Assembly (NCBI RefSeq): GCF_002843425.1
Contig: NZ_NKXO01000003.1
Span: forward strand, 1 to 64,000
From: Raineya orbicola
GTDB lineage: Bacteria > Bacteroidota > Bacteroidia > Cytophagales > Thermonemataceae
DNA: 64,000 bases
Direction of reading: 5' to 3'
The notes under the pieces are model-generated. The model was not told where the DNA came from and searched no databases. It worked only from the letters and a program-made list of their open reading frames with translations. A program made the position numbers and the translations under genes. Below are positions 1 to 64,000 of the stretch, one piece after another. Numbering within the stretch: the first letter of the stretch is position 1; each line of letters begins with the position of its first letter.

Positions 1-126
1 TGTCCTAACGGGCGTAGAGAGTTCTCTTTTTTTAGGTATGGTTTCCTGTTTTTGCAATATTGCCTCTTAAATGATACCCAATATCCACAACTTGTAAAAA
101 CTATTCAACTTTTGTCGGAGGACTAA
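1..126 (+). CDS. Possible 3' end of a gene entering from the left (transposase-like tail?)
   Basis: The first frame is open from the window edge to a TAA at 124-126, giving 41 codons without a start. The translation is rich in aromatic residues and contains a GRREFSFFRYG stretch. This loosely resembles the basic and aromatic C-terminal end of IS4-type transposases, but that likeness is only my impression. A second frame ending at 70 is open for 22 codons and could be the real one. From 127 to 265 I see only AT-rich sequence with a 10-base palindrome (GGAAATTTCC at 163-172) and no gene. Confidence 0.3.
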   Translation, partial: CPNGRREFSFFRYGFLFLQYCLLNDTQYPQLVKTIQLLSED

Positions 127-265
127 AAAACCAACAATAAAAATGTATTTTTTCATTGAAAGGGAAATTTCCTTGCAAAGATAAAAATTTTGCACAGATT
201 TTTGATGATGAAGGCAAGTTGTTTCTTGTAAAAGTAGAATTATGCTTGCATTAGCTGATTGGTAT

Positions 266-1357
266 TTACCTGATTACTTCACTCAACTTTTCCCAAATCT
301 GATTTTGAATATCAAAGGCAACTAATGAGGTAGTAGAGCCTCCCATTCCCATACGCACTACAATGAGGTTCTGACTGGGTACAATATTCAGGATTTGTCC
401 ATTTTTACCAACAGCCGCATACATATCTGCGGGAGCATACGGACAAATAGTTCCACTAAAAACCAATTGTGATTGAGGTATCATAAAGGAGTTTTTACCA
501 TTAAGCCACCACAAATAGCCATAGCTCTGATTGAGATTTTGCGAGGTATTTATCATTGCTTCCAAGTAGTTGGTATCGTTTAGAATGGTTTCATTTTGCC
601 ATTTACCTTTGGCAGAAATCAGTATGCCAAAGCGTGCCATAGACCGAGCCGTGCTGTAGTACACGTTATTAAAATTCTGACTATTCCAAGAGCCGTCCAT
701 ACCAATTTTATCACGAATACGGCTTGCAAAGTAATTGTTATAGGTTTGTCCTGTGGCATTTTCCACAACTTTGCTCAAAAGTGTGTAAGGGGCATTATGA
801 TACGCCCAACGAGAGCCTGCACTTGCTTTGAAAGTCAGACAATTAGGGGTTGTGCAATCGGGGTTACTTACGGCATCATCAAGTCCTGTGGTCATAGTGA
901 GTTGATGACGAATGGTAATTTGGCTTTCTTGGGCAGGTGTGAGGCTTGTCCAGCCTGTACCTAAAAAGTCAGAGGTTTTTTGATTGATATTCAGAAAGTT
1001 CTCCTCTTGGGCTTTTCCTACAATAGTAGCAGTAAGTGATTTGCCTGCTGAAGCCCAATACCAAATGCTATTTTGTGTAAAGGGCTGTCCGAAAAGGTCG
1101 TTATTGTAGTATTTTTCTATGACAATTCTGCCGTTTTTTAGAACAATAAAAGCTCTTGTACCATTTTGTTGTAAAATATTTTCTAAATCTGCTATTTTGG
1201 CGGTGTTCCAACCTAAATCTTCAGGTTTGATTTGTTCCCAAGTTGTACTTTGCAAAGGAGGAAAATATAAATCAGTAGGGATAGCTGGTTTTGTATCTTT
1301 TTTCTTGCAAGAAAAGCCTACCAAAAATATTAGCAAAAGTAAAAGTATTTTTCTCAT
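266..1357 (-). CDS. Serine hydrolase lipoprotein, class C beta-lactamase family
   Basis: A 363-residue protein of the beta-lactamase/esterase family (class C, DD-peptidase fold). The N-terminus is a lipoprotein signal: Met-Arg-Lys, a Leu/Ile-rich stretch, then a GFSC lipobox with Cys17 and a Lys-rich tail. It is therefore probably anchored in the envelope facing the periplasm. The SxxK motif (Ser103, Lys106 in WASAGKS) would carry the nucleophile, and YHN at about 186-188 fits the YxN motif. The third motif is not a clear KTG or HxG, so the substrate is open: an esterase or amidase like 6-aminohexanoate-dimer hydrolase is as likely as a peptidase. The ATG at 1357 was preferred over a TTG nine bases upstream because it starts the signal peptide directly. 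It is transcribed leftwards, alone or after tonB. Confidence 0.85.
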   Translation of the reverse strand: MRKILLLLLIFLVGFSCKKKDTKPAIPTDLYFPPLQSTTWEQIKPEDLGWNTAKIADLENILQQNGTRAFIVLKNGRIVIEKYYNNDLFGQPFTQNSIWYWASAGKSLTATIVGKAQEENFLNINQKTSDFLGTGWTSLTPAQESQITIRHQLTMTTGLDDAVSNPDCTTPNCLTFKASAGSRWAYHNAPYTLLSKVVENATGQTYNNYFASRIRDKIGMDGSWNSQNFNNVYYSTARSMARFGILISAKGKWQNETILNDTNYLEAMINTSQNLNQSYGYLWWLNGKNSFMIPQSQLVFSGTICPYAPADMYAAVGKNGQILNIVPSQNLIVVRMGMGGSTTSLVAFDIQNQIWEKLSEVIR

Positions 1358-1460
1358 AAAGTTCAAATTTTTGGTTAGACGAAAAATTGAACGAAAGGTT
1401 TAATCAGTATCAGTTTTTTGAATTTAGCCTTCAAAAGATTGAAGTTAGGAGACGCAAAAT

Positions 1461-1490
1461 CCTGTTTCCTGTTTCCTGTCTCCTATTTCC
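1461..1490 (-). repeat. Degenerate heptamer repeats (GAAACAG/GAGACAG)
   Basis: Four imperfect tandem 7-base units. On the minus strand they read as variants of GA(G/A)ACA(G/A). They lie in the spacer just downstream of the tonB stop and share a unit with the array at 28624-28714. Confidence 0.6.
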
Positions 1491-1511
1491 CAAATATATT
1501 TGTCTCATTGT

Positions 1512-2285
1512 CTAATTTTTAGGTAACTCAAAAGGAATTTTGAGCATTAGTTTCTTTTTTTGGGGCTTTCCTGATGCGTCAAACACAATAAAACGAGGTG
1601 CATTCGCAATAAGCCTGCGAACTTCCTCATTAAAATACTCTTCACAACTAAAATTTGCACGCTCTTTATCTATTTCCATTTTGCCAGTTTCATCAATCAC
1701 TACTGCTACAAATACATTGCATTCTTTACGTTCTCGCAGTGCTTGGGGTGGATAGCGTAAATTCTTTTTCACATACACGCTCCACATATCAGGCGAATAA
1801 GTTTGAGCTGGCTCGTTATGATTGCTTTCAGACGAAGTAGAGTTTGGGAGGGTATCCTTGTTAGGTTTATTTTCTGTTGAAGTAGAGCCTTTCTCATTTT
1901 GGGGTGTTTTATTTTGTGTAATATCTTCAACGACACTGATTTCTTGGTTATTTTCTGTATTTTTTTCTGAGTTTTTTTGAGGTTCAGTTTCGTTTTTAGG
2001 AGGCGGCGGTGTTTGCGGTAAAAGCAAAATAGGCGTTTCCTCAAAATTGATGTCCTGTAATTCAACTTCTTGCACTTGTAGCATAAATTCTTGTCCTTGC
2101 GGCTTGGAAGTAGTTGGGGAATTACTTTTAGAAAAAAATTTTACATCAAGAGCTAAAAGTAAAATAAGCGGTAAATTCGTAAGAAAACCTATGGTAAGAG
2201 CTTTATGATAATTTTTTCGCAAATAATACGCTCCGTAAAGTTTGTTGCGATTTTCAAAAATAATTTCTGTAAGTTCAAATAGCAT
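1512..2285 (-). CDS. tonB: TonB-family energy transducer
   Basis: A 257-residue TonB-type protein that passes proton-motive energy from ExbBD in the inner membrane to outer-membrane receptors. The N-terminus carries the Bacteroidota signature ENRNKLYGAYYLRKNY just before a single membrane helix at about residues 30-48. A Pro/Glu/Lys/Thr-rich periplasmic linker follows (about 85-165; PPPPKNE and many Asn, Ser and Lys). The C-terminal TonB domain starts near 170 and contains the YPPQALRERK motif and a final beta-strand segment. No exbB or exbD is adjacent. The gene starts 33 bases after the stop of the DUF2279 gene on the same strand, so the two are probably co-transcribed. Confidence 0.88.
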   Translation of the reverse strand: MLFELTEIIFENRNKLYGAYYLRKNYHKALTIGFLTNLPLILLLALDVKFFSKSNSPTTSKPQGQEFMLQVQEVELQDINFEETPILLLPQTPPPPKNETEPQKNSEKNTENNQEISVVEDITQNKTPQNEKGSTSTENKPNKDTLPNSTSSESNHNEPAQTYSPDMWSVYVKKNLRYPPQALRERKECNVFVAVVIDETGKMEIDKERANFSCEEYFNEEVRRLIANAPRFIVFDASGKPQKKKLMLKIPFELPKN

Positions 2286-2318
2286 AGCCTGTGAATAATT
2301 TTTCTAAACAACTTTCTA

Positions 2319-3203
2319 TCAAAAATAAAGCCAATGCCAATGAAATCCATTTCTAAAATTATATTCCAAAGCAGGAGCAGGCAAACGAATAGTGCCGAGC
2401 GTCCAAAAAATTTTTTTCAGCAGACGATTTTTGGTAGGAATATTCTGCAAATGAAAATCTACCCCCAAATAAAAACGTCTGTACGATTGAAATCCATTCG
2501 CATTATTTTCAGGCTCACGAGCATAAACCATTTCGCTGGCTCCTGTACCCAAAGCAAGATTTAGCCAAGCAGGAAATTTTTTACTTTTCACAAAATAAGC
2601 CAAATCTACCGAAAGCCAATAAGTTTGCCCGTTGTAGTCTTTGAGAATTTGTTCGGACAAGTTTTTGCCCAATACATTAGGACGCAAACTTGCATATGGG
2701 CTTTGTGAAAAAGAAAATTTGAAATGCAGATGTGGTTCTTGCCATAGTTGCCCCTGTCCCCACCAAAGCAATGCCCCTGAAAAATTAGCGAGCAAATCAC
2801 CCCAAGAAGCTCCATAAGAAGCAGAAAAGCCATCAAAAATTTCAATAGGTGTCATCAGGATTTGGCTGGTAATAGCTCCCCAAAGCATAGCCTTTTTGCG
2901 TTGCAAGCCTGCCCATTGAAATAGCTCGGTACTGGCACGACTGATATGATATGCCGAGTAGGCGTGTCCGATTTTATCTATTTGTCGCCATTGGGGGTTG
3001 TCGTCAAAGAAATGAAACTGCGTGCGAGGGCTGTTTTTATACCAAGCCTCATTCAGAAGCACCAAAGAACCCGCATAAGTTGCTCCACCTGCCCCTATTA
3101 TCCAGTACAAACGTTTTTTATGCAGTGGCTTCGTAAGCGTATCTTGGGCTGAAAGGTGAAAAGAAAATAGCAGAGCTATAAGAAATGAAAAGCTAAATTT
3201 CAC
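2319..3203 (-). CDS. DUF2279 (YfiM-like) envelope protein
   Basis: A 294-residue protein with a signal peptide (hydrophobic residues 4-17, cleavage after HLSA). The central region has the DUF2279/YfiM pattern: a WYKNSPRTQFHFFDD segment, then DKIGHAYSAYH, then a membrane-embedded GASWGDLLANFSG segment. The C-terminal half is rich in aromatic residues and alternating hydrophobics, suggesting beta strands in or near the outer membrane. Function is not established for the family. The start used is a GTG, since no ATG precedes the signal peptide. It is probably the first gene of a two-gene unit with tonB. Confidence 0.75.
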   Translation of the reverse strand: MKFSFSFLIALLFSFHLSAQDTLTKPLHKKRLYWIIGAGGATYAGSLVLLNEAWYKNSPRTQFHFFDDNPQWRQIDKIGHAYSAYHISRASTELFQWAGLQRKKAMLWGAITSQILMTPIEIFDGFSASYGASWGDLLANFSGALLWWGQGQLWQEPHLHFKFSFSQSPYASLRPNVLGKNLSEQILKDYNGQTYWLSVDLAYFVKSKKFPAWLNLALGTGASEMVYAREPENNANGFQSYRRFYLGVDFHLQNIPTKNRLLKKIFWTLGTIRLPAPALEYNFRNGFHWHWLYF

Positions 3204-3223
3204 AAGAGCAATTTTTACGCAAT

Positions 3224-3261
3224 TTACTTAAATTCTATCAAGTTCTTTATCATTTAAGTAA
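3224..3261. promoter_or_regulatory. Inverted repeat between divergent genes, possible operator
   Basis: TTACTTAAAT (3224-3233) and ATTTAAGTAA (3252-3261) form a perfect 10-base inverted repeat with an 18-base spacer. It lies just upstream of the predicted -33 element of leucine dehydrogenase and within the leader of the divergent DUF2279 gene. The spacing suits a dimeric regulator. A role as a binding site is inference. Confidence 0.45.
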
Positions 3262-3267
3262 GTTTTT

Positions 3268-3299
3268 TTTGCACTTTTTGAGGAATAAAAATAACTTTG
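3268..3299 (+). promoter_or_regulatory. Bacteroidota-type promoter for leucine dehydrogenase
   Basis: TTTG at 3268-3271, a 20-base spacer, then TAACTTTG at 3292-3299. This matches the primary sigma consensus of Bacteroidota (TTTG-N19-21-TAnnTTTG). Transcription would start near 3305, about 25 bases before the ATG. Confidence 0.6.
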
Positions 3300-3330
3300 C
3301 GTACTTTTTTGAAAACCAAAAACTACGCAA

Positions 3331-4422
3331 ATGCAATCTATTTTTGAACAATTAAACCTTCATCAGCACGAGCAGGTTGTTTTCTGCAACGACCCTCACA
3401 CAGGGCTAAAAGCCATTATTGCTATTCATAATACTACTCTCGGACCTGCCGCAGGCGGTACGCGTATGTGGCTTTACAATTCCGAAGCCGAAGCACTCAA
3501 TGATGTTCTGCGACTTTCACGAGGTATGACCTACAAAAATGCCGTAGCAGGCTTAAATATTGGCGGGGGCAAAGCCGTAATTATTGGTGATGCTCGCAAA
3601 CATAAATCCGAAGCACTTTTCAGAGCTTTTGGGCGTTTTGTAGATAGCTTGGGCGGAAAGTATATCACCGCCGAAGATGTTGGCATAAGCACCCAAGATA
3701 TGGAATTTGTATCAATGGAAACCCCTTTCGTAGCAGGAAAACCTAAAAGTTTAGGCGGTAGTGGCGACCCTTCCCCTTTTACTGCTTATGGCGTGTATAT
3801 TGCAATGAAGGCTTGTGCCAAAAAAGTGTATGGTTCTGAAAGTTTGGCAGGCAAAAAAATTGCCGTACAAGGCGTAGGACACGTAGGACAAAACCTTGTT
3901 GAGCATCTCATCAAAGAAAACGCCCAAGTGCTGATTTCAGATATTTACGAAGACCGCTTGCAAGCTATCAAAAACAAATTTCCACAAGTGCAAATTGTAG
4001 ATAAAGATAAATTTTACGATGTAGAAATGGATATTTACGCCCCTTGTGCGTTGGGTGCAACCATAAATGATGAAACTTTAAGCAAACTTAAATGTAAAAT
4101 CATTGCGGGTGCCGCCAACAACCAACTTGCTGATGAAAATCGCCACGCTGATATGTGTGCAAGCAAAGGCATCTTATACGCCCCTGATTTCCTTATCAAT
4201 TCAGGCGGTATTATCAATGTTTATTGCGAAATTGCAATGCCCGTGTATAACGAACAAAGAGCCTACGAACAAACCGAAAGAATTTATCAATTCACTACTG
4301 ATATTATTGAAACTGCTGAAAAAGAAAACATCAATACACACCAAGCCGCAGTAGCACTCGCTCACAGGCGTATGGAAGCTATTGCCCGATTGAATGCTAA
4401 TGCTTTTAATCGTAAAAAGTGA
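3331..4422 (+). CDS. ldh: Leucine dehydrogenase (Glu/Leu/Phe/Val dehydrogenase family)
   Basis: A 363-residue NAD-dependent branched-chain amino acid dehydrogenase, which reversibly deaminates leucine, valine or isoleucine to the 2-oxo acid and ammonium in the cytoplasm. Seen directly: GPAAGGTRMW near residue 38, the two lysines of the active site (Lys69 in TYKNAV and Lys81 in IGGGKAVI), and the dinucleotide-binding GVGHVGQNL in the second half. Length and lysine positions fit leucine dehydrogenase better than glutamate dehydrogenase (about 450 residues). The gene has its own promoter and is followed by a short heptamer repeat cluster. In Bacteroidota this enzyme commonly supplies branched-chain acyl precursors; that role is inferred. 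Confidence 0.93.
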   Translation: MQSIFEQLNLHQHEQVVFCNDPHTGLKAIIAIHNTTLGPAAGGTRMWLYNSEAEALNDVLRLSRGMTYKNAVAGLNIGGGKAVIIGDARKHKSEALFRAFGRFVDSLGGKYITAEDVGISTQDMEFVSMETPFVAGKPKSLGGSGDPSPFTAYGVYIAMKACAKKVYGSESLAGKKIAVQGVGHVGQNLVEHLIKENAQVLISDIYEDRLQAIKNKFPQVQIVDKDKFYDVEMDIYAPCALGATINDETLSKLKCKIIAGAANNQLADENRHADMCASKGILYAPDFLINSGGIINVYCEIAMPVYNEQRAYEQTERIYQFTTDIIETAEKENINTHQAAVALAHRRMEAIARLNANAFNRKK

Positions 4423-4430
4423 GTAAAAAA

Positions 4431-4465
4431 GAGACAAGAGACAGGAAGCAAGAGACAAGAGAAAG
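4431..4465 (+). repeat. Degenerate heptamer repeats (GAGACAA family)
   Basis: Five tandem 7-base units: GAGACAA, GAGACAG, GAAGCAA, GAGACAA, GAGAAAG. They lie nine bases after the leucine dehydrogenase stop, in sense orientation to it. The unit is the same as in the perfect array at 28624-28714. Confidence 0.8.
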
Positions 4466-4536
4466 CAAAAAGAAATAAGTTTCAAACTTTGTATATTTTC
4501 ATTTAGACCTTCAACCTCAAATATTTACGCAAAAGA

Positions 4537-5643
4537 ATGGCATCAAAACATTGGTACGCTGTAATAATGGCAGGGGGCATAGGCACAAGGTTCTGGCCTT
4601 TTAGTCGTCAGCGTTTTCCTAAGCAGTTTCACGACATTTTGGGCACAGGGAAAACGCTCATTCAGCAAACCGTAGAACGTTTTGAGCAGATTTGCTCTGC
4701 TGAAAACATTTACATTGTAGGAAGTCGGGAACACGAAAATTTACTCTACGAGCAGTTACCCAACCTCGCCCCACATCAATTTATCCTTGAACCCAGTCGG
4801 CGAAATACTGCCCCTTGCATTGCGTATAGTGCTTTCAAAATTTTTCAAAAAGATAAAAAAGCTAATTTAGTAGTCTCCCCTGCCGACCATTACGTTAGCA
4901 ATGAAAAAGAATTTACCAAAACTATTCAGAAAGCCCTCAAAGAAACCGCTCAAAAAGATATTTTGGTAACTTTGGGCATACAACCCTCTCGCCCCGATAC
5001 AGGGTACGGCTACATTCAATATTGCGAAGAAAAAACTACGCTTTGGAAAAAGATTTTAGGCATCAGCTCGCCTATTAAAAAAGTAAAACTTTTTGCCGAA
5101 AAACCCCCCTTAGAGCTTGCGATAGAATTTTTACGTAGCGGTGATTTTCTTTGGAATTCGGGAATTTTCATTTGGAATGCTCAAACTATTCTCAAAGAAT
5201 TTGAAAAACACCTACCCGATATTTATGAGGCTTTTTGGGAAATAAAAGACACTTTTTTTACAGAAAACGAAAACAAAGCCGTTGAAAAGGCTTATACGCA
5301 ATGCCGAGCTATTTCCATAGATTATGGTATTATGGAAAAATCAGAACACGTTTTTGTAATGCCTGCAAATTTTGGTTGGTCAGATTTAGGAACGTGGAAA
5401 TCTCTTTTTGAATTAAGCCCCAAAGATGAAAAAGAAAATGTTATCAAAGGCAATGTAGTAGCTTTGGATACCGAAAACTGCATCATTCAAACACCTGATA
5501 ATCGTTTGGTGATTGTGAAAGGTTTGAAAAACTTTATTGTTGCCGAATACGAAAATGCCCTAATGATTTGCCCCAAAGATGAAGAACAGAGTGTCAAAGA
5601 GTTTGTAAGCATTGCCGAAAAAAAGGGGCAAGATTTTGTATAA
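4537..5643 (+). CDS. manC: Mannose-1-phosphate guanylyltransferase
   Basis: A 368-residue nucleotidyltransferase making GDP-mannose from mannose 1-phosphate and GTP, for polysaccharide or glycolipid synthesis. The N-terminal signature MAGGIGTRFWPFSRQRFPKQF (from about residue 11) contains the GxGTRxxPxS...PKQ nucleotide-binding motif. Further family marks are EPSRRNTAPCIAY, SPADHYV, FAEKPP and WNSGIFIWNA. The length equals the catalytic domain alone, so the C-terminal isomerase domain of bifunctional proteins is absent. It is followed 36 bases later by a sugar transporter on the same strand, which suggests a sugar-uptake-to-GDP-sugar connection, but that is inference. Confidence 0.92.
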   Translation: MASKHWYAVIMAGGIGTRFWPFSRQRFPKQFHDILGTGKTLIQQTVERFEQICSAENIYIVGSREHENLLYEQLPNLAPHQFILEPSRRNTAPCIAYSAFKIFQKDKKANLVVSPADHYVSNEKEFTKTIQKALKETAQKDILVTLGIQPSRPDTGYGYIQYCEEKTTLWKKILGISSPIKKVKLFAEKPPLELAIEFLRSGDFLWNSGIFIWNAQTILKEFEKHLPDIYEAFWEIKDTFFTENENKAVEKAYTQCRAISIDYGIMEKSEHVFVMPANFGWSDLGTWKSLFELSPKDEKENVIKGNVVALDTENCIIQTPDNRLVIVKGLKNFIVAEYENALMICPKDEEQSVKEFVSIAEKKGQDFV

Positions 5644-5679
5644 AAAGCTATTGTGTGGTTTTAATTTTTCACTTTTCTT

Positions 5680-6909
5680 ATGTATCGTTTCGCACTGGTA
5701 ATTTTTGGGATTTTCTTTTTTGTATTTGGCTTTGTAACTTGGCTCAATAGTGTGCTTATTCCTTATTTGAAAATAGTTTGCGAATTGCCAAGTAATTGGC
5801 AAGCCTATTTAGTAGCTTTTGCTTTTTACATTTCTTACTTTGTGATGGCTTTGCCTTCGGCTTGGTTTTTGGAAAAAGTTGGCTTTCAGAAAGGAATGGC
5901 TTGGGGTTTATTGATAATGGCTATTGGCTCAATTATTTTTATTCCCGCCGCCGAAAATAGAATGTATGAAGTTTTTTTAGCAGGGTTATTTGTACAAGGT
6001 ACGGGACTAGCAATTTTGCAAACTGCCGTCAATCCTTTTGTGGCTATACTAGGTAAGCCCGAAAGTGCCGCCCAACGTATTAGTATTATGGGCATTGCCA
6101 ACAAAACCGCAGGCATCATTAGTCCGATTGTGTTGGGTTTTATTGTTTTCAGCGATATTGAAAGCATTGAAAAAGAACTTTCTACTGCAACAATCACCCA
6201 AAAAGCTCAAATCCTAACCGACCTTGCCAGCAAAGTTATTGAACCTTACGGCATAATGGCTTTTGTACTTATACTGCTTGCCGTGATGATACGCTTTGTT
6301 TCATTGCCTAATGTAGCCCCTGAAAGCAAAGAAAGTGATAGTTCAAAATCTTTGTGGCAATATCCTCAACTGGTTTTGGGTGTGATAGCCCTCTTTTTGT
6401 ACGTAGGCGTAGAAGTAATTGCAGGTGATACGATTATTCAGTATGGAATTTCGTGGGGATACAACAAACAAGAAGCGAAGTTTTTTACTTCTTTTACGCT
6501 TGCGGGTATGCTTGTGGGTTATGTGATAGCTATTTTTACTATTCCTCGCTTTCTTTCACAAGCAAAAGTGCTTGCTATTTCGGCAATTTTGGGCATAGTT
6601 TTCAGCATTTTTATTCTTATTACAGAAAAATCTGTTTCTGTAATGTCGGTAGCACTTTTAGGACTGGCTAACTCGGTGATGTGGCCTGCTATTTTTCCGC
6701 TTGCCATAGCCGATTTAGGCAAAAATACTCCCAAAGGTTCGGCTTTGCTGATTATGGCGATAGCGGGTGGTGCTTTGATGCCCCTAATGTATGGTGGCAT
6801 AGCAGATTGGCTCAAAAACGAACAATTTGCCTACATCATACTCATTCCTGCTTATGCTTTTATTGCTTATTATGGAATAAAAGGCTATAAAAAACGTTCT
6901 TGGCGATGA
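5680..6909 (+). CDS. Sugar MFS transporter, FucP/GluP type
   Basis: A 409-residue inner-membrane transporter of the fucose:H+ symporter subfamily, with about 12 hydrophobic segments. The signature region [18 protein letters not shown] followed by [14 protein letters not shown] is typical of glucose/galactose (GluP) and fucose (FucP) permeases. The C-terminal half contains [14 protein letters not shown] and the [18 protein letters not shown] segment seen in this group. Substrate cannot be fixed from the sequence; glucose/galactose or fucose are the main candidates. The last codon overlaps the start of nuoC by four bases (ATGA), so translation is probably coupled. Confidence 0.87.
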
Positions 6910-7406
6910 GTAGTGAAGAAATCAAATCACTTTTACAAGTCCAATTTGGCGAAAATTGTATTCTTGCCGAAGACAAACGCTCCCCACAAACGATTTGGCA
7001 AGTTCCTTGCGAACTTTTGCCTGAAATTTGCTTTTTTCTGCAACAAAATCCACAAACCTATTTAGATTTCCTTTCTTGCATTACAGGCATAGACAACGGC
7101 AAAGAAGCAGGAACAATGGAAGTAATTTATCACTTGTATTCCATTCCTTACAACCATTGGGTGATTTTGAAAGTAATTGTGCCTCGCAACGCTGAAAATG
7201 AGCCTCTCCCCGAAGTTCCTACGATTAGCCACATATGGAAAGCCGCCGATTGGCACGAAAGAGAAATTTACGATTTACTTGGTATTCGTTTTACCAACCA
7301 CCCTGATTTACGGCGTATCTTGCTCCCCGCCGATTGGCAAGGACACCCGCTTCGCAAAGATTATGTTCCACAAGAGAATTATCACGGCATACAAGTAAAA
7401 TACTAA
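6906..7406 (+). CDS. nuoC: NADH-quinone oxidoreductase subunit C
   Basis: A 166-residue subunit of the peripheral arm of respiratory complex I (30 kDa family). The diagnostic C-terminal block is present: [20 protein letters not shown] and then [18 protein letters not shown]. The ATG at 6906 overlaps the previous stop as ATGA; a TTG two codons upstream was rejected. Complex I genes normally sit together as nuoA-N, yet no other nuo gene is in this window. It appears to be expressed with a sugar transporter. It converges on the alkyladenine glycosylase gene with two bases between the stops. Confidence 0.92.
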
Positions 7407-7408
7407 CT

Positions 7409-8023
7409 TCACTCCCCCACTCCTTTGGCTCGGCTTACCCAAGCATTGCCCTTGATGCGAAATCGCCAAGGTAAAAAGGCATCTTCTTGTGCATATGCAA
7501 TTCCTACACGCGTAGAAGTAAGAATTTCAAAATTTTCTCGGCAAAACTGATTTTCAGCTATCCAAATGGTATCTCCCCAAAGAATTTCTCCATAATGCTC
7601 CCTGCCTATTCCCAAAGCCTGTGATAAGGCACCGGGTCCTGCCGTGAGTTGTGGTTTGATTTTCGCAAAATTTCGCCTTTCAAGCATTATTTCAATTCCT
7701 TCCACAGGTTCAATGGCTCGCACCAAAACGGCATCTGCTTCGCCTTTTATATTTGTAACCACATTAAAAAGCGAATGCATACCATAACACAAATACACAT
7801 ACGCCCTACCTCCTTCCTCAAACATAATTCGGGTGCGTTCCGTGTAGCGATTTCGGTGAGCGTGGCAGGCTTTATCAGTTTTGCCACAATAGGCTTCCGT
7901 CTCTACAATTTTTCCTGCGGTAATCACTCCATTTATTTTTGTAAAAAGATACTTGCCTAATAAATCTTTGGCTATTTGCACTACATCATCTCTTGTGTAA
8001 AATTCTTTGGAAAGTTTTTGCAT
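7409..8023 (-). CDS. DNA-3-methyladenine glycosylase (AAG/MPG family)
   Basis: A 204-residue base-excision repair enzyme that removes alkylated purines such as 3-methyladenine from DNA. Family motifs: AKDLLGKYLFTK, GKIVETEAYCG (with the catalytic Glu), DKACHA, and GGRAYVYLCYGMHSLFNVVT, then AVLVRAIEP and LTAGPGALSQALGI. Length is normal. The ATG at 8023 was chosen; a TTG at 8038 gives five extra residues but no added homology. It is divergent from the radical SAM gene. Confidence 0.93.
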   Translation of the reverse strand: MQKLSKEFYTRDDVVQIAKDLLGKYLFTKINGVITAGKIVETEAYCGKTDKACHAHRNRYTERTRIMFEEGGRAYVYLCYGMHSLFNVVTNIKGEADAVLVRAIEPVEGIEIMLERRNFAKIKPQLTAGPGALSQALGIGREHYGEILWGDTIWIAENQFCRENFEILTSTRVGIAYAQEDAFLPWRFRIKGNAWVSRAKGVGE

Positions 8024-8055
8024 AAAATTCCACTTCAAAAACCACTCATTTTTCG

Positions 8056-8063
8056 TAACTTTG
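8056..8063 (+). promoter_or_regulatory. -7 promoter element for the radical SAM gene
   Basis: TAACTTTG fits the Bacteroidota -7 consensus TAnnTTTG and lies 35 bases before the ATG at 8099. No good -33 TTG is at the expected distance. It argues against any start further upstream. Confidence 0.4.
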
Positions 8064-8098
8064 AAAAAGTGCTTAAAATTACAAAAAGAAGCAATTCA

Positions 8099-9118
8099 AT
8101 GTTTTTAGTAAAAAGGTTTTGGCAAAGCTTGTTCCAACAAAAAAATAAAAATCTCTCATCTTGGTGGCAAAGTGAGCATTTGCGTTTAGAAGTAAGTAGC
8201 AAATGCCAACTCAAATGCCCTTTGTGCCTTACAGGAACGCACTATCACCGAAAACACTCCGCTATTGGTTGGGGGCATTTGAGTTTAGAAAATTTCAAAA
8301 CCTTTTTAAGCCAAAATCCACAAATCAAGAGCCTTGAGCTTTCTAATTATGGCGAACTTTTCTTGCACCCACACATTGAGGAAATTTTACGGCTTGCTTA
8401 TGAAAAAAATATCAAACTCACTGCCCTCAATGGAACTAACCTCAATCATTTGCCCGATAGCACCGCCGAAGCCCTTGTAAAATATCGCTTTGAGAAAATC
8501 AAAGTTTCCATTGATGGAGCAAGCGAAGAAACCTACCAGATTTACCGAATTGGCGGGAGTTTTGAAAAAGTTTTAGAAAATATCCGAAAAATCAATTTTT
8601 ACAAGGCAAAATATCAAAGCCCTTACCCAAAACTGAAATGGCAGTTTATTATTTTTGGGCATAACGAACACGAAATCAGCAAGGCAAGAAATTTGGCAAA
8701 AGAGCTAAAAATGGGTTTCAAGTTGAAATTCAATTATTCACCTAAAAAGTTTCCTATTCGCAATGCTGAATACGTTGCCCAAGAAATGGGAGCAAGCACT
8801 ATCACAGAATTTGAACAAAAAAACCGAAAGCTGTATTCACCTGCTTGCTTTCAGTTATGGTCTGCTCCGCAAATCAATTGGGACGGCAAACTTTTAGGCT
8901 GTTGCGTTAATCATTTTGGCGACTTTGGTAATGTTTTTCAGGAAGGTTTGGAAAATTTATTGCAATCAGAAAAATATTTGTATGCTAAAAAAATGCTTTT
9001 AGGCGAAGTACCTGCCCGAGCAGATATTCCTTGTGTGCAGTGCAATCGTTACAAAAAAGTTTTACAAATTCCTTTTCGCAAGCAATTAGAGGCACATCTC
9101 AAAGCACTGCAATTTTAG
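8099..9118 (+). CDS. Radical SAM/SPASM domain protein
   Basis: A 339-residue radical S-adenosylmethionine enzyme. The N-terminal cluster motif is CxxxCxxC (SSKCQLKCPLC, near residue 35), which binds the [4Fe-4S] cluster that cleaves SAM. LELSNYGELFLHP matches the GGE-like SAM-binding strand, and KVSIDGASEETYQIYR is typical of the SPASM/MoaA group. The C-terminal part has further cysteines (SPACFQLW, LGCCVNHFGDFGN, IPCVQCNRYK) fitting a SPASM auxiliary cluster domain. The substrate is unknown; no precursor peptide gene is visible next to it. A longer frame back to 7976 would run over the promoter and the divergent gene, so I use the ATG at 8099. Its end overlaps the converging porZ gene by 20 bases. 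Confidence 0.85.
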   Translation: MFLVKRFWQSLFQQKNKNLSSWWQSEHLRLEVSSKCQLKCPLCLTGTHYHRKHSAIGWGHLSLENFKTFLSQNPQIKSLELSNYGELFLHPHIEEILRLAYEKNIKLTALNGTNLNHLPDSTAEALVKYRFEKIKVSIDGASEETYQIYRIGGSFEKVLENIRKINFYKAKYQSPYPKLKWQFIIFGHNEHEISKARNLAKELKMGFKLKFNYSPKKFPIRNAEYVAQEMGASTITEFEQKNRKLYSPACFQLWSAPQINWDGKLLGCCVNHFGDFGNVFQEGLENLLQSEKYLYAKKMLLGEVPARADIPCVQCNRYKKVLQIPFRKQLEAHLKALQF

Positions 9119-11363
9119 CTACCTCTCCTGCCTCGCCTTCGGCATTTACAGAAAAAACCAAATAAATACCCGGTGCGGCACGTCTGCCGTTGTAGTCTCT
9201 AAGATTCCACGTAGCTGTACCACCTTTGGCAGTAGTTTGATAAATGAGCGTTCCTGAAACATCAGTAATTTTGACTTCTGCATTTTCGGCAAGTCCTTCA
9301 ATACCCACCAAACCCGAAAAATCGGGCTTTACAGGATTAGGGAAAACTTTTACTTTACCCAAATTTTCGGAGGCTACCGTAACCCCTTCTCGGTAAGAGC
9401 ATAAACCCTGATTGGTGGTAATAAAAACTTCTCCGTTTCTATCATTGATGCTAATATGACGAATTTGATTGGAAATCAGCGGACTATTTTCTGTAGTAAA
9501 ATGAGCTAAAAGTTTGCTTACAGTAGCATCAAAAAGATATACGCCATTTTTGTGAGTGCCAAACCATTTCCGATTGGCTCCGTCTATGGCAATAGCCGTT
9601 ACGGCAATACTCTCGAGCAATTGTCTTCGCTCAAAAATAGGAAAAGTAACTTCAAAATTGCTGTTAAAAACATTTTGAGGGTTAAAAACGGTCATTACAC
9701 CACTTTCAGAACCGAGCCAGAGAACACCATTGCGGTCAATAGCAATAGAAAGAATATTTGGGTTTGTCAGTTTGCCATTTGTAGGGGTAAGATGTTTGTT
9801 TTGCCCGCCTTCGGTATCACACACCCATACACCTGTGGCGGAAGGTATAGGCGAAAGTCTTATCCATTTGTAGCCTCTAAAATCCACGACAATATCCTCG
9901 GGAAAGCGTGTAGCACTATTGAAACCAAAACTTTGCCAAGTGCCATCAGTTCTACGGCAAAGCAAAGAATTGGTTGCTCCATATCTACCAACCCACAAGT
10001 TACCCTGACGGTCTGTGGTCAGGGCGGAAACTTTTACATCAGAAGCCCCAAAAAAAGGCGTATTAGGGGTAGTTTCATCAATGACGCTAAAAGTTCCTGT
10101 TTCTGTGTTTTGCTGAATAATTCCGTTACCAAATGAGCCAAGTGTTAAGGTTTTTTGAGAAGCGTTGTAAGCGGCACAATTCAAATCAAAAGCAAAAGGC
10201 ATCGGCAAGGTATTAGACAAATTCTGAAAATGATAACTCTGCCAAAATCCCTCACTGAAAATATCAAAGCCATCGGTATTATTCAAATTAGCATAACTGC
10301 TATTGTACCCCCCTGAAAGAGCAACTATTTTTCCCGCAAAATAAAAATTTTTCCAGTTTCTTATGCTAAAAGTCCCATTAGGGCTGTAAGACCTGAAACT
10401 CCCTTCCCAATCAGAAAGCAATCCATTGATAGCATCAGCCAACCAAAAACGATTGTTTATTTTTTGAATAGCGTTTATTTTTTGAAAAAGTGGATTTGAA
10501 AGATTGCCCACTATACCTGATGTATTGAGCCAAATTACTTGGTTATTTTGCAATACAGCAATTTGATTATCAATATTTTGTAAATTATTGTAGCCATTGA
10601 TAGGCATACCTGTTACCGCTTGCCAAGTAGTAGGATTAATGAGTTTGTACAAGCCAAAACCTTCTAATGAAACATATAAGAGATTATGCGAAAAGGCAAT
10701 GTTTTGCACTGCTACATTTGCAGGCAAGCCGCTACTTACTCCAAAAAACTGCCAACTATTGAAGTCTTGCAAATTTGCCGAAACACTCGCAAAACGCACC
10801 CCTTGTGGGGTTGCCAAATAGAAACGTAAGCCATCAGAGGCAATCGCATTCACGGCTAAATTACTTCCTCCTGTGCCTAAATTTCGCCAAGTTTCGCGAA
10901 TTTCGTTTTTTTCTAAATCTACTACCACCACTCCGAAATTAGTTGCTAAATAAGCCCAACGCCCTTGCAAAAAGATATGATTGATGTTTTTTAGGTTTTC
11001 AGCAACTTGTGTAGAATTACGAATAGCAGGCAAATTGATGATATTTCTACCTGCAATCAAATCAATATTTCCATTAAAATAACCCACAATGAGTTTTTGA
11101 TATTCAACAGAATAAGCAATTTGCGAGGCTTGGGCTTCGGCAAGACCATCGCTTTTAGAAAGAATTTGCGTGCTATTTTCTTGCAAATCATACACAAAAA
11201 GCCCCGATTGAGCCACTGCATAGATTTTACTTTCACTCGCCGCCAAAGATTTTACAGAGCGATAAGGCAAATGCACTCGCCACGTACCCAAAGGGATATT
11301 TTCTTGAGCCAAAGCGTAGGTAAAAACTTGAAAAATCAGGCAAAAAACAGTTACTTTTTTCAT
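9099..11363 (-). CDS. porZ: Type IX secretion system protein PorZ-like (beta-propellers, C-terminal sorting-type domain)
   Basis: A 754-residue secreted protein. It has a signal peptide (MKKVTVFC..., cleavage after ALAQ) and then the PorZ start IPLGTWRVHLPYRSVKSLA. Seven-bladed propeller repeats follow, with motifs such as GLFVYDL, SDGLAEAQ, DRQGNLWVGRYG and DRNGVLWLGSESG, as in two-component-regulator propellers. The last ~90 residues (VFPNPVKPDFSG, LIYQT, WNLRDYNGRRAAPGIYLV) form the CTD-like Ig domain. In Porphyromonas, PorZ sits on the surface as part of the attachment complex and binds anionic LPS. Start: the ATG at 11363 follows the lptB stop by one base; the ATG at 11372 overlapping lptB is the alternative. 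Coupling to lptB, an LPS exporter component, is suggestive. Confidence 0.85.
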   Translation of the reverse strand: MKKVTVFCLIFQVFTYALAQENIPLGTWRVHLPYRSVKSLAASESKIYAVAQSGLFVYDLQENSTQILSKSDGLAEAQASQIAYSVEYQKLIVGYFNGNIDLIAGRNIINLPAIRNSTQVAENLKNINHIFLQGRWAYLATNFGVVVVDLEKNEIRETWRNLGTGGSNLAVNAIASDGLRFYLATPQGVRFASVSANLQDFNSWQFFGVSSGLPANVAVQNIAFSHNLLYVSLEGFGLYKLINPTTWQAVTGMPINGYNNLQNIDNQIAVLQNNQVIWLNTSGIVGNLSNPLFQKINAIQKINNRFWLADAINGLLSDWEGSFRSYSPNGTFSIRNWKNFYFAGKIVALSGGYNSSYANLNNTDGFDIFSEGFWQSYHFQNLSNTLPMPFAFDLNCAAYNASQKTLTLGSFGNGIIQQNTETGTFSVIDETTPNTPFFGASDVKVSALTTDRQGNLWVGRYGATNSLLCRRTDGTWQSFGFNSATRFPEDIVVDFRGYKWIRLSPIPSATGVWVCDTEGGQNKHLTPTNGKLTNPNILSIAIDRNGVLWLGSESGVMTVFNPQNVFNSNFEVTFPIFERRQLLESIAVTAIAIDGANRKWFGTHKNGVYLFDATVSKLLAHFTTENSPLISNQIRHISINDRNGEVFITTNQGLCSYREGVTVASENLGKVKVFPNPVKPDFSGLVGIEGLAENAEVKITDVSGTLIYQTTAKGGTATWNLRDYNGRRAAPGIYLVFSVNAEGEAGEVAKIAVL

Positions 11364-11364
11364 T

Positions 11365-12105
11365 TCAGACATCAAACCTTTTTCTTTTGAATTCGTACAA
11401 TTCGCCCAAATATTTAGCTCTTACTTCCTTATCATTTACCAAATCTTCGGGAACGCCTTCTTTGAAAACTTTTCCTGCACTCATTACATAAACCCAGTCG
11501 GTAATAGAAAGAGTTTCATCGGCATTGTGGTCAGTGATAAGTACGCCCAAATTTTTGAATTTCAACTTATAGACAATCTTTTGAATTTCCTCAACTGCTA
11601 GTGGGTCTACCCCTGCGAAAGGTTCATCAAGCAAAATAAATTTAGGATTCGTAGCCAAAGCTCTTGCAATTTCGGTGCGTCTGCGTTCTCCTCCTGAAAG
11701 CACTTTCCCCATACTTTTTCTGACGTGAGTAAGATTAAATTCCTCTAAAAGGGCTTCTGTACGCTCTTTTTGCTCTTGCTTGGAAAGGTTTGTCATTTCC
11801 AAAACGGCTTTGATATTATCTTCTACGCTCAAATTTCTAAAAACCGAAGCCTCTTGTGCCAAATAACCCAAACCCATTCTTGCCCTTTTGAACATAGGCA
11901 GTTGCGTAATATCCTCATCATCTAAAAAAATTTTGCCTTCATCGGGTTTTACAAGCCCCACGGTCATATAGAAAGAAGTGGTTTTACCTGCTCCGTTGTG
12001 TCCGAGAAGTCCCACAATTTTCCCTTGCTCTACCTGAATAGAAACGTGATTTACTACATAACGCTTACCGTACTTTTTGACCAAATTCTCTGCCCGAAGT
12101 TGCAT
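11365..12105 (-). CDS. lptB: LPS export ABC transporter ATP-binding protein
   Basis: A 246-residue cytoplasmic ATPase that powers LptFG extraction of lipopolysaccharide and its transfer across the periplasm. Motifs in order: Walker A GHNGAGKTT, Q-loop YLAQEASVF, signature LSGGERRRTE, Walker B ILLDEPFAGVDP and switch ITDHN. The LptB-typical GLGYLAQEASVFRNLSV segment separates it from general ABC ATPases. The ATG at 12105 begins MQLRAENLVKKYG; a 14-residue upstream extension adds nothing conserved. porZ follows directly. A promoter with direct repeats lies about 100 bases upstream. Confidence 0.93.
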   Translation of the reverse strand: MQLRAENLVKKYGKRYVVNHVSIQVEQGKIVGLLGHNGAGKTTSFYMTVGLVKPDEGKIFLDDEDITQLPMFKRARMGLGYLAQEASVFRNLSVEDNIKAVLEMTNLSKQEQKERTEALLEEFNLTHVRKSMGKVLSGGERRRTEIARALATNPKFILLDEPFAGVDPLAVEEIQKIVYKLKFKNLGVLITDHNADETLSITDWVYVMSAGKVFKEGVPEDLVNDKEVRAKYLGELYEFKRKRFDV

Positions 12106-12208
12106 ATTTCTCTCATTTTTCGCTGATAGTAGCAAAATGTATTCCAATTTTTCCTGTAAATGCCTTCTATAAAACTTTTATTGGCTTATAGCTTGTGCTT
12201 TATTTTTG

Positions 12209-12240
12209 CAAAATTAGCCAAAATTCGCCAAAATTCGCAA
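12209..12240 (-). promoter_or_regulatory. Promoter of lptB-porZ overlapped by triple direct repeat
   Basis: On the minus strand, TTG (12240-12238), a 21-base spacer and TAATTTTG (12216-12209) fit the Bacteroidota consensus. The spacer is nearly filled by 10-base direct repeats (AATTTTGGCG, AATTTTGGCT) on the same strand, the last merging into the -7 box. The repeats could be an operator or simple slippage products. Confidence 0.4.
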
Positions 12241-12251
12241 GGAATAGCCCA

Positions 12252-13613
12252 TTAGTCTTGTCTTTTCTTTTTTAACCACACATAAACAGGCAAACCCGAA
12301 AGTACAATCAGAAAGCCGTAACGTGTGTAAGGTTCGTAAATCAACCAAATAATGCTAATGATAGTTATCAAAACCAAATACAAAGCAGGTAAAAAAGGAT
12401 ACGCTACAGCTTTGTAAGGACGAGGCAAGTCAGGCATTTTTTTACGCAAAATAAACACTGCAAGAATAGTCAGAAAGTAAAAAAGCATCACGGCAAACAT
12501 CACATACCCCAACAAGTCGCTATACGCCCCCGAAAGACACAAAACCGAAGCCCAAATTGCCTGCACTACCAAAGCATTCTGAGGTACATCATTTTTATTT
12601 AGTTTGCCCAATGCCGAAAAAAATACTCCATCTTTTGCCATAGCATAATACACCCTCGCCCCCGAAAGAATACAGCCATTATCAGAGCCAAAAGTAGAAA
12701 TCATTATCAAAACGCTTACCAAGAGTAAGCCTATTTGCCCTAAAACCTGCGAGGCGGCGGCAGTTGCTACTAATTCATTGCTTTGTATTTGTGGAAAGGG
12801 TAAAGCTATCAAATAGGCAACATTGGTAAGCAAATAAATCAGTGTTACAAGCCCTGTACCTATTGCCAAACTGCGAGGAATGGTTTTTTCAGCATTGACA
12901 ATTTCATCACCTGCAAAACTGATATTATTCCAAGCATCACTGGAAAATAACGAACCAATCATTGCTACTGCAAACAAAGGCAAATACTCTGCAAGTGAAA
13001 CATTTTCAGGCAAAGCCCAATATTTTCCAAAATTTTCACTGATAGCCACAACATTTCTACCAAAAACAAAGATAATGAGCAAAAGTAAAGCCAAGGCGAT
13101 AATTTTGGTACTACCAAAAAGATTTTGAATCAGCGTTCCGTATTTTACGCCTTTGGTATTGATGAAAGTGAGTAGCCAAATCACGATAATTGCCAAAATT
13201 TGATTAGTAGCAATGCTAAAATTGCCTATTTCTATGATTTTGTTGTTTTTACTAATAAACGGAAAAAGATTTCCTGTAAAATTGGCGAAAGCTACCGCCA
13301 CTGCCGCAATTGTGCCTGTCTGAATGACCGCCAGTACCGTCCAGCCATACAAAAACGCAATGAGCGAATTGTAAGTCTTACGCAAAAATACATATTGCCC
13401 TCCTGCTTGGGGCATCATAGCGGCAAGTTCGCCATAGCTCAAAGCTCCTGCCATTGTAATAAGCCCTGTAATAAGCCAAACTATCAATAAACCGAAAACA
13501 GACTGCGTTTTTTGGGCAATATCAGAGCTTACAATAAAAATGCCCGAGCCAATCATTGTACCTGCTACGAGCATTACGGCATCAAATAAACGAATTTCCT
13601 TGCGAAAAGACAT
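12252..13613 (-). CDS. APC-family amino acid permease
   Basis: A 453-residue inner-membrane transporter with about 12 hydrophobic segments, belonging to the amino acid-polyamine-organocation superfamily. The first helix has the substrate-binding pattern GTMIGSGIFI, and the protein continues with GALSYGELAAMMPQAGGQYV, a classic APC motif. SFAGDEIVNAEKTIPRS on the cytoplasmic side is also typical. The exact amino acid is not predictable. It follows ruvB with a 12-base gap and is probably the last gene of the siaB-siaC-ruvB transcript, an unusual companion. Confidence 0.87.
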   Translation of the reverse strand: MSFRKEIRLFDAVMLVAGTMIGSGIFIVSSDIAQKTQSVFGLLIVWLITGLITMAGALSYGELAAMMPQAGGQYVFLRKTYNSLIAFLYGWTVLAVIQTGTIAAVAVAFANFTGNLFPFISKNNKIIEIGNFSIATNQILAIIVIWLLTFINTKGVKYGTLIQNLFGSTKIIALALLLLIIFVFGRNVVAISENFGKYWALPENVSLAEYLPLFAVAMIGSLFSSDAWNNISFAGDEIVNAEKTIPRSLAIGTGLVTLIYLLTNVAYLIALPFPQIQSNELVATAAASQVLGQIGLLLVSVLIMISTFGSDNGCILSGARVYYAMAKDGVFFSALGKLNKNDVPQNALVVQAIWASVLCLSGAYSDLLGYVMFAVMLFYFLTILAVFILRKKMPDLPRPYKAVAYPFLPALYLVLITIISIIWLIYEPYTRYGFLIVLSGLPVYVWLKKKRQD

Positions 13614-13625
13614 TGGAAAAGGTTT

Positions 13626-14657
13626 TTAATCTTCAAATAAATCGTTTTGTTTAGTAAATTGGCTAATTCCTAAATGTTTATAGGCTTTTTCGGTAGCTTC
13701 TCTACCCCTTGAAGTTCTTTTGATGTAGCCTTCTTGTATTAGGAAAGGTTCATACACTTCTTCAATAGTTTCTGCCTCCTCACCGCAAGCCGTAGCGATA
13801 GTAGTAATACCCACGGGTCCTCCCTTGAACTTATGAATAATGGTTTGCAGAATACGATTATCCATTTCGTCCAGTCCGTTTTTATCTACTTCCAGAGCTT
13901 GTAAAGCTACATCAGCAATAGCCAAATCTATATTGCCATTCCCTTTGACTTGTGCAAAATCACGAATGCGGCGAAGTAAGTTATTAGCAATACGAGGCGT
14001 GCCTCTACTACGGCGGGCAATTTCGTAGGCGGCTTCCTCCTCAATTTTTACACCCAAAATTTTGCAAGAACGCTTGACAATTTGGGTGAGCAAATGAGCA
14101 TCATAATATTGCAGACGAGCATTGATGGCAAATCTGGCTCTCAAAGGGGCTGTCAGCAGACCTGAACGCGTCGTTGCTCCGATGAGCGTAAAAGGATTTA
14201 GCCCTATTTGCACGGTACGAGCATTCGGACCTGAGTCCAGCATTATATCAATTTTGTAATCTTCCATTGCAGAGTACAAATACTCCTCTACAATAGGATT
14301 GAGGCGATGAATCTCATCTATGAAAAGTACATCATTAGAATTGAGTTTTGTGAGCAAACCTGCCAAATCGCTGGGCTTATCTAATACTGGTCCCGAAGTA
14401 GTCATCATTTCTACTCCAAGCTCATTGGCAATGATATTAGAAAGTGTTGTTTTTCCTAATCCGGGCGGTCCGTGTAGAAGGACGTGGTCAAGGGCTTCCT
14501 TGCGTTGTTTGGCGGCAAGTACAAATATACGCAAGTTTTCAACGATTTTTTCTTGCCCTGTAAAATCCTCAAAACTCAAAGGACGCAAAGCCTTTTCTAT
14601 CTCTCTATCCGAAGGCGAAAGTTTTTCTTCCTCACCCGTGAGGTAATCTTTACGCAT
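13626..14657 (-). CDS. ruvB: Holliday junction branch migration helicase RuvB
   Basis: A 343-residue AAA+ motor that forms hexameric rings with RuvA and drives branch migration of Holliday junctions. The N-terminal region [19 protein letters not shown] and GQEKIVENL is typical. Walker A is GPPGLGKTT, Walker [10 protein letters not shown], and sensor and arginine-finger segments [12 protein letters not shown] and PLRARF are present. The winged-helix C-terminus contains [20 protein letters not shown] and [13 protein letters not shown]. Length is standard. It sits 8 bases after the SiaC gene on the same strand, so it appears embedded in a signalling transcript rather than beside ruvA or ruvC. 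Confidence 0.97.
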
Positions 14658-14665
14658 AATTTTTT

Positions 14666-15055
14666 TTACTGCTCTGCAATAATTCTGATATTGAAGGTAA
14701 TATTTTCCAAAAGATCTTGATAATCTTTACCCGCTTCAATCATATCGTCATCAAACTCTTCGCACCACCAGTTTATTTCTACGGCGGCTCCCGATGCTTT
14801 CAGTTGGGCTATTTTTTTGAATACATCAAGCAAACATTTGGAAGAACTTGTGTTGAAATATTCTAATTCTACATCAAGGCTTAAAACTCTTTCAGCCGCT
14901 TGTGCTTTGAAGCGTTCCAGCCAATCGTTGATAGGCGTGTAGAACTCCAAGGGGTTTTCTGGTACAGAACGCCCTTTTATTTCCAACTTTCCTGTATCAG
15001 GATCTAAATGTACAAAGGGAGTATTGAGCGTTTTTTCAATTTTCAAGCTTTCCAT
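14666..15055 (-). CDS. siaC: SiaC-family regulatory phosphoprotein (DUF1987), copy 1
   Basis: A 129-residue small cytoplasmic protein. The family (DUF1987) includes Pseudomonas aeruginosa SiaC, an anti-anti-sigma-like phosphoprotein that is phosphorylated by SiaB and dephosphorylated by SiaA, and there activates the diguanylate cyclase SiaD. Here the motif [10 protein letters not shown] places a Thr at residue 69, matching by position the phosphorylated Thr68 of Sia[10 protein letters not shown] and the acidic [15 protein letters not shown] near the C-terminus also match the family. It follows the kinase gene by 12 bases. No phosphatase or cyclase of the SiaA/SiaD type is adjacent; the paralogous set is at 48-53.7 kb. 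Confidence 0.85.
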
Positions 15056-15067
15056 AAAAAATGCTAT

Positions 15068-15631
15068 TTAAGACGAATGTTCCTGTTTGTTTTCAATTCT
15101 TGGAATTTCTACTTTCAAGGTAAAAAAAGCTAAGTTATCATCTAAATGACTAAACTCATATCGTAAGTTACCCTCCGATTTACGGGCAATATCCACAAAA
15201 CCCAACCCTGCTGTGCCTTTTTCCGAAAAGCCCTCACTACCAAGTATTTGTTTATGGTACTCTCGTAATTCTTCTTTGCTCAAAGAGTTGATATAATCAA
15301 TTTTTTCTTTAATTTTTTGCTCGCTTTGCTTAAAAACATAGTTACCTGTAGCGATAATGTACTTATCCTGATAGGCTTCAAACACAGCAAGCCCTTTCAT
15401 TCCTATTTCTTCACTATGCTTTTCTAAATGATGACTTAAATTCTGATAGCATTCGGTTGCGATATTATAGACTTTTTTGCGAGTTTTAGGGTTTTGTTCG
15501 GCAGTTTCAAGTCTATCTTCAATGATACGAAGCAAAGAATTAATTTGCACAAACCCCACCTGCCCTTTGTAAGACAAGATAAAATTCTCATCTTGCATTT
15601 CATTATACACTTGGCTATAATCTTTTTTCAT
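15068..15631 (-). CDS. siaB: SiaB-family protein kinase, copy 1
   Basis: A 187-residue cytoplasmic kinase of the GHKL/anti-sigma fold. Visible ATP-site motifs: N-box with Glu60 and Asn64 (IATECYQNLSHH) and G-box KGTAGLGFVDIARKS. In Pseudomonas, SiaB phosphorylates SiaC, and the neighbouring DUF1987 gene fits that pairing. The ATG at 15631 is used; a TTG at 15643 gives four more residues. A strong promoter lies 35 bases upstream, so this gene should lead the siaB-siaC-ruvB-permease transcript. It is roughly a third identical by eye to the copy at 52756. Confidence 0.82.
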   Translation of the reverse strand: MKKDYSQVYNEMQDENFILSYKGQVGFVQINSLLRIIEDRLETAEQNPKTRKKVYNIATECYQNLSHHLEKHSEEIGMKGLAVFEAYQDKYIIATGNYVFKQSEQKIKEKIDYINSLSKEELREYHKQILGSEGFSEKGTAGLGFVDIARKSEGNLRYEFSHLDDNLAFFTLKVEIPRIENKQEHSS

Positions 15632-15665
15632 TAGCCTATACAATTTTTGGTGATGGAATTATTGC

Positions 15666-15697
15666 CAAAACTAAAAAAAACTAATTTACTTGCAAAA
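15666..15697 (-). promoter_or_regulatory. Promoter of the siaB-siaC-ruvB operon
   Basis: On the minus strand, TTTTG (15697-15693), a 19-base spacer and TAGTTTTG (15673-15666) match the Bacteroidota consensus closely. Transcription would begin near 15660, about 28 bases before the kinase ATG. folP diverges from the same 90-base spacer. Confidence 0.58.
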
Positions 15698-15720
15698 GAT
15701 TTTGTTTAATTTTTGAAAAA

Positions 15721-16554
15721 ATGAATTTTTCTCTTGAAAGCAAAGGACGTTTGTTGCTCTTGGATAAACCTTGTATAATGGGTATTTTGAACCTCACCCC
15801 TGATTCTTTTTTTGAAGGAAGCCGACAAAAAAATATTGATGAACTGCTCAAAAATGCTGAAAAAATGCTTTCGGAAGGAGCTAATATATTGGATATAGGA
15901 GGGTATTCTACACGTCCAGGGGCAAGCGAAGTCAGTTTGCAAGAAGAATTACAAAGGGTAATTCCTGCTATTGAGGCAATACGCAGAAATTTTCCCGATA
16001 ATTTGATTTCGGTGGATACTTTCCGAGCCGAAGTAGCTCAAAGAGCTATTGAAAGTGGAGCAAATATTATCAATGATGTTTCAGGCGGAGAACTTGATAA
16101 AAAAATGTTTGAAACAGTTGCTCATTTACAAGTTCCTTATATCTTAATGCACAGCCGAGGAAATCCGCAAACTATGAGCCAAATGTGCCATTACGAAAAT
16201 ATTTTGTTAGAAATTTTACATTTTTTTGAACAAAAAATCAAAAAATTACGTATCTTGGGGGTGAAAGACATCATCATTGATGTGGGTTTTGGCTTTGCCA
16301 AAAATATAAACCAAAATTTTTTCCTACTTAAAAATTTATCGTATTTTCAAATCTTACAAGTGCCACTGCTCGTGGGAATATCACGTAAATCAATGATTTA
16401 TAAGACGCTATCTATCAGTCCCTACGAAGCTCTCAATGGCACTACGGCTCTCAATATGTTTGCTCTGATGCAAGGAGCGAAAATTTTAAGAGTTCACGAT
16501 GTGAAAGAAGCCAAAGAAACGATTCTTCTATACCGAAAATTATTAGAAAGCTGA
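15721..16554 (+). CDS. folP: Dihydropteroate synthase
   Basis: A 277-residue folate-pathway enzyme joining p-aminobenzoate to dihydropterin pyrophosphate. Signature motifs: MGILNLTPDSFF near residue 20, ANILDIGGYSTRPGA, a VDTFRAEVA strand, INDVSGG, LMHSRGNPQTM and GFGFAKN; PLLVGISRKSMIY is near the end. The length is normal. The next gene, cdaA, begins two bases after the stop; this folP-cdaA order is common in Bacteroidota. No clean promoter is visible right before the ATG. Confidence 0.95.
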   Translation: MNFSLESKGRLLLLDKPCIMGILNLTPDSFFEGSRQKNIDELLKNAEKMLSEGANILDIGGYSTRPGASEVSLQEELQRVIPAIEAIRRNFPDNLISVDTFRAEVAQRAIESGANIINDVSGGELDKKMFETVAHLQVPYILMHSRGNPQTMSQMCHYENILLEILHFFEQKIKKLRILGVKDIIIDVGFGFAKNINQNFFLLKNLSYFQILQVPLLVGISRKSMIYKTLSISPYEALNGTTALNMFALMQGAKILRVHDVKEAKETILLYRKLLES

Positions 16555-16556
16555 AT

Positions 16557-17402
16557 ATGTGGTTTTTATTCAAAATATGGTTTTTCAATTTCACTTGGGT
16601 AGATGGTTTAGATGTCTTACTCGTAGCTTACCTAATTTACCAATTTTACAAACTTCTAAAAGGCAGTATAGCCGTACGTATTCTTTGGGGGATTGCAATG
16701 TTGGGCATAGGCTATTTAGCCGTAAACTTATTGCAACTCAAACTTTTAGGAAACATTTTAGGGCAATTCTTTGGCGTTGGCGTGATTGCTATGATTATCA
16801 TTTTTCAGCAGGAAGTTCGTAAATTTTTGCTTTTGGTGGGGCGTTCGCAAGTATTCGGAGATGATAACTTCTGGGACGCTTTGCCTTGGCGTAAAAACAA
16901 AAAAAGTAAAGTAGATATCAATGCCGTAGTAGAAGCCGCCCGTGCATTGAGTAGTAGCAATACAGGAGCTCTGATAGTTTTTGCTCGTAGTACAGATATG
17001 AAATTTTACGCAGAGTCGGGAGATATGTTAGATGCTGTACTTTCTAAAAGGCTACTTCTTTCTATATTCAACAAATATAGCCCCTTACACGATGGGGCAG
17101 TTATTGTAGGGCAATCTGGGAGAGTAGTAGCGGCACGTTGTATTTTACCTGTTTCCGAAAACCCTCATATTCCCGCTACTATGGGCTTACGGCACCGTTC
17201 TGCTATCGGTGTAACAGAAGTAACTGATGCAGTGGTGTTAGTAGTTTCGGAAGAAACAGGGCAAGTCTCCCTTGCTAAAAATGGAGAAGTACATCAAGGT
17301 TTGAGCTATCAGGAGTTACGCACCAAACTCACCAAGTATTTAGCAGAAAAAACCTCTGCTCCACCTATGAGAGAAGTAAGCGTAGAAGTTGCAGAAAGGT
17401 AA
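16557..17402 (+). CDS. cdaA: Diadenylate cyclase CdaA (c-di-AMP synthase)
   Basis: A 281-residue membrane-bound cyclase making cyclic di-AMP from two ATP. Three hydrophobic helices occupy about residues 15-85. The DAC domain follows with the two catalytic motifs: DGA in LHDGAVIV (near 177) and RHR in GLRHRSAIG (near 211). c-di-AMP controls osmolyte transport and wall homeostasis in other bacteria; its targets here are unknown. It is translationally linked to folP. Facing it across the folP start is a siaB-siaC pair, whose known role in Pseudomonas is control of a cyclic dinucleotide synthase, a neighbourhood noted in the findings. Confidence 0.94.
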   Translation: MWFLFKIWFFNFTWVDGLDVLLVAYLIYQFYKLLKGSIAVRILWGIAMLGIGYLAVNLLQLKLLGNILGQFFGVGVIAMIIIFQQEVRKFLLLVGRSQVFGDDNFWDALPWRKNKKSKVDINAVVEAARALSSSNTGALIVFARSTDMKFYAESGDMLDAVLSKRLLLSIFNKYSPLHDGAVIVGQSGRVVAARCILPVSENPHIPATMGLRHRSAIGVTEVTDAVVLVVSEETGQVSLAKNGEVHQGLSYQELRTKLTKYLAEKTSAPPMREVSVEVAER

Positions 17403-17490
17403 TTTTACTTAACCCTTCAAAGAAAAAATCTCTAAATTTTTACCTTGAAACACAATAAAAAAGTATTTTTACGTCCAAAATACAAAAGCA

Positions 17491-17763
17491 ATGAAATTTA
17501 TAGCCGAAATCAACATAATGCCTTTGAAAGAAATATTAGATCCACAGGGTAAAGCCGTACTGCTTGGCTTAAAACATCTTCAGCTCTCTGAAATCAAAGA
17601 TGTACGTGTAGGAAAACATATTACGCTTTCTTTGGAAGCGAGCAGTCAGCAAGAAGCCAAAGAAAAAGTAGAAAAAGCCTGTTCAGAGCTTTTGGCAAAC
17701 CCAATTATGGAAAGCTATTCTTACACTTTGCAAGAAATCAATGAAAAAATTATCAGAAGATAA
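17491..17763 (+). CDS. purS: Phosphoribosylformylglycinamidine synthase subunit PurS
   Basis: A 90-residue subunit that bridges PurL and PurQ in the fourth step of purine synthesis. The pattern MKFIAEINIMPLKEILDPQG followed by KAVLLGLKHL and VRVGKHITL is typical, as is the C-terminal KACSELLANPIMESYSY. The length is normal. No purL or purQ is adjacent, which is frequent in Bacteroidota with dispersed pur genes. The downstream NUDIX gene starts inside the last codons (23-base overlap). Confidence 0.9.
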   Translation: MKFIAEINIMPLKEILDPQGKAVLLGLKHLQLSEIKDVRVGKHITLSLEASSQQEAKEKVEKACSELLANPIMESYSYTLQEINEKIIRR

Positions 17764-18343
17764 TTTGCCCAAACCTACTGAAAATCCTTGGCAAATTCTG
17801 CAATCCAAAGATATTTACGAGAACCCTTGGATTAAAGTCCGCGAGGACAAAGTTATCAATCCCAGTGGCAACGAAGGTATTTATGGCACGGTAAACTTCA
17901 AAAATAAAGCAATTGGCATCATTCCAATTGATGAAAATGGCTTTACGTGGTTAGTAGGTCAATATCGTTATCCACTCAACGAGTATAGCTGGGAAATACC
18001 TATGGGAGGTGGTAAAATTGCTGTACCTTCGTCAAAATCTTTTGATGAACAAATTTTAGAAGCCGCCCAAAGGGAACTATGGGAAGAAACAGGAATTATC
18101 GCTGAAAAATGGACAAAAATTGCTCGCATTCATACATCTAATTCCGTAACAGATGAAGAAGGTTTTGTTTTCATTGCCGAAAACCTGAGTTTTGGAAATA
18201 ACGCACCCGAAGAGACCGAGCAACTCTTAATAAAAAAAGTGCATTTAAGTACCGCTTTACACTGGGTTCTTGCTGATGAGATTACTGATGCTATCAGTAT
18301 GATTGGCATATTGAAAGTATGTCAATTAAGAGGAATTAGCTAA
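17741..18343 (+). CDS. NUDIX hydrolase, ADP-ribose pyrophosphatase-like
   Basis: A 200-residue hydrolase. The Nudix box is visible as GGGK, an insertion of about 15 residues, then LEAAQRELWEETGI (REUxEExGU core with catalytic Glu residues). The upstream fold WLVGQYRYPLNEYSWEIPMGG is typical for ADP-sugar pyrophosphatases, which recycle ADP-ribose and similar nucleotide sugars. Substrate is not certain. The ATG lies within purS, 23 bases before the purS stop, so translation is probably coupled. Confidence 0.85.
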   Translation: MKKLSEDNLPKPTENPWQILQSKDIYENPWIKVREDKVINPSGNEGIYGTVNFKNKAIGIIPIDENGFTWLVGQYRYPLNEYSWEIPMGGGKIAVPSSKSFDEQILEAAQRELWEETGIIAEKWTKIARIHTSNSVTDEEGFVFIAENLSFGNNAPEETEQLLIKKVHLSTALHWVLADEITDAISMIGILKVCQLRGIS

Positions 18344-18364
18344 ATTTGCAGGAAATTTCGAAAT

Positions 18365-19354
18365 ATGCAAATTCTCAATCCTTTATATGATGTAGTATTC
18401 AAATATTTAATGGAAGACAACAAGGTCGCCAAGCTCTTGCTTTCGGCTCTCATTGGGCAAGAAATCACCGAACTTGTATTCTTGCCACAAGAATTTCTCG
18501 CCGATTTTGACTTTGAAACTGCTAAAAAACGTCAGGAGGAAAATCCTTCTATTCAATTTTCATCAGGACTGACCGTCTATCGCATTGACTTCACCGCTAA
18601 AATTCGCACTGAAACAGGCGAAGAAAAATTGATTATTATTGAAGTTCAGAAAAGCAAACTCACCAGCGATATGCTTCGGTTCAGGGCTTATTTGGGCAGT
18701 CAGTATGCGAAAAAAGAGTATTTTCAGTGGGTAACCTCCCGCAATACAGGCAGGCAATACAAAGCAGGTATTCCGATTTATGCTATATTCTTTCTCGGCT
18801 ACGGATTGGAAGAATACGAAGGAATTCCTGTGGTAGAAGTAGATACCTGCGTAAAAGACAAACGCAACGGAGAAATTTTAGAGGAAAAAGGATATTTTAT
18901 TCCCTCCTTATTTCACAAGGGTATTATCGTAAATATTCCTTATTTGAAAGAGCGTTATCAGAGTGATTTGGAAAAAGTATTGAGCATTTTTGACCAACAT
19001 CACCGAGATGAAGACTTTCATATTCTCAATGTTAAAGAGGAGGATTTTCCTGAAAAATATCGTCCTATTATACGCAGATTACAGGCAGCGGCACAAGAAA
19101 AAACACTCAGAAATAAAATGATAGCCGAAGACGATTACCTTACTGAAATGAACGAATATGAGGAAAGAATAAACAAATTGCAGAAAGAAAAAGAACAAGA
19201 AAGACTGAAAGCCGAAAATTTAGCCTACGAAAAAGAACAAGAAAGAGTGAAAAGTATCAAGGTAATGTTGGAGTTAGGCATAGATTTAAGAACAATCTGT
19301 GAAAAATTAGATATTGATGAGCAGTTTTTGAAAAAACACAACCTTACAAACTAA
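18365..19354 (+). CDS. Rpn/PD-(D/E)XK nuclease family protein
   Basis: A 329-residue member of the Rpn (recombination-promoting nuclease, often labelled putative transposase) group. The N-terminal motif NPLYDVVFKYLMEDNKVAKLL is characteristic. The nuclease core is IDFTAKIRTETG and then EEKLIIIEVQKSK, giving the D...ExQ/K residues of a PD-(D/E)XK active site near 75-100. A charged coiled-coil stretch (about 255-295) rich in Glu, Lys and Gln contains near-repeats of YEKEQERxK. The C-terminal MLELGIDLRTICEKLDIDEQFLKK resembles the helix-turn tail seen in such proteins. In enteric bacteria Rpn proteins cleave DNA and promote RecA-independent recombination. Here it may be selfish or defensive; no transposon ends are visible. 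Confidence 0.8.
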   Translation: MQILNPLYDVVFKYLMEDNKVAKLLLSALIGQEITELVFLPQEFLADFDFETAKKRQEENPSIQFSSGLTVYRIDFTAKIRTETGEEKLIIIEVQKSKLTSDMLRFRAYLGSQYAKKEYFQWVTSRNTGRQYKAGIPIYAIFFLGYGLEEYEGIPVVEVDTCVKDKRNGEILEEKGYFIPSLFHKGIIVNIPYLKERYQSDLEKVLSIFDQHHRDEDFHILNVKEEDFPEKYRPIIRRLQAAAQEKTLRNKMIAEDDYLTEMNEYEERINKLQKEKEQERLKAENLAYEKEQERVKSIKVMLELGIDLRTICEKLDIDEQFLKKHNLTN

Positions 19355-19359
19355 AATTT

Positions 19360-19884
19360 ATGGAAGCAATCTTTGATTTATTGAAAATCACTTTACCTGC
19401 CAGCATTGTACTTCTTGGAATGTACCTAACTGCCCGAAATTTTTTAGAAAAAGAATTTGAACGCCGTTTAGCTGAAATCAAACTTAAAAATACTGAAACT
19501 ATTACGACTATTCGCCTACAAGCCTATGAGCGTATGTGTTTATTTTTGGAAAGAATTGCTCCCGAAAATATGCTTACTCGCTTGCAAGTGTCGCAATTCA
19601 CATCAGAAGAGTTACAGCAAATTCTTTTACACGAAATCCGTAACGAATTTGCCCATAACTTTTCCCAACAAATGTATATGAGCAATGAGGCTTGGAATAT
19701 GATACAAACCGCCCGAGAAGAGATTGTGTCGCTTATCAACAATTCAGCCGCTCAAGTTGCCCCCGAAACTAATGCTTTGGAACTTGCTAAAAAAATTTTA
19801 GAAAATGCCAATAACTACGATATTCGTCCTACTATTGCGGCTATTGGCTTTCTAAAAAATGAGTTAAAACAGCTATTCTCATAA
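19360..19884 (+). CDS. Conserved Bacteroidota membrane-anchored protein, function unknown
   Basis: A 174-residue protein with one N-terminal helix (about 7-25, LLKITLPASIVLLGMYLTA), then a charged amphipathic region (FLEKEFERRLAEIKLKN) and a mostly helical cytoplasmic domain. QAYERMCLFLERIAPENML and LHEIRNEFAHNFSQQMYMS are the most distinctive stretches and recall an uncharacterised family common in Bacteroidota. I do not recognise a catalytic motif. It starts five bases after the Rpn gene and ends three bases from the converging PLP-protein gene. Confidence 0.7.
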   Translation: MEAIFDLLKITLPASIVLLGMYLTARNFLEKEFERRLAEIKLKNTETITTIRLQAYERMCLFLERIAPENMLTRLQVSQFTSEELQQILLHEIRNEFAHNFSQQMYMSNEAWNMIQTAREEIVSLINNSAAQVAPETNALELAKKILENANNYDIRPTIAAIGFLKNELKQLFS

Positions 19885-19887
19885 AAT

Positions 19888-20547
19888 TTACCTACTTCCA
19901 AACAAAGCACTCCCTATACGCACCATAGTAGAACCTTCTTGAATGGCTATGAGATAATCCCCACTCATACCCATTGAAAGTTCTTGAAAATCAAGGTTAA
20001 AATCTTGGTACTTTTGCTTACAATGCTGAAAAAAGCCTGCCAAGCCTCTGAACTCTTTACGTATTTGTTCGGCATTTTCCGTAAAAGTAGCCATTCCCAT
20101 TAAGCCTTTTATGCGAATATTTTTTAACTCTTTTAGAGCCGTATTCTGTAAAAGATTTTCAGCCTCCTCGTAACTCAAACCAAATTTAGTTTCCTCTTGG
20201 GCGATATGAATTTGCAAAAGGCAGTTTATTACTCTACTATGCTTTTGAGCTTGCTTGTTAATTTCTTGCAAAAGTTTCAGGCTATCAACCGAATGAATAA
20301 GATGCACAAAAGAAGCAATATATTTGACTTTATTGGTCTGCAAATGCCCTATCAAATGCCAACGTACATCTTGAGGCAAATGTGGTTGTTTTTCGCACAT
20401 TTCTTGTACTTTGTTTTCCCCAAAGTCTCTTACTCCCGCTTGATAGGCTTCTTGTAAATCGCTAATAGGTTTTGTTTTACTCACAGCTATCAAGCGAACC
20501 TCTCCTATTTCTTGTAAAATTTTTTGATAAACTTCTTGATTAAACAT
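19888..20547 (-). CDS. YggS-family PLP homeostasis protein (PLPBP)
   Basis: A 219-residue pyridoxal 5'-phosphate binding protein that buffers PLP and affects amino-acid metabolism. It has the alanine-racemase-like barrel N-terminal fold. RLIAVSKTKP carries the PLP-binding lysine, then DFGENKVQEM, WHLIGHLQTNKVK, IHSVDS, and near the end ELSMGMSGDYLIAIQEGSTMVRIGSALFG, all classic. The ATG at 20547 is preferred to a start at 20580, which would add eleven unconserved basic residues. A good promoter lies about 65 bases upstream. Confidence 0.93.
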   Translation of the reverse strand: MFNQEVYQKILQEIGEVRLIAVSKTKPISDLQEAYQAGVRDFGENKVQEMCEKQPHLPQDVRWHLIGHLQTNKVKYIASFVHLIHSVDSLKLLQEINKQAQKHSRVINCLLQIHIAQEETKFGLSYEEAENLLQNTALKELKNIRIKGLMGMATFTENAEQIRKEFRGLAGFFQHCKQKYQDFNLDFQELSMGMSGDYLIAIQEGSTMVRIGSALFGSR

Positions 20548-20611
20548 TGTATTTTTTTTATTTTTTATTGCACTTTTCAAATTTTTGCAATTTTTCTTGG
20601 AAAATTCAAAG

Positions 20612-20644
20612 CAAATCTACATATTTGAAAGCAAATTAAACAAA
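20612..20644 (-). promoter_or_regulatory. Promoter of the PLP-binding protein gene
   Basis: On the minus strand, TTTG (20644-20641), a 21-base spacer and TAGATTTG (20619-20612). On the plus strand of the same spacer, TTG (20597-20599) and CATATTTG (20620-20627) could serve the divergent GH3 gene, with one mismatch. The two would overlap face to face. Confidence 0.4.
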
Positions 20645-20657
20645 CATTTTTACGCTT

Positions 20658-22220
20658 ATGGCAATTCTTGGTACTCTTCTCAAAAAAGGCATCAGACTAC
20701 GCAAAAGCATAGAGCAGGAAAATAAATCCCCTTTTATTTTACAGAAAAAAGAACTGCTCAAATTGCTTACTAATGCTGAAAGCACAGCTTTTGGTAGAAC
20801 ATATAACTTCCATAAAATTATTGATGCTATTCAGAAAAACGCCAAAAACGATAGAAAGTTTTATGAACTCTTCAAAGAGCAAGTTCCTACTTTCAATTAC
20901 AACAAAATCTATAATGAATGGTGGCACAAAGCTCGTGATGGCGAAAAAGATATTTGTTGGCGAGGACAAATCAAGTATTTTGCATTAAGTTCGGGAACTT
21001 CCGAAGCCTCCAGCAAGTACATTCCTATCACCAAAGAAATGATAAAAGCCATTCGCAAAACAAGTATTCGCCAAATTCTTTCACTTGCTCACTACCCCGA
21101 ACTACCCCCAAAACTTTACGAAGGAGGTATTTTGATGCTCGGTGGTAGCACTCATCTCAACTACAACGGCACTTATTTTTCAGGAGATTTGAGCGGTATT
21201 ACTGCTTCAAAAATTCCTTTTTGGTTTCAACATTTCTACAAGCCGGGTAGGAAAATCGCTAAAAAAAGTAATTGGAATGAAAAATTAGATGAAATCGTCC
21301 TCAAAGCTCCTAAATGGGATATTACCATTGTGGCAGGCGTGCCTGCTTGGATACAAATCTTGTTTGAGAAAATCATTGCTTATTATGGTGTAAAAAATAT
21401 ACACGACATTTGGCCCAACCTAACCATTTACGTTCACGGAGGCGTAGCCTTTGAGCCTTACAAAAATAGCTTCAACAAACTATTGGGCAAACCTTTGGTG
21501 TATATGGAAACTTACTTGGCTTCAGAAGGTTTTATAGCTTATCAGGCTCGCCCACAAGGAGAGTTACAATTAGTGCTAAATAATGGCATCTTTTTGGAAT
21601 TTGTGCCTTTCAACGATAAAAACTTTGACGATAATGGCGAAATGATTGAAAAACCCCAAACCTTGCTCATTGATGAGATTGAAGAAGGCAAGGAGTACGC
21701 CATTTTGCTTTCTACTTGTGCAGGAGCTTGGCGTTACCTTATTGGCGATACCGTGAAACTTGTAGATAAAAAACATTCTGAAATTGTCATCACGGGCAGA
21801 ACCAAACATTTTTTAAGTCTTTGCGGCGAACATCTTTCCGTAGATAATATGAACAAAGCTATTGAAAGTGTTGCTGATGAAATGGGCTTCCCCCTAAAAG
21901 AATTCACCGTAGCAGGTGTAAAATACGATACCCTTTTTGCTCACCGCTGGTATATTGGCATTGATGAACCTATCAACAGCGAAGAACTGAAAATCCGATT
22001 AGATAACAAACTCTGCGAACTCAATGATGACTACAAAGTAGAACGTAGTGCCGCCCTTAAAGAAATATTTGTACATACACTCCCCACACACGTATTTTAC
22101 GATTGGATGCGTTCCAAAGGTAAAGAAGGCGGACAAACTAAATTCCCACGCGTATTGAAAGGTAAAATTTTAGAAGATTGGGAAAACTTCATCAAACAAA
22201 AAGGCTTTGTCAGCGTTTAA
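20658..22220 (+). CDS. GH3 family acyl-acid amido synthetase-like protein
   Basis: A 520-residue member of the GH3 superfamily, first known from plants, where the enzymes adenylate acids such as indole-3-acetate or jasmonate and join them to amino acids. Seen directly: the N-terminal AFGRTYNFHKI, a phosphate-binding loop FALSSGTSEASSKYIP, HGGVAFEPY, METYLASEGFIAYQ, LLSTCAGAWRYLIGDTVKLVD and ITGRTKHFLSLCGEHLS. All fit the adenylating-enzyme motifs of GH3. Many Bacteroidota have such genes, with unproved substrates. A flavin monooxygenase gene follows on the same strand after 77 bases. Confidence 0.88.
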   Translation: MAILGTLLKKGIRLRKSIEQENKSPFILQKKELLKLLTNAESTAFGRTYNFHKIIDAIQKNAKNDRKFYELFKEQVPTFNYNKIYNEWWHKARDGEKDICWRGQIKYFALSSGTSEASSKYIPITKEMIKAIRKTSIRQILSLAHYPELPPKLYEGGILMLGGSTHLNYNGTYFSGDLSGITASKIPFWFQHFYKPGRKIAKKSNWNEKLDEIVLKAPKWDITIVAGVPAWIQILFEKIIAYYGVKNIHDIWPNLTIYVHGGVAFEPYKNSFNKLLGKPLVYMETYLASEGFIAYQARPQGELQLVLNNGIFLEFVPFNDKNFDDNGEMIEKPQTLLIDEIEEGKEYAILLSTCAGAWRYLIGDTVKLVDKKHSEIVITGRTKHFLSLCGEHLSVDNMNKAIESVADEMGFPLKEFTVAGVKYDTLFAHRWYIGIDEPINSEELKIRLDNKLCELNDDYKVERSAALKEIFVHTLPTHVFYDWMRSKGKEGGQTKFPRVLKGKILEDWENFIKQKGFVSV

Positions 22221-22297
22221 TATATCAAATAAAAACTTGAATATTTGCTCTCATAGGTGAGTTTGTTTTTTATTGCTAAATTATTTACGTGCTTATT

Positions 22298-23575
22298 ATG
22301 GAACATAAAGTTTGTATAATTGGTGCAGGTTCAAGTGGCATTGTTGCCTGCAAAGTTTTGCAAGAAAACAACATACCTTTTGATTGTTACGAAAAAGGCT
22401 CGGGCATTGGTGGAAATTGGCGATATATGAACGACAACGGAATGTCATCTTCTTATCGTTCTTTGCACATCAATACTTCCAAAAAGGTAATGGCTTATTC
22501 CGATTTCCCTATGCCCGAAGATTATCCCGACTATCCAAGCCATTACCAGATTATGGAGTATTTTGAAAGCTATGTGAATCATTTTGGTTTTAGGGATAAA
22601 ATTCGCTTCAAAACAGGTGTTGAACGAGTAGAAAAGTTATCTGATGGCTCATACGAAGTAACTTTGGATAATGGCGAAAAAAAAATCTATACTGCGGTAA
22701 TGGTTGCGAGTGGGCATCATTGGAAACCTCGCTATCCAAATTTTGAAGGCGAATTTAATGGTCTGATTTTACATTCTCACGATTACAAAACTCCTGATAT
22801 TTTTCAGGGGCATAAAAATGTAGTAGTGGTCGGTTTTGGCAATTCGGCGGTGGATATAGCTTGCGAGGCGGCTCGTACCAGCACAGGCAAAGTGATTATT
22901 TCCACCCGAAGCGGAGCCTATGTTTTGCCTAAATACATTCTCGGAAAGCCTTTTGATACGCTCAACAAATACAGCGTAGAGTGGTTACCGATGTGGTTTA
23001 AGCGAGGGTTACTTTCTTTTTGCCTGTGGGTAGCTCGTGGTAAGCAAGAAAATTACGGCATTCCCAAACCCAAACGCCCCCTACTTTCCGAACACCCTAC
23101 TATTTCGCAAGATTTATTTTCACTTGCAGGACACGGCAAAGTGCATATCAAGCCCAACATTCAAAAGCTCGCAGGAGATACCATTATTTTTGAAGACGGC
23201 TCACAAGAAAAAGCAGATGTGCTCATTTACGCCACAGGCTATAAAATTGCTTTTCCGTTTTTTGATAAAAACTTTTTGAACGCCGAAGAAACCAATGAGG
23301 TTTCACTTTACAAGCACGTCATTCACCCCGAACATAAGAATCTCTTTTTCATTGGTTTGGTACAACCACTTGGAGCAATTATGCCTCTTGCCGAAGTGCA
23401 ATCAGAATGGGTTGCAAGAATTTTGAAAGGCAAAAGCAAACTACCCTCAAAAGAAGCTATGCTGGCTGATATTGAAAGCTACAAAGGAAAACTTCGCAAA
23501 CGCTACAAAACCTCGCCTCGCCACACTATTCAAGTAGATTTCTACCCTTACAAAAATATGATTAAACGTTTATAG
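22298..23575 (+). CDS. Flavin-containing monooxygenase
   Basis: A 425-residue class B flavoprotein monooxygenase. It has an FAD-binding GxGxxG (IGAGSSGIVA) at residue 9, followed by ENNIPFDCYEKGSGIGGNW. The FMO motif FxGxxxHxxxY is seen as FNGLILHSHDY, and a second Rossmann motif VVVGFGNSAVDIA binds NADPH. ADVLIYATGYK is the conserved late motif. Such enzymes oxygenate soft nucleophiles (N, S) or perform Baeyer-Villiger type or decarboxylating oxygenations (plant YUCCA). Substrate unknown. ATG at 22298 used rather than a GTG nine bases upstream. A terminator follows. Confidence 0.9.
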   Translation: MEHKVCIIGAGSSGIVACKVLQENNIPFDCYEKGSGIGGNWRYMNDNGMSSSYRSLHINTSKKVMAYSDFPMPEDYPDYPSHYQIMEYFESYVNHFGFRDKIRFKTGVERVEKLSDGSYEVTLDNGEKKIYTAVMVASGHHWKPRYPNFEGEFNGLILHSHDYKTPDIFQGHKNVVVVGFGNSAVDIACEAARTSTGKVIISTRSGAYVLPKYILGKPFDTLNKYSVEWLPMWFKRGLLSFCLWVARGKQENYGIPKPKRPLLSEHPTISQDLFSLAGHGKVHIKPNIQKLAGDTIIFEDGSQEKADVLIYATGYKIAFPFFDKNFLNAEETNEVSLYKHVIHPEHKNLFFIGLVQPLGAIMPLAEVQSEWVARILKGKSKLPSKEAMLADIESYKGKLRKRYKTSPRHTIQVDFYPYKNMIKRL

Positions 23576-23577
23576 AT

Positions 23578-23607
23578 AAAAAAGCCCTTATGAAATAGGG
23601 CTTTTTT
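23578..23607. terminator. Bidirectional rho-independent terminator
   Basis: AAAAAAGCCC (23578-23587) pairs with GGGCTTTTTT (23598-23607) around a 10-base loop. It has A and T tracts on both sides and lies between the converging monooxygenase and 23626-24351 genes, so it can serve both. Confidence 0.85.
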
Positions 23608-23625
23608 ATGCTTTCTCATAGCTTA

Positions 23626-24351
23626 TCAGAAGTAATAATCCGTTTTTTTACCTTCTTTGGTATCTTTTTCTAATTTCTTAATAGAGCCTTTTTTATCAAT
23701 CTGATAAAACTCTTTGAGTTCGTTGTTGTCGTAATCTTTGCCTGTAATGCTAATTTGCAAATCTTTACTCATTACGAAACGCTTATTGTAATCTTGTGAA
23801 AACAGATTAGCCACCTCTAATTCATCAATAATATCTCCGTTAGGGGCATAAGTGGTAAGGGTGAAATCTACTCGTCTGAAAAAAGTGTTGTTAGTTTCAT
23901 AATCATAGCCTTCATAGCCAAAATCAGCAGTAGCATAGATTACAGCGGCAAAGTCCTTATTTTCTGCAATTTTAGCAACATAAAAGCCTTTCAATTCACG
24001 AGGGATACGACTAAATTCCGCCTCACGAATACGAGGAGCAAACTTAGTAAATCTCTCATCAATTTGCCTTACCTTTTTCCAATCAGGCTCTTTTTGCATT
24101 TTAAGAAAGCTCATTGTTCTTTCATCAACTACAAAAGGGTATTTAGCCATAGGAAACCCCTTCAAAAATTCTTTCAAACTCTCTGAATACTCTGTGGGTT
24201 TTCCCAAATCGTTTTTAGCTTCCCAAGCCACTGCTCCCATCAAAGGAGGAACATTTTTTCCTGTACTTTCTGCTACTTTTTTTTGGTTTGCAATAAGCAC
24301 TAAACCTCCCATCGCCACCAAAAACGCAATAAACAAACGTGGATTTTTCAT
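23626..24351 (-). CDS. Hypothetical exported or membrane-anchored protein
   Basis: A 241-residue protein I do not recognise. It opens with MKNPRLFIAFLVAMGGLVLIA, one hydrophobic segment (signal anchor or uncleaved signal). The body is hydrophilic with an aromatic-rich, probably beta-strand middle: ADFGYEGYDYETN and then RRVDFTLTTYAPNGD. It ends in a Lys-rich tail KLEKDTKEGKKTDYYF. WEAKNDLGKPTEYSESLKEFL near residue 45 may be a conserved block. A strong promoter 24 bases before the ATG at 24351 supports this start over a longer frame back to 24486. Confidence 0.7.
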   Translation of the reverse strand: MKNPRLFIAFLVAMGGLVLIANQKKVAESTGKNVPPLMGAVAWEAKNDLGKPTEYSESLKEFLKGFPMAKYPFVVDERTMSFLKMQKEPDWKKVRQIDERFTKFAPRIREAEFSRIPRELKGFYVAKIAENKDFAAVIYATADFGYEGYDYETNNTFFRRVDFTLTTYAPNGDIIDELEVANLFSQDYNKRFVMSKDLQISITGKDYDNNELKEFYQIDKKGSIKKLEKDTKEGKKTDYYF

Positions 24352-24374
24352 AAAAATAAATTTTACATACCTAA

Positions 24375-24408
24375 CAAATGTAGGCAATTTCTGTGCAAAA
24401 ACCAAAAA
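24375..24408 (-). promoter_or_regulatory. Promoter of the hypothetical gene at 23626-24351
   Basis: On the minus strand, TTTTTG (24408-24403), a 20-base spacer and TACATTTG (24382-24375). Strong match; the predicted start of transcription near 24369 leaves a leader of about 18 bases. Confidence 0.58.
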
Positions 24409-24525
24409 ATTGAAACGAAAAATTATGCAATGTAAAATTTTATTTTTCAAATTTCCCAAAAAATTATTTCTTTGGGTAAAACACAAGATTTTTTTGCATC
24501 TTTTGATGTATTGTAATCAAAACAA

Positions 24526-26232
24526 TTAGTATCCTATTGCTGTATCATCACGGCGATAGTCAGCGGCTCCTTCCCATTTACCATTAGGTAGCTTTCGGAT
24601 ACCATTCACTTTCCCGATGATGCTACGAGTTTGAAACTTGTAGCCCAATTTTTCAAGCTCCTGAATAAGTGTAGCTTTGAAACCATCTTTTTCCAAATAT
24701 ACCTCATCAGGTTGCCACTGATGATGAAAACGAGGCTGATTGATAGCCTCTTGCAAAGACATACCAAATTCTACTACATTCAAAAAGACTTGAAGCACCG
24801 AAGTAGGAATTGTTGTACCACCGGGCGTACCCAAAGCAAAGAGAAACTTACCATTTTTTTCTACTATGGTAGGGGTCATAGAACTTAACATTCGTTTTTG
24901 AGGAGCTATTGCGTTTGCCTTTCCACCCACAGCCCCGTACATATTAGGCACGCCTGCCTTAATGCTAAAATCGTCCATTTCGTTATTCAAAAAAAAGCCT
25001 GCTCCTTTTACCATCACTTTGGAGCCAAAAGCTCCGTTAAGCGTTGTAGTTACACAAACTACATTCCCCCACTTATCGGCTATGGTGTAGTGTGTAGTTT
25101 CCTCACTTTCAGGAATATTTCCTGCGGTAATATTTTCAGATTTTCCTGCCTTTTCAAAGCTAAAATCTTTCATTCGGCTTTGCAAATACTTTTTGTCTAA
25201 AAGTTTTTGGACAGGCACTTTGTAAAAATCAGGGTCGGCGATATGTGTAGCACGGTCGGCATAAAAGCGGCGTTCAGCTTCTATGATTACTTGCATAGTA
25301 CGTTTATCACGAAATCCCCAACGAGCCAAAGGGTATTTTTCTATCATTGCCAAAATTTGTAAAAGTCCTATACCTCCTGATGAAGGGGGAGGCATTGTGA
25401 TAATTTTATGCCCTTTGTAATAACCAATTAGTGGCTTTCGCCAAACTGCTTGATAGTTTTTCAAGTCTTCGTAAGTGATAATGCCTTTTTTAGAAGGGTC
25501 TGCGGGGCTTTGCATTTCGGCTACAATCAAATCAGCAGTAATTCCTTCATAAAAACCTGCTCTACCATAATCCCTAATCCGTTCCAAAGTTTTAGCAAGC
25601 TCTATGTGGCGTATAGTATCTCCTGCTTTCCAAAGTTTGCCTTCGGGTTTTACAATATGTGTAGGCGTATGTGTATTGATACGCAAAAAAGCCTCTCGGT
25701 AATCGTTTAGTTGATTTGCCTCGTGTTGGGTAAGCACTACCCCCCTGTAAGCCAAATCAATCGCAGGCTGAACAAGGTCTTTGAAAGGCAAACTACCATA
25801 TTTCTGATGTACTTTTATCATTCCATCAACGGTGCCTGGTACTCCCACCGCCAAATGTCCGTCAAGACTCAAACGCTCAATAACATTTCCCTTTTCATCT
25901 AAATACATCTTTTCTTGAGCTTTGAGCGGAGCTTTTTCACGATAATCCAATACATCATATTCCCCTTTGGCAGTGCGAGCCACCATAAAACCACCACCCC
26001 CAAGATTTCCTGCAATCGGATAACATACCGCCAAAGCAAATTCTGTGGCAACCATAGCATCAAAAGCATTTCCTCCTTTTTTGAGTATCTCCACGCCTAT
26101 TCGCGAAGCATCAGGATAGGCACTAGTTACCATACCATTTTCTGCGATAACTGACTGCTTTTGAGCCTGTAAAAAAATAGGAAAAGCCGCAAAAAAACTC
26201 AATGAAACGAATTTCAAACAAAACTTGAACAT
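24526..26232 (-). CDS. ggt: Gamma-glutamyltransferase
   Basis: A 568-residue secreted enzyme that cleaves glutathione and other gamma-glutamyl compounds. It has a signal peptide ([17 protein letters not shown], cleavage after LQAQ) for periplasmic location. Family motifs: [34 protein letters not shown], and [14 protein letters not shown]. The self-processing site is [10 protein letters not shown], with the second Thr expected as N-terminal nucleophile of the small subunit. Later come LNNEMDDFS and [11 protein letters not shown], with [15 protein letters not shown]. Length fits an uncleaved precursor. The ATG at 26232 was chosen because it starts the signal peptide; the frame stays open 102 codons upstream by chance. 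Confidence 0.93.
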
Positions 26233-26251
26233 AGATTTTATCAGAACCTTT

Positions 26252-26282
26252 TTTGGCAAGTTAGTTTTTTTTTGTAAGTTTG
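26252..26282 (+). promoter_or_regulatory. Promoter of the gene at 26311
   Basis: TTTG (26252-26255), a 19-base spacer, TAAGTTTG (26275-26282). Transcription would start about 20 bases before the ATG at 26311. The ggt gene diverges from here. Confidence 0.55.
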
Positions 26283-26310
26283 TAAAATGTAAGTGTAAAA
26301 TTTGACTGCA

Positions 26311-26712
26311 ATGCGAAAAGATATAGAATTTCCAACCGTTGAAGGAGTACAAATTGCCATTGCTCGTAAAAAAAACGGAAGTCAGGAATACGAGTGGTTT
26401 GCGTATCTTATCAATACCAATGAAACCGATTTGCAAAATGTTATTATCACGTGCAGAGGCTATGGCGAAATAAATGGAGAAAAACGCAATACCTCTACCA
26501 TTCGTTATTATTTTGAGGTAGTTCCTGCTATTAGTCATTGCCTTATTGAACCTATCTCTCCCGAAGTATTTGCCCTAAATAGTGAATATTGGATTAGCTA
26601 TTACATTGACAACCAAATTTTTGACAAACAATTTGTTTTCGCACCCGAGCATATTACCGAAGCTAATTACAAGTACATCAAACAAATTGATTTAGAAGGG
26701 ATTTTGCAGTAA
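26311..26712 (+). CDS. Conserved Bacteroidota hypothetical protein
   Basis: A 133-residue soluble protein beginning [20 protein letters not shown]. The pattern is of an all-beta small domain: [25 protein letters not shown] contains alternating strands, and [17 protein letters not shown] follows. I believe near full-length relatives occur widely in Cytophagales, where I recall them being mislabelled as phenylalanyl-tRNA synthetase alpha. I see no class II synthetase motif and reject that label. ATG at 26311 preferred to TTG at 26302. It converges on prmC with four bases between. Confidence 0.75.
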
Positions 26713-26716
26713 AAAA

Positions 26717-27559
26717 TTACTTTTGGGCTACTACCACTCTATTTTTATCTGCAAAATCTTTCAGAATTTGCACTTTCTGCAAATCATAACCTTCAAATAA
26801 GTTTTTTACTTCAATTCCAAAAGCCTCATTGATTTCTACGTATAGAAAACCACCCTTCACGAGATTATTTTGGGCAATTTGAGCTATTTTTTCATAAAAA
26901 AGCAAAGGCTTTTCATTCGGAACAAAAAGAGCTTGATGAGGCTCATAGGCTAAAATATTTTTTTGCATTTGTGTTTGTTCGTTTTCACAAATATATGGCG
27001 GATTGCTTACAATTAAATCCCATTCTTGCATAGTTTGCCACGATAAAACATTAAGAGTTTGAAAGTGGATATTTGCTTTGTTTTTCAAAGAGTTTTGAGT
27101 TGCTAAACTGATAGCAGTATCCGAAACATCAATAGCCGTAACCTTGGCTTGTGGAAACGCCTTTGCCAAAGCAATTGCAATACAGCCACTTCCTGTACCA
27201 ATATCTAAAATTTGCTTGAAATCGTACTTTTTGTGTTTTTGAATGAGATTTTGCACCCATTCCTCCGTTTCAGGGCGAGGTATTAGCACCGTAGGATTAA
27301 CTTTTAACTTTGAGCCTAAAAAATCTACTTCCCCTACCACATATTGCCAAGGTTCTTGGGCGATAATTCTTTGTAAATCGTTTTCTAAAAGTTCTTGCTG
27401 TTCTTGGGTGAAGGTAAATGCTGTATTCAGCAAAATTTGTGTTTTATTGAGTTGGGTAACTTTTTCTAAAAGGATAGAAGCTAAAAAATCGGCTTCTGAT
27501 GCAGAAAAGTGAGCTAAAAGTTTTTCTTTTGTTTCAAGAAATATTTTTTTGACTGACAT
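26717..27559 (-). CDS. prmC: Peptide chain release factor N5-glutamine methyltransferase
   Basis: A 280-residue SAM-dependent methyltransferase that methylates the GGQ glutamine of release factors. The helical N-terminal substrate domain ends with PWQYVVGEVDFLGSKL and VLIPRPETEEWV, typical of PrmC. SAM binding is at ILDIGTGSGCIAIALA and the catalytic NPPY motif is in LIVSNPPYICENE. The start overlaps the end of rluD by 26 bases on the same strand, so the two are coupled. Confidence 0.95.
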   Translation of the reverse strand: MSVKKIFLETKEKLLAHFSASEADFLASILLEKVTQLNKTQILLNTAFTFTQEQQELLENDLQRIIAQEPWQYVVGEVDFLGSKLKVNPTVLIPRPETEEWVQNLIQKHKKYDFKQILDIGTGSGCIAIALAKAFPQAKVTAIDVSDTAISLATQNSLKNKANIHFQTLNVLSWQTMQEWDLIVSNPPYICENEQTQMQKNILAYEPHQALFVPNEKPLLFYEKIAQIAQNNLVKGGFLYVEINEAFGIEVKNLFEGYDLQKVQILKDFADKNRVVVAQK

Positions 27560-28610
27560 AATTTTGCCATTTTTCTAAAACTGCCTGAAAATCAGCAGGT
27601 AAAGGACTTTCAAAAAACATTTCTTTGCGTGTAGTGGGGTGCAGAAAACCTAAACTTTGTGCGTGCAAAGCCTGACGAGGCATCAGTTCAAAACAATTCT
27701 CTACAAATTGCTTATATTTTTGTGTAAGCAAACCTTTCAAGATTTTATCGCCTCCATAAGCACTATCAGCAAAAAGCGGATGCCCAATGGATTTCAGATG
27801 CACACGTATTTGGTGCGTTCTGCCTGTTTCCAAATTGCATTTGAGCAAACTGACATAGCCAAAAGATTGTACTACCTCGTAATGCGTAATAGCTTTTTTG
27901 GCAGTTGGCTCATCAGCCTCAAAAACGTCCATAATTTTTCTGTCTCGCTTGCTTCTGCCAATGTAGCTATCAATTGTGCCTTTGAGGTGCTTGGGTTCGC
28001 CCCAAACCAAAGCCAAATAAGTACGCTGAATGGTATGGTCAAAAAACTGCTTGGCAAGATAGCTTAAAGATTTTTCATTTTTAGCAACCACCAGAAGCCC
28101 CGAAGTATCTTTATCAATTCTATGCACCAAACCCGGGCGAATTTCATTGCCTTCGGTGTGAGGCAGGTGCTGAAAGTGATACAAAAGGGCATTGACAAGC
28201 GTTCCGTTCCAGTTGCCAAAGGCAGGATGTACAACCATTCCTGCGGGTTTGTTGATAATTATCAAATCCTCATCTTCGTATTCAATTTGCAGAGGGATAT
28301 TTTCGGGTAAAATTTCCTCGTTGCGAGGCGGTTTGGGTAAATGAACGGTAATTGTATCTTGTGGCTTTACTTTATAGTTGGCTTTGGTGATTTTGCCATT
28401 TACTTGAACAAGCCCCGCTTCTATAGCATTTTGCACTCTACTGCGAGTAATGCCTTCTAACCTATTTGCTAAAAATTTATCAATTCTAATCAAACTCTGC
28501 CCTTTATCAGCCGTAATACGAAAATGCTCATAAAGTTCAGTGCTATCATCTTCTTCTAAAAACTCTTCATTGGCATAATTTTGCCCCGATATTTTTTGTA
28601 TCTTGCTCAT
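27534..28610 (-). CDS. rluD: RluD-type 23S rRNA pseudouridine synthase
   Basis: A 358-residue RluA/RluD-family enzyme converting uridines in 23S rRNA to pseudouridine. After an acidic N-terminus of about 35 residues there is an S4 RNA-binding domain (IRIDKFLANRLEGITRSRVQ and GLVQVNGK). The catalytic domain has IINKPAGMVVHPA and the active-site Asp in GLVHRIDKDTSGLLV, followed by ETGRTHQIRVHL. A longer frame back to 28730 reads straight through the heptamer array as repeats of RQETRDK; that is an artefact of the 21-base period, so I start at the ATG at 28610. Confidence 0.92.
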   Translation of the reverse strand: MSKIQKISGQNYANEEFLEEDDSTELYEHFRITADKGQSLIRIDKFLANRLEGITRSRVQNAIEAGLVQVNGKITKANYKVKPQDTITVHLPKPPRNEEILPENIPLQIEYEDEDLIIINKPAGMVVHPAFGNWNGTLVNALLYHFQHLPHTEGNEIRPGLVHRIDKDTSGLLVVAKNEKSLSYLAKQFFDHTIQRTYLALVWGEPKHLKGTIDSYIGRSKRDRKIMDVFEADEPTAKKAITHYEVVQSFGYVSLLKCNLETGRTHQIRVHLKSIGHPLFADSAYGGDKILKGLLTQKYKQFVENCFELMPRQALHAQSLGFLHPTTRKEMFFESPLPADFQAVLEKWQNYVSQKNIS

Positions 28611-28623
28611 TTTATACACTTTT

Positions 28624-28714
28624 TCTTGTCTCTTGTCTCTTGTCTCTTGTCTCTTGTCTCTTGTCTCTTGTCTCTTGTCTCTTGTCTCTTGTCTCTTGTC
28701 TCTTGTCTCTTGTC
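28624..28714 (-). repeat. Thirteen perfect tandem copies of a 7-base repeat (GAGACAA/TTGTCTC)
   Basis: TCTTGTC is repeated 13 times without a mismatch (91 bases), plus partial units at both ends. It fills almost the whole spacer between the yicC stop (28720) and the rluD ATG (28610). On the transcribed strand the unit is GACAAGA. Three units equal 21 bases, so all frames read periodic peptides. Related degenerate clusters are at 1461, 4431 and 47889. The perfection points to recent expansion by slippage. Confidence 0.97.
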
Positions 28715-28719
28715 TCAAC

Positions 28720-29595
28720 TCACAACACATTCATAGATTGCTCTTTGATTTTTTCCAGCTCTTCTTTCATCAGCACTACCCATCGCTGAATGATAGCATC
28801 ATTTGCTTTTGAGCCAATGGTATTGATTTCTCTACCCATTTCTTGCGAAACAAAGTTGATTTTCTTGCCATTGGAATTTTTATCAGAAAGAACTTCTCGC
28901 AAATAATCAATATGCTTTTGCAGACGCACTTTCTCTTCGGAAATATCTAAACGTTCTGCATAAAAAATCATTTCTTGCTCCAAACGATTTTTATCAAAGT
29001 TTTCATCGCCAAGAACTTCCTGCAAACGACCCTGAATTTTTTGTTTGATGTATTCTAAACGATTTCGGTCTTGCTTTTCAATTTCTTGCAAGTAATTTTC
29101 AATATTTTGAGCATATTCCAAAAGTTTATCCCGAATAATAGCTCCTTCGTGCAGTCTGAATTCTTTGCAACGCTCCAAAGTTTGTAAGAGAACTTCTTTT
29201 ATCAAATACCACTCCTCTTCACTTAAAGTCTGCAAATTACTTTGTTGATTTTTTTCAGCCATTTGCACAGCTATCTGAAAAATATCTTGCGAAGTAACCT
29301 TCAATCTTTCAGCTATTTCAAGTAATTTTTGATAGTAAAGCGTGATAGTGTTTTCATCAATGATAGCCACTTGAAATAAAGAAGGTTTTTGAAAATTGAT
29401 AGTGAGATTTACTTTTCCCCTCTCTACATATTCCTGCAATAAGGCTCTCATTTCTAATTCTTTTTCATTGAGTTCTTTGGGCATACGCAAAGAAACATCT
29501 AAAAACTTGCTATTCAGCGTTTTAATTTCTATTTCTACGATATAGCCATTTTTTTCGGTTTGGGCTTTTCCATAGCCCGTCATAGATTGTAGCAT
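28720..29595 (-). CDS. yicC: YicC-family endoribonuclease
   Basis: A 291-residue protein of the YicC/YloC family, recently shown in other bacteria to be an endoribonuclease. Typical start MLQSMTGYGKAQ, then VEIEIKTLNSKFLDVSLRMP, and the C-terminal domain YAERLDISEEKVRLQKHIDYL and KKINFVSQEMGREINTIGSK. The length is normal. It is followed by the heptamer array and rluD; transcription probably runs through the array. Confidence 0.93.
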   Translation of the reverse strand: MLQSMTGYGKAQTEKNGYIVEIEIKTLNSKFLDVSLRMPKELNEKELEMRALLQEYVERGKVNLTINFQKPSLFQVAIIDENTITLYYQKLLEIAERLKVTSQDIFQIAVQMAEKNQQSNLQTLSEEEWYLIKEVLLQTLERCKEFRLHEGAIIRDKLLEYAQNIENYLQEIEKQDRNRLEYIKQKIQGRLQEVLGDENFDKNRLEQEMIFYAERLDISEEKVRLQKHIDYLREVLSDKNSNGKKINFVSQEMGREINTIGSKANDAIIQRWVVLMKEELEKIKEQSMNVL

Positions 29596-29688
29596 AATGA
29601 AGAATTACCTTTCTAACATTTTTAACATCAGAAAATATAAAGAATAAAGAACGCAAAAATAAACAGAATAATTTAATTCGGAAATTTT

Positions 29689-29696
29689 TATCTTTG
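29689..29696 (+). promoter_or_regulatory. -7 element for the restriction-modification unit
   Basis: TATCTTTG matches TAnnTTTG 20 bases before the HNH gene ATG. No TTG is at the expected -33 position, so the promoter may be weak or activated. Confidence 0.42.
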
Positions 29697-29716
29697 CAAG
29701 CAATATTAGATTTTAT

Positions 29717-30718
29717 ATGGCTACAGGCAGAACCATTAGTGCAAGCTTTTTAACAGAATTAGATAAGAAAGTAATTGAACTTTGCGAGAGCATTGCTGAA
29801 GCAATAAGCCATAGTATCCCGAGCAAGGATTTACAAAAAGACTTCCAAAAGCAATTCGGTAAAATTTCTTATACTCGCGACGGTGGTTTGGGTTTAGGTG
29901 GCGGAAAATTGCAACGCGATGCTATTTGTGTAAGAGGCAGGCAAGGAAAAGCCCCTTTTTCCAATCGTAATTTACGTTGGCATCCGCTTGTAGTAGCCCA
30001 AGAACCTATATCTTTTGCCAAAGAAATTGAAAAAATTGAAATTGAAGGTACAGATGAAAGCCAAGTTTTAGTTTTTTACATCAAGGAAAACGGCAAATTA
30101 AAAGCATATCCCGCCGATAAAGTTCACGAACTGCCCGAAAGATATGTTGCTTTGCCCAAGCACTGGCAACCTCACATTGAAAAACTAAAAAATTGGAATG
30201 ATACACTCTGGACGCAAAATTCCTGTGTCATTCCCGCCTTTGAGTGTTGCAAATGGCAAGACAGCATAGAAACTTATGCAGTTTTAGGAATTGCGGTAGC
30301 AGTAGATTTTTATGGTGTTGATTTTGAAAAAATTTATGAAAAAATCTTTACTATTCTGCAAAATCAAATCATTTATTCTGATATTTCTCTACCTTCCAAT
30401 CTTTTCCCTACGCAAAAAGAAGAGTTTGTAAATTGTCCTGTTTGCCTGTGTTCTATTTCCGATCAACCTGCTAACTTTGCTGAAAGAGAAAGACCCGCTA
30501 CTTGGCAACCCGAGTGGCGACCTTCTAAAAAAAATGAAGGCGAGGACGCAAGTATTCAAGTAATGCACGTCAATCCTTTGATTGATAAAGAAATCAGGCA
30601 TACTGCTAAAAATGTTCGCTATGGTCATCGTTGGTGCAATATCGCTATGACCGACCACTCGCTCGAAGAAACACTGGATTTTATGGAATTTATCGTGAAA
30701 GCACATAAACGCATCTAA
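29717..30718 (+). CDS. Putative HNH-type restriction endonuclease
   Basis: A 333-residue protein just upstream of a DNA methylase-specificity fusion. The C-terminal part has an HNH (beta-beta-alpha metal) arrangement: CPVC at 240-243, a His in VMHVNPL (284), Asn299, then GHRWCNIAM with His304, Cys307 and Asn308. This is the layout of HNH nucleases with a zinc knuckle. The N-terminal 230 residues contain no motif I know; YTRDGGLGLGGG near 52 is Gly-rich. Its position and orientation point to the cutting subunit of the adjacent system. It is not an HsdR helicase: there is no Walker motif and it is far too short. Stop and next ATG are two bases apart. Confidence 0.68.
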   Translation: MATGRTISASFLTELDKKVIELCESIAEAISHSIPSKDLQKDFQKQFGKISYTRDGGLGLGGGKLQRDAICVRGRQGKAPFSNRNLRWHPLVVAQEPISFAKEIEKIEIEGTDESQVLVFYIKENGKLKAYPADKVHELPERYVALPKHWQPHIEKLKNWNDTLWTQNSCVIPAFECCKWQDSIETYAVLGIAVAVDFYGVDFEKIYEKIFTILQNQIIYSDISLPSNLFPTQKEEFVNCPVCLCSISDQPANFAERERPATWQPEWRPSKKNEGEDASIQVMHVNPLIDKEIRHTAKNVRYGHRWCNIAMTDHSLEETLDFMEFIVKAHKRI

Positions 30719-30720
30719 TA

Positions 30721-32778
30721 ATGGATTTATTTGTAACCGCCGAAATCAACAAACCTAAAAAACTGATTTACAAGCAAAACCTTTTCCCCATCAATAATCT
30801 GAAAATAATTTTCAGAGAAATTCGTGATTATTTTGCAGGCAACGTAACGGGCATCACCCGAGACGAAAAAATTGCTCAAAACATTATGCGTCTGCTTTTC
30901 TGTAAAATTTATGATGAAAAAAACACCCAAGATGAGCAATTAGTAAATTTTGCCAATCGCCCTAATGAAACCTTGCAAGAATTTGAAAAACGTATTTTTG
31001 CACTTTTTGAAAAAGTTAAAAATCAATATGCCGATATTTTTGAAATAGATGAAGAGATTGAAATTCAGGCGGCGGATTTATCTTTCATCATTTCAAAAAT
31101 GGAAAATTATTCTATTCTGAATGCCGACCGCGATATTATTGCCGATGCTTTTGAGGAACTCATAAGCACATCATTTCGCGGCGGTGAAGGACAATTTTTT
31201 ACGCCTCGCAATGTAGTGCAAATGATGATTGATGTACTGCAACCCGCTTCAGGCGAGCGAATTATTGACCCTGCCTGCGGTTCAGGGGGATTTATCGCTC
31301 ATATCTTGCAATACCTTATCAAAAATAAAGCCTCAAACTACTATATTTCGGGCATTGATAAAGATTTGTTTTTGTCTAAATTAGCAAAAATTTACTTGAC
31401 AATTTTAGGCGAAAGCGAATATCACATCTTCTGTGAAAATAGTCTTGAAAATCCTGCGAACTGGAAACCTGAAACTCAAGCCCAAATTCAATTAGGTACA
31501 TTTGATTTGATTTTGGCAAATCCGCCTTTCGGTGCAAAAATTCCTGTAATCGGCAAGAATTTACTGAAACAATATGAATTAGGACATTTTTGGGTAGAAA
31601 ATAATAATCTGAACGGCATTACTTCAAACAAAGCTCGTTGGATTTTAACCAAAGATTTGAGAGAAAAACAACCGCCTCAAATTTTATTTATTGAGCGAAT
31701 TATACAACTTTTGAAAGAAGGTGGTAGAGCAGGCATTGTACTGCCCGAGGGTGTTTTTGGCAATCCATCAGACCGCTATATTTGGGAATATGTAAAGCAA
31801 TATTGTTCTATTTTAGGCATTGTTTCGCTTTCGCAAGAAACCTTTCAACCGAGTACGCATACTAAAACAAGCGTAGTTTTTTTAGAGAAAAAGCCCAATA
31901 ATCGCAGTCAGGTTTTTATGGCAATTGCTAAAAATGTAGGACACGACAAAAACGGAAAACCCACTTTCAAGTTCAACAAAGACGGTACTTATATTCTTGA
32001 CAACAACGGTAATAAAATTCTTGATGACGACACCCCCGAAATTGCTCAAAATTTTATCAAATTTCTGAAAGGAAATTTAGAAGAAGAAAGTACTTTGGGC
32101 TTTTTCGTTTCTGTGGAAGAAACGGACAACCATATTTACATTCCCGAAGTCTATAAACCCGAAGTTAAACAAAGACTTGCAGAAATCAAAAAAAGCGGTT
32201 TGTATGATTTAGTGAAAATAGGTGATTTGGTAGAAAAAGGTATTTTGCAAATCAAACGTGGCAATGAAATAGGCTCAAAATATTATGGAACAGGCGATGT
32301 GCCTTTTGTACGAACAACAGATATTGTAAATTGGGAAATTAAAATCAATCCCGTAAAATCTGTTTCGGAAGAGATTTATCAGCAATACAAAAAACAGCAA
32401 GACGTAAGAGAAAATGATATTTTGTTTGTTAATGACGGCACATTTTTGATTGGCAGATGTGCCATAGTAACAGAGAACGATACGAAATGTATCATTCAAA
32501 GCCATTTGCGAAAAATCCGTGTCTTAAAACCTGATGAACTCAATCCATTTTATTTGTTTTATCTACTCAATTCTAACATTGTTCAAAAACAAATAGAAAT
32601 GCTTACGTTTGTGCAAGCAACACTTTCTACTTTGGGGAATAGAATTATGGATCTAGAGCTACCTATCCACAAAAATAAAAAAGAAACAGAAAAAATCGCT
32701 AACGAAATAGAGATGATTATCCAACTAAAAAAGCAACTAAAACAACAAGCAAGAAAAATAATAGAAGATAGCTTGTAA
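30721..32778 (+). CDS. N6-adenine DNA methylase fused to a specificity (HsdS-like) domain
   Basis: A 685-residue type I-like modification protein. The HsdM part has an N-terminal helical domain, the bridging segment FRGGEGQFFTPRNVVQMM, SAM motif DPACGSGGF (from Asp183) and the catalytic NPPF (from Asn267). After about residue 490 a single HsdS-type target recognition domain follows: VKIGDLVEKGILQIKRGNEIG, VPFVRTTDIVNW, ENDILFVNDGTFLIGRC, ending in a coiled-coil helix KIANEIEMIIQLKKQLKQQ. One TRD per chain suggests a dimer reading a palindromic bipartite site. Together with the HNH gene it forms a compact two-gene restriction-modification unit with no HsdR. Confidence 0.87.
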   Translation: MDLFVTAEINKPKKLIYKQNLFPINNLKIIFREIRDYFAGNVTGITRDEKIAQNIMRLLFCKIYDEKNTQDEQLVNFANRPNETLQEFEKRIFALFEKVKNQYADIFEIDEEIEIQAADLSFIISKMENYSILNADRDIIADAFEELISTSFRGGEGQFFTPRNVVQMMIDVLQPASGERIIDPACGSGGFIAHILQYLIKNKASNYYISGIDKDLFLSKLAKIYLTILGESEYHIFCENSLENPANWKPETQAQIQLGTFDLILANPPFGAKIPVIGKNLLKQYELGHFWVENNNLNGITSNKARWILTKDLREKQPPQILFIERIIQLLKEGGRAGIVLPEGVFGNPSDRYIWEYVKQYCSILGIVSLSQETFQPSTHTKTSVVFLEKKPNNRSQVFMAIAKNVGHDKNGKPTFKFNKDGTYILDNNGNKILDDDTPEIAQNFIKFLKGNLEEESTLGFFVSVEETDNHIYIPEVYKPEVKQRLAEIKKSGLYDLVKIGDLVEKGILQIKRGNEIGSKYYGTGDVPFVRTTDIVNWEIKINPVKSVSEEIYQQYKKQQDVRENDILFVNDGTFLIGRCAIVTENDTKCIIQSHLRKIRVLKPDELNPFYLFYLLNSNIVQKQIEMLTFVQATLSTLGNRIMDLELPIHKNKKETEKIANEIEMIIQLKKQLKQQARKIIEDSL

Positions 32779-32813
32779 AAAATGCCTTTATCAGTTTTTT
32801 TACAATTTTTCCA

Positions 32814-34229
32814 TTAAAACCTGAAATAAATAAACGGATTATAGCTTCTGCCTACTAGCATCGCTATTGAAATTATCAGCAAAATAAACTGAAAAGAATG
32901 CACAATCACCCAAGTATAAAGTTGTGGTCTGTATTTCATTTTCAGTGCAAACCACCTTGCTACCCACGTGTATATGGGTGTGCATAAAAACAAAGCCAAG
33001 ACAAACCAAAAGACATTTTCTTGTAGCTTGAACGTAAGCTCGAAGTTCCAAAGCGGATTGGGCGTAAAGCCAAATAAAATTTTGAGAAAATACACAAGTT
33101 TTTGAAAATCTGTAAAATAAAATAATGCCCAACCTAAAATAGCTACAAAAATCAAGTACAAATGAGCAAATATCGCAGGAATTTTTTCTAAAATTTTCCC
33201 CAAAAAAAGTCTTTCCAAAGCTATTAGCAAACCAAAATACAAACCCCAAAGCACAAAGTTCCAACTTGCTCCGTGCCAAAGCCCTGTAAGTCCCCAAACA
33301 ATGAAAAGATTACGATAAAAAAATCTTTTATTCCCTCCTAGTGGAATATACACGTAATCACGGAAAAAACTCCCCAAAGAAATATGCCACCTACGCCAAA
33401 ATTCGGTTGCCGATTTAGAAATATAAGGATATTTGAAATTTTCGTAATAATGAAAGCCATACATTCGCCCCAAACCGATTGCCATATCCGAATAACCCGA
33501 AAAATCAAAATAAATTTGTAAAGAGTACAAAATAATGCCAAACCAAGCCTCCCCAACAGAAATTTCTGCAAGGTTGCCATCTAAATAATTTTTAGCTATC
33601 TCGGCGGCAATATTAGCAATGGCTACCTTTTTGAAAAGACCTATGCAAAACCTGTGTATGCCCGCTCCCATATCTATCCAATTAAATTTGCGATTTTCTA
33701 TTTCGTGAGCAATGTGAGCGTAACGTACAATAGGACCCGCTACAAGCTGATGATACATACTCACAAACATCAAAAATTTCAAAAATGATTTTTGAGCCTT
33801 CACTTCGCCTCTATACACATCAATCGTGTAGGAAATTGTCTGGAAGGTATAAAAAGAAATCCCTATGGGTAAATCTATTTTTGGGACGGGTAAATTTAAC
33901 CCCAAAAGGGCATTGATATTTTCGGCTAAAAAGCCACTATATTTGAAGGCTATCAATAAACCCAAATTGATAACCAAAGAGGAAACTACACCCCAACGTG
34001 CTTTCTTCTTAGAAACAGAAAGATATTTCCCTACCCACAAACCATTGAGATAATCTACCAAAGCAGAAAAAAATAGTAAAATCACCCATACAGGTTCGCC
34101 CCAAGCATAAAAAATAAACGAAGAAAGTGTCAGGACAACATTCTGATAGGTTTTATTACTCCAAGCATAATACAGAAGTAAATTAATGGGTAAGAAATAG
34201 CATAAAAAAATCAAACTCGCAAAAACCAT
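32814..34229 (-). CDS. MBOAT family O-acyltransferase (AlgI/DltB-like)
   Basis: A 471-residue polytopic membrane protein with about 10-12 helices. AlgI-type motifs: PIGISFYTFQTISYTIDVYR, VAGPIVRY, FDFSGYSDMAIGLGRMYG, FWRRWHISLGSFFRDYVYIP and the catalytic-His region GLTGLWHGASWNFVLWGLYFG. Such proteins move acetyl or other acyl groups across the membrane to polysaccharides, teichoic acid or other glycans. No AlgJ/AlgX-like SGNH partner is next to it, so the acceptor is unknown. It converges on the modification gene and has its own strong promoter. Confidence 0.92.
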   Translation of the reverse strand: MVFASLIFLCYFLPINLLLYYAWSNKTYQNVVLTLSSFIFYAWGEPVWVILLFFSALVDYLNGLWVGKYLSVSKKKARWGVVSSLVINLGLLIAFKYSGFLAENINALLGLNLPVPKIDLPIGISFYTFQTISYTIDVYRGEVKAQKSFLKFLMFVSMYHQLVAGPIVRYAHIAHEIENRKFNWIDMGAGIHRFCIGLFKKVAIANIAAEIAKNYLDGNLAEISVGEAWFGIILYSLQIYFDFSGYSDMAIGLGRMYGFHYYENFKYPYISKSATEFWRRWHISLGSFFRDYVYIPLGGNKRFFYRNLFIVWGLTGLWHGASWNFVLWGLYFGLLIALERLFLGKILEKIPAIFAHLYLIFVAILGWALFYFTDFQKLVYFLKILFGFTPNPLWNFELTFKLQENVFWFVLALFLCTPIYTWVARWFALKMKYRPQLYTWVIVHSFQFILLIISIAMLVGRSYNPFIYFRF

Positions 34230-34291
34230 TCTACATCAGCATTTAGAAACCAACAGCAGAGAGCCTCAAAAAATTCAGCTTTTCAACTTTG

Positions 34292-34325
34292 CAAAAGTAG
34301 GCTTATTTTATATTTTTTCAAAAAA
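34292..34325 (-). promoter_or_regulatory. Promoter of the MBOAT gene
   Basis: On the minus strand, TTTTTTG (34325-34319), a 19-base spacer and TACTTTTG (34299-34292). It stands back to back with the rplU promoter. Confidence 0.58.
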
Positions 34326-34337
34326 CATTGAATTTTA

Positions 34338-34369
34338 TTTGTTTATTTAAAGCGAAAAAGTTAAATTTG
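34338..34369 (+). promoter_or_regulatory. Promoter of rplU-rpmA
   Basis: TTTG (34338-34341), a 20-base spacer, TAAATTTG (34362-34369), about 37 bases before the rplU ATG. Confidence 0.62.
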
Positions 34370-34406
34370 CGGGCTGAATTTTGAACCCTTAAAAAACCTA
34401 TTTAGT

Positions 34407-34718
34407 ATGTACGCTATTGTAGAAATCGCTGGTCAGCAATTCAAAGTTCAGGAAAATCGCTACATCTATACGCATCGTTTAGAGGGCGAACCTGACGCTG
34501 CCGTGACCTTTGACAAAGTGTTGCTCGTAGAAAACGAAGGCAACGTAACCGTAGGAGCTCCCACGATAGCAGGAGCAACCGTGCAAGGAAAAATCCTTGA
34601 ACACCTAAAAGGCGATAAAGTGATAGTTTTCAAAAAGAAACGTAGAAAAGGCTATCGCAGAAAGAATGGACACAGACAACATCTCACCAAAATAATGATT
34701 GAGAAAATCGCTGTGTAA
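34407..34718 (+). CDS. rplU: 50S ribosomal protein L21
   Basis: A 103-residue ribosomal protein of the large subunit. Starts MYAIVEIAGQQFKVQE, contains VTVGAPTIAGATVQGKIL and ends KKRRKGYRRKNGHRQHLT..I, all conserved L21 features. It is the first gene of the usual rplU-rpmA pair, 62 bases before rpmA. Confidence 0.97.
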   Translation: MYAIVEIAGQQFKVQENRYIYTHRLEGEPDAAVTFDKVLLVENEGNVTVGAPTIAGATVQGKILEHLKGDKVIVFKKKRRKGYRRKNGHRQHLTKIMIEKIAV

Positions 34719-34780
34719 AAATTAACATTCGCTTAAAAAAAATCTAATTTTTTTTTGAAAAATCCAAAACATTTACTAAT

Positions 34781-35044
34781 ATGGCACACAAAAAAGGAGT
34801 TGGTAGTTCCAAAAACGGAAGAGAATCCGAAAGTAAACGCTTGGGTGTGAAAATTTTCGGTGGAGAAAAGTGTATTGCAGGAAATATCATTGTAAGACAA
34901 CGTGGAACAAAACATCACCCTGGAAGAAATGTAGGTATAGGCAAAGACCATACCTTGTATGCTCTCATTGATGGTATAGTGATGTTCCAGAAAGGTAAAA
35001 ACGATAGGTCTTTTGTACACGTCGTTCCCGTGGGCGAAGCCTAA
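34781..35044 (+). CDS. rpmA: 50S ribosomal protein L27
   Basis: An 87-residue protein that reaches the peptidyl transferase centre. It begins [20 protein letters not shown], then LGVKIFGGE, with [20 protein letters not shown] and [12 protein letters not shown]. The N-terminus begins directly with AHKKG, without the cleavable extension of Firmicutes L27. A terminator follows 42 bases after the stop. Confidence 0.97.
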
Positions 35045-35086
35045 AACATTCAAAGAAAAGTTTTCATAGTTATAGTGGTTTAAAAG

Positions 35087-35110
35087 ACTTCACCTCTGGT
35101 GGAGTTTTTT
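35087..35110 (+). terminator. Rho-independent terminator after rplU-rpmA
   Basis: ACTTCACC (35087-35094) pairs with GGTGGAGT (35098-35105, one T-G pair) around a 3-base loop, followed by five more Ts. Confidence 0.85.
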
Positions 35111-35143
35111 CCTTTTGTAAAGCAATAATCATACCAAATTTTT

Positions 35144-35770
35144 ATGATAAAACCCAAATTTTTACTTTTTCTCGTAGCTATCATTGCTTTGGCTCTGATT
35201 GTGTTTGTGGTTGTTTCAGAGCAAAATGATACACAAGCCTATATTCAAAAGATTGAAATAGAAAGAGAACAACGCAATCAGACTTTCAAAATCTCTGCCG
35301 AATCACCCATAGCCAAAAGAGACAGCTTTCAAGGCTTGCAATACTTCCCTCCTAATCCTGATTGGCGTATCAAAGCTCGTGTAGAGTACATCAAAAAAGG
35401 CAAACCTGTTGCTATTGCAATGACCAAAAGCGACCCCGAACCTTATTTGCCTTATGCTTATGCTTATTTTAGTTATCAGGGCAAGGAATACAAACTAATG
35501 CTCTTGCATAAAACAGGCGATAAATTTTTATTTTTACCCTTTTATGATGCCTCTAACGGCAAAGAAACTTACAAAGGAGGAAGATACATCAACAATGTAG
35601 CTTTTCCGAAAGGTGAACAAATTGTTTTGGATTTTAATTATGCTACCAACCCCTACTGTGTCTATAACCCCGATTACACCTGTCCTATTCCACCCAAAGA
35701 AAACAAACTGGATTTTCCTATTTTGGCAGGTGAGAAAATGTATCAACCGCCTTCTGATAAATCTCCATAA
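35144..35770 (+). CDS. DUF1684 domain protein, membrane-anchored
   Basis: A 208-residue protein with one N-terminal helix (LLFLVAIIALALIVFVVVS). The DUF1684 body has FQGLQYFPPNPDWRIKARVE, a GKEYKLMLL strand, FLPFYDASNGKETYKGGRY and the hallmark LDFNYATNPYCVYNP, followed by CPIPPKENKLDFPILAGEK. The function of this family is unknown; the conserved Tyr/Cys/Asn segment suggests a small-molecule pocket, which is inference. The last 53 bases overlap the converging glycosyltransferase gene. Confidence 0.88.
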   Translation: MIKPKFLLFLVAIIALALIVFVVVSEQNDTQAYIQKIEIEREQRNQTFKISAESPIAKRDSFQGLQYFPPNPDWRIKARVEYIKKGKPVAIAMTKSDPEPYLPYAYAYFSYQGKEYKLMLLHKTGDKFLFLPFYDASNGKETYKGGRYINNVAFPKGEQIVLDFNYATNPYCVYNPDYTCPIPPKENKLDFPILAGEKMYQPPSDKSP

Positions 35771-36896
35771 GTTTCTGGTATGAAATTTCAGGGGTATAAC
35801 TCGCTAAATAAGTCTTACGAGCATTTTCATACCAAAGCGGATTAGCATTTTTTTCAAAAAAAGCTATCTTTTCGGCTAAATCCTGACTGCTACCTGTTTG
35901 GAAATGTATCCCATTCCACTGATGAGTTACTAACTCATTCAAATTGTCAATATCTGAAATAATCACAGGCGTACCCGTAGAAAAGGCTTCTATGAGCGTA
36001 AGAGGCAAGTTCTCGTAGCAAATAGATGGTAAAATCAGGGCTTTTGCTTTTTTCATTTTAGCAAGAACAAAGTCTTGATTTTGCTTTCCGTGAAAAATAA
36101 TTTTAGGATTATTTTGAGCCTGCTCCCTAACAAGGTTTTCCATTTCACCGCTACCAATAATCTCTAATGCAAAATCGTGCAAGCGAGTAGCTTCCATAAG
36201 CGTTTGAACGCCTTTTTCAACAGAAAGTCTGCCTACAAATAAAAAATAACTTTCCCTATCCTCCATACTCGCCTCTCCTCTATCTTCTACAAAATTAGGC
36301 TTGACACTGATTTGATTTTCTTGTAAATGCAACGCAGATGCCAAAAACTTGCGTTTGGCAAACTCTGTAATCGTGATATAATGCGAAACAAGGTTTTTCC
36401 AAGTACCTAAAACTTTATGAATAGTGCTTAAAAATGTAAGCTGTGCAGTTATGAAGCGATTTTCATAACAAGCATAGCGAATACCTGCAAGTGGAAAAGT
36501 TTTTTTTACACAAAGTTCACAAGGTTGGTTTTGGCGTAAAAGCAAAGCATTCGCACAAAGCAAACGAAAATTATGCAAGGTTTGTACCACAGGAATATTG
36601 TAGCGTTTGGCAACATAATAAACCGCAGGTGAAGCCTCTTTCCAAAAGTTATGAATATGCAAAATTTGTGGCTGAAAATCTTTGATTTTTTGAGCGAGTA
36701 TTTTAGCAGAATATGGGTTGTAAAGACTTGTAAAGCTGGTTCGGATTTTTTCAGAAAAAGTTTGTAGTTTCTGATTTTGAAAAACAAGCGTTTCTACTTC
36801 GTGCCCTTTCTGCAAAAGTAAGTCTCTTTCAGATTCAAATACTCCATCTTCTCCACCTCTTTGAGTGTAATAATTGTGTAAAAGCAAAATTTTCAT
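35718..36896 (-). CDS. Glycosyltransferase family 4 (GT-B fold)
   Basis: A 392-residue glycosyltransferase starting MKILLLHNYYTQRGGEDGVF, a typical GT4 N-terminus. The C-terminal donor domain has FLFVGRLSVEKGVQTLMEA, LEIIGSGEMENLV, IIFHGKQ, and the EX7E-type region ALILPSICYENLPLTLIEAF followed by STGTPVI. It probably adds a sugar to a surface glycan or lipid in the cytoplasm. Four cysteines in QNQPCELCVKK and NALL near residue 130 are common in one GT4 subgroup. ATG at 36896 used; ten more codons upstream are hydrophobic and unconserved. Confidence 0.9.
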   Translation of the reverse strand: MKILLLHNYYTQRGGEDGVFESERDLLLQKGHEVETLVFQNQKLQTFSEKIRTSFTSLYNPYSAKILAQKIKDFQPQILHIHNFWKEASPAVYYVAKRYNIPVVQTLHNFRLLCANALLLRQNQPCELCVKKTFPLAGIRYACYENRFITAQLTFLSTIHKVLGTWKNLVSHYITITEFAKRKFLASALHLQENQISVKPNFVEDRGEASMEDRESYFLFVGRLSVEKGVQTLMEATRLHDFALEIIGSGEMENLVREQAQNNPKIIFHGKQNQDFVLAKMKKAKALILPSICYENLPLTLIEAFSTGTPVIISDIDNLNELVTHQWNGIHFQTGSSQDLAEKIAFFEKNANPLWYENARKTYLASYTPEISYQKLMEIYQKAVDTFSHLPK

Positions 36897-36923
36897 AAAG
36901 TACAAAAGCAAGCTCAAATATAA

Positions 36924-36955
36924 CAAAAATGGCTAACGTAATTTCCGTTAGCCAT
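36924..36955 (-). terminator. Rho-independent terminator after rplY
   Basis: ATGGCTAACG (36929-36938) and CGTTAGCCAT (36946-36955) form a perfect 10-base stem; on the minus strand it is followed by TTTTTG. It separates rplY from the glycosyltransferase gene. A -7-like TATATTTG (minus, 36922-36915) directly after it may start the next transcript. Confidence 0.82.
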
Positions 36956-36977
36956 TGATGATTTACAGAAAAACTGA

Positions 36978-37580
36978 TTATTTTTTCTTGGCAGTCGCTT
37001 TGGCTTCCTTGGCGGCTTCTTGTTCTGCCTGACGCAAAGCACGTGTAACTTCTACCGATACAATAGGATTTGTAGGGCTGTTCAAGATTTTGTAAGGCTT
37101 TTCGCTTAAATCTTGCACCTTAAATGATTTGCCCACTTCCAATGGAGTAATATCAACTTCTACAAACTCAGGCATATCCTTGGGAAGAGCCTTGATAGTG
37201 AGTTTGCGTAATTTTTGTACCAATCTACCCCCTTTTTGCACCCCTACGGAGTTTCCAACAAGTTTCACAGGAATTTGCATAGTAATAGGGCGGTCATCAC
37301 GCAACAAAAGGAAATCAGCGTGTAAAAGCATTTCGTTGGTAGGGTGAAATTGAGCTTCTTGCAAAATTGCATCATACTCATCTCCTTCAATATTGAGCTT
37401 TACAAAAGCCGCATCAGGCTTATAGATAAGCTCTCTGAATAAGCTCATAGGAGCATAGAAATGAATTTGCTCTTTGCCACCATACAATACGCAAGGTGCA
37501 TTTCCTTCGGCTCTTAGTGCTTTTGATGCAGTTTTTCCGAGATTTGCTCTTTTATACCCTATAATCTCGACTACTTTCAT
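36978..37580 (-). CDS. rplY: 50S ribosomal protein L25/general stress protein Ctc
   Basis: A 200-residue two-domain L25 (CTC form) that binds 5S rRNA. The N-terminal domain has IGYKRANLGKTASKALRAEG, CVLYGGKE and LHADFLLL; the C-terminal TL5 domain has GNSVGVQKGGRLVQKLRKL and EVDITPLEVG. The C-terminus is a Lys/Ala-rich tail. It has its own promoter and terminator. Confidence 0.95.
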   Translation of the reverse strand: MKVVEIIGYKRANLGKTASKALRAEGNAPCVLYGGKEQIHFYAPMSLFRELIYKPDAAFVKLNIEGDEYDAILQEAQFHPTNEMLLHADFLLLRDDRPITMQIPVKLVGNSVGVQKGGRLVQKLRKLTIKALPKDMPEFVEVDITPLEVGKSFKVQDLSEKPYKILNSPTNPIVSVEVTRALRQAEQEAAKEAKATAKKK

Positions 37581-37618
37581 AAAATTTTTGGTTTATTGGT
37601 TTAAGTGAAAAATGGGTT

Positions 37619-37650
37619 GCAAAGTACGGAAAAATAAATTGTAAAAACAA
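37619..37650 (-). promoter_or_regulatory. Probable promoter of rplY
   Basis: On the minus strand, TTG (37650-37648), 21 bases, then TACTTTGC (37626-37619). The -7 box is one base short of the consensus TAnnTTTG. Confidence 0.4.
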
Positions 37651-37659
37651 GGAAAATTC

Positions 37660-38520
37660 TTACATTTTTGCATTTGGTCTGCCAAAAATGTAAATCCACA
37701 CTTCTTTGAGGCTTTTTGCTTTACGAACATCTTTGGCAATAGCAATAAGTTCGTGCGTGATAATACTGAAAATACTATTTCTTTTAGGCGGATTTTTGGT
37801 TAAGCCATAAACAGGTTTTTCTTTTTCCTCCTCAAAAGTACCAAAAAGTCTATCCCAAATAATAAAAATTGCTCCGTAGTTTTTATCAATGTATTGGGCA
37901 TTGGAGGCGTGATGTACCCGATGGTGTGCAGGCGTATTGAAAATGAATTCAAACCAACGAGGCATCTTGTGGATAATTTCCGTGTGAATGTACATTTGAT
38001 AGTAAAAGCTAATTTCATCAACAAGCACAATCATAATGGGGTCAAAGCCGAGCAAGGCAAGCGGCGACCAAAATACAAAGCGATAGAAAAAATGCAAAAA
38101 ATTTCCTCTAATCGCTGTTGATGTATTCAAAATTTCAGAAGAATGATGAGCTACGTGCATAGCCCAAAAAAAACGACTTTCGTGAGAAATTCTGTGATAC
38201 CAGTAAAAAATCAAATCGTTGAGTAAAAATAAAATCAAAATGCTCCACCAAGTATTCGGAATATCCGTGATTTTCCAAAACGATTGCACCCAATAGAAAA
38301 ATACAAGAGTTGTTCCCTTGATAAAAACTTTCACAAAAGAAGTCAGCCCGCCCAAAGCTAAATTTACTGCTGTATCTTTGGTTTCAAAGAGCTTTAAGTT
38401 TTTACGTAGGCTAATGATTAGCTCTACTGCTAAAAGCGAAATAAAAGCCACCGTAGCAATAGCCTGAGCCGTAGATTGTGGCGAAGCGAAAATCTTATGA
38501 AACAAATCTTGAAGGTTCAT
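37660..38520 (-). CDS. Sterol desaturase/fatty acid hydroxylase family protein
   Basis: A 286-residue membrane di-iron oxygenase with four to five helices. The His clusters are complete: YWYHRISHESRFFWAMHVAHH and PAHHRVHHASNAQYIDKNYG. Enzymes of this superfamily hydroxylate or desaturate lipids, carotenoids or sterols; lipid A or fatty acid chains are possible substrates here. The ATG at 38520 is supported by a near-perfect promoter 18 bases upstream, which a longer frame would overlap. Confidence 0.9.
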   Translation of the reverse strand: MNLQDLFHKIFASPQSTAQAIATVAFISLLAVELIISLRKNLKLFETKDTAVNLALGGLTSFVKVFIKGTTLVFFYWVQSFWKITDIPNTWWSILILFLLNDLIFYWYHRISHESRFFWAMHVAHHSSEILNTSTAIRGNFLHFFYRFVFWSPLALLGFDPIMIVLVDEISFYYQMYIHTEIIHKMPRWFEFIFNTPAHHRVHHASNAQYIDKNYGAIFIIWDRLFGTFEEEKEKPVYGLTKNPPKRNSIFSIITHELIAIAKDVRKAKSLKEVWIYIFGRPNAKM

Positions 38521-38537
38521 AGTAAAAAAATTTTTTG

Positions 38538-38569
38538 CAAAAGTAAATTTTTTAGTCCCGAAAAGCAAA
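38538..38569 (-). promoter_or_regulatory. Promoter of the fatty acid hydroxylase gene
   Basis: On the minus strand, TTTG (38569-38566), a 20-base spacer and TACTTTTG (38545-38538). The transcript leader would be only about 12 bases. Confidence 0.6.
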
Positions 38570-38662
38570 TGCTCCTAACACTAATTCTGTGTAGTTATTC
38601 AAGAAATTAGGTGTCTTGAACAAACGCAAGCACACCCAATTTATAAACCTAAATCGCATTTA

Positions 38663-40084
38663 TTACCACCCCCCGCCCAAAGCCCTATAAATATTTACCT
38701 TAGCAAGTAGCTGGCGAAGTTTGATTTCGGTCAGTTCCATTTTTACATTCAGAGCTTCGCGTTGCGTAAGCAGTACCTCCATATAATCGGCACGTGCGTA
38801 TTTGTATAGCTCGCTTGAAATATCTACCGACTTACTCAAAATTTCGGCTTCTTTGCTTTTGGTTTGGTAACTCTGTGAATAGTTTTTCACTGCCGCCCAT
38901 TGTGTTTGCACTTCCAAATACGCCACAAGCACTCTTTGCTGATACCTGTACAATGTTTGTGCTTGCCTATGATGTGCCGAATAGTAATTCGCCTGCAAGG
39001 CATTTCTGTTGATAATTGGAGCTACCATATCACCCATTAGCGAAAAAATAAGCGACTCGGGATTGAAAAGCAAATGAGGTTGAAATGCCTGCACACCTGC
39101 AAAGCCATTCAAGCGAAAAGCAGGATTGAAAGCGGCTCGGGCAGAAGCAATATCCAGTTTTGCCGCCTGCAATTCCCATTCTGCCTGACGTATATCAGGA
39201 CGATTGCGAAATAATTGGCTTGGTATCCCTAATCGTAAAGAATCTACACCAACACTATGAAAAGCATCCGAATTACGGCGAATTTCCTTCGGAAAGCCCC
39301 CCGTAAGCAAATGCAAGCGATTTTCGGTTTCAGTGATTTTTTGTTTGATTTCGTATTGTAAATTGGTAGTATTGAGCAATTGAGCCTCAAACCGATTGAC
39401 CGCCAATTGCGATACCTTTGCCGAGTTTTTTTCTTGCTTGATTATCTCCAAAGCATTTCGCTGAATTTCAATGTTTTGTTTTACAATTTCCAATAAATTA
39501 TCCAAAGCCAAAAGTTCGTAATATGAGCTGGCTATTTCGGCAACAAGTTGTGTTATAAAGAAATTTTTACCTTCTTTGCTTGCCATATAACGAGCTACGG
39601 CGGCTTTTTTGGCATTGCGAAGGCGTTTCCAAACGTCCAACTCCCAAGAAGCACTAAAACCTACCACAAAATCACTAAACACTTTCGGAAAGGCTTTACC
39701 CGGTTCTATTTCGGTGCTTTCTTCCAAAGCTCCAAAACGTGTAAATCTACCTACTCTATCAGCTCCTGCACCGCCGTTGAGCGTTACGAAGGGCAAGTAT
39801 TCGCCTCGCCTCGCCCTGATTTCATTTTGGCTAATAGCAATTTCTTGTTCCAAAATGTTCATTTCTTGGTTGTTTTGCAAGGCTGTATCTATCAGAGCTA
39901 TAAGGTTCGGGTCTTGGAAATAATCTTTCCAAGAAATTTTTGCCAAAGAATTGGTATCTGTGCTACTTGCAAATTGTTTAGGCAAATCTTGCGAGCGAGT
40001 TTTTACGGCGTATTGGGGGGCTTTACAAGCAGTCCCTAAAGCCACGAGTAAAAATATGATGAAAATTTTATTCAATGCTTCCAT
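38663..40084 (-). CDS. Outer-membrane efflux lipoprotein (TolC/NodT family)
   Basis: A 473-residue outer-membrane channel subunit of an RND efflux pump. It has a lipobox (VALGTAC, Cys near residue 19), so it is lipid-anchored like OprM. Two OEP repeats are visible, with ASWELDVWKRLRNAKKAA, SQLFRNRPDIRQAEWELQA, and ARAAFNPAFRLNGFAG. It is the third gene of the adaptor-pump-channel operon, overlapping the pump gene end by 17 bases. The ATG at 40084 starts the signal; 49 upstream codons lie inside the pump gene and are ignored. Confidence 0.93.
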   Translation of the reverse strand: MEALNKIFIIFLLVALGTACKAPQYAVKTRSQDLPKQFASSTDTNSLAKISWKDYFQDPNLIALIDTALQNNQEMNILEQEIAISQNEIRARRGEYLPFVTLNGGAGADRVGRFTRFGALEESTEIEPGKAFPKVFSDFVVGFSASWELDVWKRLRNAKKAAVARYMASKEGKNFFITQLVAEIASSYYELLALDNLLEIVKQNIEIQRNALEIIKQEKNSAKVSQLAVNRFEAQLLNTTNLQYEIKQKITETENRLHLLTGGFPKEIRRNSDAFHSVGVDSLRLGIPSQLFRNRPDIRQAEWELQAAKLDIASARAAFNPAFRLNGFAGVQAFQPHLLFNPESLIFSLMGDMVAPIINRNALQANYYSAHHRQAQTLYRYQQRVLVAYLEVQTQWAAVKNYSQSYQTKSKEAEILSKSVDISSELYKYARADYMEVLLTQREALNVKMELTEIKLRQLLAKVNIYRALGGGW

Positions 40085-43000
40085 TGCTTTGTTCTTTAAC
40101 TTTTTTGCTGAATAATTTTTTGAATTTGAGCAAAACCGATTTTTTCTGCACCTTATTCTCCATAAAATCTTCGGTGAGCGGGTTTTCGTCCTCATCTTTG
40201 ATGAGTTTTTTGCCGTCTGCCATTTTACCAAAAATGTAATACAAGCCGGGTATAATCAGTACTCCGATAATGGTACCCAAAAGCATACCCCCCATTGCCG
40301 AAGAGCCAATGGTTCGGTTACCTACTGCTCCTGCTCCTGTGGCTCGCACTAAGGGAATCAGTCCTGCAATAAAGGCAAAGGAAGTCATCAGGATAGGGCG
40401 GAAACGCACTTTTGCCCCTTCAATGGCTGCCTCTAAAATACTTGCCCCTTCTTGGCGTTTTTGCACGGCAAACTCTACTATCAGCACGGCGTTTTTGCCC
40501 AACAAGCCTACCAGCATTATCAAACCGATTTGGGCATAAATATCATTTGCCAAACCCATCATTTTCAGCATTGCAAAAGAACCAAATACGCCCACAGGCA
40601 AGGAAAACACCACCGCCAAGGGAATGATAAAACTCTCGTATTGCGAAGCAAGTACCAAATACACAAAGACCAGCACAATCACGAAAACATAAATCGCCTC
40701 ATTGCCTCGCCTTGCTTCATCATACGAAAGTCCCTCCCAAGCAATATCATAGCCCTGCGGCAAAGTTTCTTGGGCTACCTCCTGAATAGCCTTGATTGCC
40801 TCGCCTGTGGTATAACCCGGTGCCGGAACGCCCCGAATTGCCGAAGAAGTATAAAGATTGAAGCGGGTGATTTCGTTGGGTCCTTGTGTCTTGACTAATT
40901 TCATAAACGAAGAGTAAGGCACCATATCGCCTTTGTCGTTTTTGATGAAAAGGTTGGTCAAATCCGAAGGAATTTTGCGGTACTCGGGTGAGGCTTGCGT
41001 ATAAACCTTGAAAAAGTTTTGGAAACGTGTAAAACCTTGCTCGTAGGTGCTACCAATCAGGATATTGAGATTTTCCATTGCCTTGCCAATAGAAATACCT
41101 TTTTGCATCGCTTGGGCATTGTCTATCACGAGTTCGTACTGCGGATAATTGGCGGCGTAGAAAGTGAAAAGCCCCGTGAGTTCTTTTCTTTTGCTCAAAG
41201 CCTCCATAAATTCTTTATTGACTTTGTCAAATTCTTGGTAATCAATTTCGGTGCTTTTGTCTAGAAGTCTTAAAGAGAACCCATCTGATGAGCCATAACC
41301 GGGCACAGCAGGCGGTTCAAAAAATTCTACCACTGCTCCCAAGTTTTGAACTTTTTCCTCCAATTCTTCAATAATTTCGTGTACTGATTGCTTACGCTCC
41401 GACCAGTCTTTGAGGTTTATCAGACACGTACCTGCATTTGAGCCACGTCCTTCGGTCAAGATTTCGTAGCCTGCCAGCGAAGTAACCGACTGAATGCCCT
41501 CAACTTCTTCGGCGATTTTTTGAAGTTGGCGAGAAATCTCATTGGTTCGCTCCAAAGTAGAACCCGGAGGCGTTTGGATAATGGCATAAATCATTCCTTG
41601 GTCTTCGTTGGGAATAAAACCTGCGGGCAAAGTCTGATTGACAGCGAAAATACCAAAACCAAAAGCCGCCAAAATGCCAAAGGTAAGCAAGCGTCTATTC
41701 ACAATAAAGCCTAAAAGTTTTGTGTATTTGCCCGTGAGGCGTTCAAAATTCCGATTGAACCAATCTAAAAAGATTTGCACAGGGCTTCGGCGGTGCGAAT
41801 GAGGGTTGTGCGGTTTCAAAATTATTGCACAAAGTACGGGTGTAAGCGTAAGGGCTATCAGACCCGATAGCAAAATAGAACTTGCCATCGTGATAGAAAA
41901 TTGCCTGTAAAACATTCCGACCGGTCCTGTCATAAAGGTAATAGGCACAAAGACTGCCGTCATCACGAGCGTAATGGCGATAATTGCCCCGCCAATTTCT
42001 CCCAAAACCTTCTTAACCGCCTGATAAGGGTTGAGATGCTCTTCTGCCATTTTGGTATGTACAGCTTCTACCACCACAATCGCATCATCTACCACAATAC
42101 CAATAGCCAGCACGAGAGCAAAAAGTGTAATGAGGTTGATAGTAAGCCCCAAAAACTTCATAAAAATAAACGCCCCCACCAAAGAAATAGGCACAGCAAT
42201 AATCGGAATGAGGGTAGAACGGAAATCGCCCAAGAATAAAAATACCACTAATGCTACCAAGACAAAAGCCTCCACCAGTGTATGCACAACTTGCTCAATA
42301 GATGCATCAAGAAATTTAGATACATCGTAGTTTATTTCGTAGTGCATACCGGGCGGGAAGTCTTTTTGGAGTTCCTCCAATTTTACTTTTACGTGTTCAA
42401 TAAGCTCGCTGGCATTGGTACCAAAGTTTTGTTTGAGGACGATAGATGCCGAAGGGTAGCCATCTTTGTTGGAATAAATATCAAAAAATTGGCTCCCTAA
42501 TTCTACTTTCGCCACATCTTTTAAGCGAAGTACTTCGCCTTCGGCATTGGCACGAACAATGATGTTGCCGTATTCTTCGGGCTTGTTGAAACGCCCTTTA
42601 TACACAAGCACATATTCCAAAGATTGTACTTCTTTACCCGAACTCAGCCCTAATCGTCCTGGACGTCCGATGACACTTTGCTCATTGATAGCTTCCATTA
42701 CTTCTTCAGTAGAAACCTTGTAGGCTCGCATTCGGTCGGGTTTGAGCCAAATACGCATCGCATAATTGCGAGAACCCAAAATTTGAGCCCTGCCCATACC
42801 CTTGATGCGTTGCAGTTCGGGAATGATATGGACGTTGGCGTAGTTGTAGAGAAATTTTTCGTCAGCGTTTTTGTCGGTGCTGTACAAATTCACGTACATC
42901 AGCATACTAGGCTGAATGGGTGAAATAATAATTCCTTCACGTTGTACCAATGGTGGCAAGTTGTTGATGACTTGGTCAACGCGTGTCTTTACGTTCACAA

Positions 43001-43310
43001 CGGCGGCATTGGGGTCGGTGCCGGGTTCAAAAACAACTTGAATAGTGGCTTCACCTGCACTAGTGGCATCAGAGATGATATATTGCATACCTTGCACCCC
43101 ATTGATGGCTCTTTCCAAAGGAATAAGCGTAGTATTCACAAGCACATCGGCACTAGCACCAGGGTATGCCATAAATACCATTACACGAGGAGGGGCTATT
43201 TCGGGAAATTGCGAAACAGGAATGCTTTTCATAGAAATAAGCCCTAAAAATACGATGACAAGCGAAATAGCAATCGCTAATACGGGTCTTTGAATAAATT
43301 TAGAGAACAT
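40068..43310 (-). CDS. RND multidrug efflux permease (AcrB/MexB, HAE1 type)
   Basis: A 1080-residue inner-membrane proton/drug antiporter. N-terminus MFSKFIQRPVLAIAISLVIV, then two large periplasmic loops and twelve helices. The proton relay motif in helix 4 is LAIGIVVDDAIVVVEAV, with the adjacent Asp residues present. GYDIAWEGLSYDE, YLVLASQYESF and RFRPILMTSFAFIAG are typical of the HAE1 group. PGASADVLVNTTLIPLERAI is a pore-domain mark. ATG at 43310 used; the TTG at 43319 was not. Hydrophobic drugs, bile or detergents are usual substrates, but none is predictable. Confidence 0.96.
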   Translation of the reverse strand: MFSKFIQRPVLAIAISLVIVFLGLISMKSIPVSQFPEIAPPRVMVFMAYPGASADVLVNTTLIPLERAINGVQGMQYIISDATSAGEATIQVVFEPGTDPNAAVVNVKTRVDQVINNLPPLVQREGIIISPIQPSMLMYVNLYSTDKNADEKFLYNYANVHIIPELQRIKGMGRAQILGSRNYAMRIWLKPDRMRAYKVSTEEVMEAINEQSVIGRPGRLGLSSGKEVQSLEYVLVYKGRFNKPEEYGNIIVRANAEGEVLRLKDVAKVELGSQFFDIYSNKDGYPSASIVLKQNFGTNASELIEHVKVKLEELQKDFPPGMHYEINYDVSKFLDASIEQVVHTLVEAFVLVALVVFLFLGDFRSTLIPIIAVPISLVGAFIFMKFLGLTINLITLFALVLAIGIVVDDAIVVVEAVHTKMAEEHLNPYQAVKKVLGEIGGAIIAITLVMTAVFVPITFMTGPVGMFYRQFSITMASSILLSGLIALTLTPVLCAIILKPHNPHSHRRSPVQIFLDWFNRNFERLTGKYTKLLGFIVNRRLLTFGILAAFGFGIFAVNQTLPAGFIPNEDQGMIYAIIQTPPGSTLERTNEISRQLQKIAEEVEGIQSVTSLAGYEILTEGRGSNAGTCLINLKDWSERKQSVHEIIEELEEKVQNLGAVVEFFEPPAVPGYGSSDGFSLRLLDKSTEIDYQEFDKVNKEFMEALSKRKELTGLFTFYAANYPQYELVIDNAQAMQKGISIGKAMENLNILIGSTYEQGFTRFQNFFKVYTQASPEYRKIPSDLTNLFIKNDKGDMVPYSSFMKLVKTQGPNEITRFNLYTSSAIRGVPAPGYTTGEAIKAIQEVAQETLPQGYDIAWEGLSYDEARRGNEAIYVFVIVLVFVYLVLASQYESFIIPLAVVFSLPVGVFGSFAMLKMMGLANDIYAQIGLIMLVGLLGKNAVLIVEFAVQKRQEGASILEAAIEGAKVRFRPILMTSFAFIAGLIPLVRATGAGAVGNRTIGSSAMGGMLLGTIIGVLIIPGLYYIFGKMADGKKLIKDEDENPLTEDFMENKVQKKSVLLKFKKLFSKKVKEQSNGSIE

Positions 43311-43328
43311 AGTTTTCAAGATTTGAGC

Positions 43329-44417
43329 TTATTCGGCGTGGATATGTTTCATTTCGTTCATCACCTCATCAAAACTTTGGAATTTCGTTTTGATGTGTTG
43401 TCCGTCTTTGACCTTACGCAAACCTTCAATCAATACTCTATCGCCTTCTTGCAAGCCACTGGCTATGGCAAAAGCGTGGGGCATTTCTTCGGCTACTTTT
43501 ATTTCACGAGCGTGTATGGTATTGGTTTTATCTACCACATATACAAATTTTTTCTCCAAAATCTCAAAAGTAGCTTTCTGAGGAATAAGCAAGGCATTTT
43601 GGAGTTTTACAGGCATCAGGATATTACCTGTTTCGCCGTGCCGAAGGAGGCTATTGGGGTTGAGAAAAGTTGCCCGAAAGGCGATATTACCCGTTTCGTT
43701 GTTGAAATCGGCTTCTATGGTTTCTACAAAGCCTTTGAGCGGGTAAGTTCTGTTATTAGCCAGAATAAGTTGAACGGAGTCTAATTGATTATTTTTCTTT
43801 TGCAGGGTAAAATCCAAATATTCAGCTTCGGGTACATTAAAATATACCCACATTCGGCTGTTATCGGAAAGAGTGGTAAGCAATTCGCCTTCGTCAAGCA
43901 AACTACCCAAACGTACCATAAAACGCCCCACGTAGCCATCAAAGGGAGCTCGGATTTCTGTAAAACCTAAATGGGTAGTTGCAAGTGCCAATTCGGCTTT
44001 GGCTTTATCGTATTTGGCTTTGGCGAGTGCAAGCTCATTAGCCGAAACAATATTTTTATCGGCGAGATTTTGTGTGTTTTTGAGTTCTATTTCAGCAAAA
44101 TTTGCTTCTGCCATAGCTTTTTGGGCTTCTGCTTGATACACCATTGGCATTATTTGGAAAAGCAGTTGCCCTTTACGTACAAATTTACCTTCATCTACAA
44201 AAATATTTTGCAGGTAACCTTTTTCTAATGCACGCAATTCTATATGCTGAATAGAGCGAATTTGGCAGACATACTCTTTGAATATAGTAGTATCTTTCTT
44301 AACTACCTTGCTTACCAAAAAGGTAGGTTCTTCTTTTTTGTGATGTGCCTCGTGATGACAGGCGGTTTGCACCATTGCCAAAGCAAGCAAAGTGCAAAAA
44401 ATTACAATATTTTTCAT
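43329..44417 (-). CDS. RND efflux periplasmic adaptor (membrane fusion protein)
   Basis: A 362-residue lipoprotein adaptor with lipobox VQTAC followed by a His-rich stretch (HHEAHHKKEE), which may bind metal or merely be a linker. The body has the biotinyl-lipoyl-like hybrid IELRALEKGYLQNIFVDEG, KGQLLFQIMP, a helical hairpin from about 90 to 150, and the beta-barrel IRAPFDGYVGRFMVRLGSLL. No regulator gene of the TetR or AraC type is adjacent. ATG at 44417 was chosen for the signal peptide. It leads the adaptor-pump-channel operon. Confidence 0.94.
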   Translation of the reverse strand: MKNIVIFCTLLALAMVQTACHHEAHHKKEEPTFLVSKVVKKDTTIFKEYVCQIRSIQHIELRALEKGYLQNIFVDEGKFVRKGQLLFQIMPMVYQAEAQKAMAEANFAEIELKNTQNLADKNIVSANELALAKAKYDKAKAELALATTHLGFTEIRAPFDGYVGRFMVRLGSLLDEGELLTTLSDNSRMWVYFNVPEAEYLDFTLQKKNNQLDSVQLILANNRTYPLKGFVETIEADFNNETGNIAFRATFLNPNSLLRHGETGNILMPVKLQNALLIPQKATFEILEKKFVYVVDKTNTIHAREIKVAEEMPHAFAIASGLQEGDRVLIEGLRKVKDGQHIKTKFQSFDEVMNEMKHIHAE

Positions 44418-44532
44418 ATTTTTTACGAATTTAGGGTTGTGAAAAGGAATAAAAGGAAGCATAAGAGGCTAGTCTTATGGAATACGACAAGCATATACAA
44501 GCCCAAAAGGACTTGGATATGAAATAGGACCC

Positions 44533-44940
44533 TTAAATTTCGTAAAAAATAAGTTTATGGTAGGCTATGTAAAGAGGACAAGCAGGAGTAAAAAAAACGT
44601 TTTGTTTAGAATATAAGTTTTGATTGGATATCGCTTTGGAAAGGCAAAAAAGTGATTTCAGCGATGGATTTTCTTGTATTGCGGAAACTTTCAGAGAAAA
44701 ATATGAAGGATTTTTTTTAATTTTTTTGCACTTGCCAAAATGTGCGATTTCTTCACTTTCTTCACCTAACCCCTCTTTTTCAGATTTATTCTCTTTTTCA
44801 GTTTCGGCAGTTTTTTCAGCGAAAAGGTCAAAGGAAGTATTGGGTGTGAAGCCTAAAAGATAAGTAAAAGCAAGCAAAAAAGAGAAACAAATAAAGCGTT
44901 TCCCAAAAATTTGCTCAATATGTTTTTGTATTTTTTTCAT
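44533..44940 (-). CDS. Small hypothetical exported protein with a strong promoter
   Basis: A 135-residue protein I cannot assign. One N-terminal hydrophobic segment (FICFSFLLAFTYLLGF) is followed by an acidic, Glu-rich linker (about 43-65) and a C-terminal domain ending CPLYIAYHKLIFYEI. An N-terminal signal or anchor makes an envelope location likely. The gene stands between the efflux operon and the dihydroorotase-like gene. It is supported as real by a textbook promoter immediately before the ATG (44950-44980), which leaves almost no leader. Confidence 0.6.
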   Translation of the reverse strand: MKKIQKHIEQIFGKRFICFSFLLAFTYLLGFTPNTSFDLFAEKTAETEKENKSEKEGLGEESEEIAHFGKCKKIKKNPSYFSLKVSAIQENPSLKSLFCLSKAISNQNLYSKQNVFFTPACPLYIAYHKLIFYEI

Positions 44941-44949
44941 ACATTGCTA

Positions 44950-44980
44950 CAAAGGTAGCAAAAGTTTCGTACTACAGCAA
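44950..44980 (-). promoter_or_regulatory. Textbook Bacteroidota promoter just before 44940
   Basis: On the minus strand, TTG (44980-44978), a 20-base spacer and TACCTTTG (44957-44950). The -7 box ends nine bases before the ATG at 44940, so the mRNA would be leaderless or nearly so. Confidence 0.65.
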
Positions 44981-45093
44981 GAAAAATTAACGATTTTTGT
45001 TTTTTCAGGTTTAACAAAATATGTACGACAAATTTTTTGCCAAACTTTTCGCGATAAGCTATTTTTCTTATTTTTGGCGAAAATTTTTTCGCA

Positions 45094-46362
45094 ATGTACT
45101 CGCTTTTGCTTCGCCAAGCTACTATTTTGGATAAAAATAGCCCTTTTCATTTGCAAAAAAAAGATATTTTCATCAATGATGGTAAGATTTTACAAATTGC
45201 TGATAGCCTCTCTGTTTCTGAAAATACTCGCATCATAGAAAGCCAAAACTTATCTGTAAGTATTGGTTTCGTAGATTTACGTTGCAGTGTACCTGATTTA
45301 GGAGCAGAACACAAAGAAACCTTGCAAACAGCTCGCAAGGCGGCTTGTAGAGGTGGTTTTACGCATATTTGCGTACTTCCGAATATGTCGCCTGCTCTGG
45401 ATAGCAAAGATAGCTTGCAATATATTTTGCAAAAAAACGAAGCCCATTTAGTACAAGCCCTACCCATTGCCGCTGTTACACTGAAAGCCAAAGGCGAAGA
45501 CCTTGCCGAAATGATTGATTTACACTACGCAGGAGCAGTAGCATTTTCCGATGGTTTGCAACCTATCACTAACGCCGATATTTTGCTAAAAACTCTTTTG
45601 TATCTGCAACCCTTAAATGCTTTGCTGATACAACGCCCCGAAGATACACTACTGACGCGATTTGGGCAGATGAACGAAGGCATTACAGCTACCTATTTAG
45701 GACTAAAAGGTATGCCTGCTCTTGCTGAAATACTTATTATTCAGCGAGATTTAGAAATTTTGCGTTATACAGGAGGCAAAATTCACTTTTCTTGTGTTTC
45801 TTGTGCAAAATCCGTGGACTTGATACGAAAAGCCAAACAAGAAGGATTAAACGTAACTTGCGATGTTTCTGCCCTAAACTTATACTTTACAGAAGAAAAA
45901 TTAACAGATTTTGATACTAATTTCAAACTCAACCCTCCCCTACGTTCCCAAGCCGATAAAGAAGCCCTTTGGCAAGGCATTGCCGATGATACCATTGATG
46001 TCATTGTTTCCGACCACCAGCCCCAAGACACCGAAAGCAAAATATTAGAATTTGATTTGGCTCAATTTGGAGCAATCAACCTGCAAACTGCTTTTTTAGC
46101 CTGCAGTACTGCCAAAAAACAAGTTTCTTTGGAGAAAATCATTGAAAAACTTGCACAGAAACCACGTGAAATTCTCGGGTTACCTATACCCACTATTCAA
46201 GAAAACTATTACGCCGACTTATGTATATTTGATAGCGATCAAGAACAAATCTTTACTACTGAACAAATTATTTCTCTTTCGCAAAACTCGCCTTTTGTGG
46301 GTGAAAAGCTAAAAGGTAAAATTTTGGCAGTTTGCCGAAATCATTTTTGCGAAATATTCTGA
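45094..46362 (+). CDS. Dihydroorotase-like protein lacking metal ligands
   Basis: A 422-residue amidohydrolase-fold protein related to dihydroorotase (pyrimidine step 3). The usual metal motif DxHxH is here D61-L-R63-C-S65 (GFVDLRCSVPDLG), so both His are gone, and the second His pair HxxH is reduced to H-F-S-C. Other blocks remain: GGFTHICVLPNMSPALDS, VTCDVSALNLYFTEE, FKLNPPLRS, VSDHQPQ and GAINLQTAFLA. It may be a PyrX-like scaffold that binds aspartate carbamoyltransferase, as known in some bacteria, rather than an active enzyme. A -7-like TATTTTTG lies at 45069-45076. Confidence 0.82.
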   Translation: MYSLLLRQATILDKNSPFHLQKKDIFINDGKILQIADSLSVSENTRIIESQNLSVSIGFVDLRCSVPDLGAEHKETLQTARKAACRGGFTHICVLPNMSPALDSKDSLQYILQKNEAHLVQALPIAAVTLKAKGEDLAEMIDLHYAGAVAFSDGLQPITNADILLKTLLYLQPLNALLIQRPEDTLLTRFGQMNEGITATYLGLKGMPALAEILIIQRDLEILRYTGGKIHFSCVSCAKSVDLIRKAKQEGLNVTCDVSALNLYFTEEKLTDFDTNFKLNPPLRSQADKEALWQGIADDTIDVIVSDHQPQDTESKILEFDLAQFGAINLQTAFLACSTAKKQVSLEKIIEKLAQKPREILGLPIPTIQENYYADLCIFDSDQEQIFTTEQIISLSQNSPFVGEKLKGKILAVCRNHFCEIF

Positions 46363-46444
46363 TTTTTTCACAAAAATTCTTGAAAAAAACTAAAAAAAAA
46401 TTTCTAATTTCGCTTGCAAATTTAACCCTTCCACTCAAAATACA

Positions 46445-47833
46445 ATGAAAAGCTACATAGACCTCATAGAGCAAACCTTTGAATTCCCAACACCCGAATT
46501 TAAGGTAAAAAATAATGAACTGCTGTTTAATGGTGTGCCTTTGATGGATATTATTCGCGAGTACGGAACACCTATGAAAATCACCTACCTTCCCAAAATT
46601 ACAGAGCATATTCAGTATTCCAAAGAACTTTTTAACAATGCAATGAAAAAATTTAAGTACGAAGGCGAATATGTCTATTGTTATTGCACCAAGTCCTCAC
46701 ATTTTAGTTTTGTATTAGAAGAAGCTCTCAAAAATGATATTCATATTGAAACATCATCAGCCTTTGATTTACCCATCGTAAAAGCCCTTTACAAAAAGAA
46801 AAAATTTACCAAAAAACAGTACGTTATCTGCAATGGCTACAAAAGACCGCTTTATTTGCAGTATATCAATGAAATGCTCTCCGATGGCTTTCGGATAATA
46901 CCTGTACTGGACAATTTGGAAGAGATTGATGCCTATCAGCACAACAAAGCCGAAGTTGTAGAAGTGGGTATTCGTATTGCCGCCGACGAAGAACCCAACT
47001 TTGAATTTTATACTTCTCGCCTTGGGGTGCGTTATAGCGATATTGTACCACTCTACAAAGAAAAAATTCGCGACAATCCCAAGTTTAAGCTAAAAATGCT
47101 CCATTTTTTTATCAATACAGGCATTAAAGATACAGCTTATTATTGGAGCGAGCTAAGCCGTTTTATGTATAAATATTGCGAACTTAAAAAGATGTGCCCC
47201 GATTTGGATACCGTAGATATTGGCGGTGGATTTCCTATTCAGCTTTCTTTGAGTTTTCAGTACGACTATAAATATATGGTAGAGCAAATCATTGAAAATA
47301 TTCAATGGATTTGCCAAAAAAACAATGTGCCAGTGCCTCATATTTTCACTGAATTTGGCTCTTTTACGGTAGGAGAAAGCGGTGCCGTGATTTATTCGGT
47401 GATTGGTCAAAAACTCCAAAACGATAAAGAGCTATGGTATATGATTGATGGCTCTTTTATCACCCAACTTCCCGATGCTTGGGGTATCAATCAGAAGTTT
47501 ATTCTGCTTCCTATCAACAATTGGGATAAGCCTTATCAGAAAGTTCATTTAGGCGGTCTGACCTGCGATAGTTTAGATTATTACAGCACCGAAGCCAATC
47601 TTTCAGAAGTATTTTTGCCCATTGTTGAAAATGGAGATACCCAGTATGTTGGTTTTTTCCATACAGGAGCATATCAGGAATCGGTGGGCGGATACGGCGG
47701 TATTCAACATTGTTTGGTGCCAGCCCCCAAACACGTCATTATCAATCGGGATAAAAAAGGGAATATCAGTACGCAACTATTTGCCCCCGAACAAGATAGC
47801 GATTCTATGCTAAAAATTTTAGGTTACAAATAA
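46445..47833 (+). CDS. speA: Arginine decarboxylase, fold III PLP type
   Basis: A 462-residue decarboxylase of the alanine-racemase-like fold, making agmatine for polyamine synthesis. GTPMKITYLPKI and YVYCYCTKSSHFSFVLEEAL hold the PLP-lysine region; HIETSSAFDLPIVKAL, LDTVDIGGGFPI (PLP phosphate loop) and the late THLGGLTCDSLDYY-like stretch (HLGGLTCDSLDYY, active-site Cys) match. It is shorter than the 630-residue enterobacterial SpeA; this compact form is frequent in Bacteroidota. A TAATTTCG -7-like box is at 46405-46412. Confidence 0.9.
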   Translation: MKSYIDLIEQTFEFPTPEFKVKNNELLFNGVPLMDIIREYGTPMKITYLPKITEHIQYSKELFNNAMKKFKYEGEYVYCYCTKSSHFSFVLEEALKNDIHIETSSAFDLPIVKALYKKKKFTKKQYVICNGYKRPLYLQYINEMLSDGFRIIPVLDNLEEIDAYQHNKAEVVEVGIRIAADEEPNFEFYTSRLGVRYSDIVPLYKEKIRDNPKFKLKMLHFFINTGIKDTAYYWSELSRFMYKYCELKKMCPDLDTVDIGGGFPIQLSLSFQYDYKYMVEQIIENIQWICQKNNVPVPHIFTEFGSFTVGESGAVIYSVIGQKLQNDKELWYMIDGSFITQLPDAWGINQKFILLPINNWDKPYQKVHLGGLTCDSLDYYSTEANLSEVFLPIVENGDTQYVGFFHTGAYQESVGGYGGIQHCLVPAPKHVIINRDKKGNISTQLFAPEQDSDSMLKILGYK

Positions 47834-47888
47834 ATACTTAAAAATTTGAGGTTCAATGATTTAAGATTTCAGATTGATGATTTAAATT

Positions 47889-47917
47889 CTGTTTCTTACT
47901 TCTTACCTCCTATTTAC
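47889..47917 (-). repeat. Degenerate heptamer cluster
   Basis: On the minus strand the sequence reads as four imperfect units: TAAATAG, GAGGTAA, GAAGTAA and GAAACAG, recalling the GAGACAA family. Unlike the other clusters it is antisense to the gene before it (speA). Confidence 0.4.
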
Positions 47918-48054
47918 ATTTTTTAGTAATAATCTGAAAAACACATACATAAATTTTTGTTGTTTTCAAAAATTTGATTTTTTTTGTTTATTTTGCGAGA
48001 AAAATTTGCTTTTTTCGTTTGCATTTATTTACTTTTTGAACCAAAAACAACACA

Positions 48055-48882
48055 ATGAAATCTAAAAGCTACAAAATTTTTGCTTGGGTGGCAACGGCTT
48101 TGTTTGTATTACTTTCAGGCAAATTGTTTTATGATTTTTACACCCTTGATGCACGTATAGTGGAAGAGTTAGAAATCATAGAAATTGCCAAAAAAAGGGT
48201 CTTGGCAAATACTATTCTTATCCCTTTTGTAGCTTTTGGGATAGCCTTTTTTATGGCAATTTTGGCTATTTTGCTTACTAATATCGCAGGTTCAACTCGC
48301 TATGCAGAAGGCATAGTAATAGGGGAAGTAAAAAATGAGAAAAACACGGAGAAAAAAGGACAAACAGATACTCAAAGCACAAGCAAAGGTATGAGCCTTT
48401 CAGCTTTGGGCGAAGTGAATAAAGTTTTAGGAGAATATAATGGCGAGGAGCGTTTAGAACGTATCTTGAGCCTTATCTGCAAAAATTTGGAAGCCGCCCA
48501 AGGAGCAGTGTTTCTGCTTCGCAAAGAAGGTAGAAAGAAATTTTTTAGCTTTCAAGTAGGTTATGCTTATTATTTGGCAGAAAGTCAGAAGTTAGAATAC
48601 GAAGAAGGAGAAGGTTTGGTAGGGCAAGTAGGCAAAGATGGCGTGCCTATTTTGCTCAAAAGCGTTCCCGAAGGCTATATGAAAGTGATTTCGGGTTTAG
48701 GAGAAGCCTCTCCTCGCAGTCTGCTGATAGTGCCTATTTTTGCAAGAAATGGCAAAGATGTAATCGGTATTTTTGAGCTTGCTTCTTTTTCAACTTTTAC
48801 CGAATTACAGAAAAGTTATGTGCAACAAGTGGCTTCCTTGCTTATCGAGCAAATGGAAGAAAGTCTTATTATTACGGCTTAA
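48055..48882 (+). CDS. Membrane protein with cytoplasmic GAF domain
   Basis: A 275-residue protein with two helices (about 9-25 and 53-77) enclosing a 25-residue external loop, a charged linker, and a C-terminal GAF domain (about 125-272): ERLERILSLICKNLEAAQGAVF, GLVGQVGKDGVPILLKSVP, RSLLIVPIFARNGKDVIG. GAF domains bind small ligands or dimerise. The domain matches the GAF of the phosphatase that follows, even in the IxSGLGE-like stretch, so one may derive from the other. Stop to next ATG is 26 bases. It probably senses a signal for the phosphatase. Confidence 0.78.
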   Translation: MKSKSYKIFAWVATALFVLLSGKLFYDFYTLDARIVEELEIIEIAKKRVLANTILIPFVAFGIAFFMAILAILLTNIAGSTRYAEGIVIGEVKNEKNTEKKGQTDTQSTSKGMSLSALGEVNKVLGEYNGEERLERILSLICKNLEAAQGAVFLLRKEGRKKFFSFQVGYAYYLAESQKLEYEEGEGLVGQVGKDGVPILLKSVPEGYMKVISGLGEASPRSLLIVPIFARNGKDVIGIFELASFSTFTELQKSYVQQVASLLIEQMEESLIITA

Positions 48883-48908
48883 AGTAGTTTTTCCAAAATT
48901 TTGTGCGT

Positions 48909-51900
48909 ATGCTCAACTTATTCAAAAAGTTCAAAATTGGTGCAAAGATTTCACTTATCTTACTGCTGGTAGTTCTTTTAGCGGTAGCTTCGGTAAGTTT
49001 TTTTGCCTATAACCAAAGTAAAAACTCCATAGAAGAGCGTTATTTGCAATCTTTGAATGGGGTTGCTGATTTGAAAGTGGAAAAAATCCAAACTTTCATC
49101 AACGAAATCAATGCCGCTGTAAAAGTAGGTAGCGATTTGAAGCCTATCGTGGATTTTCTCAAAAAAATAGATGCCCCCTCCAAGCCAGAAGAAAACAAAG
49201 AAGAAAAAAAGGCTAATGATGATGAGCTTGGAAATATATTTGAGCAAGATGTACAACAATCAGATACCACACAAACAGGACAAGATACTCAGGCTAATCC
49301 TACACCTTCTACAGATTTTGCTATCAATGTAGAACTGGAAAATGCCGTCATTGCTATTCAGTTTGCTTACGAACTCAATAACGTTTATTTGCTGGATAAG
49401 GAAGGTAAAGTAAGGTATATCAGCCGTTCTACCCCCGAACAAACCTTGAACGAAACATTCAAAACACCTCCCATAGACCCTGCTATTGTGGTAAAAGGCA
49501 GAGATACTACTTATTTCAGTAAAGTTTCTTTACAACAACTGGGCAAAGAAAAAAGAACGGTATTTTGGGTATCTGCTCCTATCCGTGATAAAAACGTGAC
49601 GGGGAATCCACTCGTTGGTCAGCTTATCTACGAAGTAGATATGGATAAAGTACAAAAACTCGTTTCCGATAAAGTTGGTTTAGGTGAAACGGGGCAAGTG
49701 TGGCTCTTACAAGAACAAGAAGGACGTTTTGTGTATCTTAATAGTTTCAAAGCAAAAAATAAAGAAATCAAATCATTAGACAAAGCAGGTGAAAAAGAAG
49801 ATGCAGGTACGCCTTTCATTATCCGTAGAGCTTTGGATAAAAATGCTAAACACAGCGAAGCCATTGAAGAAGCAGACTTTTTAGCCGTTTCTCGCTATAT
49901 TCCGGGAGTAGAGTGGGGAATGGTTGTAAAAAACGATAAAGCAGAAATTTACGCTCCTGCGGTGGCTTTGCTCCAAAGGTTTCTCATTGCTGGTGCTGTG
50001 GTAATCGTGATTGCCGTTGTTATTGGGATACTTTTCTCCCAACTCCTCACCCGCCCGCTGGCTGTTTTGCGTAGAACTATCACCTTGCTTGGAAAAGGAG
50101 AACTTCCTCCTGTGGTTACCACCAATAGCCAAGATGAAATCGGTGAAATGACCGAACAAATCAATGCTTTGGTGCAAAACCTTGAAAAAACTGCTAACTT
50201 TGCCCAAGACATCGGTTCGCAGAAATTTGACGTAGATTTCAAACCTTTGAGCGAAAAAGACGTACTCGGAAACGCTTTGATAAACGCCCGTGATAGTTTG
50301 ATTCGCTCCGCCGAAGAAGCCAATATCAATGCTTGGGTGAACGAACGTCTCAACGTAATCAACGACATTTTGCGTACTACCGACAAACTGGAAGTAATGG
50401 CTGAAAAAATCTTGGCTTATGTGGTACGCGAAGTAGGAGCTATTCAAGGAGCTTTTTATGAAATGAAACGAGATGAAAAAGCAGGAACAGAAGAACTTGT
50501 AATGATTGCCAGCCACGCCTACAACAAGAAAAAATATTTAAGTGCTTCCTTCAAAGTTTTCAAAAATCGCTACGCCGAAGGGCTCGTAGGGCAAGCCGCT
50601 ATTGAAAAAGAAGCTATCCGCCGTACTGAAATTCCTGATGATTATGTAACTATTACATCAGGGCTTTTAGGTGAAAAGAAACCTAAATTCTTACATATTT
50701 CTCCTCTCATTACCGCCGATACACGAGAAGTGTATGGAGTTTTAGAAATTGCCGCTTTGGAAGAAATTCCCAAAGGTTCACGCGAAGATGAATTGCTTAC
50801 GCGTATCAGCGATAGTATTGCTCGTACTATCTTCAACATCAAAGTAAGGGAAAGTACCGATTTGCTTTTGAAAGAACAAACTAAACTTACCGAAGAGCTA
50901 CAAGCCAATCAGAAAGAATTGGAAAAAAATGCCAAAGAACTTGCCGATAAAAACAAAGAAGTAGAAAAAGCCAACCAAGAACTCCAAGAACAAATTGAAA
51001 AGGTAAATCAAGAGCAACGCAAAACCCAAGCACTCCTTGAAAACTCATCGGAGGTTATTATTATTTACGACCCCGATAAAACCATTCGCTACGCTTCGCC
51101 TTCCGTAAGAAGAATCTTGGGCTTTGAAGCAGACGATCTTTTAGGAAAAAATGATTGGGATAATATTGAACAAGGAAAAGATGCTTTTGAAAGACTTTTC
51201 CGAGAGTTATTAGAATACCCTGATGAAAGGCACGCTGCCATTGAGTACTTGTACAAAACTGAAAGCGGGCATACCATTTGGATGGAAGCCACAGGTAGCA
51301 ATCTAATTCACGAACCCGCCATTCAAGGCATTGTTATCAATGCTCGTGATATTACAGTTCGTAAAGAAGCTGAACGTGAGCAACGCCTTCGCGGTCAGAT
51401 GCAAGCTCTCTCCGAAAACTCTGCCGACCTTATCTTACGTATGGACAAAGAAGGAACGGTTTATTACGTAAACCCCGTAATTGAAAGCCTTACAGGACAC
51501 CCCAAAGAAGAGTTCTTGCAGAAAAAAATTACTTCCGATTATATCCCTCAAAAAGTTTTGAACGCTTGGTTCAAACTTGTAGAAACCTCGGTAAGAAACA
51601 TCACTCGTGGCGAAGCTAAAGCCAGTGGTGTGGTAGATTTTGAAACCATAGAAGGACGTAAAATTATGAGCGTAAATGCCATTCCTGAAAGGAATGATAT
51701 GGGTGAAATTGAAACTTTCCTTCTCGTTTCACACGATATTACCAAAAGTGAAGAAGACAAAGAAATTATCGCCGCTGCTAATAAGAAAATTACCGACTCT
51801 ATCAATTACGCTAAACGTATCCAAAGTTCTATTTTGCCCGATAGCACTTGGTTACAAAGTGTATTCCCCGATTCTTTCGTGATGTTCAAGCCCAAAGATA

Positions 51901-52583
51901 TTGTAAGTGGTGATTTCCCCTGGATGCTCAAAACGGATAATGGTGTATTTGTGGCAGTAGTGGATTGTACAGGTCACGGTGTTCCCGGTGCCTTGATTTC
52001 ACTGATTGGCTATTTCCTTTTGAACAATATTTTCAGCGTGGAAGAAAATAAAAAGCTCAAACCCAGTGAAATTTTGGATATTCTTGACGAGTCTGTTGTA
52101 CGTACGCTCAGGCAGACCGAAGAAGATGCTATCAGTAAAGACGGTATGGACGTTTCGCTTTGCAAAATCAATTTTGATACAAAAATTTTGGAATACGCAG
52201 GGGCTCACAGACCGCTTTACTATGTAGATACCCACAAGCCCGAAATAGAAGACCCATTAGAAGAAATCAAAGGCGACAAAATGCCTGTGGGTGGTGGGCA
52301 ATATAAAAACAGAGGTGCTTTCGCCAATCACGAAAGACCCTACCAAGAAGGTGATATGATTGTCATTTTCTCGGACGGCTTGCCCGACCAATTCGGCGGA
52401 CCCGATAACCGCAAGTTTTCACCCAAACGTATCAGAGATATTATCAAAGCAAATTTGAATGTGCCTATGATGGCTCTCAATGATGCCCTTGAAAATGAAC
52501 TTAAAATATGGATGCGTTTAGATGATGAAAAAAATGCCACTAAACAAACTGACGATATTTTAGTAATTGGTATACGTTTTTAG
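48909..52583 (+). CDS. Membrane sensor phosphatase with GAF, two PAS and SpoIIE/PP2C domain (SiaA-like)
   Basis: A 1224-residue multi-domain sensor. Helices at about 12-32 and 357-376 enclose an external Cache-like sensor domain. Then follow HAMP (378-430), GAF (477-650), a coiled coil (650-713), two PAS domains (about 708-817 and 830-947), a short DHp-like linker NYAKRIQSSILPD, and a SpoIIE-type PP2C phosphatase (962-1224). Phosphatase metal motifs are clear: PKDIVSGDFPW near 1000, VDCTGHGVPGALISLIG near 1018, FSDGLPDQFGG near 1155 and TDDILVIGIRF at the end. Architecture outside the GAF/PAS insertions mirrors Pseudomonas SiaA (Cache-HAMP-PP2C), the phosphatase for SiaC. ATG at 48909 used instead of GTG at 48903. 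Kinase and phosphoprotein genes follow. Confidence 0.87.
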   Translation: MLNLFKKFKIGAKISLILLLVVLLAVASVSFFAYNQSKNSIEERYLQSLNGVADLKVEKIQTFINEINAAVKVGSDLKPIVDFLKKIDAPSKPEENKEEKKANDDELGNIFEQDVQQSDTTQTGQDTQANPTPSTDFAINVELENAVIAIQFAYELNNVYLLDKEGKVRYISRSTPEQTLNETFKTPPIDPAIVVKGRDTTYFSKVSLQQLGKEKRTVFWVSAPIRDKNVTGNPLVGQLIYEVDMDKVQKLVSDKVGLGETGQVWLLQEQEGRFVYLNSFKAKNKEIKSLDKAGEKEDAGTPFIIRRALDKNAKHSEAIEEADFLAVSRYIPGVEWGMVVKNDKAEIYAPAVALLQRFLIAGAVVIVIAVVIGILFSQLLTRPLAVLRRTITLLGKGELPPVVTTNSQDEIGEMTEQINALVQNLEKTANFAQDIGSQKFDVDFKPLSEKDVLGNALINARDSLIRSAEEANINAWVNERLNVINDILRTTDKLEVMAEKILAYVVREVGAIQGAFYEMKRDEKAGTEELVMIASHAYNKKKYLSASFKVFKNRYAEGLVGQAAIEKEAIRRTEIPDDYVTITSGLLGEKKPKFLHISPLITADTREVYGVLEIAALEEIPKGSREDELLTRISDSIARTIFNIKVRESTDLLLKEQTKLTEELQANQKELEKNAKELADKNKEVEKANQELQEQIEKVNQEQRKTQALLENSSEVIIIYDPDKTIRYASPSVRRILGFEADDLLGKNDWDNIEQGKDAFERLFRELLEYPDERHAAIEYLYKTESGHTIWMEATGSNLIHEPAIQGIVINARDITVRKEAEREQRLRGQMQALSENSADLILRMDKEGTVYYVNPVIESLTGHPKEEFLQKKITSDYIPQKVLNAWFKLVETSVRNITRGEAKASGVVDFETIEGRKIMSVNAIPERNDMGEIETFLLVSHDITKSEEDKEIIAAANKKITDSINYAKRIQSSILPDSTWLQSVFPDSFVMFKPKDIVSGDFPWMLKTDNGVFVAVVDCTGHGVPGALISLIGYFLLNNIFSVEENKKLKPSEILDILDESVVRTLRQTEEDAISKDGMDVSLCKINFDTKILEYAGAHRPLYYVDTHKPEIEDPLEEIKGDKMPVGGGQYKNRGAFANHERPYQEGDMIVIFSDGLPDQFGGPDNRKFSPKRIRDIIKANLNVPMMALNDALENELKIWMRLDDEKNATKQTDDILVIGIRF

Positions 52584-52755
52584 ATAAAATACATAGAAAA
52601 AAGCAAAAGATATAGAGTATTTAAGACTTCAAACTCTCAAACTTTGGACTTTTTCAAACAATTTTTAGGAAAGTTTTTTGTTTTCAGAAAAATATTTAAC
52701 TTACAGCAAAATTTTCAAAATAAAGCATAGTAACCATCAAAAATAGTTAAGCTAT

Positions 52756-53307
52756 ATGAAATATGTTTATGAACTGCACAAAACAATGATTGCCAATAAT
52801 CTGATTTTGGTATATGAAGGGGAATTTACCCAAGATATTACCAAATCCATTTTGGCAATGGCAGAAAGAAATATGGACGCTATTGGCGAACTGGGGGGGG
52901 TAAAAAGAAAGGTTTTCAGTGTAATGGTGGAATGTTTGCAAAATATTGTGAAACACTCCGAAGAACTCAACGAAAAAGATGAAGATGGCTTGAAAAACAA
53001 TGCTATTTTTATGCTTGGAAAGCAAATCAACGAATATATCGTTACTTCGGGTAACCCTATTCGTAATGCCGCTATTCCTTCGGTACAAGCTAAAATTGAA
53101 AGAGTAAATTCTTTGGATAAAGACGGCTTGAAAGACCTCTACAAAGAAATTATCAAAAACACTGAAATTTCTGATAAAGGCGGGGCTGGTTTGGGCTTTG
53201 TAGATATGGCAAGAAAATCAGGGGAGAAATTAGGGTATAGTTTTGAACCTATCAATGATGAATATTCTTTTTTTGCCTTGAAAATCATTGTTCCTCGTAG
53301 TGAATAA
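52756..53307 (+). CDS. siaB: SiaB-family protein kinase, copy 2
   Basis: A 183-residue cytoplasmic kinase with the GHKL ATP pocket: N-box Glu59/Asn63 in MVECLQNIVKHSE and G-box KGGAGLGFVDMARKSG. It lies between the SpoIIE phosphatase and the SiaC gene, the order siaA-siaB-siaC of Pseudomonas. Residues 46-49 (ELGGV) are coded by an uninterrupted run of eight Gs (52893-52900), odd for an AT-rich genome. A one-base slip there would stop translation early, so this gene could be phase-variable. The other copy (15068) has no such run. Confidence 0.83.
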   Translation: MKYVYELHKTMIANNLILVYEGEFTQDITKSILAMAERNMDAIGELGGVKRKVFSVMVECLQNIVKHSEELNEKDEDGLKNNAIFMLGKQINEYIVTSGNPIRNAAIPSVQAKIERVNSLDKDGLKDLYKEIIKNTEISDKGGAGLGFVDMARKSGEKLGYSFEPINDEYSFFALKIIVPRSE

Positions 53308-53354
53308 ATTATTTTTCCCTCAAAGTTAAACATACAAAAATTTGTGATATAGTT

Positions 53355-53720
53355 ATGGAAATCATCAATTTAGAAGGGACCGAAGAAACACCCAAAGTGA
53401 TTTTGGATAAAGATAATGGTATATTTGAAATTTCGGGACGCTCACTGCCTGAAGATGTAAGAACTTTCTATCAGCAAGTTTTAGATTGGCTTGATAAATA
53501 TGCCGCCGCACCCAATCCCGAAACTAAATTTACTTTCAAACTTGAATACTTCAATACAGCCTCTTCCAAAGTTATTCTTGATGTATTGACTAAACTGGAA
53601 GGCATCAGTGGGGCGAAAGTAATTTGGTATCATCACGATGACGACGAGGATATGGAAGAAGCTGGCAAAGAGTTTCAAGATATTGTAGATGGATTGCCTT
53701 TTGAATTCAAAACCTACTAA
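53355..53720 (+). CDS. siaC: SiaC-family regulatory phosphoprotein (DUF1987), copy 2
   Basis: A 121-residue partner protein. LEYFNTASSK puts a Thr at residue 68, the same number as the phosphorylated Thr68 of Pseudomonas SiaC. EISGRSLPEDVRTFYQQVLDWL and the acidic YHHDDDEDMEEAGKEFQDI match the other copy (14666). It should be the switch protein set by the kinase at 52756 and the phosphatase at 48909. What it controls here is unknown, since no diguanylate cyclase (GGDEF) gene is present. It ends at a strong terminator. Confidence 0.86.
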   Translation: MEIINLEGTEETPKVILDKDNGIFEISGRSLPEDVRTFYQQVLDWLDKYAAAPNPETKFTFKLEYFNTASSKVILDVLTKLEGISGAKVIWYHHDDDEDMEEAGKEFQDIVDGLPFEFKTY

Positions 53721-53726
53721 ACCGCT

Positions 53727-53760
53727 ACCTTATAGGCTTTTAGAAGCCTATAAGGTTTTC
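53727..53760 (+). terminator. Strong terminator closing the sia operon
   Basis: ACCTTATAGGCTT (53727-53739) and AAGCCTATAAGGT (53744-53756) form a perfect 13-base stem with a TTAG loop, followed by TTTTC. It separates siaC from the ABC transporter gene. Confidence 0.85.
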
Positions 53761-53833
53761 TGATTAGAACCTTTTTATCGTTTTTTCTCAATCCCTAATT
53801 CTATTTATTACTTTGCTATAATTTTTTGCATAT

Positions 53834-56800
53834 ATGAGCGAAGCTGTACTCGATGCCCTCACCAAAGTTTTTGCTATTACTATTTTACAAGATGGCGGAG
53901 TTTCTCCCAAAGAAGAAAATTTTGTAGCTGAATACTTCCAAGAGGTTTTAGCCCAAGATTCCATTCCCGCTTATATGCAAAAATATAAAGAATATTACCA
54001 AAAATTGTGGAACGACTTTGGTGCAAGAGTAAGCGAAAACGAAAAAGAATCTTTGCCCGGTGAAGAAGAAACTGGTAGTAAAAAAGTAACCGACGAAGAA
54101 AGGGCTTTTCAGAAATTTTCTGTAAAACTCGGTGGTCTTTTCCGCAAAGAAATCGCTCCCGAAAAAGAAAGTCGCTTGGTTTTAAGCCAAAAAATCCTCA
54201 TTGTAGTACGAATGTTGGAACTTTTGGCTTCAGATAATCGTGTAACCAAAAGACGTTTAGAAGTAGTATCCACTTCTGCTGATTATCTGCTAAAAAACGA
54301 AATACTCTACAAAATTATTTATGATTTCGTTTTCAAGAAAGCAGATGAATTGGTAGGTAACGAAAATATACTCACGGTTAGCTCGCTTTATATCCCTCGT
54401 ACCAATACTATTAAACACATTCAGATAGAAAGATTAGACGGAGAACTTATATTTTTGCGTATGCCCGAAGCCAATATGTATTTTGTGAAATACACGGGTA
54501 GTGAAAATATCAAGCTCAACGACTTCTTGATGAAGCCCAACAAAATTTATCAGTTTACTTCGGGAAGTATCATCAGAACACAAGCAGGTAATTCTTTCTA
54601 TTTCAGCGATATTGTTGCTAACTTTACTGATGTTCAGAAAAAACAAAAACTTTCTTTCAATGCCATAGATATTGAATACAAGTTCAAAAATGGTAATTTG
54701 GGTTTGCGTGGTGTAAGTGTAGCTGAAAGTGCAGGAAACCTCATTGGCATTATGGGAGCAAGTGGGGCTGGGAAAACTACCCTGCTCAATGTTTTGGCTG
54801 GTCTTGAAACGCCTTCGCGTGGGCAAGTTCTGCTGAATGGTATTGATATTCACAGAGAAAAAGAGAAAGTACAGGGAGTTATCGGCTATGTAGCCCAAGA
54901 TGATTTACTTATTGAAGAACTCACTGTTTATCAGAACCTTTACTACAATACCAAACTTTGTTTCAAAAGTTTTACCGAGAAAGAACTGCACGAGCGAGTA
55001 ATGAAAACCCTTGAAGACTTGGGGCTTGCTCATATCAAAGATTTAAAAGTTGGAAATGTTCTCAATAAAACTATTAGCGGCGGGCAACGCAAACGCCTCA
55101 ATATTGCTTTGGAACTCATACGTGAGCCTGCTGTCCTTTTTCTTGATGAACCAACCTCAGGACTTTCGTCCAAAGACTCCGAAAACGTCCTTGACCTTCT
55201 CAAAGAGCTTTCTGCCAAAGGAAAACTGATTTTTGTTGTAATTCACCAGCCTTCCTCCGATATTTTCAAAATGTTCAATAAACTGATTATTTTGGATACA
55301 GGAGGCTATCAGGCTTTTTATGGAAACCCTGTTGATGCCGTTATTTATTTCAAGAAACAAGATAACCAGCTCAAAGCCGAAGAAGGACAATGCCCCAACT
55401 GCGGTAATGTAAATCCTGAACAAATTTTCGATATTATTGAGGCTCGTACCATTGACGAAAACGGACAATATACCAACCAACGCAAAAAAACGCCTATTCA
55501 ATGGAATGAGTTATTTTTGAAAAATTTTAGCGATAAAATTCGCCCCGTAGAAGAGCAAAAAGAAGTACCCCCTAAGGCTTTGGATTTGCCTCATTGGACA
55601 AAGCAAACTATTCTTTTTACCATTCGCGACTTTCTGGCAAAAGCAGGTAATACGCAATATATGGCTATCAACCTTTTAGAAGCCCCCCTACTTGCTTTTT
55701 TACTTGCTTTTATTATACGTTTCAACAACGACCCGCTTACCTTGGGGTATAGCTATCGCTACAACGACAATATCCCTGCTTATATCCTGATTTGCGTGCT
55801 GGTGGCTCTTTTTATGGGACTTACCGTAAGTGCCGAAGAAATTATCAAAGACCGAAAAATTCAACGCCGAGAATCTTTCCTCAATTTGAGTAGGCACAGC
55901 TACCTACTCTCTAAACTGATTATTCTGTTCGGACTTTCTGCCATTCAAACGCTTACTTTTGTACTCATTGGTAATGCTATTCTGGAAGTGAAAGGTATGA
56001 ATATGATGTATTGGGCTGTGCTTTTCACGGTTTCTTGCTTTGCCAATATGCTCGGCTTAAATATCTCGGCTACTTTCAATTCCGTTGTAACCATTTACAT
56101 TACCATTCCGCTACTACTTATTCCACAAATGATTTTGAGTGGTGTAATTTTCAATTTTGATAAGCTCAATCAATTTGTAAGTGATAGAGGGCAAGTGCCT
56201 CTCCTTGCCGACCTTATGGTGTCGCGTTGGGGATTTGAAGCCATCGCCGTTGAGCAGTTCAAAAATAACAAATTTCAAAAGCCATTTTTTGAGTATGAAA
56301 AAGAAATAAGTGTAGCAGATTTCCGACAATTATGGCTTGATGAACTCGGCAATGCTCGTGTAAGGCTTTCTAAAATTTTGGATAAAAATTCCGATTCTTT
56401 GAACAATGTAAAAACTGCCGAACTCAAACTTATTGCCTATGAATTGCAAAGAGAAAAAGCCTTTGACCTAAAAACCCAGTATGGCAAAGAAAATCGCCCT
56501 GCTTTCAAAGATTTTGATAACCTACTTGCCAAACTCAATATCAATACCTACAACGAAAAGGTTGAGGAAGAACTTAAAAGCTATTTAGAAGAACTTGCTG
56601 AATATTACAAGGCTCGTAGAAATTATTTCAGCCGTGAAAAAAATGACTTGGAAGATAGGTTAGAGGAAAAAGTGAAGGGCTATTCTTTGGAAAAATACAA
56701 AAACACCTACTTTAACGAAAGTCTATCCGATTTGGCTCGGAATGCCAATGTGAGAGATAAAATTTTGCTTTACAAAGAAAAACTCTTGCAACAAGCCGAC

Positions 56801-57040
56801 CCAATTTTCCAAGAGCCTCTGCTCCCTGCACATATTTTAGATTACAGAACGCAATTTCTTGCTCCTTCCAAGCATTTTGCAGGTATGCTCATCAATACCT
56901 ACTATTTTGATATAATCGTAATCTGGCTGTTTTCGTTGGTACTGTACATTACCCTATATTATGAAACCTTCAAAAAAGCTCTCTCTTTATCTATTTTTGG
57001 CTTTTTCAAAAAAACAGAAAAAAACAAAACAAAAAAATGA
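53834..57040 (+). CDS. Fusion: TerB-like domain, beta domain, ABCG-type ATPase and permease
   Basis: A 1068-residue fusion. Residues 1-190: helical, TerB-like (DALTKVFAITILQDGGVSPKEE). Residues 200-285: beta-rich (IFLRMPEANMYFVKYTGSE, FTSGSIIRTQAG), where FHA domains sit in other ABCG fusions (e.g. mycobacterial Rv1747), but without clear FHA phospho-binding residues. ATPase: Walker A GASGAGKTT (309-316), signature ISGGQRKRLN, Walker B VLFLDEPTSGLSS. Then a CPNC zinc-knuckle-like pair (near 519-522) and NVNPEQIFDIIEA. The permease has five to six helices (612-775 and 1026-1047) separated by a long soluble coiled region. Exported lipid or peptide unknown. It is a single-chain half-transporter, presumably dimeric. 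A protein kinase gene lies 3.5 kb downstream. Confidence 0.82.
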   Translation: MSEAVLDALTKVFAITILQDGGVSPKEENFVAEYFQEVLAQDSIPAYMQKYKEYYQKLWNDFGARVSENEKESLPGEEETGSKKVTDEERAFQKFSVKLGGLFRKEIAPEKESRLVLSQKILIVVRMLELLASDNRVTKRRLEVVSTSADYLLKNEILYKIIYDFVFKKADELVGNENILTVSSLYIPRTNTIKHIQIERLDGELIFLRMPEANMYFVKYTGSENIKLNDFLMKPNKIYQFTSGSIIRTQAGNSFYFSDIVANFTDVQKKQKLSFNAIDIEYKFKNGNLGLRGVSVAESAGNLIGIMGASGAGKTTLLNVLAGLETPSRGQVLLNGIDIHREKEKVQGVIGYVAQDDLLIEELTVYQNLYYNTKLCFKSFTEKELHERVMKTLEDLGLAHIKDLKVGNVLNKTISGGQRKRLNIALELIREPAVLFLDEPTSGLSSKDSENVLDLLKELSAKGKLIFVVIHQPSSDIFKMFNKLIILDTGGYQAFYGNPVDAVIYFKKQDNQLKAEEGQCPNCGNVNPEQIFDIIEARTIDENGQYTNQRKKTPIQWNELFLKNFSDKIRPVEEQKEVPPKALDLPHWTKQTILFTIRDFLAKAGNTQYMAINLLEAPLLAFLLAFIIRFNNDPLTLGYSYRYNDNIPAYILICVLVALFMGLTVSAEEIIKDRKIQRRESFLNLSRHSYLLSKLIILFGLSAIQTLTFVLIGNAILEVKGMNMMYWAVLFTVSCFANMLGLNISATFNSVVTIYITIPLLLIPQMILSGVIFNFDKLNQFVSDRGQVPLLADLMVSRWGFEAIAVEQFKNNKFQKPFFEYEKEISVADFRQLWLDELGNARVRLSKILDKNSDSLNNVKTAELKLIAYELQREKAFDLKTQYGKENRPAFKDFDNLLAKLNINTYNEKVEEELKSYLEELAEYYKARRNYFSREKNDLEDRLEEKVKGYSLEKYKNTYFNESLSDLARNANVRDKILLYKEKLLQQADPIFQEPLLPAHILDYRTQFLAPSKHFAGMLINTYYFDIIVIWLFSLVLYITLYYETFKKALSLSIFGFFKKTEKNKTKK

Positions 57041-57057
57041 AAATTTTTCAGGGAATG

Positions 57058-57089
57058 TTTGAAATTTTAGAAAAAACTACTTTATTTTG
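57058..57089 (+). promoter_or_regulatory. Probable promoter of the 57146 lipoprotein gene
   Basis: TTTG (57058-57061), a 20-base spacer, TTATTTTG (57082-57089), one mismatch to TAnnTTTG. It lies 57 bases before the ATG at 57146. Confidence 0.42.
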
Positions 57090-57145
57090 AACTGAAATTC
57101 TTGTTTTGGCAAAATTCATACCCCAAATTAAAACGTGTAAATTTT

Positions 57146-58045
57146 ATGAAAAAAGTAATTTATAGCCTTCTGACTTTTACTTTCATAGCTATTACAGCTT
57201 GTGATAATAGTGATGATATTAACAAAGTAGCAAGCGATACAACTAAAAAAGTAAAGTCAGGGAAAGAAGCTATTGATAAAAAAACTATCAAAGAATTTGT
57301 AGATAGAATCCCCAGTCCTATGATTATCTCTTCCATCATCAAAGATAGTGGGATTGATTACGACCAAACTCTGCTCAATTCAGTAGATAATGAATCTAAA
57401 TATGTGATTGAGTTTAAGCAAGCTCTCAATCTTGGTGTTTTCAGTACAGATTTGGGTTATGCTAATATCTACGAAAAGTCGCAAGATGCTATCAATCTGC
57501 TTGTAGGGGTTAAAGATATGGCTGATAATCTTAAAATCGGTCAGTATTTTGAATTTGAAAAAATTAAGCAACTCTCTAAAAGTAAAGACAAACTTGATGA
57601 ACTCTTGCAACTTACCGAAGAGAATCTTATCAATATCAATAATAAATTGTATGAGCAAGATAGAAGCGATTTGACTGTGCTTATCATTACAGGAGGTTGG
57701 GTAGAAGTAATGTATCTTGCTACACAAGTGGTACAGAAAAAAGCAAACAAAGATCTGGAACAAATGATTGCTGAACAGAAAATTGTTCTTGACCAAATCG
57801 TGCAGTTATTAGATTACTATGCCAGCCAATCTAAAATGAGAGATCTGCACGATGAACTCGTAGATTTGCAAAAATCTTTTGAAAAAATCAAATTCACCAA
57901 GAGCGAAGGTGAAACCAAACAAGAAGAAAAAGAAAACACAGTAGTAGTACAGCAAGGTGGTAGCGAGCAGGCTGAAATAAGTAAAGAAACACTTAATGAA
58001 ATTACAACAAAAATCGCCGCCATTCGCAATAAAATCGTTAGCTAA
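57146..58045 (+). CDS. Lipoprotein of unknown function, family A copy 1
   Basis: A 299-residue lipoprotein with signal MKKVIYSLLTFTFIAITAC. The mature part is mainly helical. Family blocks: IPSPMIISSIIKDSGIDYDQTLLN, ALNLGVFSTDLGYANIYEKSQ, LIITGGWVEVMYLATQVV and the C-terminus IAAIRNKIVS. A low-complexity, Gln/Glu/Val-rich stretch (about 255-275) precedes the end. It is paralogous to 58747-59589. Bacteroidota genomes carry many such lipoproteins, none with a known role that I can name. ATG at 57146 begins the signal peptide; 15 upstream codons are ignored. Confidence 0.78.
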   Translation: MKKVIYSLLTFTFIAITACDNSDDINKVASDTTKKVKSGKEAIDKKTIKEFVDRIPSPMIISSIIKDSGIDYDQTLLNSVDNESKYVIEFKQALNLGVFSTDLGYANIYEKSQDAINLLVGVKDMADNLKIGQYFEFEKIKQLSKSKDKLDELLQLTEENLININNKLYEQDRSDLTVLIITGGWVEVMYLATQVVQKKANKDLEQMIAEQKIVLDQIVQLLDYYASQSKMRDLHDELVDLQKSFEKIKFTKSEGETKQEEKENTVVVQQGGSEQAEISKETLNEITTKIAAIRNKIVS

Positions 58046-58057
58046 AATTTTTACATC

Positions 58058-58092
58058 AGAGGGTTCAAAGGTATTAGTTTTTTGAACCCTCT
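58058..58092 (+). terminator. Hairpin between family A and B genes (terminator or attenuator)
   Basis: AGAGGGTTCAAA (58058-58069) and TTTGAACCCTCT (58081-58092) are a perfect 12-base inverted repeat with an 11-base loop. A strict T-run does not follow; the next bases are ATACCCTTTTG. It may stop, process or protect the transcript. No promoter of the usual type is visible between it and the next gene. Confidence 0.65.
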
Positions 58093-58131
58093 ATACCCTT
58101 TTGACAAGCTCAACAATCAACTTGAAAATTT

Positions 58132-58731
58132 ATGAAAAAACTATTGATAGCTTTTGTTTTTATAGGGGGAATGTTGGGAAAAAGTTTAGCTCAACAGAAA
58201 ACGACCACTACTCCACAAAATACCAAAACCGAGCAAAAAACAGGTACGCAAACTCAAAAAACCACAAAAACTCAGCCTGACCCTAAAAAACAACAACCAG
58301 AAACTAAAAAAGAAGAGAAAAAAGAAATAAAAAAAGAGGTAAAAAAAGAAATAAATCCTCGTATTGAAAATTGTAATCCCGCTGGCTACATCACTGATAT
58401 TACTGAATCCCTTAAAGCATCGGGATTTAAGTTTTTGAGAAGTTATAAATTGGAAGGGGTTTCTAATAAACCCATACAACACGAATATACCTTTAGTAAG
58501 GGTACTACCTATACTATCAGAGTAGCATCTTATTTGGATAGCAGATTAAAAGTTATTTTATACGATCCCGAAGGTAGAGCCATAGCTTCAACTTACAATG
58601 CTGACTCCGATAAGTTTTATCCTTCTATCCAAATACAATGCAACAAAACAGGTGTCTATAAAATTTCTTTCGAACACCACTTTAATAAAAGAGATTTCTG
58701 TGGTGGAGCAATATTAGCTTTCAAACGTTAA
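58132..58731 (+). CDS. Secreted protein of unknown function, family B copy 1
   Basis: A 199-residue exported protein with signal peptide MKKLLIAFVFIGGML and cleavage after SLAQ. A long low-complexity linker rich in Thr, Gln, Lys and Glu (about 22-75) leads to a beta-sandwich-like domain (80-199). Domain marks: SLKASGFKFLRSYKLEG, TYTIRVASYLDSRLKVILYD, IQIQCNKTGVYKISFE and the end RDFCGGAILAFKR. Two cysteines could form a disulfide. It shares the domain with 59676-60098 but that copy lacks the linker. 15 bases separate it from the next lipoprotein gene. Confidence 0.75.
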   Translation: MKKLLIAFVFIGGMLGKSLAQQKTTTTPQNTKTEQKTGTQTQKTTKTQPDPKKQQPETKKEEKKEIKKEVKKEINPRIENCNPAGYITDITESLKASGFKFLRSYKLEGVSNKPIQHEYTFSKGTTYTIRVASYLDSRLKVILYDPEGRAIASTYNADSDKFYPSIQIQCNKTGVYKISFEHHFNKRDFCGGAILAFKR

Positions 58732-58746
58732 AAAAAATAAATTTTT

Positions 58747-59589
58747 ATGAAAAAAATCTTTTGGCTTCCTATGTCTGCTATCATTTTGATGGCTTGCCCC
58801 AAAAGCGATAATGAACAAAAGCCTACACAAGACACTACTCAAAAGCAAACTAACACCAAAACAGAGTTCAAAACAGATTATGAACTTTTGAATGCAATGC
58901 CGAACCCTATTGAAATGACTGACCTTATCAAAAGTTCAGGGATAGAATATGACAATAGTCTGCTGAATAAACCCGAAAATATTGAAAAATACAATGCCGA
59001 ACACCAAATAGCTCTAAATTTAGGCGTGTATAGCGTAGATTTGGGTTATGCCAATCTGCACAACAAAACCCAAGATGCTATCAGGTTTTTAGATGCTACT
59101 CGCAAAATGGCAGAAGGCTTGAAAGTCGCTCAATTTTTTGATTTTGAAAAAATCAAAAAAATTACCCAAGAAAGCAAAGATATGAACGAGCTTATTCTTA
59201 CCACTGGGCTGGGGCTTACGGCTATGCGTCAGAAATTAGAGGAAGAAAAACGTGGTGAAGTGCTAACATTGATGGTAATTGGAGGCTGGGTAGAATCTTT
59301 GTATTTGGCTACCCAAGTTGCCGAAAAAGCTAATAAACCTGCTCTAAATGAAAAAATTGCAGACCAAAAATTCGTGGTTGAAGCCATTTTGAAAGAATTA
59401 GAGCCCAACAAATCCGTTTCCAAACACATTGAAAGTCTCTACAACGATTTACAGAAAATTGGTGAAAGCTATAAAAACATTAGCGTGGAACCCCAAGAAG
59501 GCAAACCCGCTAAGGTAAATATGAGCAAAGATGACTTTCAAAAGCTCTCACAAGCACTCAAAGAAGTCAGAGGGCGTATTGTAAGTTAA
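58747..59589 (+). CDS. Lipoprotein of unknown function, family A copy 2
   Basis: A 280-residue lipoprotein (signal MKKIFWLPMSAIILMAC) paralogous to the gene at 57146. The same blocks recur: MPNPIEMTDLIKSSGIEYDNSLLN, ALNLGVYSVDLGYANLHNKTQ, MVIGGWVESLYLATQVAEKA and the end EVRGRIVS. A Thr/Gln/Lys-rich linker (20-40) follows the Cys. It lies 15 bases after family B copy 1, so the two genes are transcribed together. Confidence 0.78.
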   Translation: MKKIFWLPMSAIILMACPKSDNEQKPTQDTTQKQTNTKTEFKTDYELLNAMPNPIEMTDLIKSSGIEYDNSLLNKPENIEKYNAEHQIALNLGVYSVDLGYANLHNKTQDAIRFLDATRKMAEGLKVAQFFDFEKIKKITQESKDMNELILTTGLGLTAMRQKLEEEKRGEVLTLMVIGGWVESLYLATQVAEKANKPALNEKIADQKFVVEAILKELEPNKSVSKHIESLYNDLQKIGESYKNISVEPQEGKPAKVNMSKDDFQKLSQALKEVRGRIVS

Positions 59590-59607
59590 AAATTATAGCC
59601 TAATATA

Positions 59608-59638
59608 TTGACAACTATTATATTTTTTATTACTTTTG
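59608..59638 (+). promoter_or_regulatory. Promoter of family B copy 2
   Basis: TTG (59608-59610), a 20-base spacer and TACTTTTG (59631-59638), about 38 bases before the ATG at 59676. So copy 2 of family B can be expressed alone. Confidence 0.6.
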
Positions 59639-59675
59639 AAATCAAAACCAGAACTCTCAAAAAATCAACACATAT

Positions 59676-60098
59676 ATGAAAAAAGTATTATTTTTACTCC
59701 TCGCTTTTAGCTTCGCATATCTTGCAAATGCTCAATGTGATGTAACTGAATACACCAACAAATGTGCTGAACGCCTTAAACCTGATGGCTTCAAGTATCT
59801 CAAAAGCTACAAATTAGATTTTATGAATGGTAGCAAAAAGCAAATTATTTACTCCTATGTATTCAGTAATAACACAAGCTATCGTATCACGCTTGCCAAT
59901 GGAAATAATAAAGGACTTTTTGTAACCTTAATGGATTCTGAGAAAAAGCCAGTAGCAAGTAGCTATCTTGAAAAAGAAAAGAAATATATGCCTGCTATTG
60001 ATATAAAATGCTCACGTACAGGTATCTATTATTTAGCTTATGAAGTGAAAGAAGGTAAAGATTACTGCGGTTCAAGTGTTATTGGCTTCAAAAGATAA
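59676..60098 (+). CDS. Small secreted protein, family B copy 2
   Basis: A 140-residue exported protein with signal peptide MKKVLFLLLAFSFAYLANAQ and no linker. The mature domain starts CDVTEYTNKCAE and shows ERLKPDGFKYLKSYKLDF, TSYRITLANGNNKGLFVTLM, IDIKCSRTGIYYLAYE and KDYCGSSVIGFKR, the same layout as family B copy 1. Four cysteines could form two disulfides. Predicted soluble periplasmic or extracellular. Its own promoter precedes it and a terminator follows. Confidence 0.77.
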   Translation: MKKVLFLLLAFSFAYLANAQCDVTEYTNKCAERLKPDGFKYLKSYKLDFMNGSKKQIIYSYVFSNNTSYRITLANGNNKGLFVTLMDSEKKPVASSYLEKEKKYMPAIDIKCSRTGIYYLAYEVKEGKDYCGSSVIGFKR

Positions 60099-60120
60099 AA
60101 TATTTCAATAAGTTTTTTTA

Positions 60121-60162
60121 ATAGTTGTGTTGGCTTATGCAAGCACAACTATTGTTTTTTTT
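60121..60162 (+). terminator. Rho-independent terminator after family B copy 2
   Basis: ATAGTTGTG (60121-60129) pairs with CACAACTAT (60144-60152); the inner TTG/CAA can extend the stem. TGTTTTTTTT follows. Confidence 0.85.
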
Positions 60163-60182
60163 ACAACCTAATTTCATTTTTT

Positions 60183-60593
60183 ATGCGTACTTTATCTAAT
60201 GTTTTCGGAACTATTTCTAATATTGCTTTTACCATACTTTTGATAGCCTTCGTTTTGAAAAATTTTCAAAGCCTTTCTGCTGAAACCTTCAAAACACTTT
60301 CTCTGATTGCTTGGGCTTCATTGGCTTTTGCCTCCTTTATAGAAGGGTTTTTATTTGTTGGTAAAAATAAACTTGCGGTCATTTTAGCGGGCTTGAGTGT
60401 TTCGGCAACGGCTATTTTTATACTTTCTAAAATTATGAGTTGGCAGGGCTTTGAAAAGTTAGAATATGCTCCATATACTGCTATCGGAGCAGGAGTTATA
60501 CTCTTAATTGCTCAAAAAAAGTTATCTAATATAGGGACAAAGGCTTTAATTGTTGGAACAATCGGTATTCTAATAGTTACAGGAAAATTGTGA
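60183..60593 (+). CDS. Four-helix membrane protein, unknown function
   Basis: A 136-residue protein of four predicted transmembrane helices (about 10-30, 40-60, 63-83 and 95-133 with a loop) and short connecting loops. A VLKNFQSLSAETFKTLS stretch faces one side. I do not recognise the family. It is six bases before the kinase gene on the same strand, so it probably forms an operon with it and could be its membrane partner or substrate. Confidence 0.7.
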   Translation: MRTLSNVFGTISNIAFTILLIAFVLKNFQSLSAETFKTLSLIAWASLAFASFIEGFLFVGKNKLAVILAGLSVSATAIFILSKIMSWQGFEKLEYAPYTAIGAGVILLIAQKKLSNIGTKALIVGTIGILIVTGKL

Positions 60594-60599
60594 AGGCGT

Positions 60600-61754
60600 A
60601 TGCTCAAAGGCGAAATTATCAACGGCTATGTAATTTTGCAAGATTTTACTACCGCAGGAGGCGGACTAAGTAAATGGACTTTCGCTCGTAAAGGAGAAAA
60701 GGAGTATTTTATCAAAGAATTCCTTTCACCCAAGTACCCTACCGAAACTTCGCCGGGTAGCCCCAAATCCAAGGAACGTAAAAAGCAAGAATGTGAAAAG
60801 TTTGAAAATCACCACAAAAACCTAATGAAACAAATCAATGAGCGTTGTGGTGTGGGAGGAAATTTAGTAGTTACACTTGATTTTTTCAGAGTAGGAAGTA
60901 CTTACTATAAAGTAACGGAAAAAATTGATGTTGCTTCACTTTCCCCCAAAGAAATCTATGCCCTTCCTTTGCCAAATAAAATTCTGATACTTAAAACCAT
61001 AGCTCACAGCCTTAATATTTTACACAAAGCGGGGATTGTTCACGGCGATTTGAAGCCCGAAAATGTACTTATCAAGCAAACTCGTCTGAATTATTATACC
61101 ACCAAACTCATTGATTTTGATAATAGCTATTTTTCAGGCAACCCTCCCGAGCTGAGCGAAGAAGTAGTGGGTGATATGGTTTTTTACTCTCCCGAACTTG
61201 CTCGCTATATTCAGGGGAAAGAAAATCCCGAAAAACTAACTACTCAATCTGATATTTTTGCTTTGGGTTTGCTGTATTGCATCTTTTTACAAGGCGAACT
61301 CCCCGATTTCCCCAAAAAATATGCTTATCCTTGCCTTGCTGTAAATGAAGGGAAAGAGCTTAAACTCATTGATGCCAAATTGCCCAAAAAGCTAAAAAAA
61401 ATGGTAAATGCAATGCTTGCCCCCTCTCCTACCGAACGCCCCACCGCAGAAGAAATCTTTGAAACCCTCAAAAATCTTGATTTGAAAGATGATGATGAAC
61501 TTGTAAAAGTTCCTGAAAGAAAGTCTTTTGTAGAAACTTACTGGGAAGAAAAAGAAAAAAAAGAAGCTGAAAGTAAGAGTTCCAAACTAAAAATGACATT
61601 CAGCAAGAAAAAAGAAAAAACTACCGAAGAAACCGAAGCCTCCCTTGAACTTGAAATGAAAAAATTTGAAGAAGCTATGAAAATTATAGATGAAATGACT
61701 GGAGTATCTGAAAGCAAGCTACGAGGCAAAGGACTAAAAATTGGAAAGAAATAA
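60600..61754 (+). CDS. Serine/threonine protein kinase with degenerate DFG (DFD)
   Basis: A 384-residue cytoplasmic eukaryotic-like kinase. Subdomain II lysine is in YFIKEF (Lys39); the Gly-rich loop is TTAGGGLSKW, which departs from GxGxxG. The catalytic loop is HGDLKPENV (148-156) with Asp150 and Asn155. The metal motif is D172-F-D174 instead of DFG. SPE at 197-199 replaces APE. QSDIFALGLL is the later DxxxxG segment. The C-terminus (from about 310) is a long Lys/Glu-rich charged region, cytoplasmic and without a membrane helix. A 27-residue insertion (PKYPTETSPGSPKSKERKK) follows Lys39. Activity is likely but not assured. Confidence 0.82.
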   Translation: MLKGEIINGYVILQDFTTAGGGLSKWTFARKGEKEYFIKEFLSPKYPTETSPGSPKSKERKKQECEKFENHHKNLMKQINERCGVGGNLVVTLDFFRVGSTYYKVTEKIDVASLSPKEIYALPLPNKILILKTIAHSLNILHKAGIVHGDLKPENVLIKQTRLNYYTTKLIDFDNSYFSGNPPELSEEVVGDMVFYSPELARYIQGKENPEKLTTQSDIFALGLLYCIFLQGELPDFPKKYAYPCLAVNEGKELKLIDAKLPKKLKKMVNAMLAPSPTERPTAEEIFETLKNLDLKDDDELVKVPERKSFVETYWEEKEKKEAESKSSKLKMTFSKKKEKTTEETEASLELEMKKFEEAMKIIDEMTGVSESKLRGKGLKIGKK

Positions 61755-61764
61755 AAAATAAAAA

Positions 61765-61787
61765 CCTTCAAGTTTTGAAGGCTTTTT
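61765..61787 (+). terminator. Rho-independent terminator after the kinase gene
   Basis: CCTTCAA (61765-61771) and TTGAAGG (61775-61781) with a GTT loop, followed by CTTTTT. It ends the four-helix-kinase transcript before the converging tRNA gene. Confidence 0.85.
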
Positions 61788-61795
61788 ATTGAACG

Positions 61796-61877
61796 TACCC
61801 AGGGCCGGAATCGAACCGGCACGCCCGAAGGCATACGATTTTGAGTCGTACGCGTCTACCAGTTCCGCCACCTAGGC
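61796..61877 (-). tRNA. tRNA-Leu (anticodon CAA)
   Basis: An 82-base class II tRNA on the minus strand. The acceptor arms are GCCTAGG and CCTGGGT, with two G-U pairs and discriminator A. The D-loop region is AACTGGTAGACG. The anticodon stem TACGA/TCGTA encloses CTCAAAA, giving anticodon CAA for Leu UUG codons. A variable arm GCC-TTCG-GGC and T-arm GCCGGTTCGATTCCGGC follow. CCA is not encoded. Confidence 0.95.
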
Positions 61878-61974
61878 ATTTTTGGCTTTTGGGACTGCAA
61901 TATTAGTGCAATCGGTTTTTATTTCCAAATTTTTTGGCAAAAAAAATATCAATTTTACAATAAAAATCTGAAAA

Positions 61975-63780
61975 TCAATTTTCTTTTTGTTGCAAACTAT
62001 TCCATAAAAGCTCCGCAACTTTCTTGCCCGCCACCGAAGCAATTTCCTCAAATCTTGCTTGCTTGATATTTGCCAACGACTTGAAATGTCCAAGCAATTT
62101 CTGCATTGTTTTTTCCCCAATGCCTTTGATACTTTCCAACTCACTCTCAAAAGCCTTTTTGCTACGCTTTTCTCTATGGAATGTAATGGCAAAACGATGC
62201 GTTTCGTCGCGAATTTGCTGAATAAGCCTCAAAGATTCCGATTTTTTGGAAAGATGAAGAGGTAGCTCATCATCAGGGAAATAAATTTCCTCTAACTTTT
62301 TGGCAATACCAATAATTGCCATTTTGCCATAGATTTCCAAATCTTGCAAAGCCTTGCAAGCGGCAGATAGTTGCCCCTTGCCGCCATCTACAATTACAAG
62401 TTGAGGCAGAGGTTGTTTTTCCTCCAAGAGCCTTTTGTAACGCCTAAAAACGATCTCGTACATTGAAGCAAAATCATTCGCCCCCTCCACGGTTTTGATA
62501 TTAAAATGTCTATAATTGCGTTTAGAGGGCTTTCCATTCAAAAAACAAACCATTGCCGCCACAGGTGTAGTACCCTGAATATTAGAATTATCAAAACATT
62601 CAATATGCACAGGTAAATCTTGCAAGCGTAAATCCTTTTGCAAAGTTTCTAAAATGCGTTGTGTGCTTTCCAAAGACTTTTGTTTTCTTTCGGTTTGCTT
62701 ACGTAAATGCTCTTTTTGAGCAAAGTACAAGTTTTTCAATGAAAGGTCTAAAAGTTTCTTTTTTTCACCTACTTGGGGTGTAAAAAAACGCAAATCCGTA
62801 GGATTTTCGGCTATGGCTATGTTGATGATTACTTCTTTGGCGGGACTATTATATTTTTCTTGTAAGTTTAGAATAGCTAAAAGAGCGATTTCTTCGGCAG
62901 TTTCGTCAAGTTTTTTCTCAATTTGTTGATTTTCAGTGTGCAAAATAGTTCCATTCTGAATATCTAAAAAGTTAATAAAAGCGTTCTCCTCATCTGTGGT
63001 AATGGTAAGTACCATAACATCAGTGATATTAGGATTTACCACTTGCGATTTTTCCTGAAAAATCTGCAAAAGCTCTATTTTCACTTTACATTCTTGTGCT
63101 TTCTCAAAAGCAAGTTCAGCGGCATAAGCAAGCATTTCTTGCTCTAATTTTTCCTTCACAGCTTTAATGTTTCCTTTCAAAATTTTTTTGATTTGCTCAA
63201 CATCTTCTAAATAATTTGCCTCACTTTGCAGACCCTCGCAAGGAGCTTTGCAGTTCTTGATATGAAACTCCAAACAAGCCTTGAATTTGCGTTGAGCAAT
63301 ATTTTCCTGCGAAAGATGATAAGGGCAAGTCCGAATCGTGTAAAGTCGGCGAATGAGTTCCAGCAGTTCGTTCATTGCACGTACATTCGTGTAAGGACCA
63401 AAATAAGTGCCTTTCTCACGCTCCAAACGACGAGTACTGATAACTTTCGGAAAAGGCTCATTAGTAATGCAAATGTAAGGATAAGTCTTATCATCTTTTA
63501 GCAAAATATTGTATTTTGGCTGAAACTCTTTGATAAGGGCATTTTCTAAAAGCAATGCATCTAATTCAGAATTTACCACCACGTATTCTATTCGGTGAAT
63601 TTGAGAAATCAGTCTTTGGGTTTTACGATTATGATTTTGCAAATTTGTAAAATATGAGCTGACCCGATTTTTAAGGTTTTTTGCCTTGCCAACATAAATA
63701 ATAGCATTATTGGCATCAAAAAATTTGTAAATACCTGCTTCTTGGGGCAATTCACTCAAAATTTCCTTAAAATCTTTCAT
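61975..63780 (-). CDS. uvrC: Excinuclease ABC subunit C
   Basis: A 601-residue nucleotide excision repair nuclease making both incisions around a lesion. The N-terminal GIY-YIG domain has GIYKFFDANNAIIYVGKAKN and a following RVSSYF. The UVR segment lies near 200-235. The RNase H-like 5' nuclease domain has HIECFDNSNIQGTTPVAAMV and VIVDGGKGQLSAA. The C-terminus carries a helix-hairpin-helix, ELESIKGIGEKTMQKLLGHF. Usual length about 600. The ATG at 63780 was used, five bases after the upstream permease stop; a GTG at 63789 is the alternative. Confidence 0.95.
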   Translation of the reverse strand: MKDFKEILSELPQEAGIYKFFDANNAIIYVGKAKNLKNRVSSYFTNLQNHNRKTQRLISQIHRIEYVVVNSELDALLLENALIKEFQPKYNILLKDDKTYPYICITNEPFPKVISTRRLEREKGTYFGPYTNVRAMNELLELIRRLYTIRTCPYHLSQENIAQRKFKACLEFHIKNCKAPCEGLQSEANYLEDVEQIKKILKGNIKAVKEKLEQEMLAYAAELAFEKAQECKVKIELLQIFQEKSQVVNPNITDVMVLTITTDEENAFINFLDIQNGTILHTENQQIEKKLDETAEEIALLAILNLQEKYNSPAKEVIINIAIAENPTDLRFFTPQVGEKKKLLDLSLKNLYFAQKEHLRKQTERKQKSLESTQRILETLQKDLRLQDLPVHIECFDNSNIQGTTPVAAMVCFLNGKPSKRNYRHFNIKTVEGANDFASMYEIVFRRYKRLLEEKQPLPQLVIVDGGKGQLSAACKALQDLEIYGKMAIIGIAKKLEEIYFPDDELPLHLSKKSESLRLIQQIRDETHRFAITFHREKRSKKAFESELESIKGIGEKTMQKLLGHFKSLANIKQARFEEIASVAGKKVAELLWNSLQQKEN

Positions 63781-63785
63781 AAAAC

Positions 63786-64000
63786 TCACAGATTTTCTCG
63801 CAAATCGGTTTTCAGTGCATTTTTAGCAGGAAACCAAGCTACAATCCACGTACAAACTACAATCGTAAAAAAAGTAAAAACAAAATCCAACCAATCCATT
63901 CGTACAGGATAAGCATCAACAATAGTTGAAGTAATATTCATTTTTACAAAACCATATTTTTCCTGTAAAAAGCAAAGCAAATATCCCAAAATAAGCCCTA
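63786..64000 (-). CDS. LolC/LolE-type ABC transporter permease, C-terminal part
   Basis: The window edge cuts this gene; the last 71 codons are present. The stretch GYLLCFLQEKYGFVKM with TSTIVDAYPV and the final helix plus PAKNALKTDLRENL are typical of the FtsX-like C-terminus of the lipoprotein-releasing permeases LolC/LolE. These sort lipoproteins from the inner to the outer membrane. Membership of the MacB/FtsX permeases generally cannot be excluded from the tail alone. It lies directly upstream of uvrC on the same strand. Confidence 0.7.
   Translation of the reverse strand, partial: GLILGYLLCFLQEKYGFVKMNITSTIVDAYPVRMDWLDFVFTFFTIVVCTWIVAWFPAKNALKTDLRENL

Follow-up and report, generated by a model that had tools for sequence, protein, structure and literature searches.

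Among described systems, the closest to the locus reported here are the sia genes of Pseudomonas, arranged in the order siaA-siaB-siaC-output, and the SpoIIE/RsbU-type partner-switching modules, which combine a PP2C phosphatase, a GHKL-like kinase and a STAS-like phosphoprotein. To our knowledge, SiaD is the sole known output of SiaC. A further point of reference is MlaFB, in which a STAS protein is bound to an ABC ATPase; we do not know MlaB to be a Thr-phosphorylation switch. According to the available portions of two reports, SiaABCD of P. aeruginosa comprises the PP2C phosphatase SiaA, the kinase SiaB and SiaC, which carries the phosphorylated Thr (PMC8457831, PMC7647112). The accessible text of the former also describes DUF1987, the SiaC family, as related to STAS and widespread, suggests that it modulates adjacent proteins, and gives no second target (PMC8457831). 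Our literature search, for most results at the level of listings, returned no paper on a cluster of sia and ABCG genes; in their accessible parts, PMC9239204 cites SiaABCD of Pseudomonas only, and the "SiaC" of PMC11885536 is an unrelated Capnocytophaga sialidase.

We analyzed a 64,000-nucleotide stretch of the Raineya orbicola genome (hereafter, the window), in which eleven genes occupy positions 48055-61754. An earlier note on this DNA had placed the sia gene set, an ABCG transporter, lipoprotein/secreted-protein pairs, a four-helix protein and a kinase on one strand, and all of these were confirmed at the following coordinates, with gene identities assigned from Pfam and NCBIfam profile matches:

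48055..48882, + strand: GAF-domain membrane protein, 275 aa, 2 predicted membrane segments; GAF_2 4.2e-12
48903..52583, + strand: SiaA-like sensor phosphatase, 1226 aa; 2 membrane segments, HAMP, GAF (sub-threshold), 2 PAS, PP2C (SpoIIE)
52756..53307, + strand: SiaB kinase (DUF6272); DUF6272 4.2e-44
53355..53720, + strand: SiaC phosphoprotein; PF09345 3.1e-39; Thr equivalent to T68 within NTAS
53727..53756, + strand: stable hairpin in the siaC-ABCG gap; resembles a terminator or attenuator
53834..57040, + strand: ABCG-type half transporter; TerB-like N-terminus, ATPase, membrane domain with a large loop
57146..58045, + strand: lipoprotein 1; family profile
58132..58731, + strand: secreted protein 1
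58747..59589, + strand: lipoprotein 2; 38% identity to lipoprotein 1
59676..60098, + strand: secreted protein 2
60183..60593, + strand: four-TM protein; lineage-restricted addition
60600..61754, + strand: Ser/Thr kinase; PF00069 (Pkinase) 5.8e-23; lineage-restricted addition

As in Pseudomonas SiaABCD, SiaA, SiaB and SiaC are encoded in the siaA-siaB-siaC-output order. Unlike in that system, however, the output position is taken by an ABCG transporter, accompanied by lipoprotein and secreted partners, rather than a GGDEF cyclase, a GAF protein, usually together with CheR-CheB, is encoded upstream of siaA, and the docking-site residue equivalent to S69 is Ala. The encoded combination of a PP2C phosphatase, a GHKL-like kinase and a STAS-like phosphoprotein resembles SpoIIE/RsbU partner switching, but, unlike in those modules, no sigma or anti-sigma factor was found among the cluster genes at 48055-61754. 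By comparison with MlaFB, a pairing of a STAS-like protein with an ABC transporter is plausible, although the transporter family differs. The position of the sia switch next to a transporter and its envelope partners suggests control of that transporter by the switch. We propose, with a probability of roughly 0.6, that the SiaABC proteins of this locus form a phosphorylation switch with an ABC export complex as its output, not a diguanylate cyclase.

Linkage of the sia genes and the transporter across Cytophagales

After three adjacent pairs, all from one family (f21), had shown up among the matches, we sampled 81 ABCG loci from 61 of at least 91 matching genomes, taking at least one match from each of 52 genera along with further copies. 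The adjacency in related genomes that the earlier note had proposed to check was borne out by this survey: the ABCG gene has siaC or siaB as its immediate upstream neighbor on the same strand in at least 43 of the 61 genomes, 37 of the 52 genera and 13 of the 16 families, with a median siaC-ABCG gap of 131.5 bp. The first figure is a lower bound because, in one genome (G097), the fetched copies all lie away from the cluster; one split ABCG gene (L058) enters the adjacency count as two rows, and the counts depend on later profiles that were built from the R. orbicola stretch and the fetched sequences.

Phylogenetic trees, inferred by quick searches without bootstrap and, for ABCG, excluding one sequence shorter than 900 aa (L094), point to a single origin of the linkage. 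Linked rows make up 42 of the 48 members of one ABCG clade (SH-aLRT 100) and none of the 31 other ABCG rows of the order, one of the six unlinked members of the clade being at a contig edge. The 41 linked SiaB-SiaC pairs likewise group in a single clade (SH-aLRT 91), apart from the remaining copies. Of 148 Cytophagales genomes, 89 have both SiaC and the ABCG profile among the matches listed, 6 have SiaC alone, 2 ABCG alone and 51 neither, a co-occurrence that is confounded by common ancestry. Across the phylum, 17 of 198 genomes matched the ABCG profile. Only 5 of these, four from the order plus G192, did so strongly; the remaining 12 matches were weak and short.

The note had also described a strong terminator after siaC. 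We found a stable hairpin at 53727-53756 (13 pairs, -19.8 kcal/mol, z -5.6), but its T tract is weak, and a simple terminator scan overall yielded no excess of sites (11 vs 12.1 in shuffles). Hairpins of -12 kcal/mol or lower occur in 28 of 40 siaC-ABCG gaps, compared with a shuffled mean of 9.7, so that the sia and transporter parts may be separate transcripts. Such separate transcription, together with a single origin of the linkage that fits vertical inheritance, would be compatible with a conserved neighborhood that has no shared pathway, its inherited order kept by chance or for transcription. We consider this explanation improbable: the order is kept in 13 families, whereas the commonest unlabeled flanking gene family outside the cluster is found in 10 of 42 linked loci from only 5 families; none of the 31 other ABCG rows is linked; and linkage in 43 of 61 genomes is far above a generous random-placement bound, although that bound treats genomes as independent. 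An early impression that the transporter set was an unrelated neighbor, gained from loci in Bacteroidales (L016-L019, lipoprotein-secreted-ABCG) and Fulvivirga (L014 and L015, lipoprotein-ABCG), was overturned by the order-wide survey. These loci encode a homologous ABCG protein (44-46% identity) and a homologous lipoprotein. Their fetched flanks, short in L014 and L017, gave no match to SiaA, SiaB, SiaC, GAF, CheR or CheB; in the four Bacteroidales loci the transporter set stands without the sia genes. Co-function of the sia genes and the ABCG transporter is well supported.

Switch proteins and their upstream neighbors

SiaA contains a SpoIIE/PP2C domain (Pfam, 6.7e-17) along with HAMP and two PAS stretches, and its GAF stretch scores 26.6 bits against a Pfam cut-off of 28.6. 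All three switch proteins match the models of their families and align with known structures, while scoring below the equivalog cut-offs. For SiaA, the model match (E 4.3e-52, score 177.5) is far under the cut-off of 700, and the alignment is with 6k4e (E 3.3e-22). SiaB exceeds the cut-off of its family model (6.3e-53, score 178.9, cut-off 85), scores 80.1 with the equivalog model (cut-off 225) and aligns with 6kko_A (E 6.7e-13); the corresponding scores for SiaC are 133.8 with PF09345 (cut-off 24.5) and 69.5 with the equivalog model (cut-off 150), and the alignment is with 6kko_C (E 1.1e-11). The putative metal-binding aspartates of the PP2C motif are conserved in 39 of 39 linked SiaA, the catalytic Glu of SiaB in 42 of 42 linked copies, and the equivalent of Thr68, the putative phosphorylation site, in 43 of 43 linked SiaC. 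The predicted catalytic and phosphorylation residues of SiaA, SiaB and SiaC are intact.

A relative of the GAF protein, shorter than 400 aa and on the same strand, is present in 32 of the 37 linked loci that have more than 9 kb upstream. CheR and CheB, which did not figure in the earlier note, are found in the upstream region of most linked relatives (30 and 29 of the same 37 loci, respectively); in R. orbicola, a cheR-cheB pair is located on a different contig. CheR and CheB beside receptor-type genes recall the adaptation arm of chemosensory pathways. The MCPsignal profile, which marks the receptors methylated in such pathways, has no match in the R. orbicola genome or in 16 of the 32 genomes with a cluster CheR, and an MCP-like methylation consensus was detected in only 1 of 39 SiaA and 0 of 34 GAF proteins.

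Candidate outputs

The absence of a nearby GGDEF gene, already reported in the note, extends to the whole R. orbicola genome, where the GGDEF profile has 0 matches. Among 148 genomes of the order, a single one matched, and that genome lacks SiaC; a strict co-occurrence of SiaC with a distant GGDEF protein, which the note had considered, is contradicted by the lack of any such match in the at least 95 SiaC-bearing genomes among the matches listed. A hidden GGDEF output was not found in R. orbicola or in the SiaC genomes among these 148 and was rejected. Very diverged family members can escape profiles, and a diverged or unannotated nucleotide cyclase missed in this way might replace SiaD, but the same profile matched 8 of 14 control genomes and, outside the order, 8 of 9 genomes with SiaC, five of which had just one match of lower score; inside the order it matched 1 of 148, leaving this explanation only a very slim chance. 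Outside the order, 2 of 12 SiaC loci (L108 and L110) are arranged as SiaA-SiaB-SiaC-GGDEF, which implies that the ABCG gene occupies the slot of the cyclase.

The note had named the transporter, the kinase or a novel component as possible outputs. The conserved adjacency described above, with its single ABCG and SiaBC clades, singles out the transporter. The kinase gene is the last on the same strand and carries a kinase domain, and could in principle encode the output or a second SiaC regulator. However, among 108 sequences (the stretch and L001-L107), strong kinase matches are confined to the R. orbicola stretch, L013/L030 and L020, L045 has a single weak match, and, within the fetched flanks, no such gene lies beside the cluster in L033, from the same genus, or in linked loci of other families. 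We accordingly rejected the kinase as the output, a role that seems highly improbable given this restriction; the kinase and the four-TM gene are a local addition. What the note had treated as one large locus is therefore, in its sia genes and transporter-lipoprotein-secreted set, a cluster conserved in relatives, with these two genes outside it.

A different possibility is that the SiaC target is encoded elsewhere and the transporter is a sensor or feedback arm, with SiaA reading transport or envelope state. The other SiaBC pairs of the R. orbicola genome adjoin unrelated genes (FtsX, RuvB, VWA), so that neighbors are not invariably outputs; SiaC occurs without the ABCG profile in the 6 genomes noted above, and the hairpin separates siaC from ABCG. 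We nevertheless regard this arrangement as unlikely, because the ABCG-linked SiaB-SiaC clade is separate from the other copies and ABCG sits in the slot of the L108/L110 GGDEF gene.

For the transporter as output, we infer a direct SiaC-ABCG contact, its docking site and the direction of regulation, as well as the substrate and signal, along the following lines. An envelope or metabolic cue would be sensed by SiaA and the GAF protein, joined by CheR and CheB in the majority of linked relatives. SiaB would place a phosphate on the conserved Thr of SiaC and SiaA would remove it. Unphosphorylated SiaC might then dock on the cytoplasmic TerB-like N-terminus of ABCG, via the face that holds SiaD in Pseudomonas, and set the activity of the transporter, which would cooperate with the adjacent lipoprotein and secreted protein.

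Tests of the contact columns gave a mixed picture, with one clear, one weak and one non-significant result. In the ABCG-linked SiaC clade, 12 of 14 SiaD-contact positions are fixed, compared with 54 of 112 across all columns (p 0.003). The test for switched columns gave a weak result (5/16, p 0.03), and overall the contact positions show no higher divergence (Mann-Whitney p 0.32). All 43 linked SiaC have Ala at the S69 equivalent, as do 3 of 40 other copies, one of them from R. orbicola.

In an order almost devoid of GGDEF cyclases, the locus points to one concrete candidate target of SiaC. If the proposal is true, a Ser/Thr phosphoswitch acts directly on an ABC transporter, giving a role to an uncharacterized transporter whose lipoprotein and secreted partners are conserved. 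More tentatively, the cluster may represent an order-wide form of envelope control, in which a Thr-phosphorylation switch gates an ABC exporter directly and is tuned by CheR/CheB-type methylation of a sensor phosphatase that is not an MCP. The SiaC module would then have a transporter in place of the enzyme of its relatives, with gene slot and docking face unchanged.

The transporter and its envelope partners

The ABCG protein carries an ABC ATPase (4.9e-33) followed by ABC2_membrane (2.5e-15) in a single chain, which is the ABCG-type order; its best NCBIfam match is a pigment precursor permease (263.3, under the cut-off of 736.35). The TerB-ABCG fusion of the earlier note holds at the level of the N-terminal family, with TerB detected in 5 of 7 members (best 4.2e-13), but the profile has no match in the R. 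orbicola protein itself. The TerB region is the part of ABCG with the highest mean divergence between the linked clade and other copies, and a possible FHA-like part gives E 0.55 to MEK1 FHA. The predicted structure model of ABCG was unusable (pLDDT 53.9, pTM 0.31).

An AlphaFold model of the lipoprotein based on 9 sequences is mainly helical (pLDDT 73.4). The best Foldseek match has an E of 0.2 and the best VIA-align Z is 6.8; imelysin/EfeO-like chains, at Z 4.3-5.7 and rmsd 7-10 A, were tied with unrelated helical rows, so that no fold was assigned. The lipoprotein duplication seen in the earlier note is supported by the 38% identity of the two copies, and the family profile matches at least 92 of 148 genomes of the order.

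Conservation of the sia-transporter cluster

All eleven genes that the earlier note had placed in the window were recovered at their coordinates on the + strand. Pfam and NCBIfam searches backed the GAF, SiaB, SiaC and ABCG-type ATPase and membrane domain assignments, gave the SiaA-like protein the domain order HAMP-PAS-PAS-PP2C, and a protein kinase domain was matched in the proposed Ser/Thr kinase. The proposed TerB-ABCG fusion was borne out for the family, with a TerB match at the N-terminus of 5 of 7 ABCG members, but not for the window protein, which had none. Among named relatives, the ABCG gene is closest to those of an uncultured Cytophagales bacterium (95%) and of Raineya sp. (94% across the part compared). 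Listings of open-licence papers showed no account of this cluster.

Across 148 Cytophagales genomes, the ABCG N-terminal profile matched 91 and the lipoprotein profile 92. SiaC and ABCG occurred together in 89 genomes, SiaC alone in 6, ABCG alone in 2 and neither in 51 (Fisher p 2.6e-30, ancestry not corrected for). We surveyed 81 ABCG loci (80 fetched plus the window) from 61 genomes. In 43 of these loci the sia genes immediately precede ABCG on its own strand, representing 43/61 genomes, 37/52 genera and 13/16 families, with a median siaC-ABCG gap of 131.5 bp. Downstream of ABCG in these linked loci (44 rows, one split gene counting twice), the lipoprotein was present in 38 and the secreted protein in 36. 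Five loci of family f15 (L057, L066, L070, L076, L096) carry two or three lipoprotein gene copies downstream of ABCG. Upstream content was scored in the 37 linked loci that have over 9 kb of sequence on that side: 37 contain SiaB, 35 SiaA, 32 the GAF protein, 30 CheR and 29 CheB. A Pfam check of the CheR and CheB identities covered L039 and L148, the latter from the R. orbicola genome; CheB matched in none of 38 unlinked loci. The block does not simply reflect general synteny, since the most recurrent flanking gene outside the cluster families was found in just 10 of 42 linked loci, from 5 families. A 214-residue gene (L100, 2810-3451), presumably hydrolase-like judging by a motif, has relatives close to the cluster in only some linked loci (10, from 5 families).

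A quick maximum-likelihood tree built from 85 ABCG proteins placed every one of the 42 linked rows in a single clade of 48 (SH-aLRT 100), of which six rows are unlinked, one of them (L074) at a contig edge; none of the 31 other rows from the order was linked. Likewise, the 41 linked SiaB-SiaC pairs formed one clade (SH-aLRT 91), to which neither the two GGDEF-linked pairs nor the remaining copies belong. The simplest reading of these trees is that the genes joined once and were then inherited together, with a few separations. The transporter set can also stand by itself, because relatives in Bacteroidales (L016-L019) and Fulvivirga (L014, L015) keep the lipoprotein(-secreted protein)-ABCG arrangement, and their fetched flanks gave no match to sia genes, GAF, CheR or CheB.

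GGDEF cyclases and the SiaC docking face

The reported lack of a GGDEF gene extends to the whole R. orbicola genome, which yielded no match. Within the order, SiaC was present in 95/148 genomes and GGDEF in a single one (G030), where SiaC was not found. A phylum sample of 198 genomes contained 13 with SiaC (4 inside the order, 9 outside), and 8 of the 9 outside had GGDEF matches: 8 or 9 each in three genomes and one lower-scoring match in five; G192 had none. Among 12 SiaC loci read from these outside genomes (L108-L119), two (L108, L110) show the SiaA-SiaB-SiaC-GGDEF arrangement of Pseudomonas, and the other 10 had no GGDEF gene among the displayed neighbors. In L111 (G192:C32), a locus from a different order of the class, the SiaB-SiaC pair and a lipoprotein-secreted protein-ABCG set lie in convergent orientation, adjacent but not co-directional.

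The switch residues known from Pseudomonas are conserved in the linked copies: the SiaC Thr68 equivalent in 43/43, the SiaB catalytic Glu in 42/42 and the SiaA PP2C aspartates in 39/39. According to PMC8457831, Pseudomonas SiaC grips the SiaD stalk via the face around Thr68 and phosphorylation blocks this grip; 14 SiaC contact positions are listed. In the ABCG-linked clade, 12 of these 14 are fixed, versus 54 of 112 columns overall (p 0.003), and contacts account for 5 of the 16 columns that are both fixed and switched (p 0.03); divergence at contact positions was no higher overall (p 0.32). Position 69 is Ala in all 43 linked copies; among 40 other copies it is Ser in 36 and Ala in 3, and both GGDEF-linked copies have Ser. 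This pattern fits a docking face that still holds one conserved partner, yet a different one, although it is suggestive only, given that the SiaC threonine is a target of SiaB and SiaA as well. In ABCG, mean divergence of the clade from other copies peaked in the TerB-like part (0.284), which is likewise no more than suggestive.

Transcription and lineage-specific content

A stable hairpin (z -5.6) lies 3' of siaC in the window. Of the 40 siaC-ABCG gaps that span 25 bases or more, 28 held hairpins of <= -12 kcal/mol, whereas 15 shuffles averaged 9.7 and reached at most 13; those in siaB-siaC (2/31) and siaA-siaB (1/34) gaps did not exceed their shuffles. Given this conserved hairpin position, the sia regulators and the transporter are probably expressed as separate or attenuated transcripts, which limits the label "operon" and leaves the sia-transporter linkage unaffected.

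Only the window, L013/L030 (contigs of equal length, counted as one locus) and L020 matched the Ser/Thr kinase and the 4-TM protein strongly among the loci fetched; L045 had a weak kinase match, and L033, from the same genus, has neither gene beside its cluster. CheR-CheB, located at the cluster in most linked relatives, is missing from the cluster in the window, L030 and L033. The only CheR match in the R. orbicola genome is paired with CheB on another contig, away from the sia cluster (L148, 1282-2737, G000:C75), and the two match the cluster profiles strongly (485 and 352 bits). Since MCPsignal matched neither this genome nor 16 of the 32 genomes whose cluster includes CheR, what is methylated is probably something other than a classical receptor. 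Only 1/39 SiaA and 0/34 GAF proteins carried the usual methylation consensus.

Other SiaC copies and fused forms

Profile searches gave 7 SiaC and 5 SiaB matches in the R. orbicola genome. Copies outside the cluster include:

13629-15643 of the window, - strand: second SiaB-SiaC pair, directly followed by a gene that we take, from its motifs, to be RuvB-like
6315-8229 of L023 (G000:C2): region with a SiaC copy
7339-9339 of L025 (G000:C8): region with a SiaC copy
6782-7711 of L026 (G000:C12): region with a SiaC copy
L024 and L027: further SiaC copies

The neighbors of the copies on other contigs are FtsX, a VWA protein, or, upstream, a PP2C protein and a sigma-factor-like gene; elsewhere SiaC stands without SiaB. 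SiaC may serve several outputs in one cell. At least 27 SiaC matches per genome were found in G047 and G102. SiaB and SiaC are joined in a single open frame of 321-347 residues in four loci (L136, L142, L143, L144), and in L115 (G302) a 625-residue open frame adjoining SiaC at 8777 matches both SiaB and a PP2C phosphatase.
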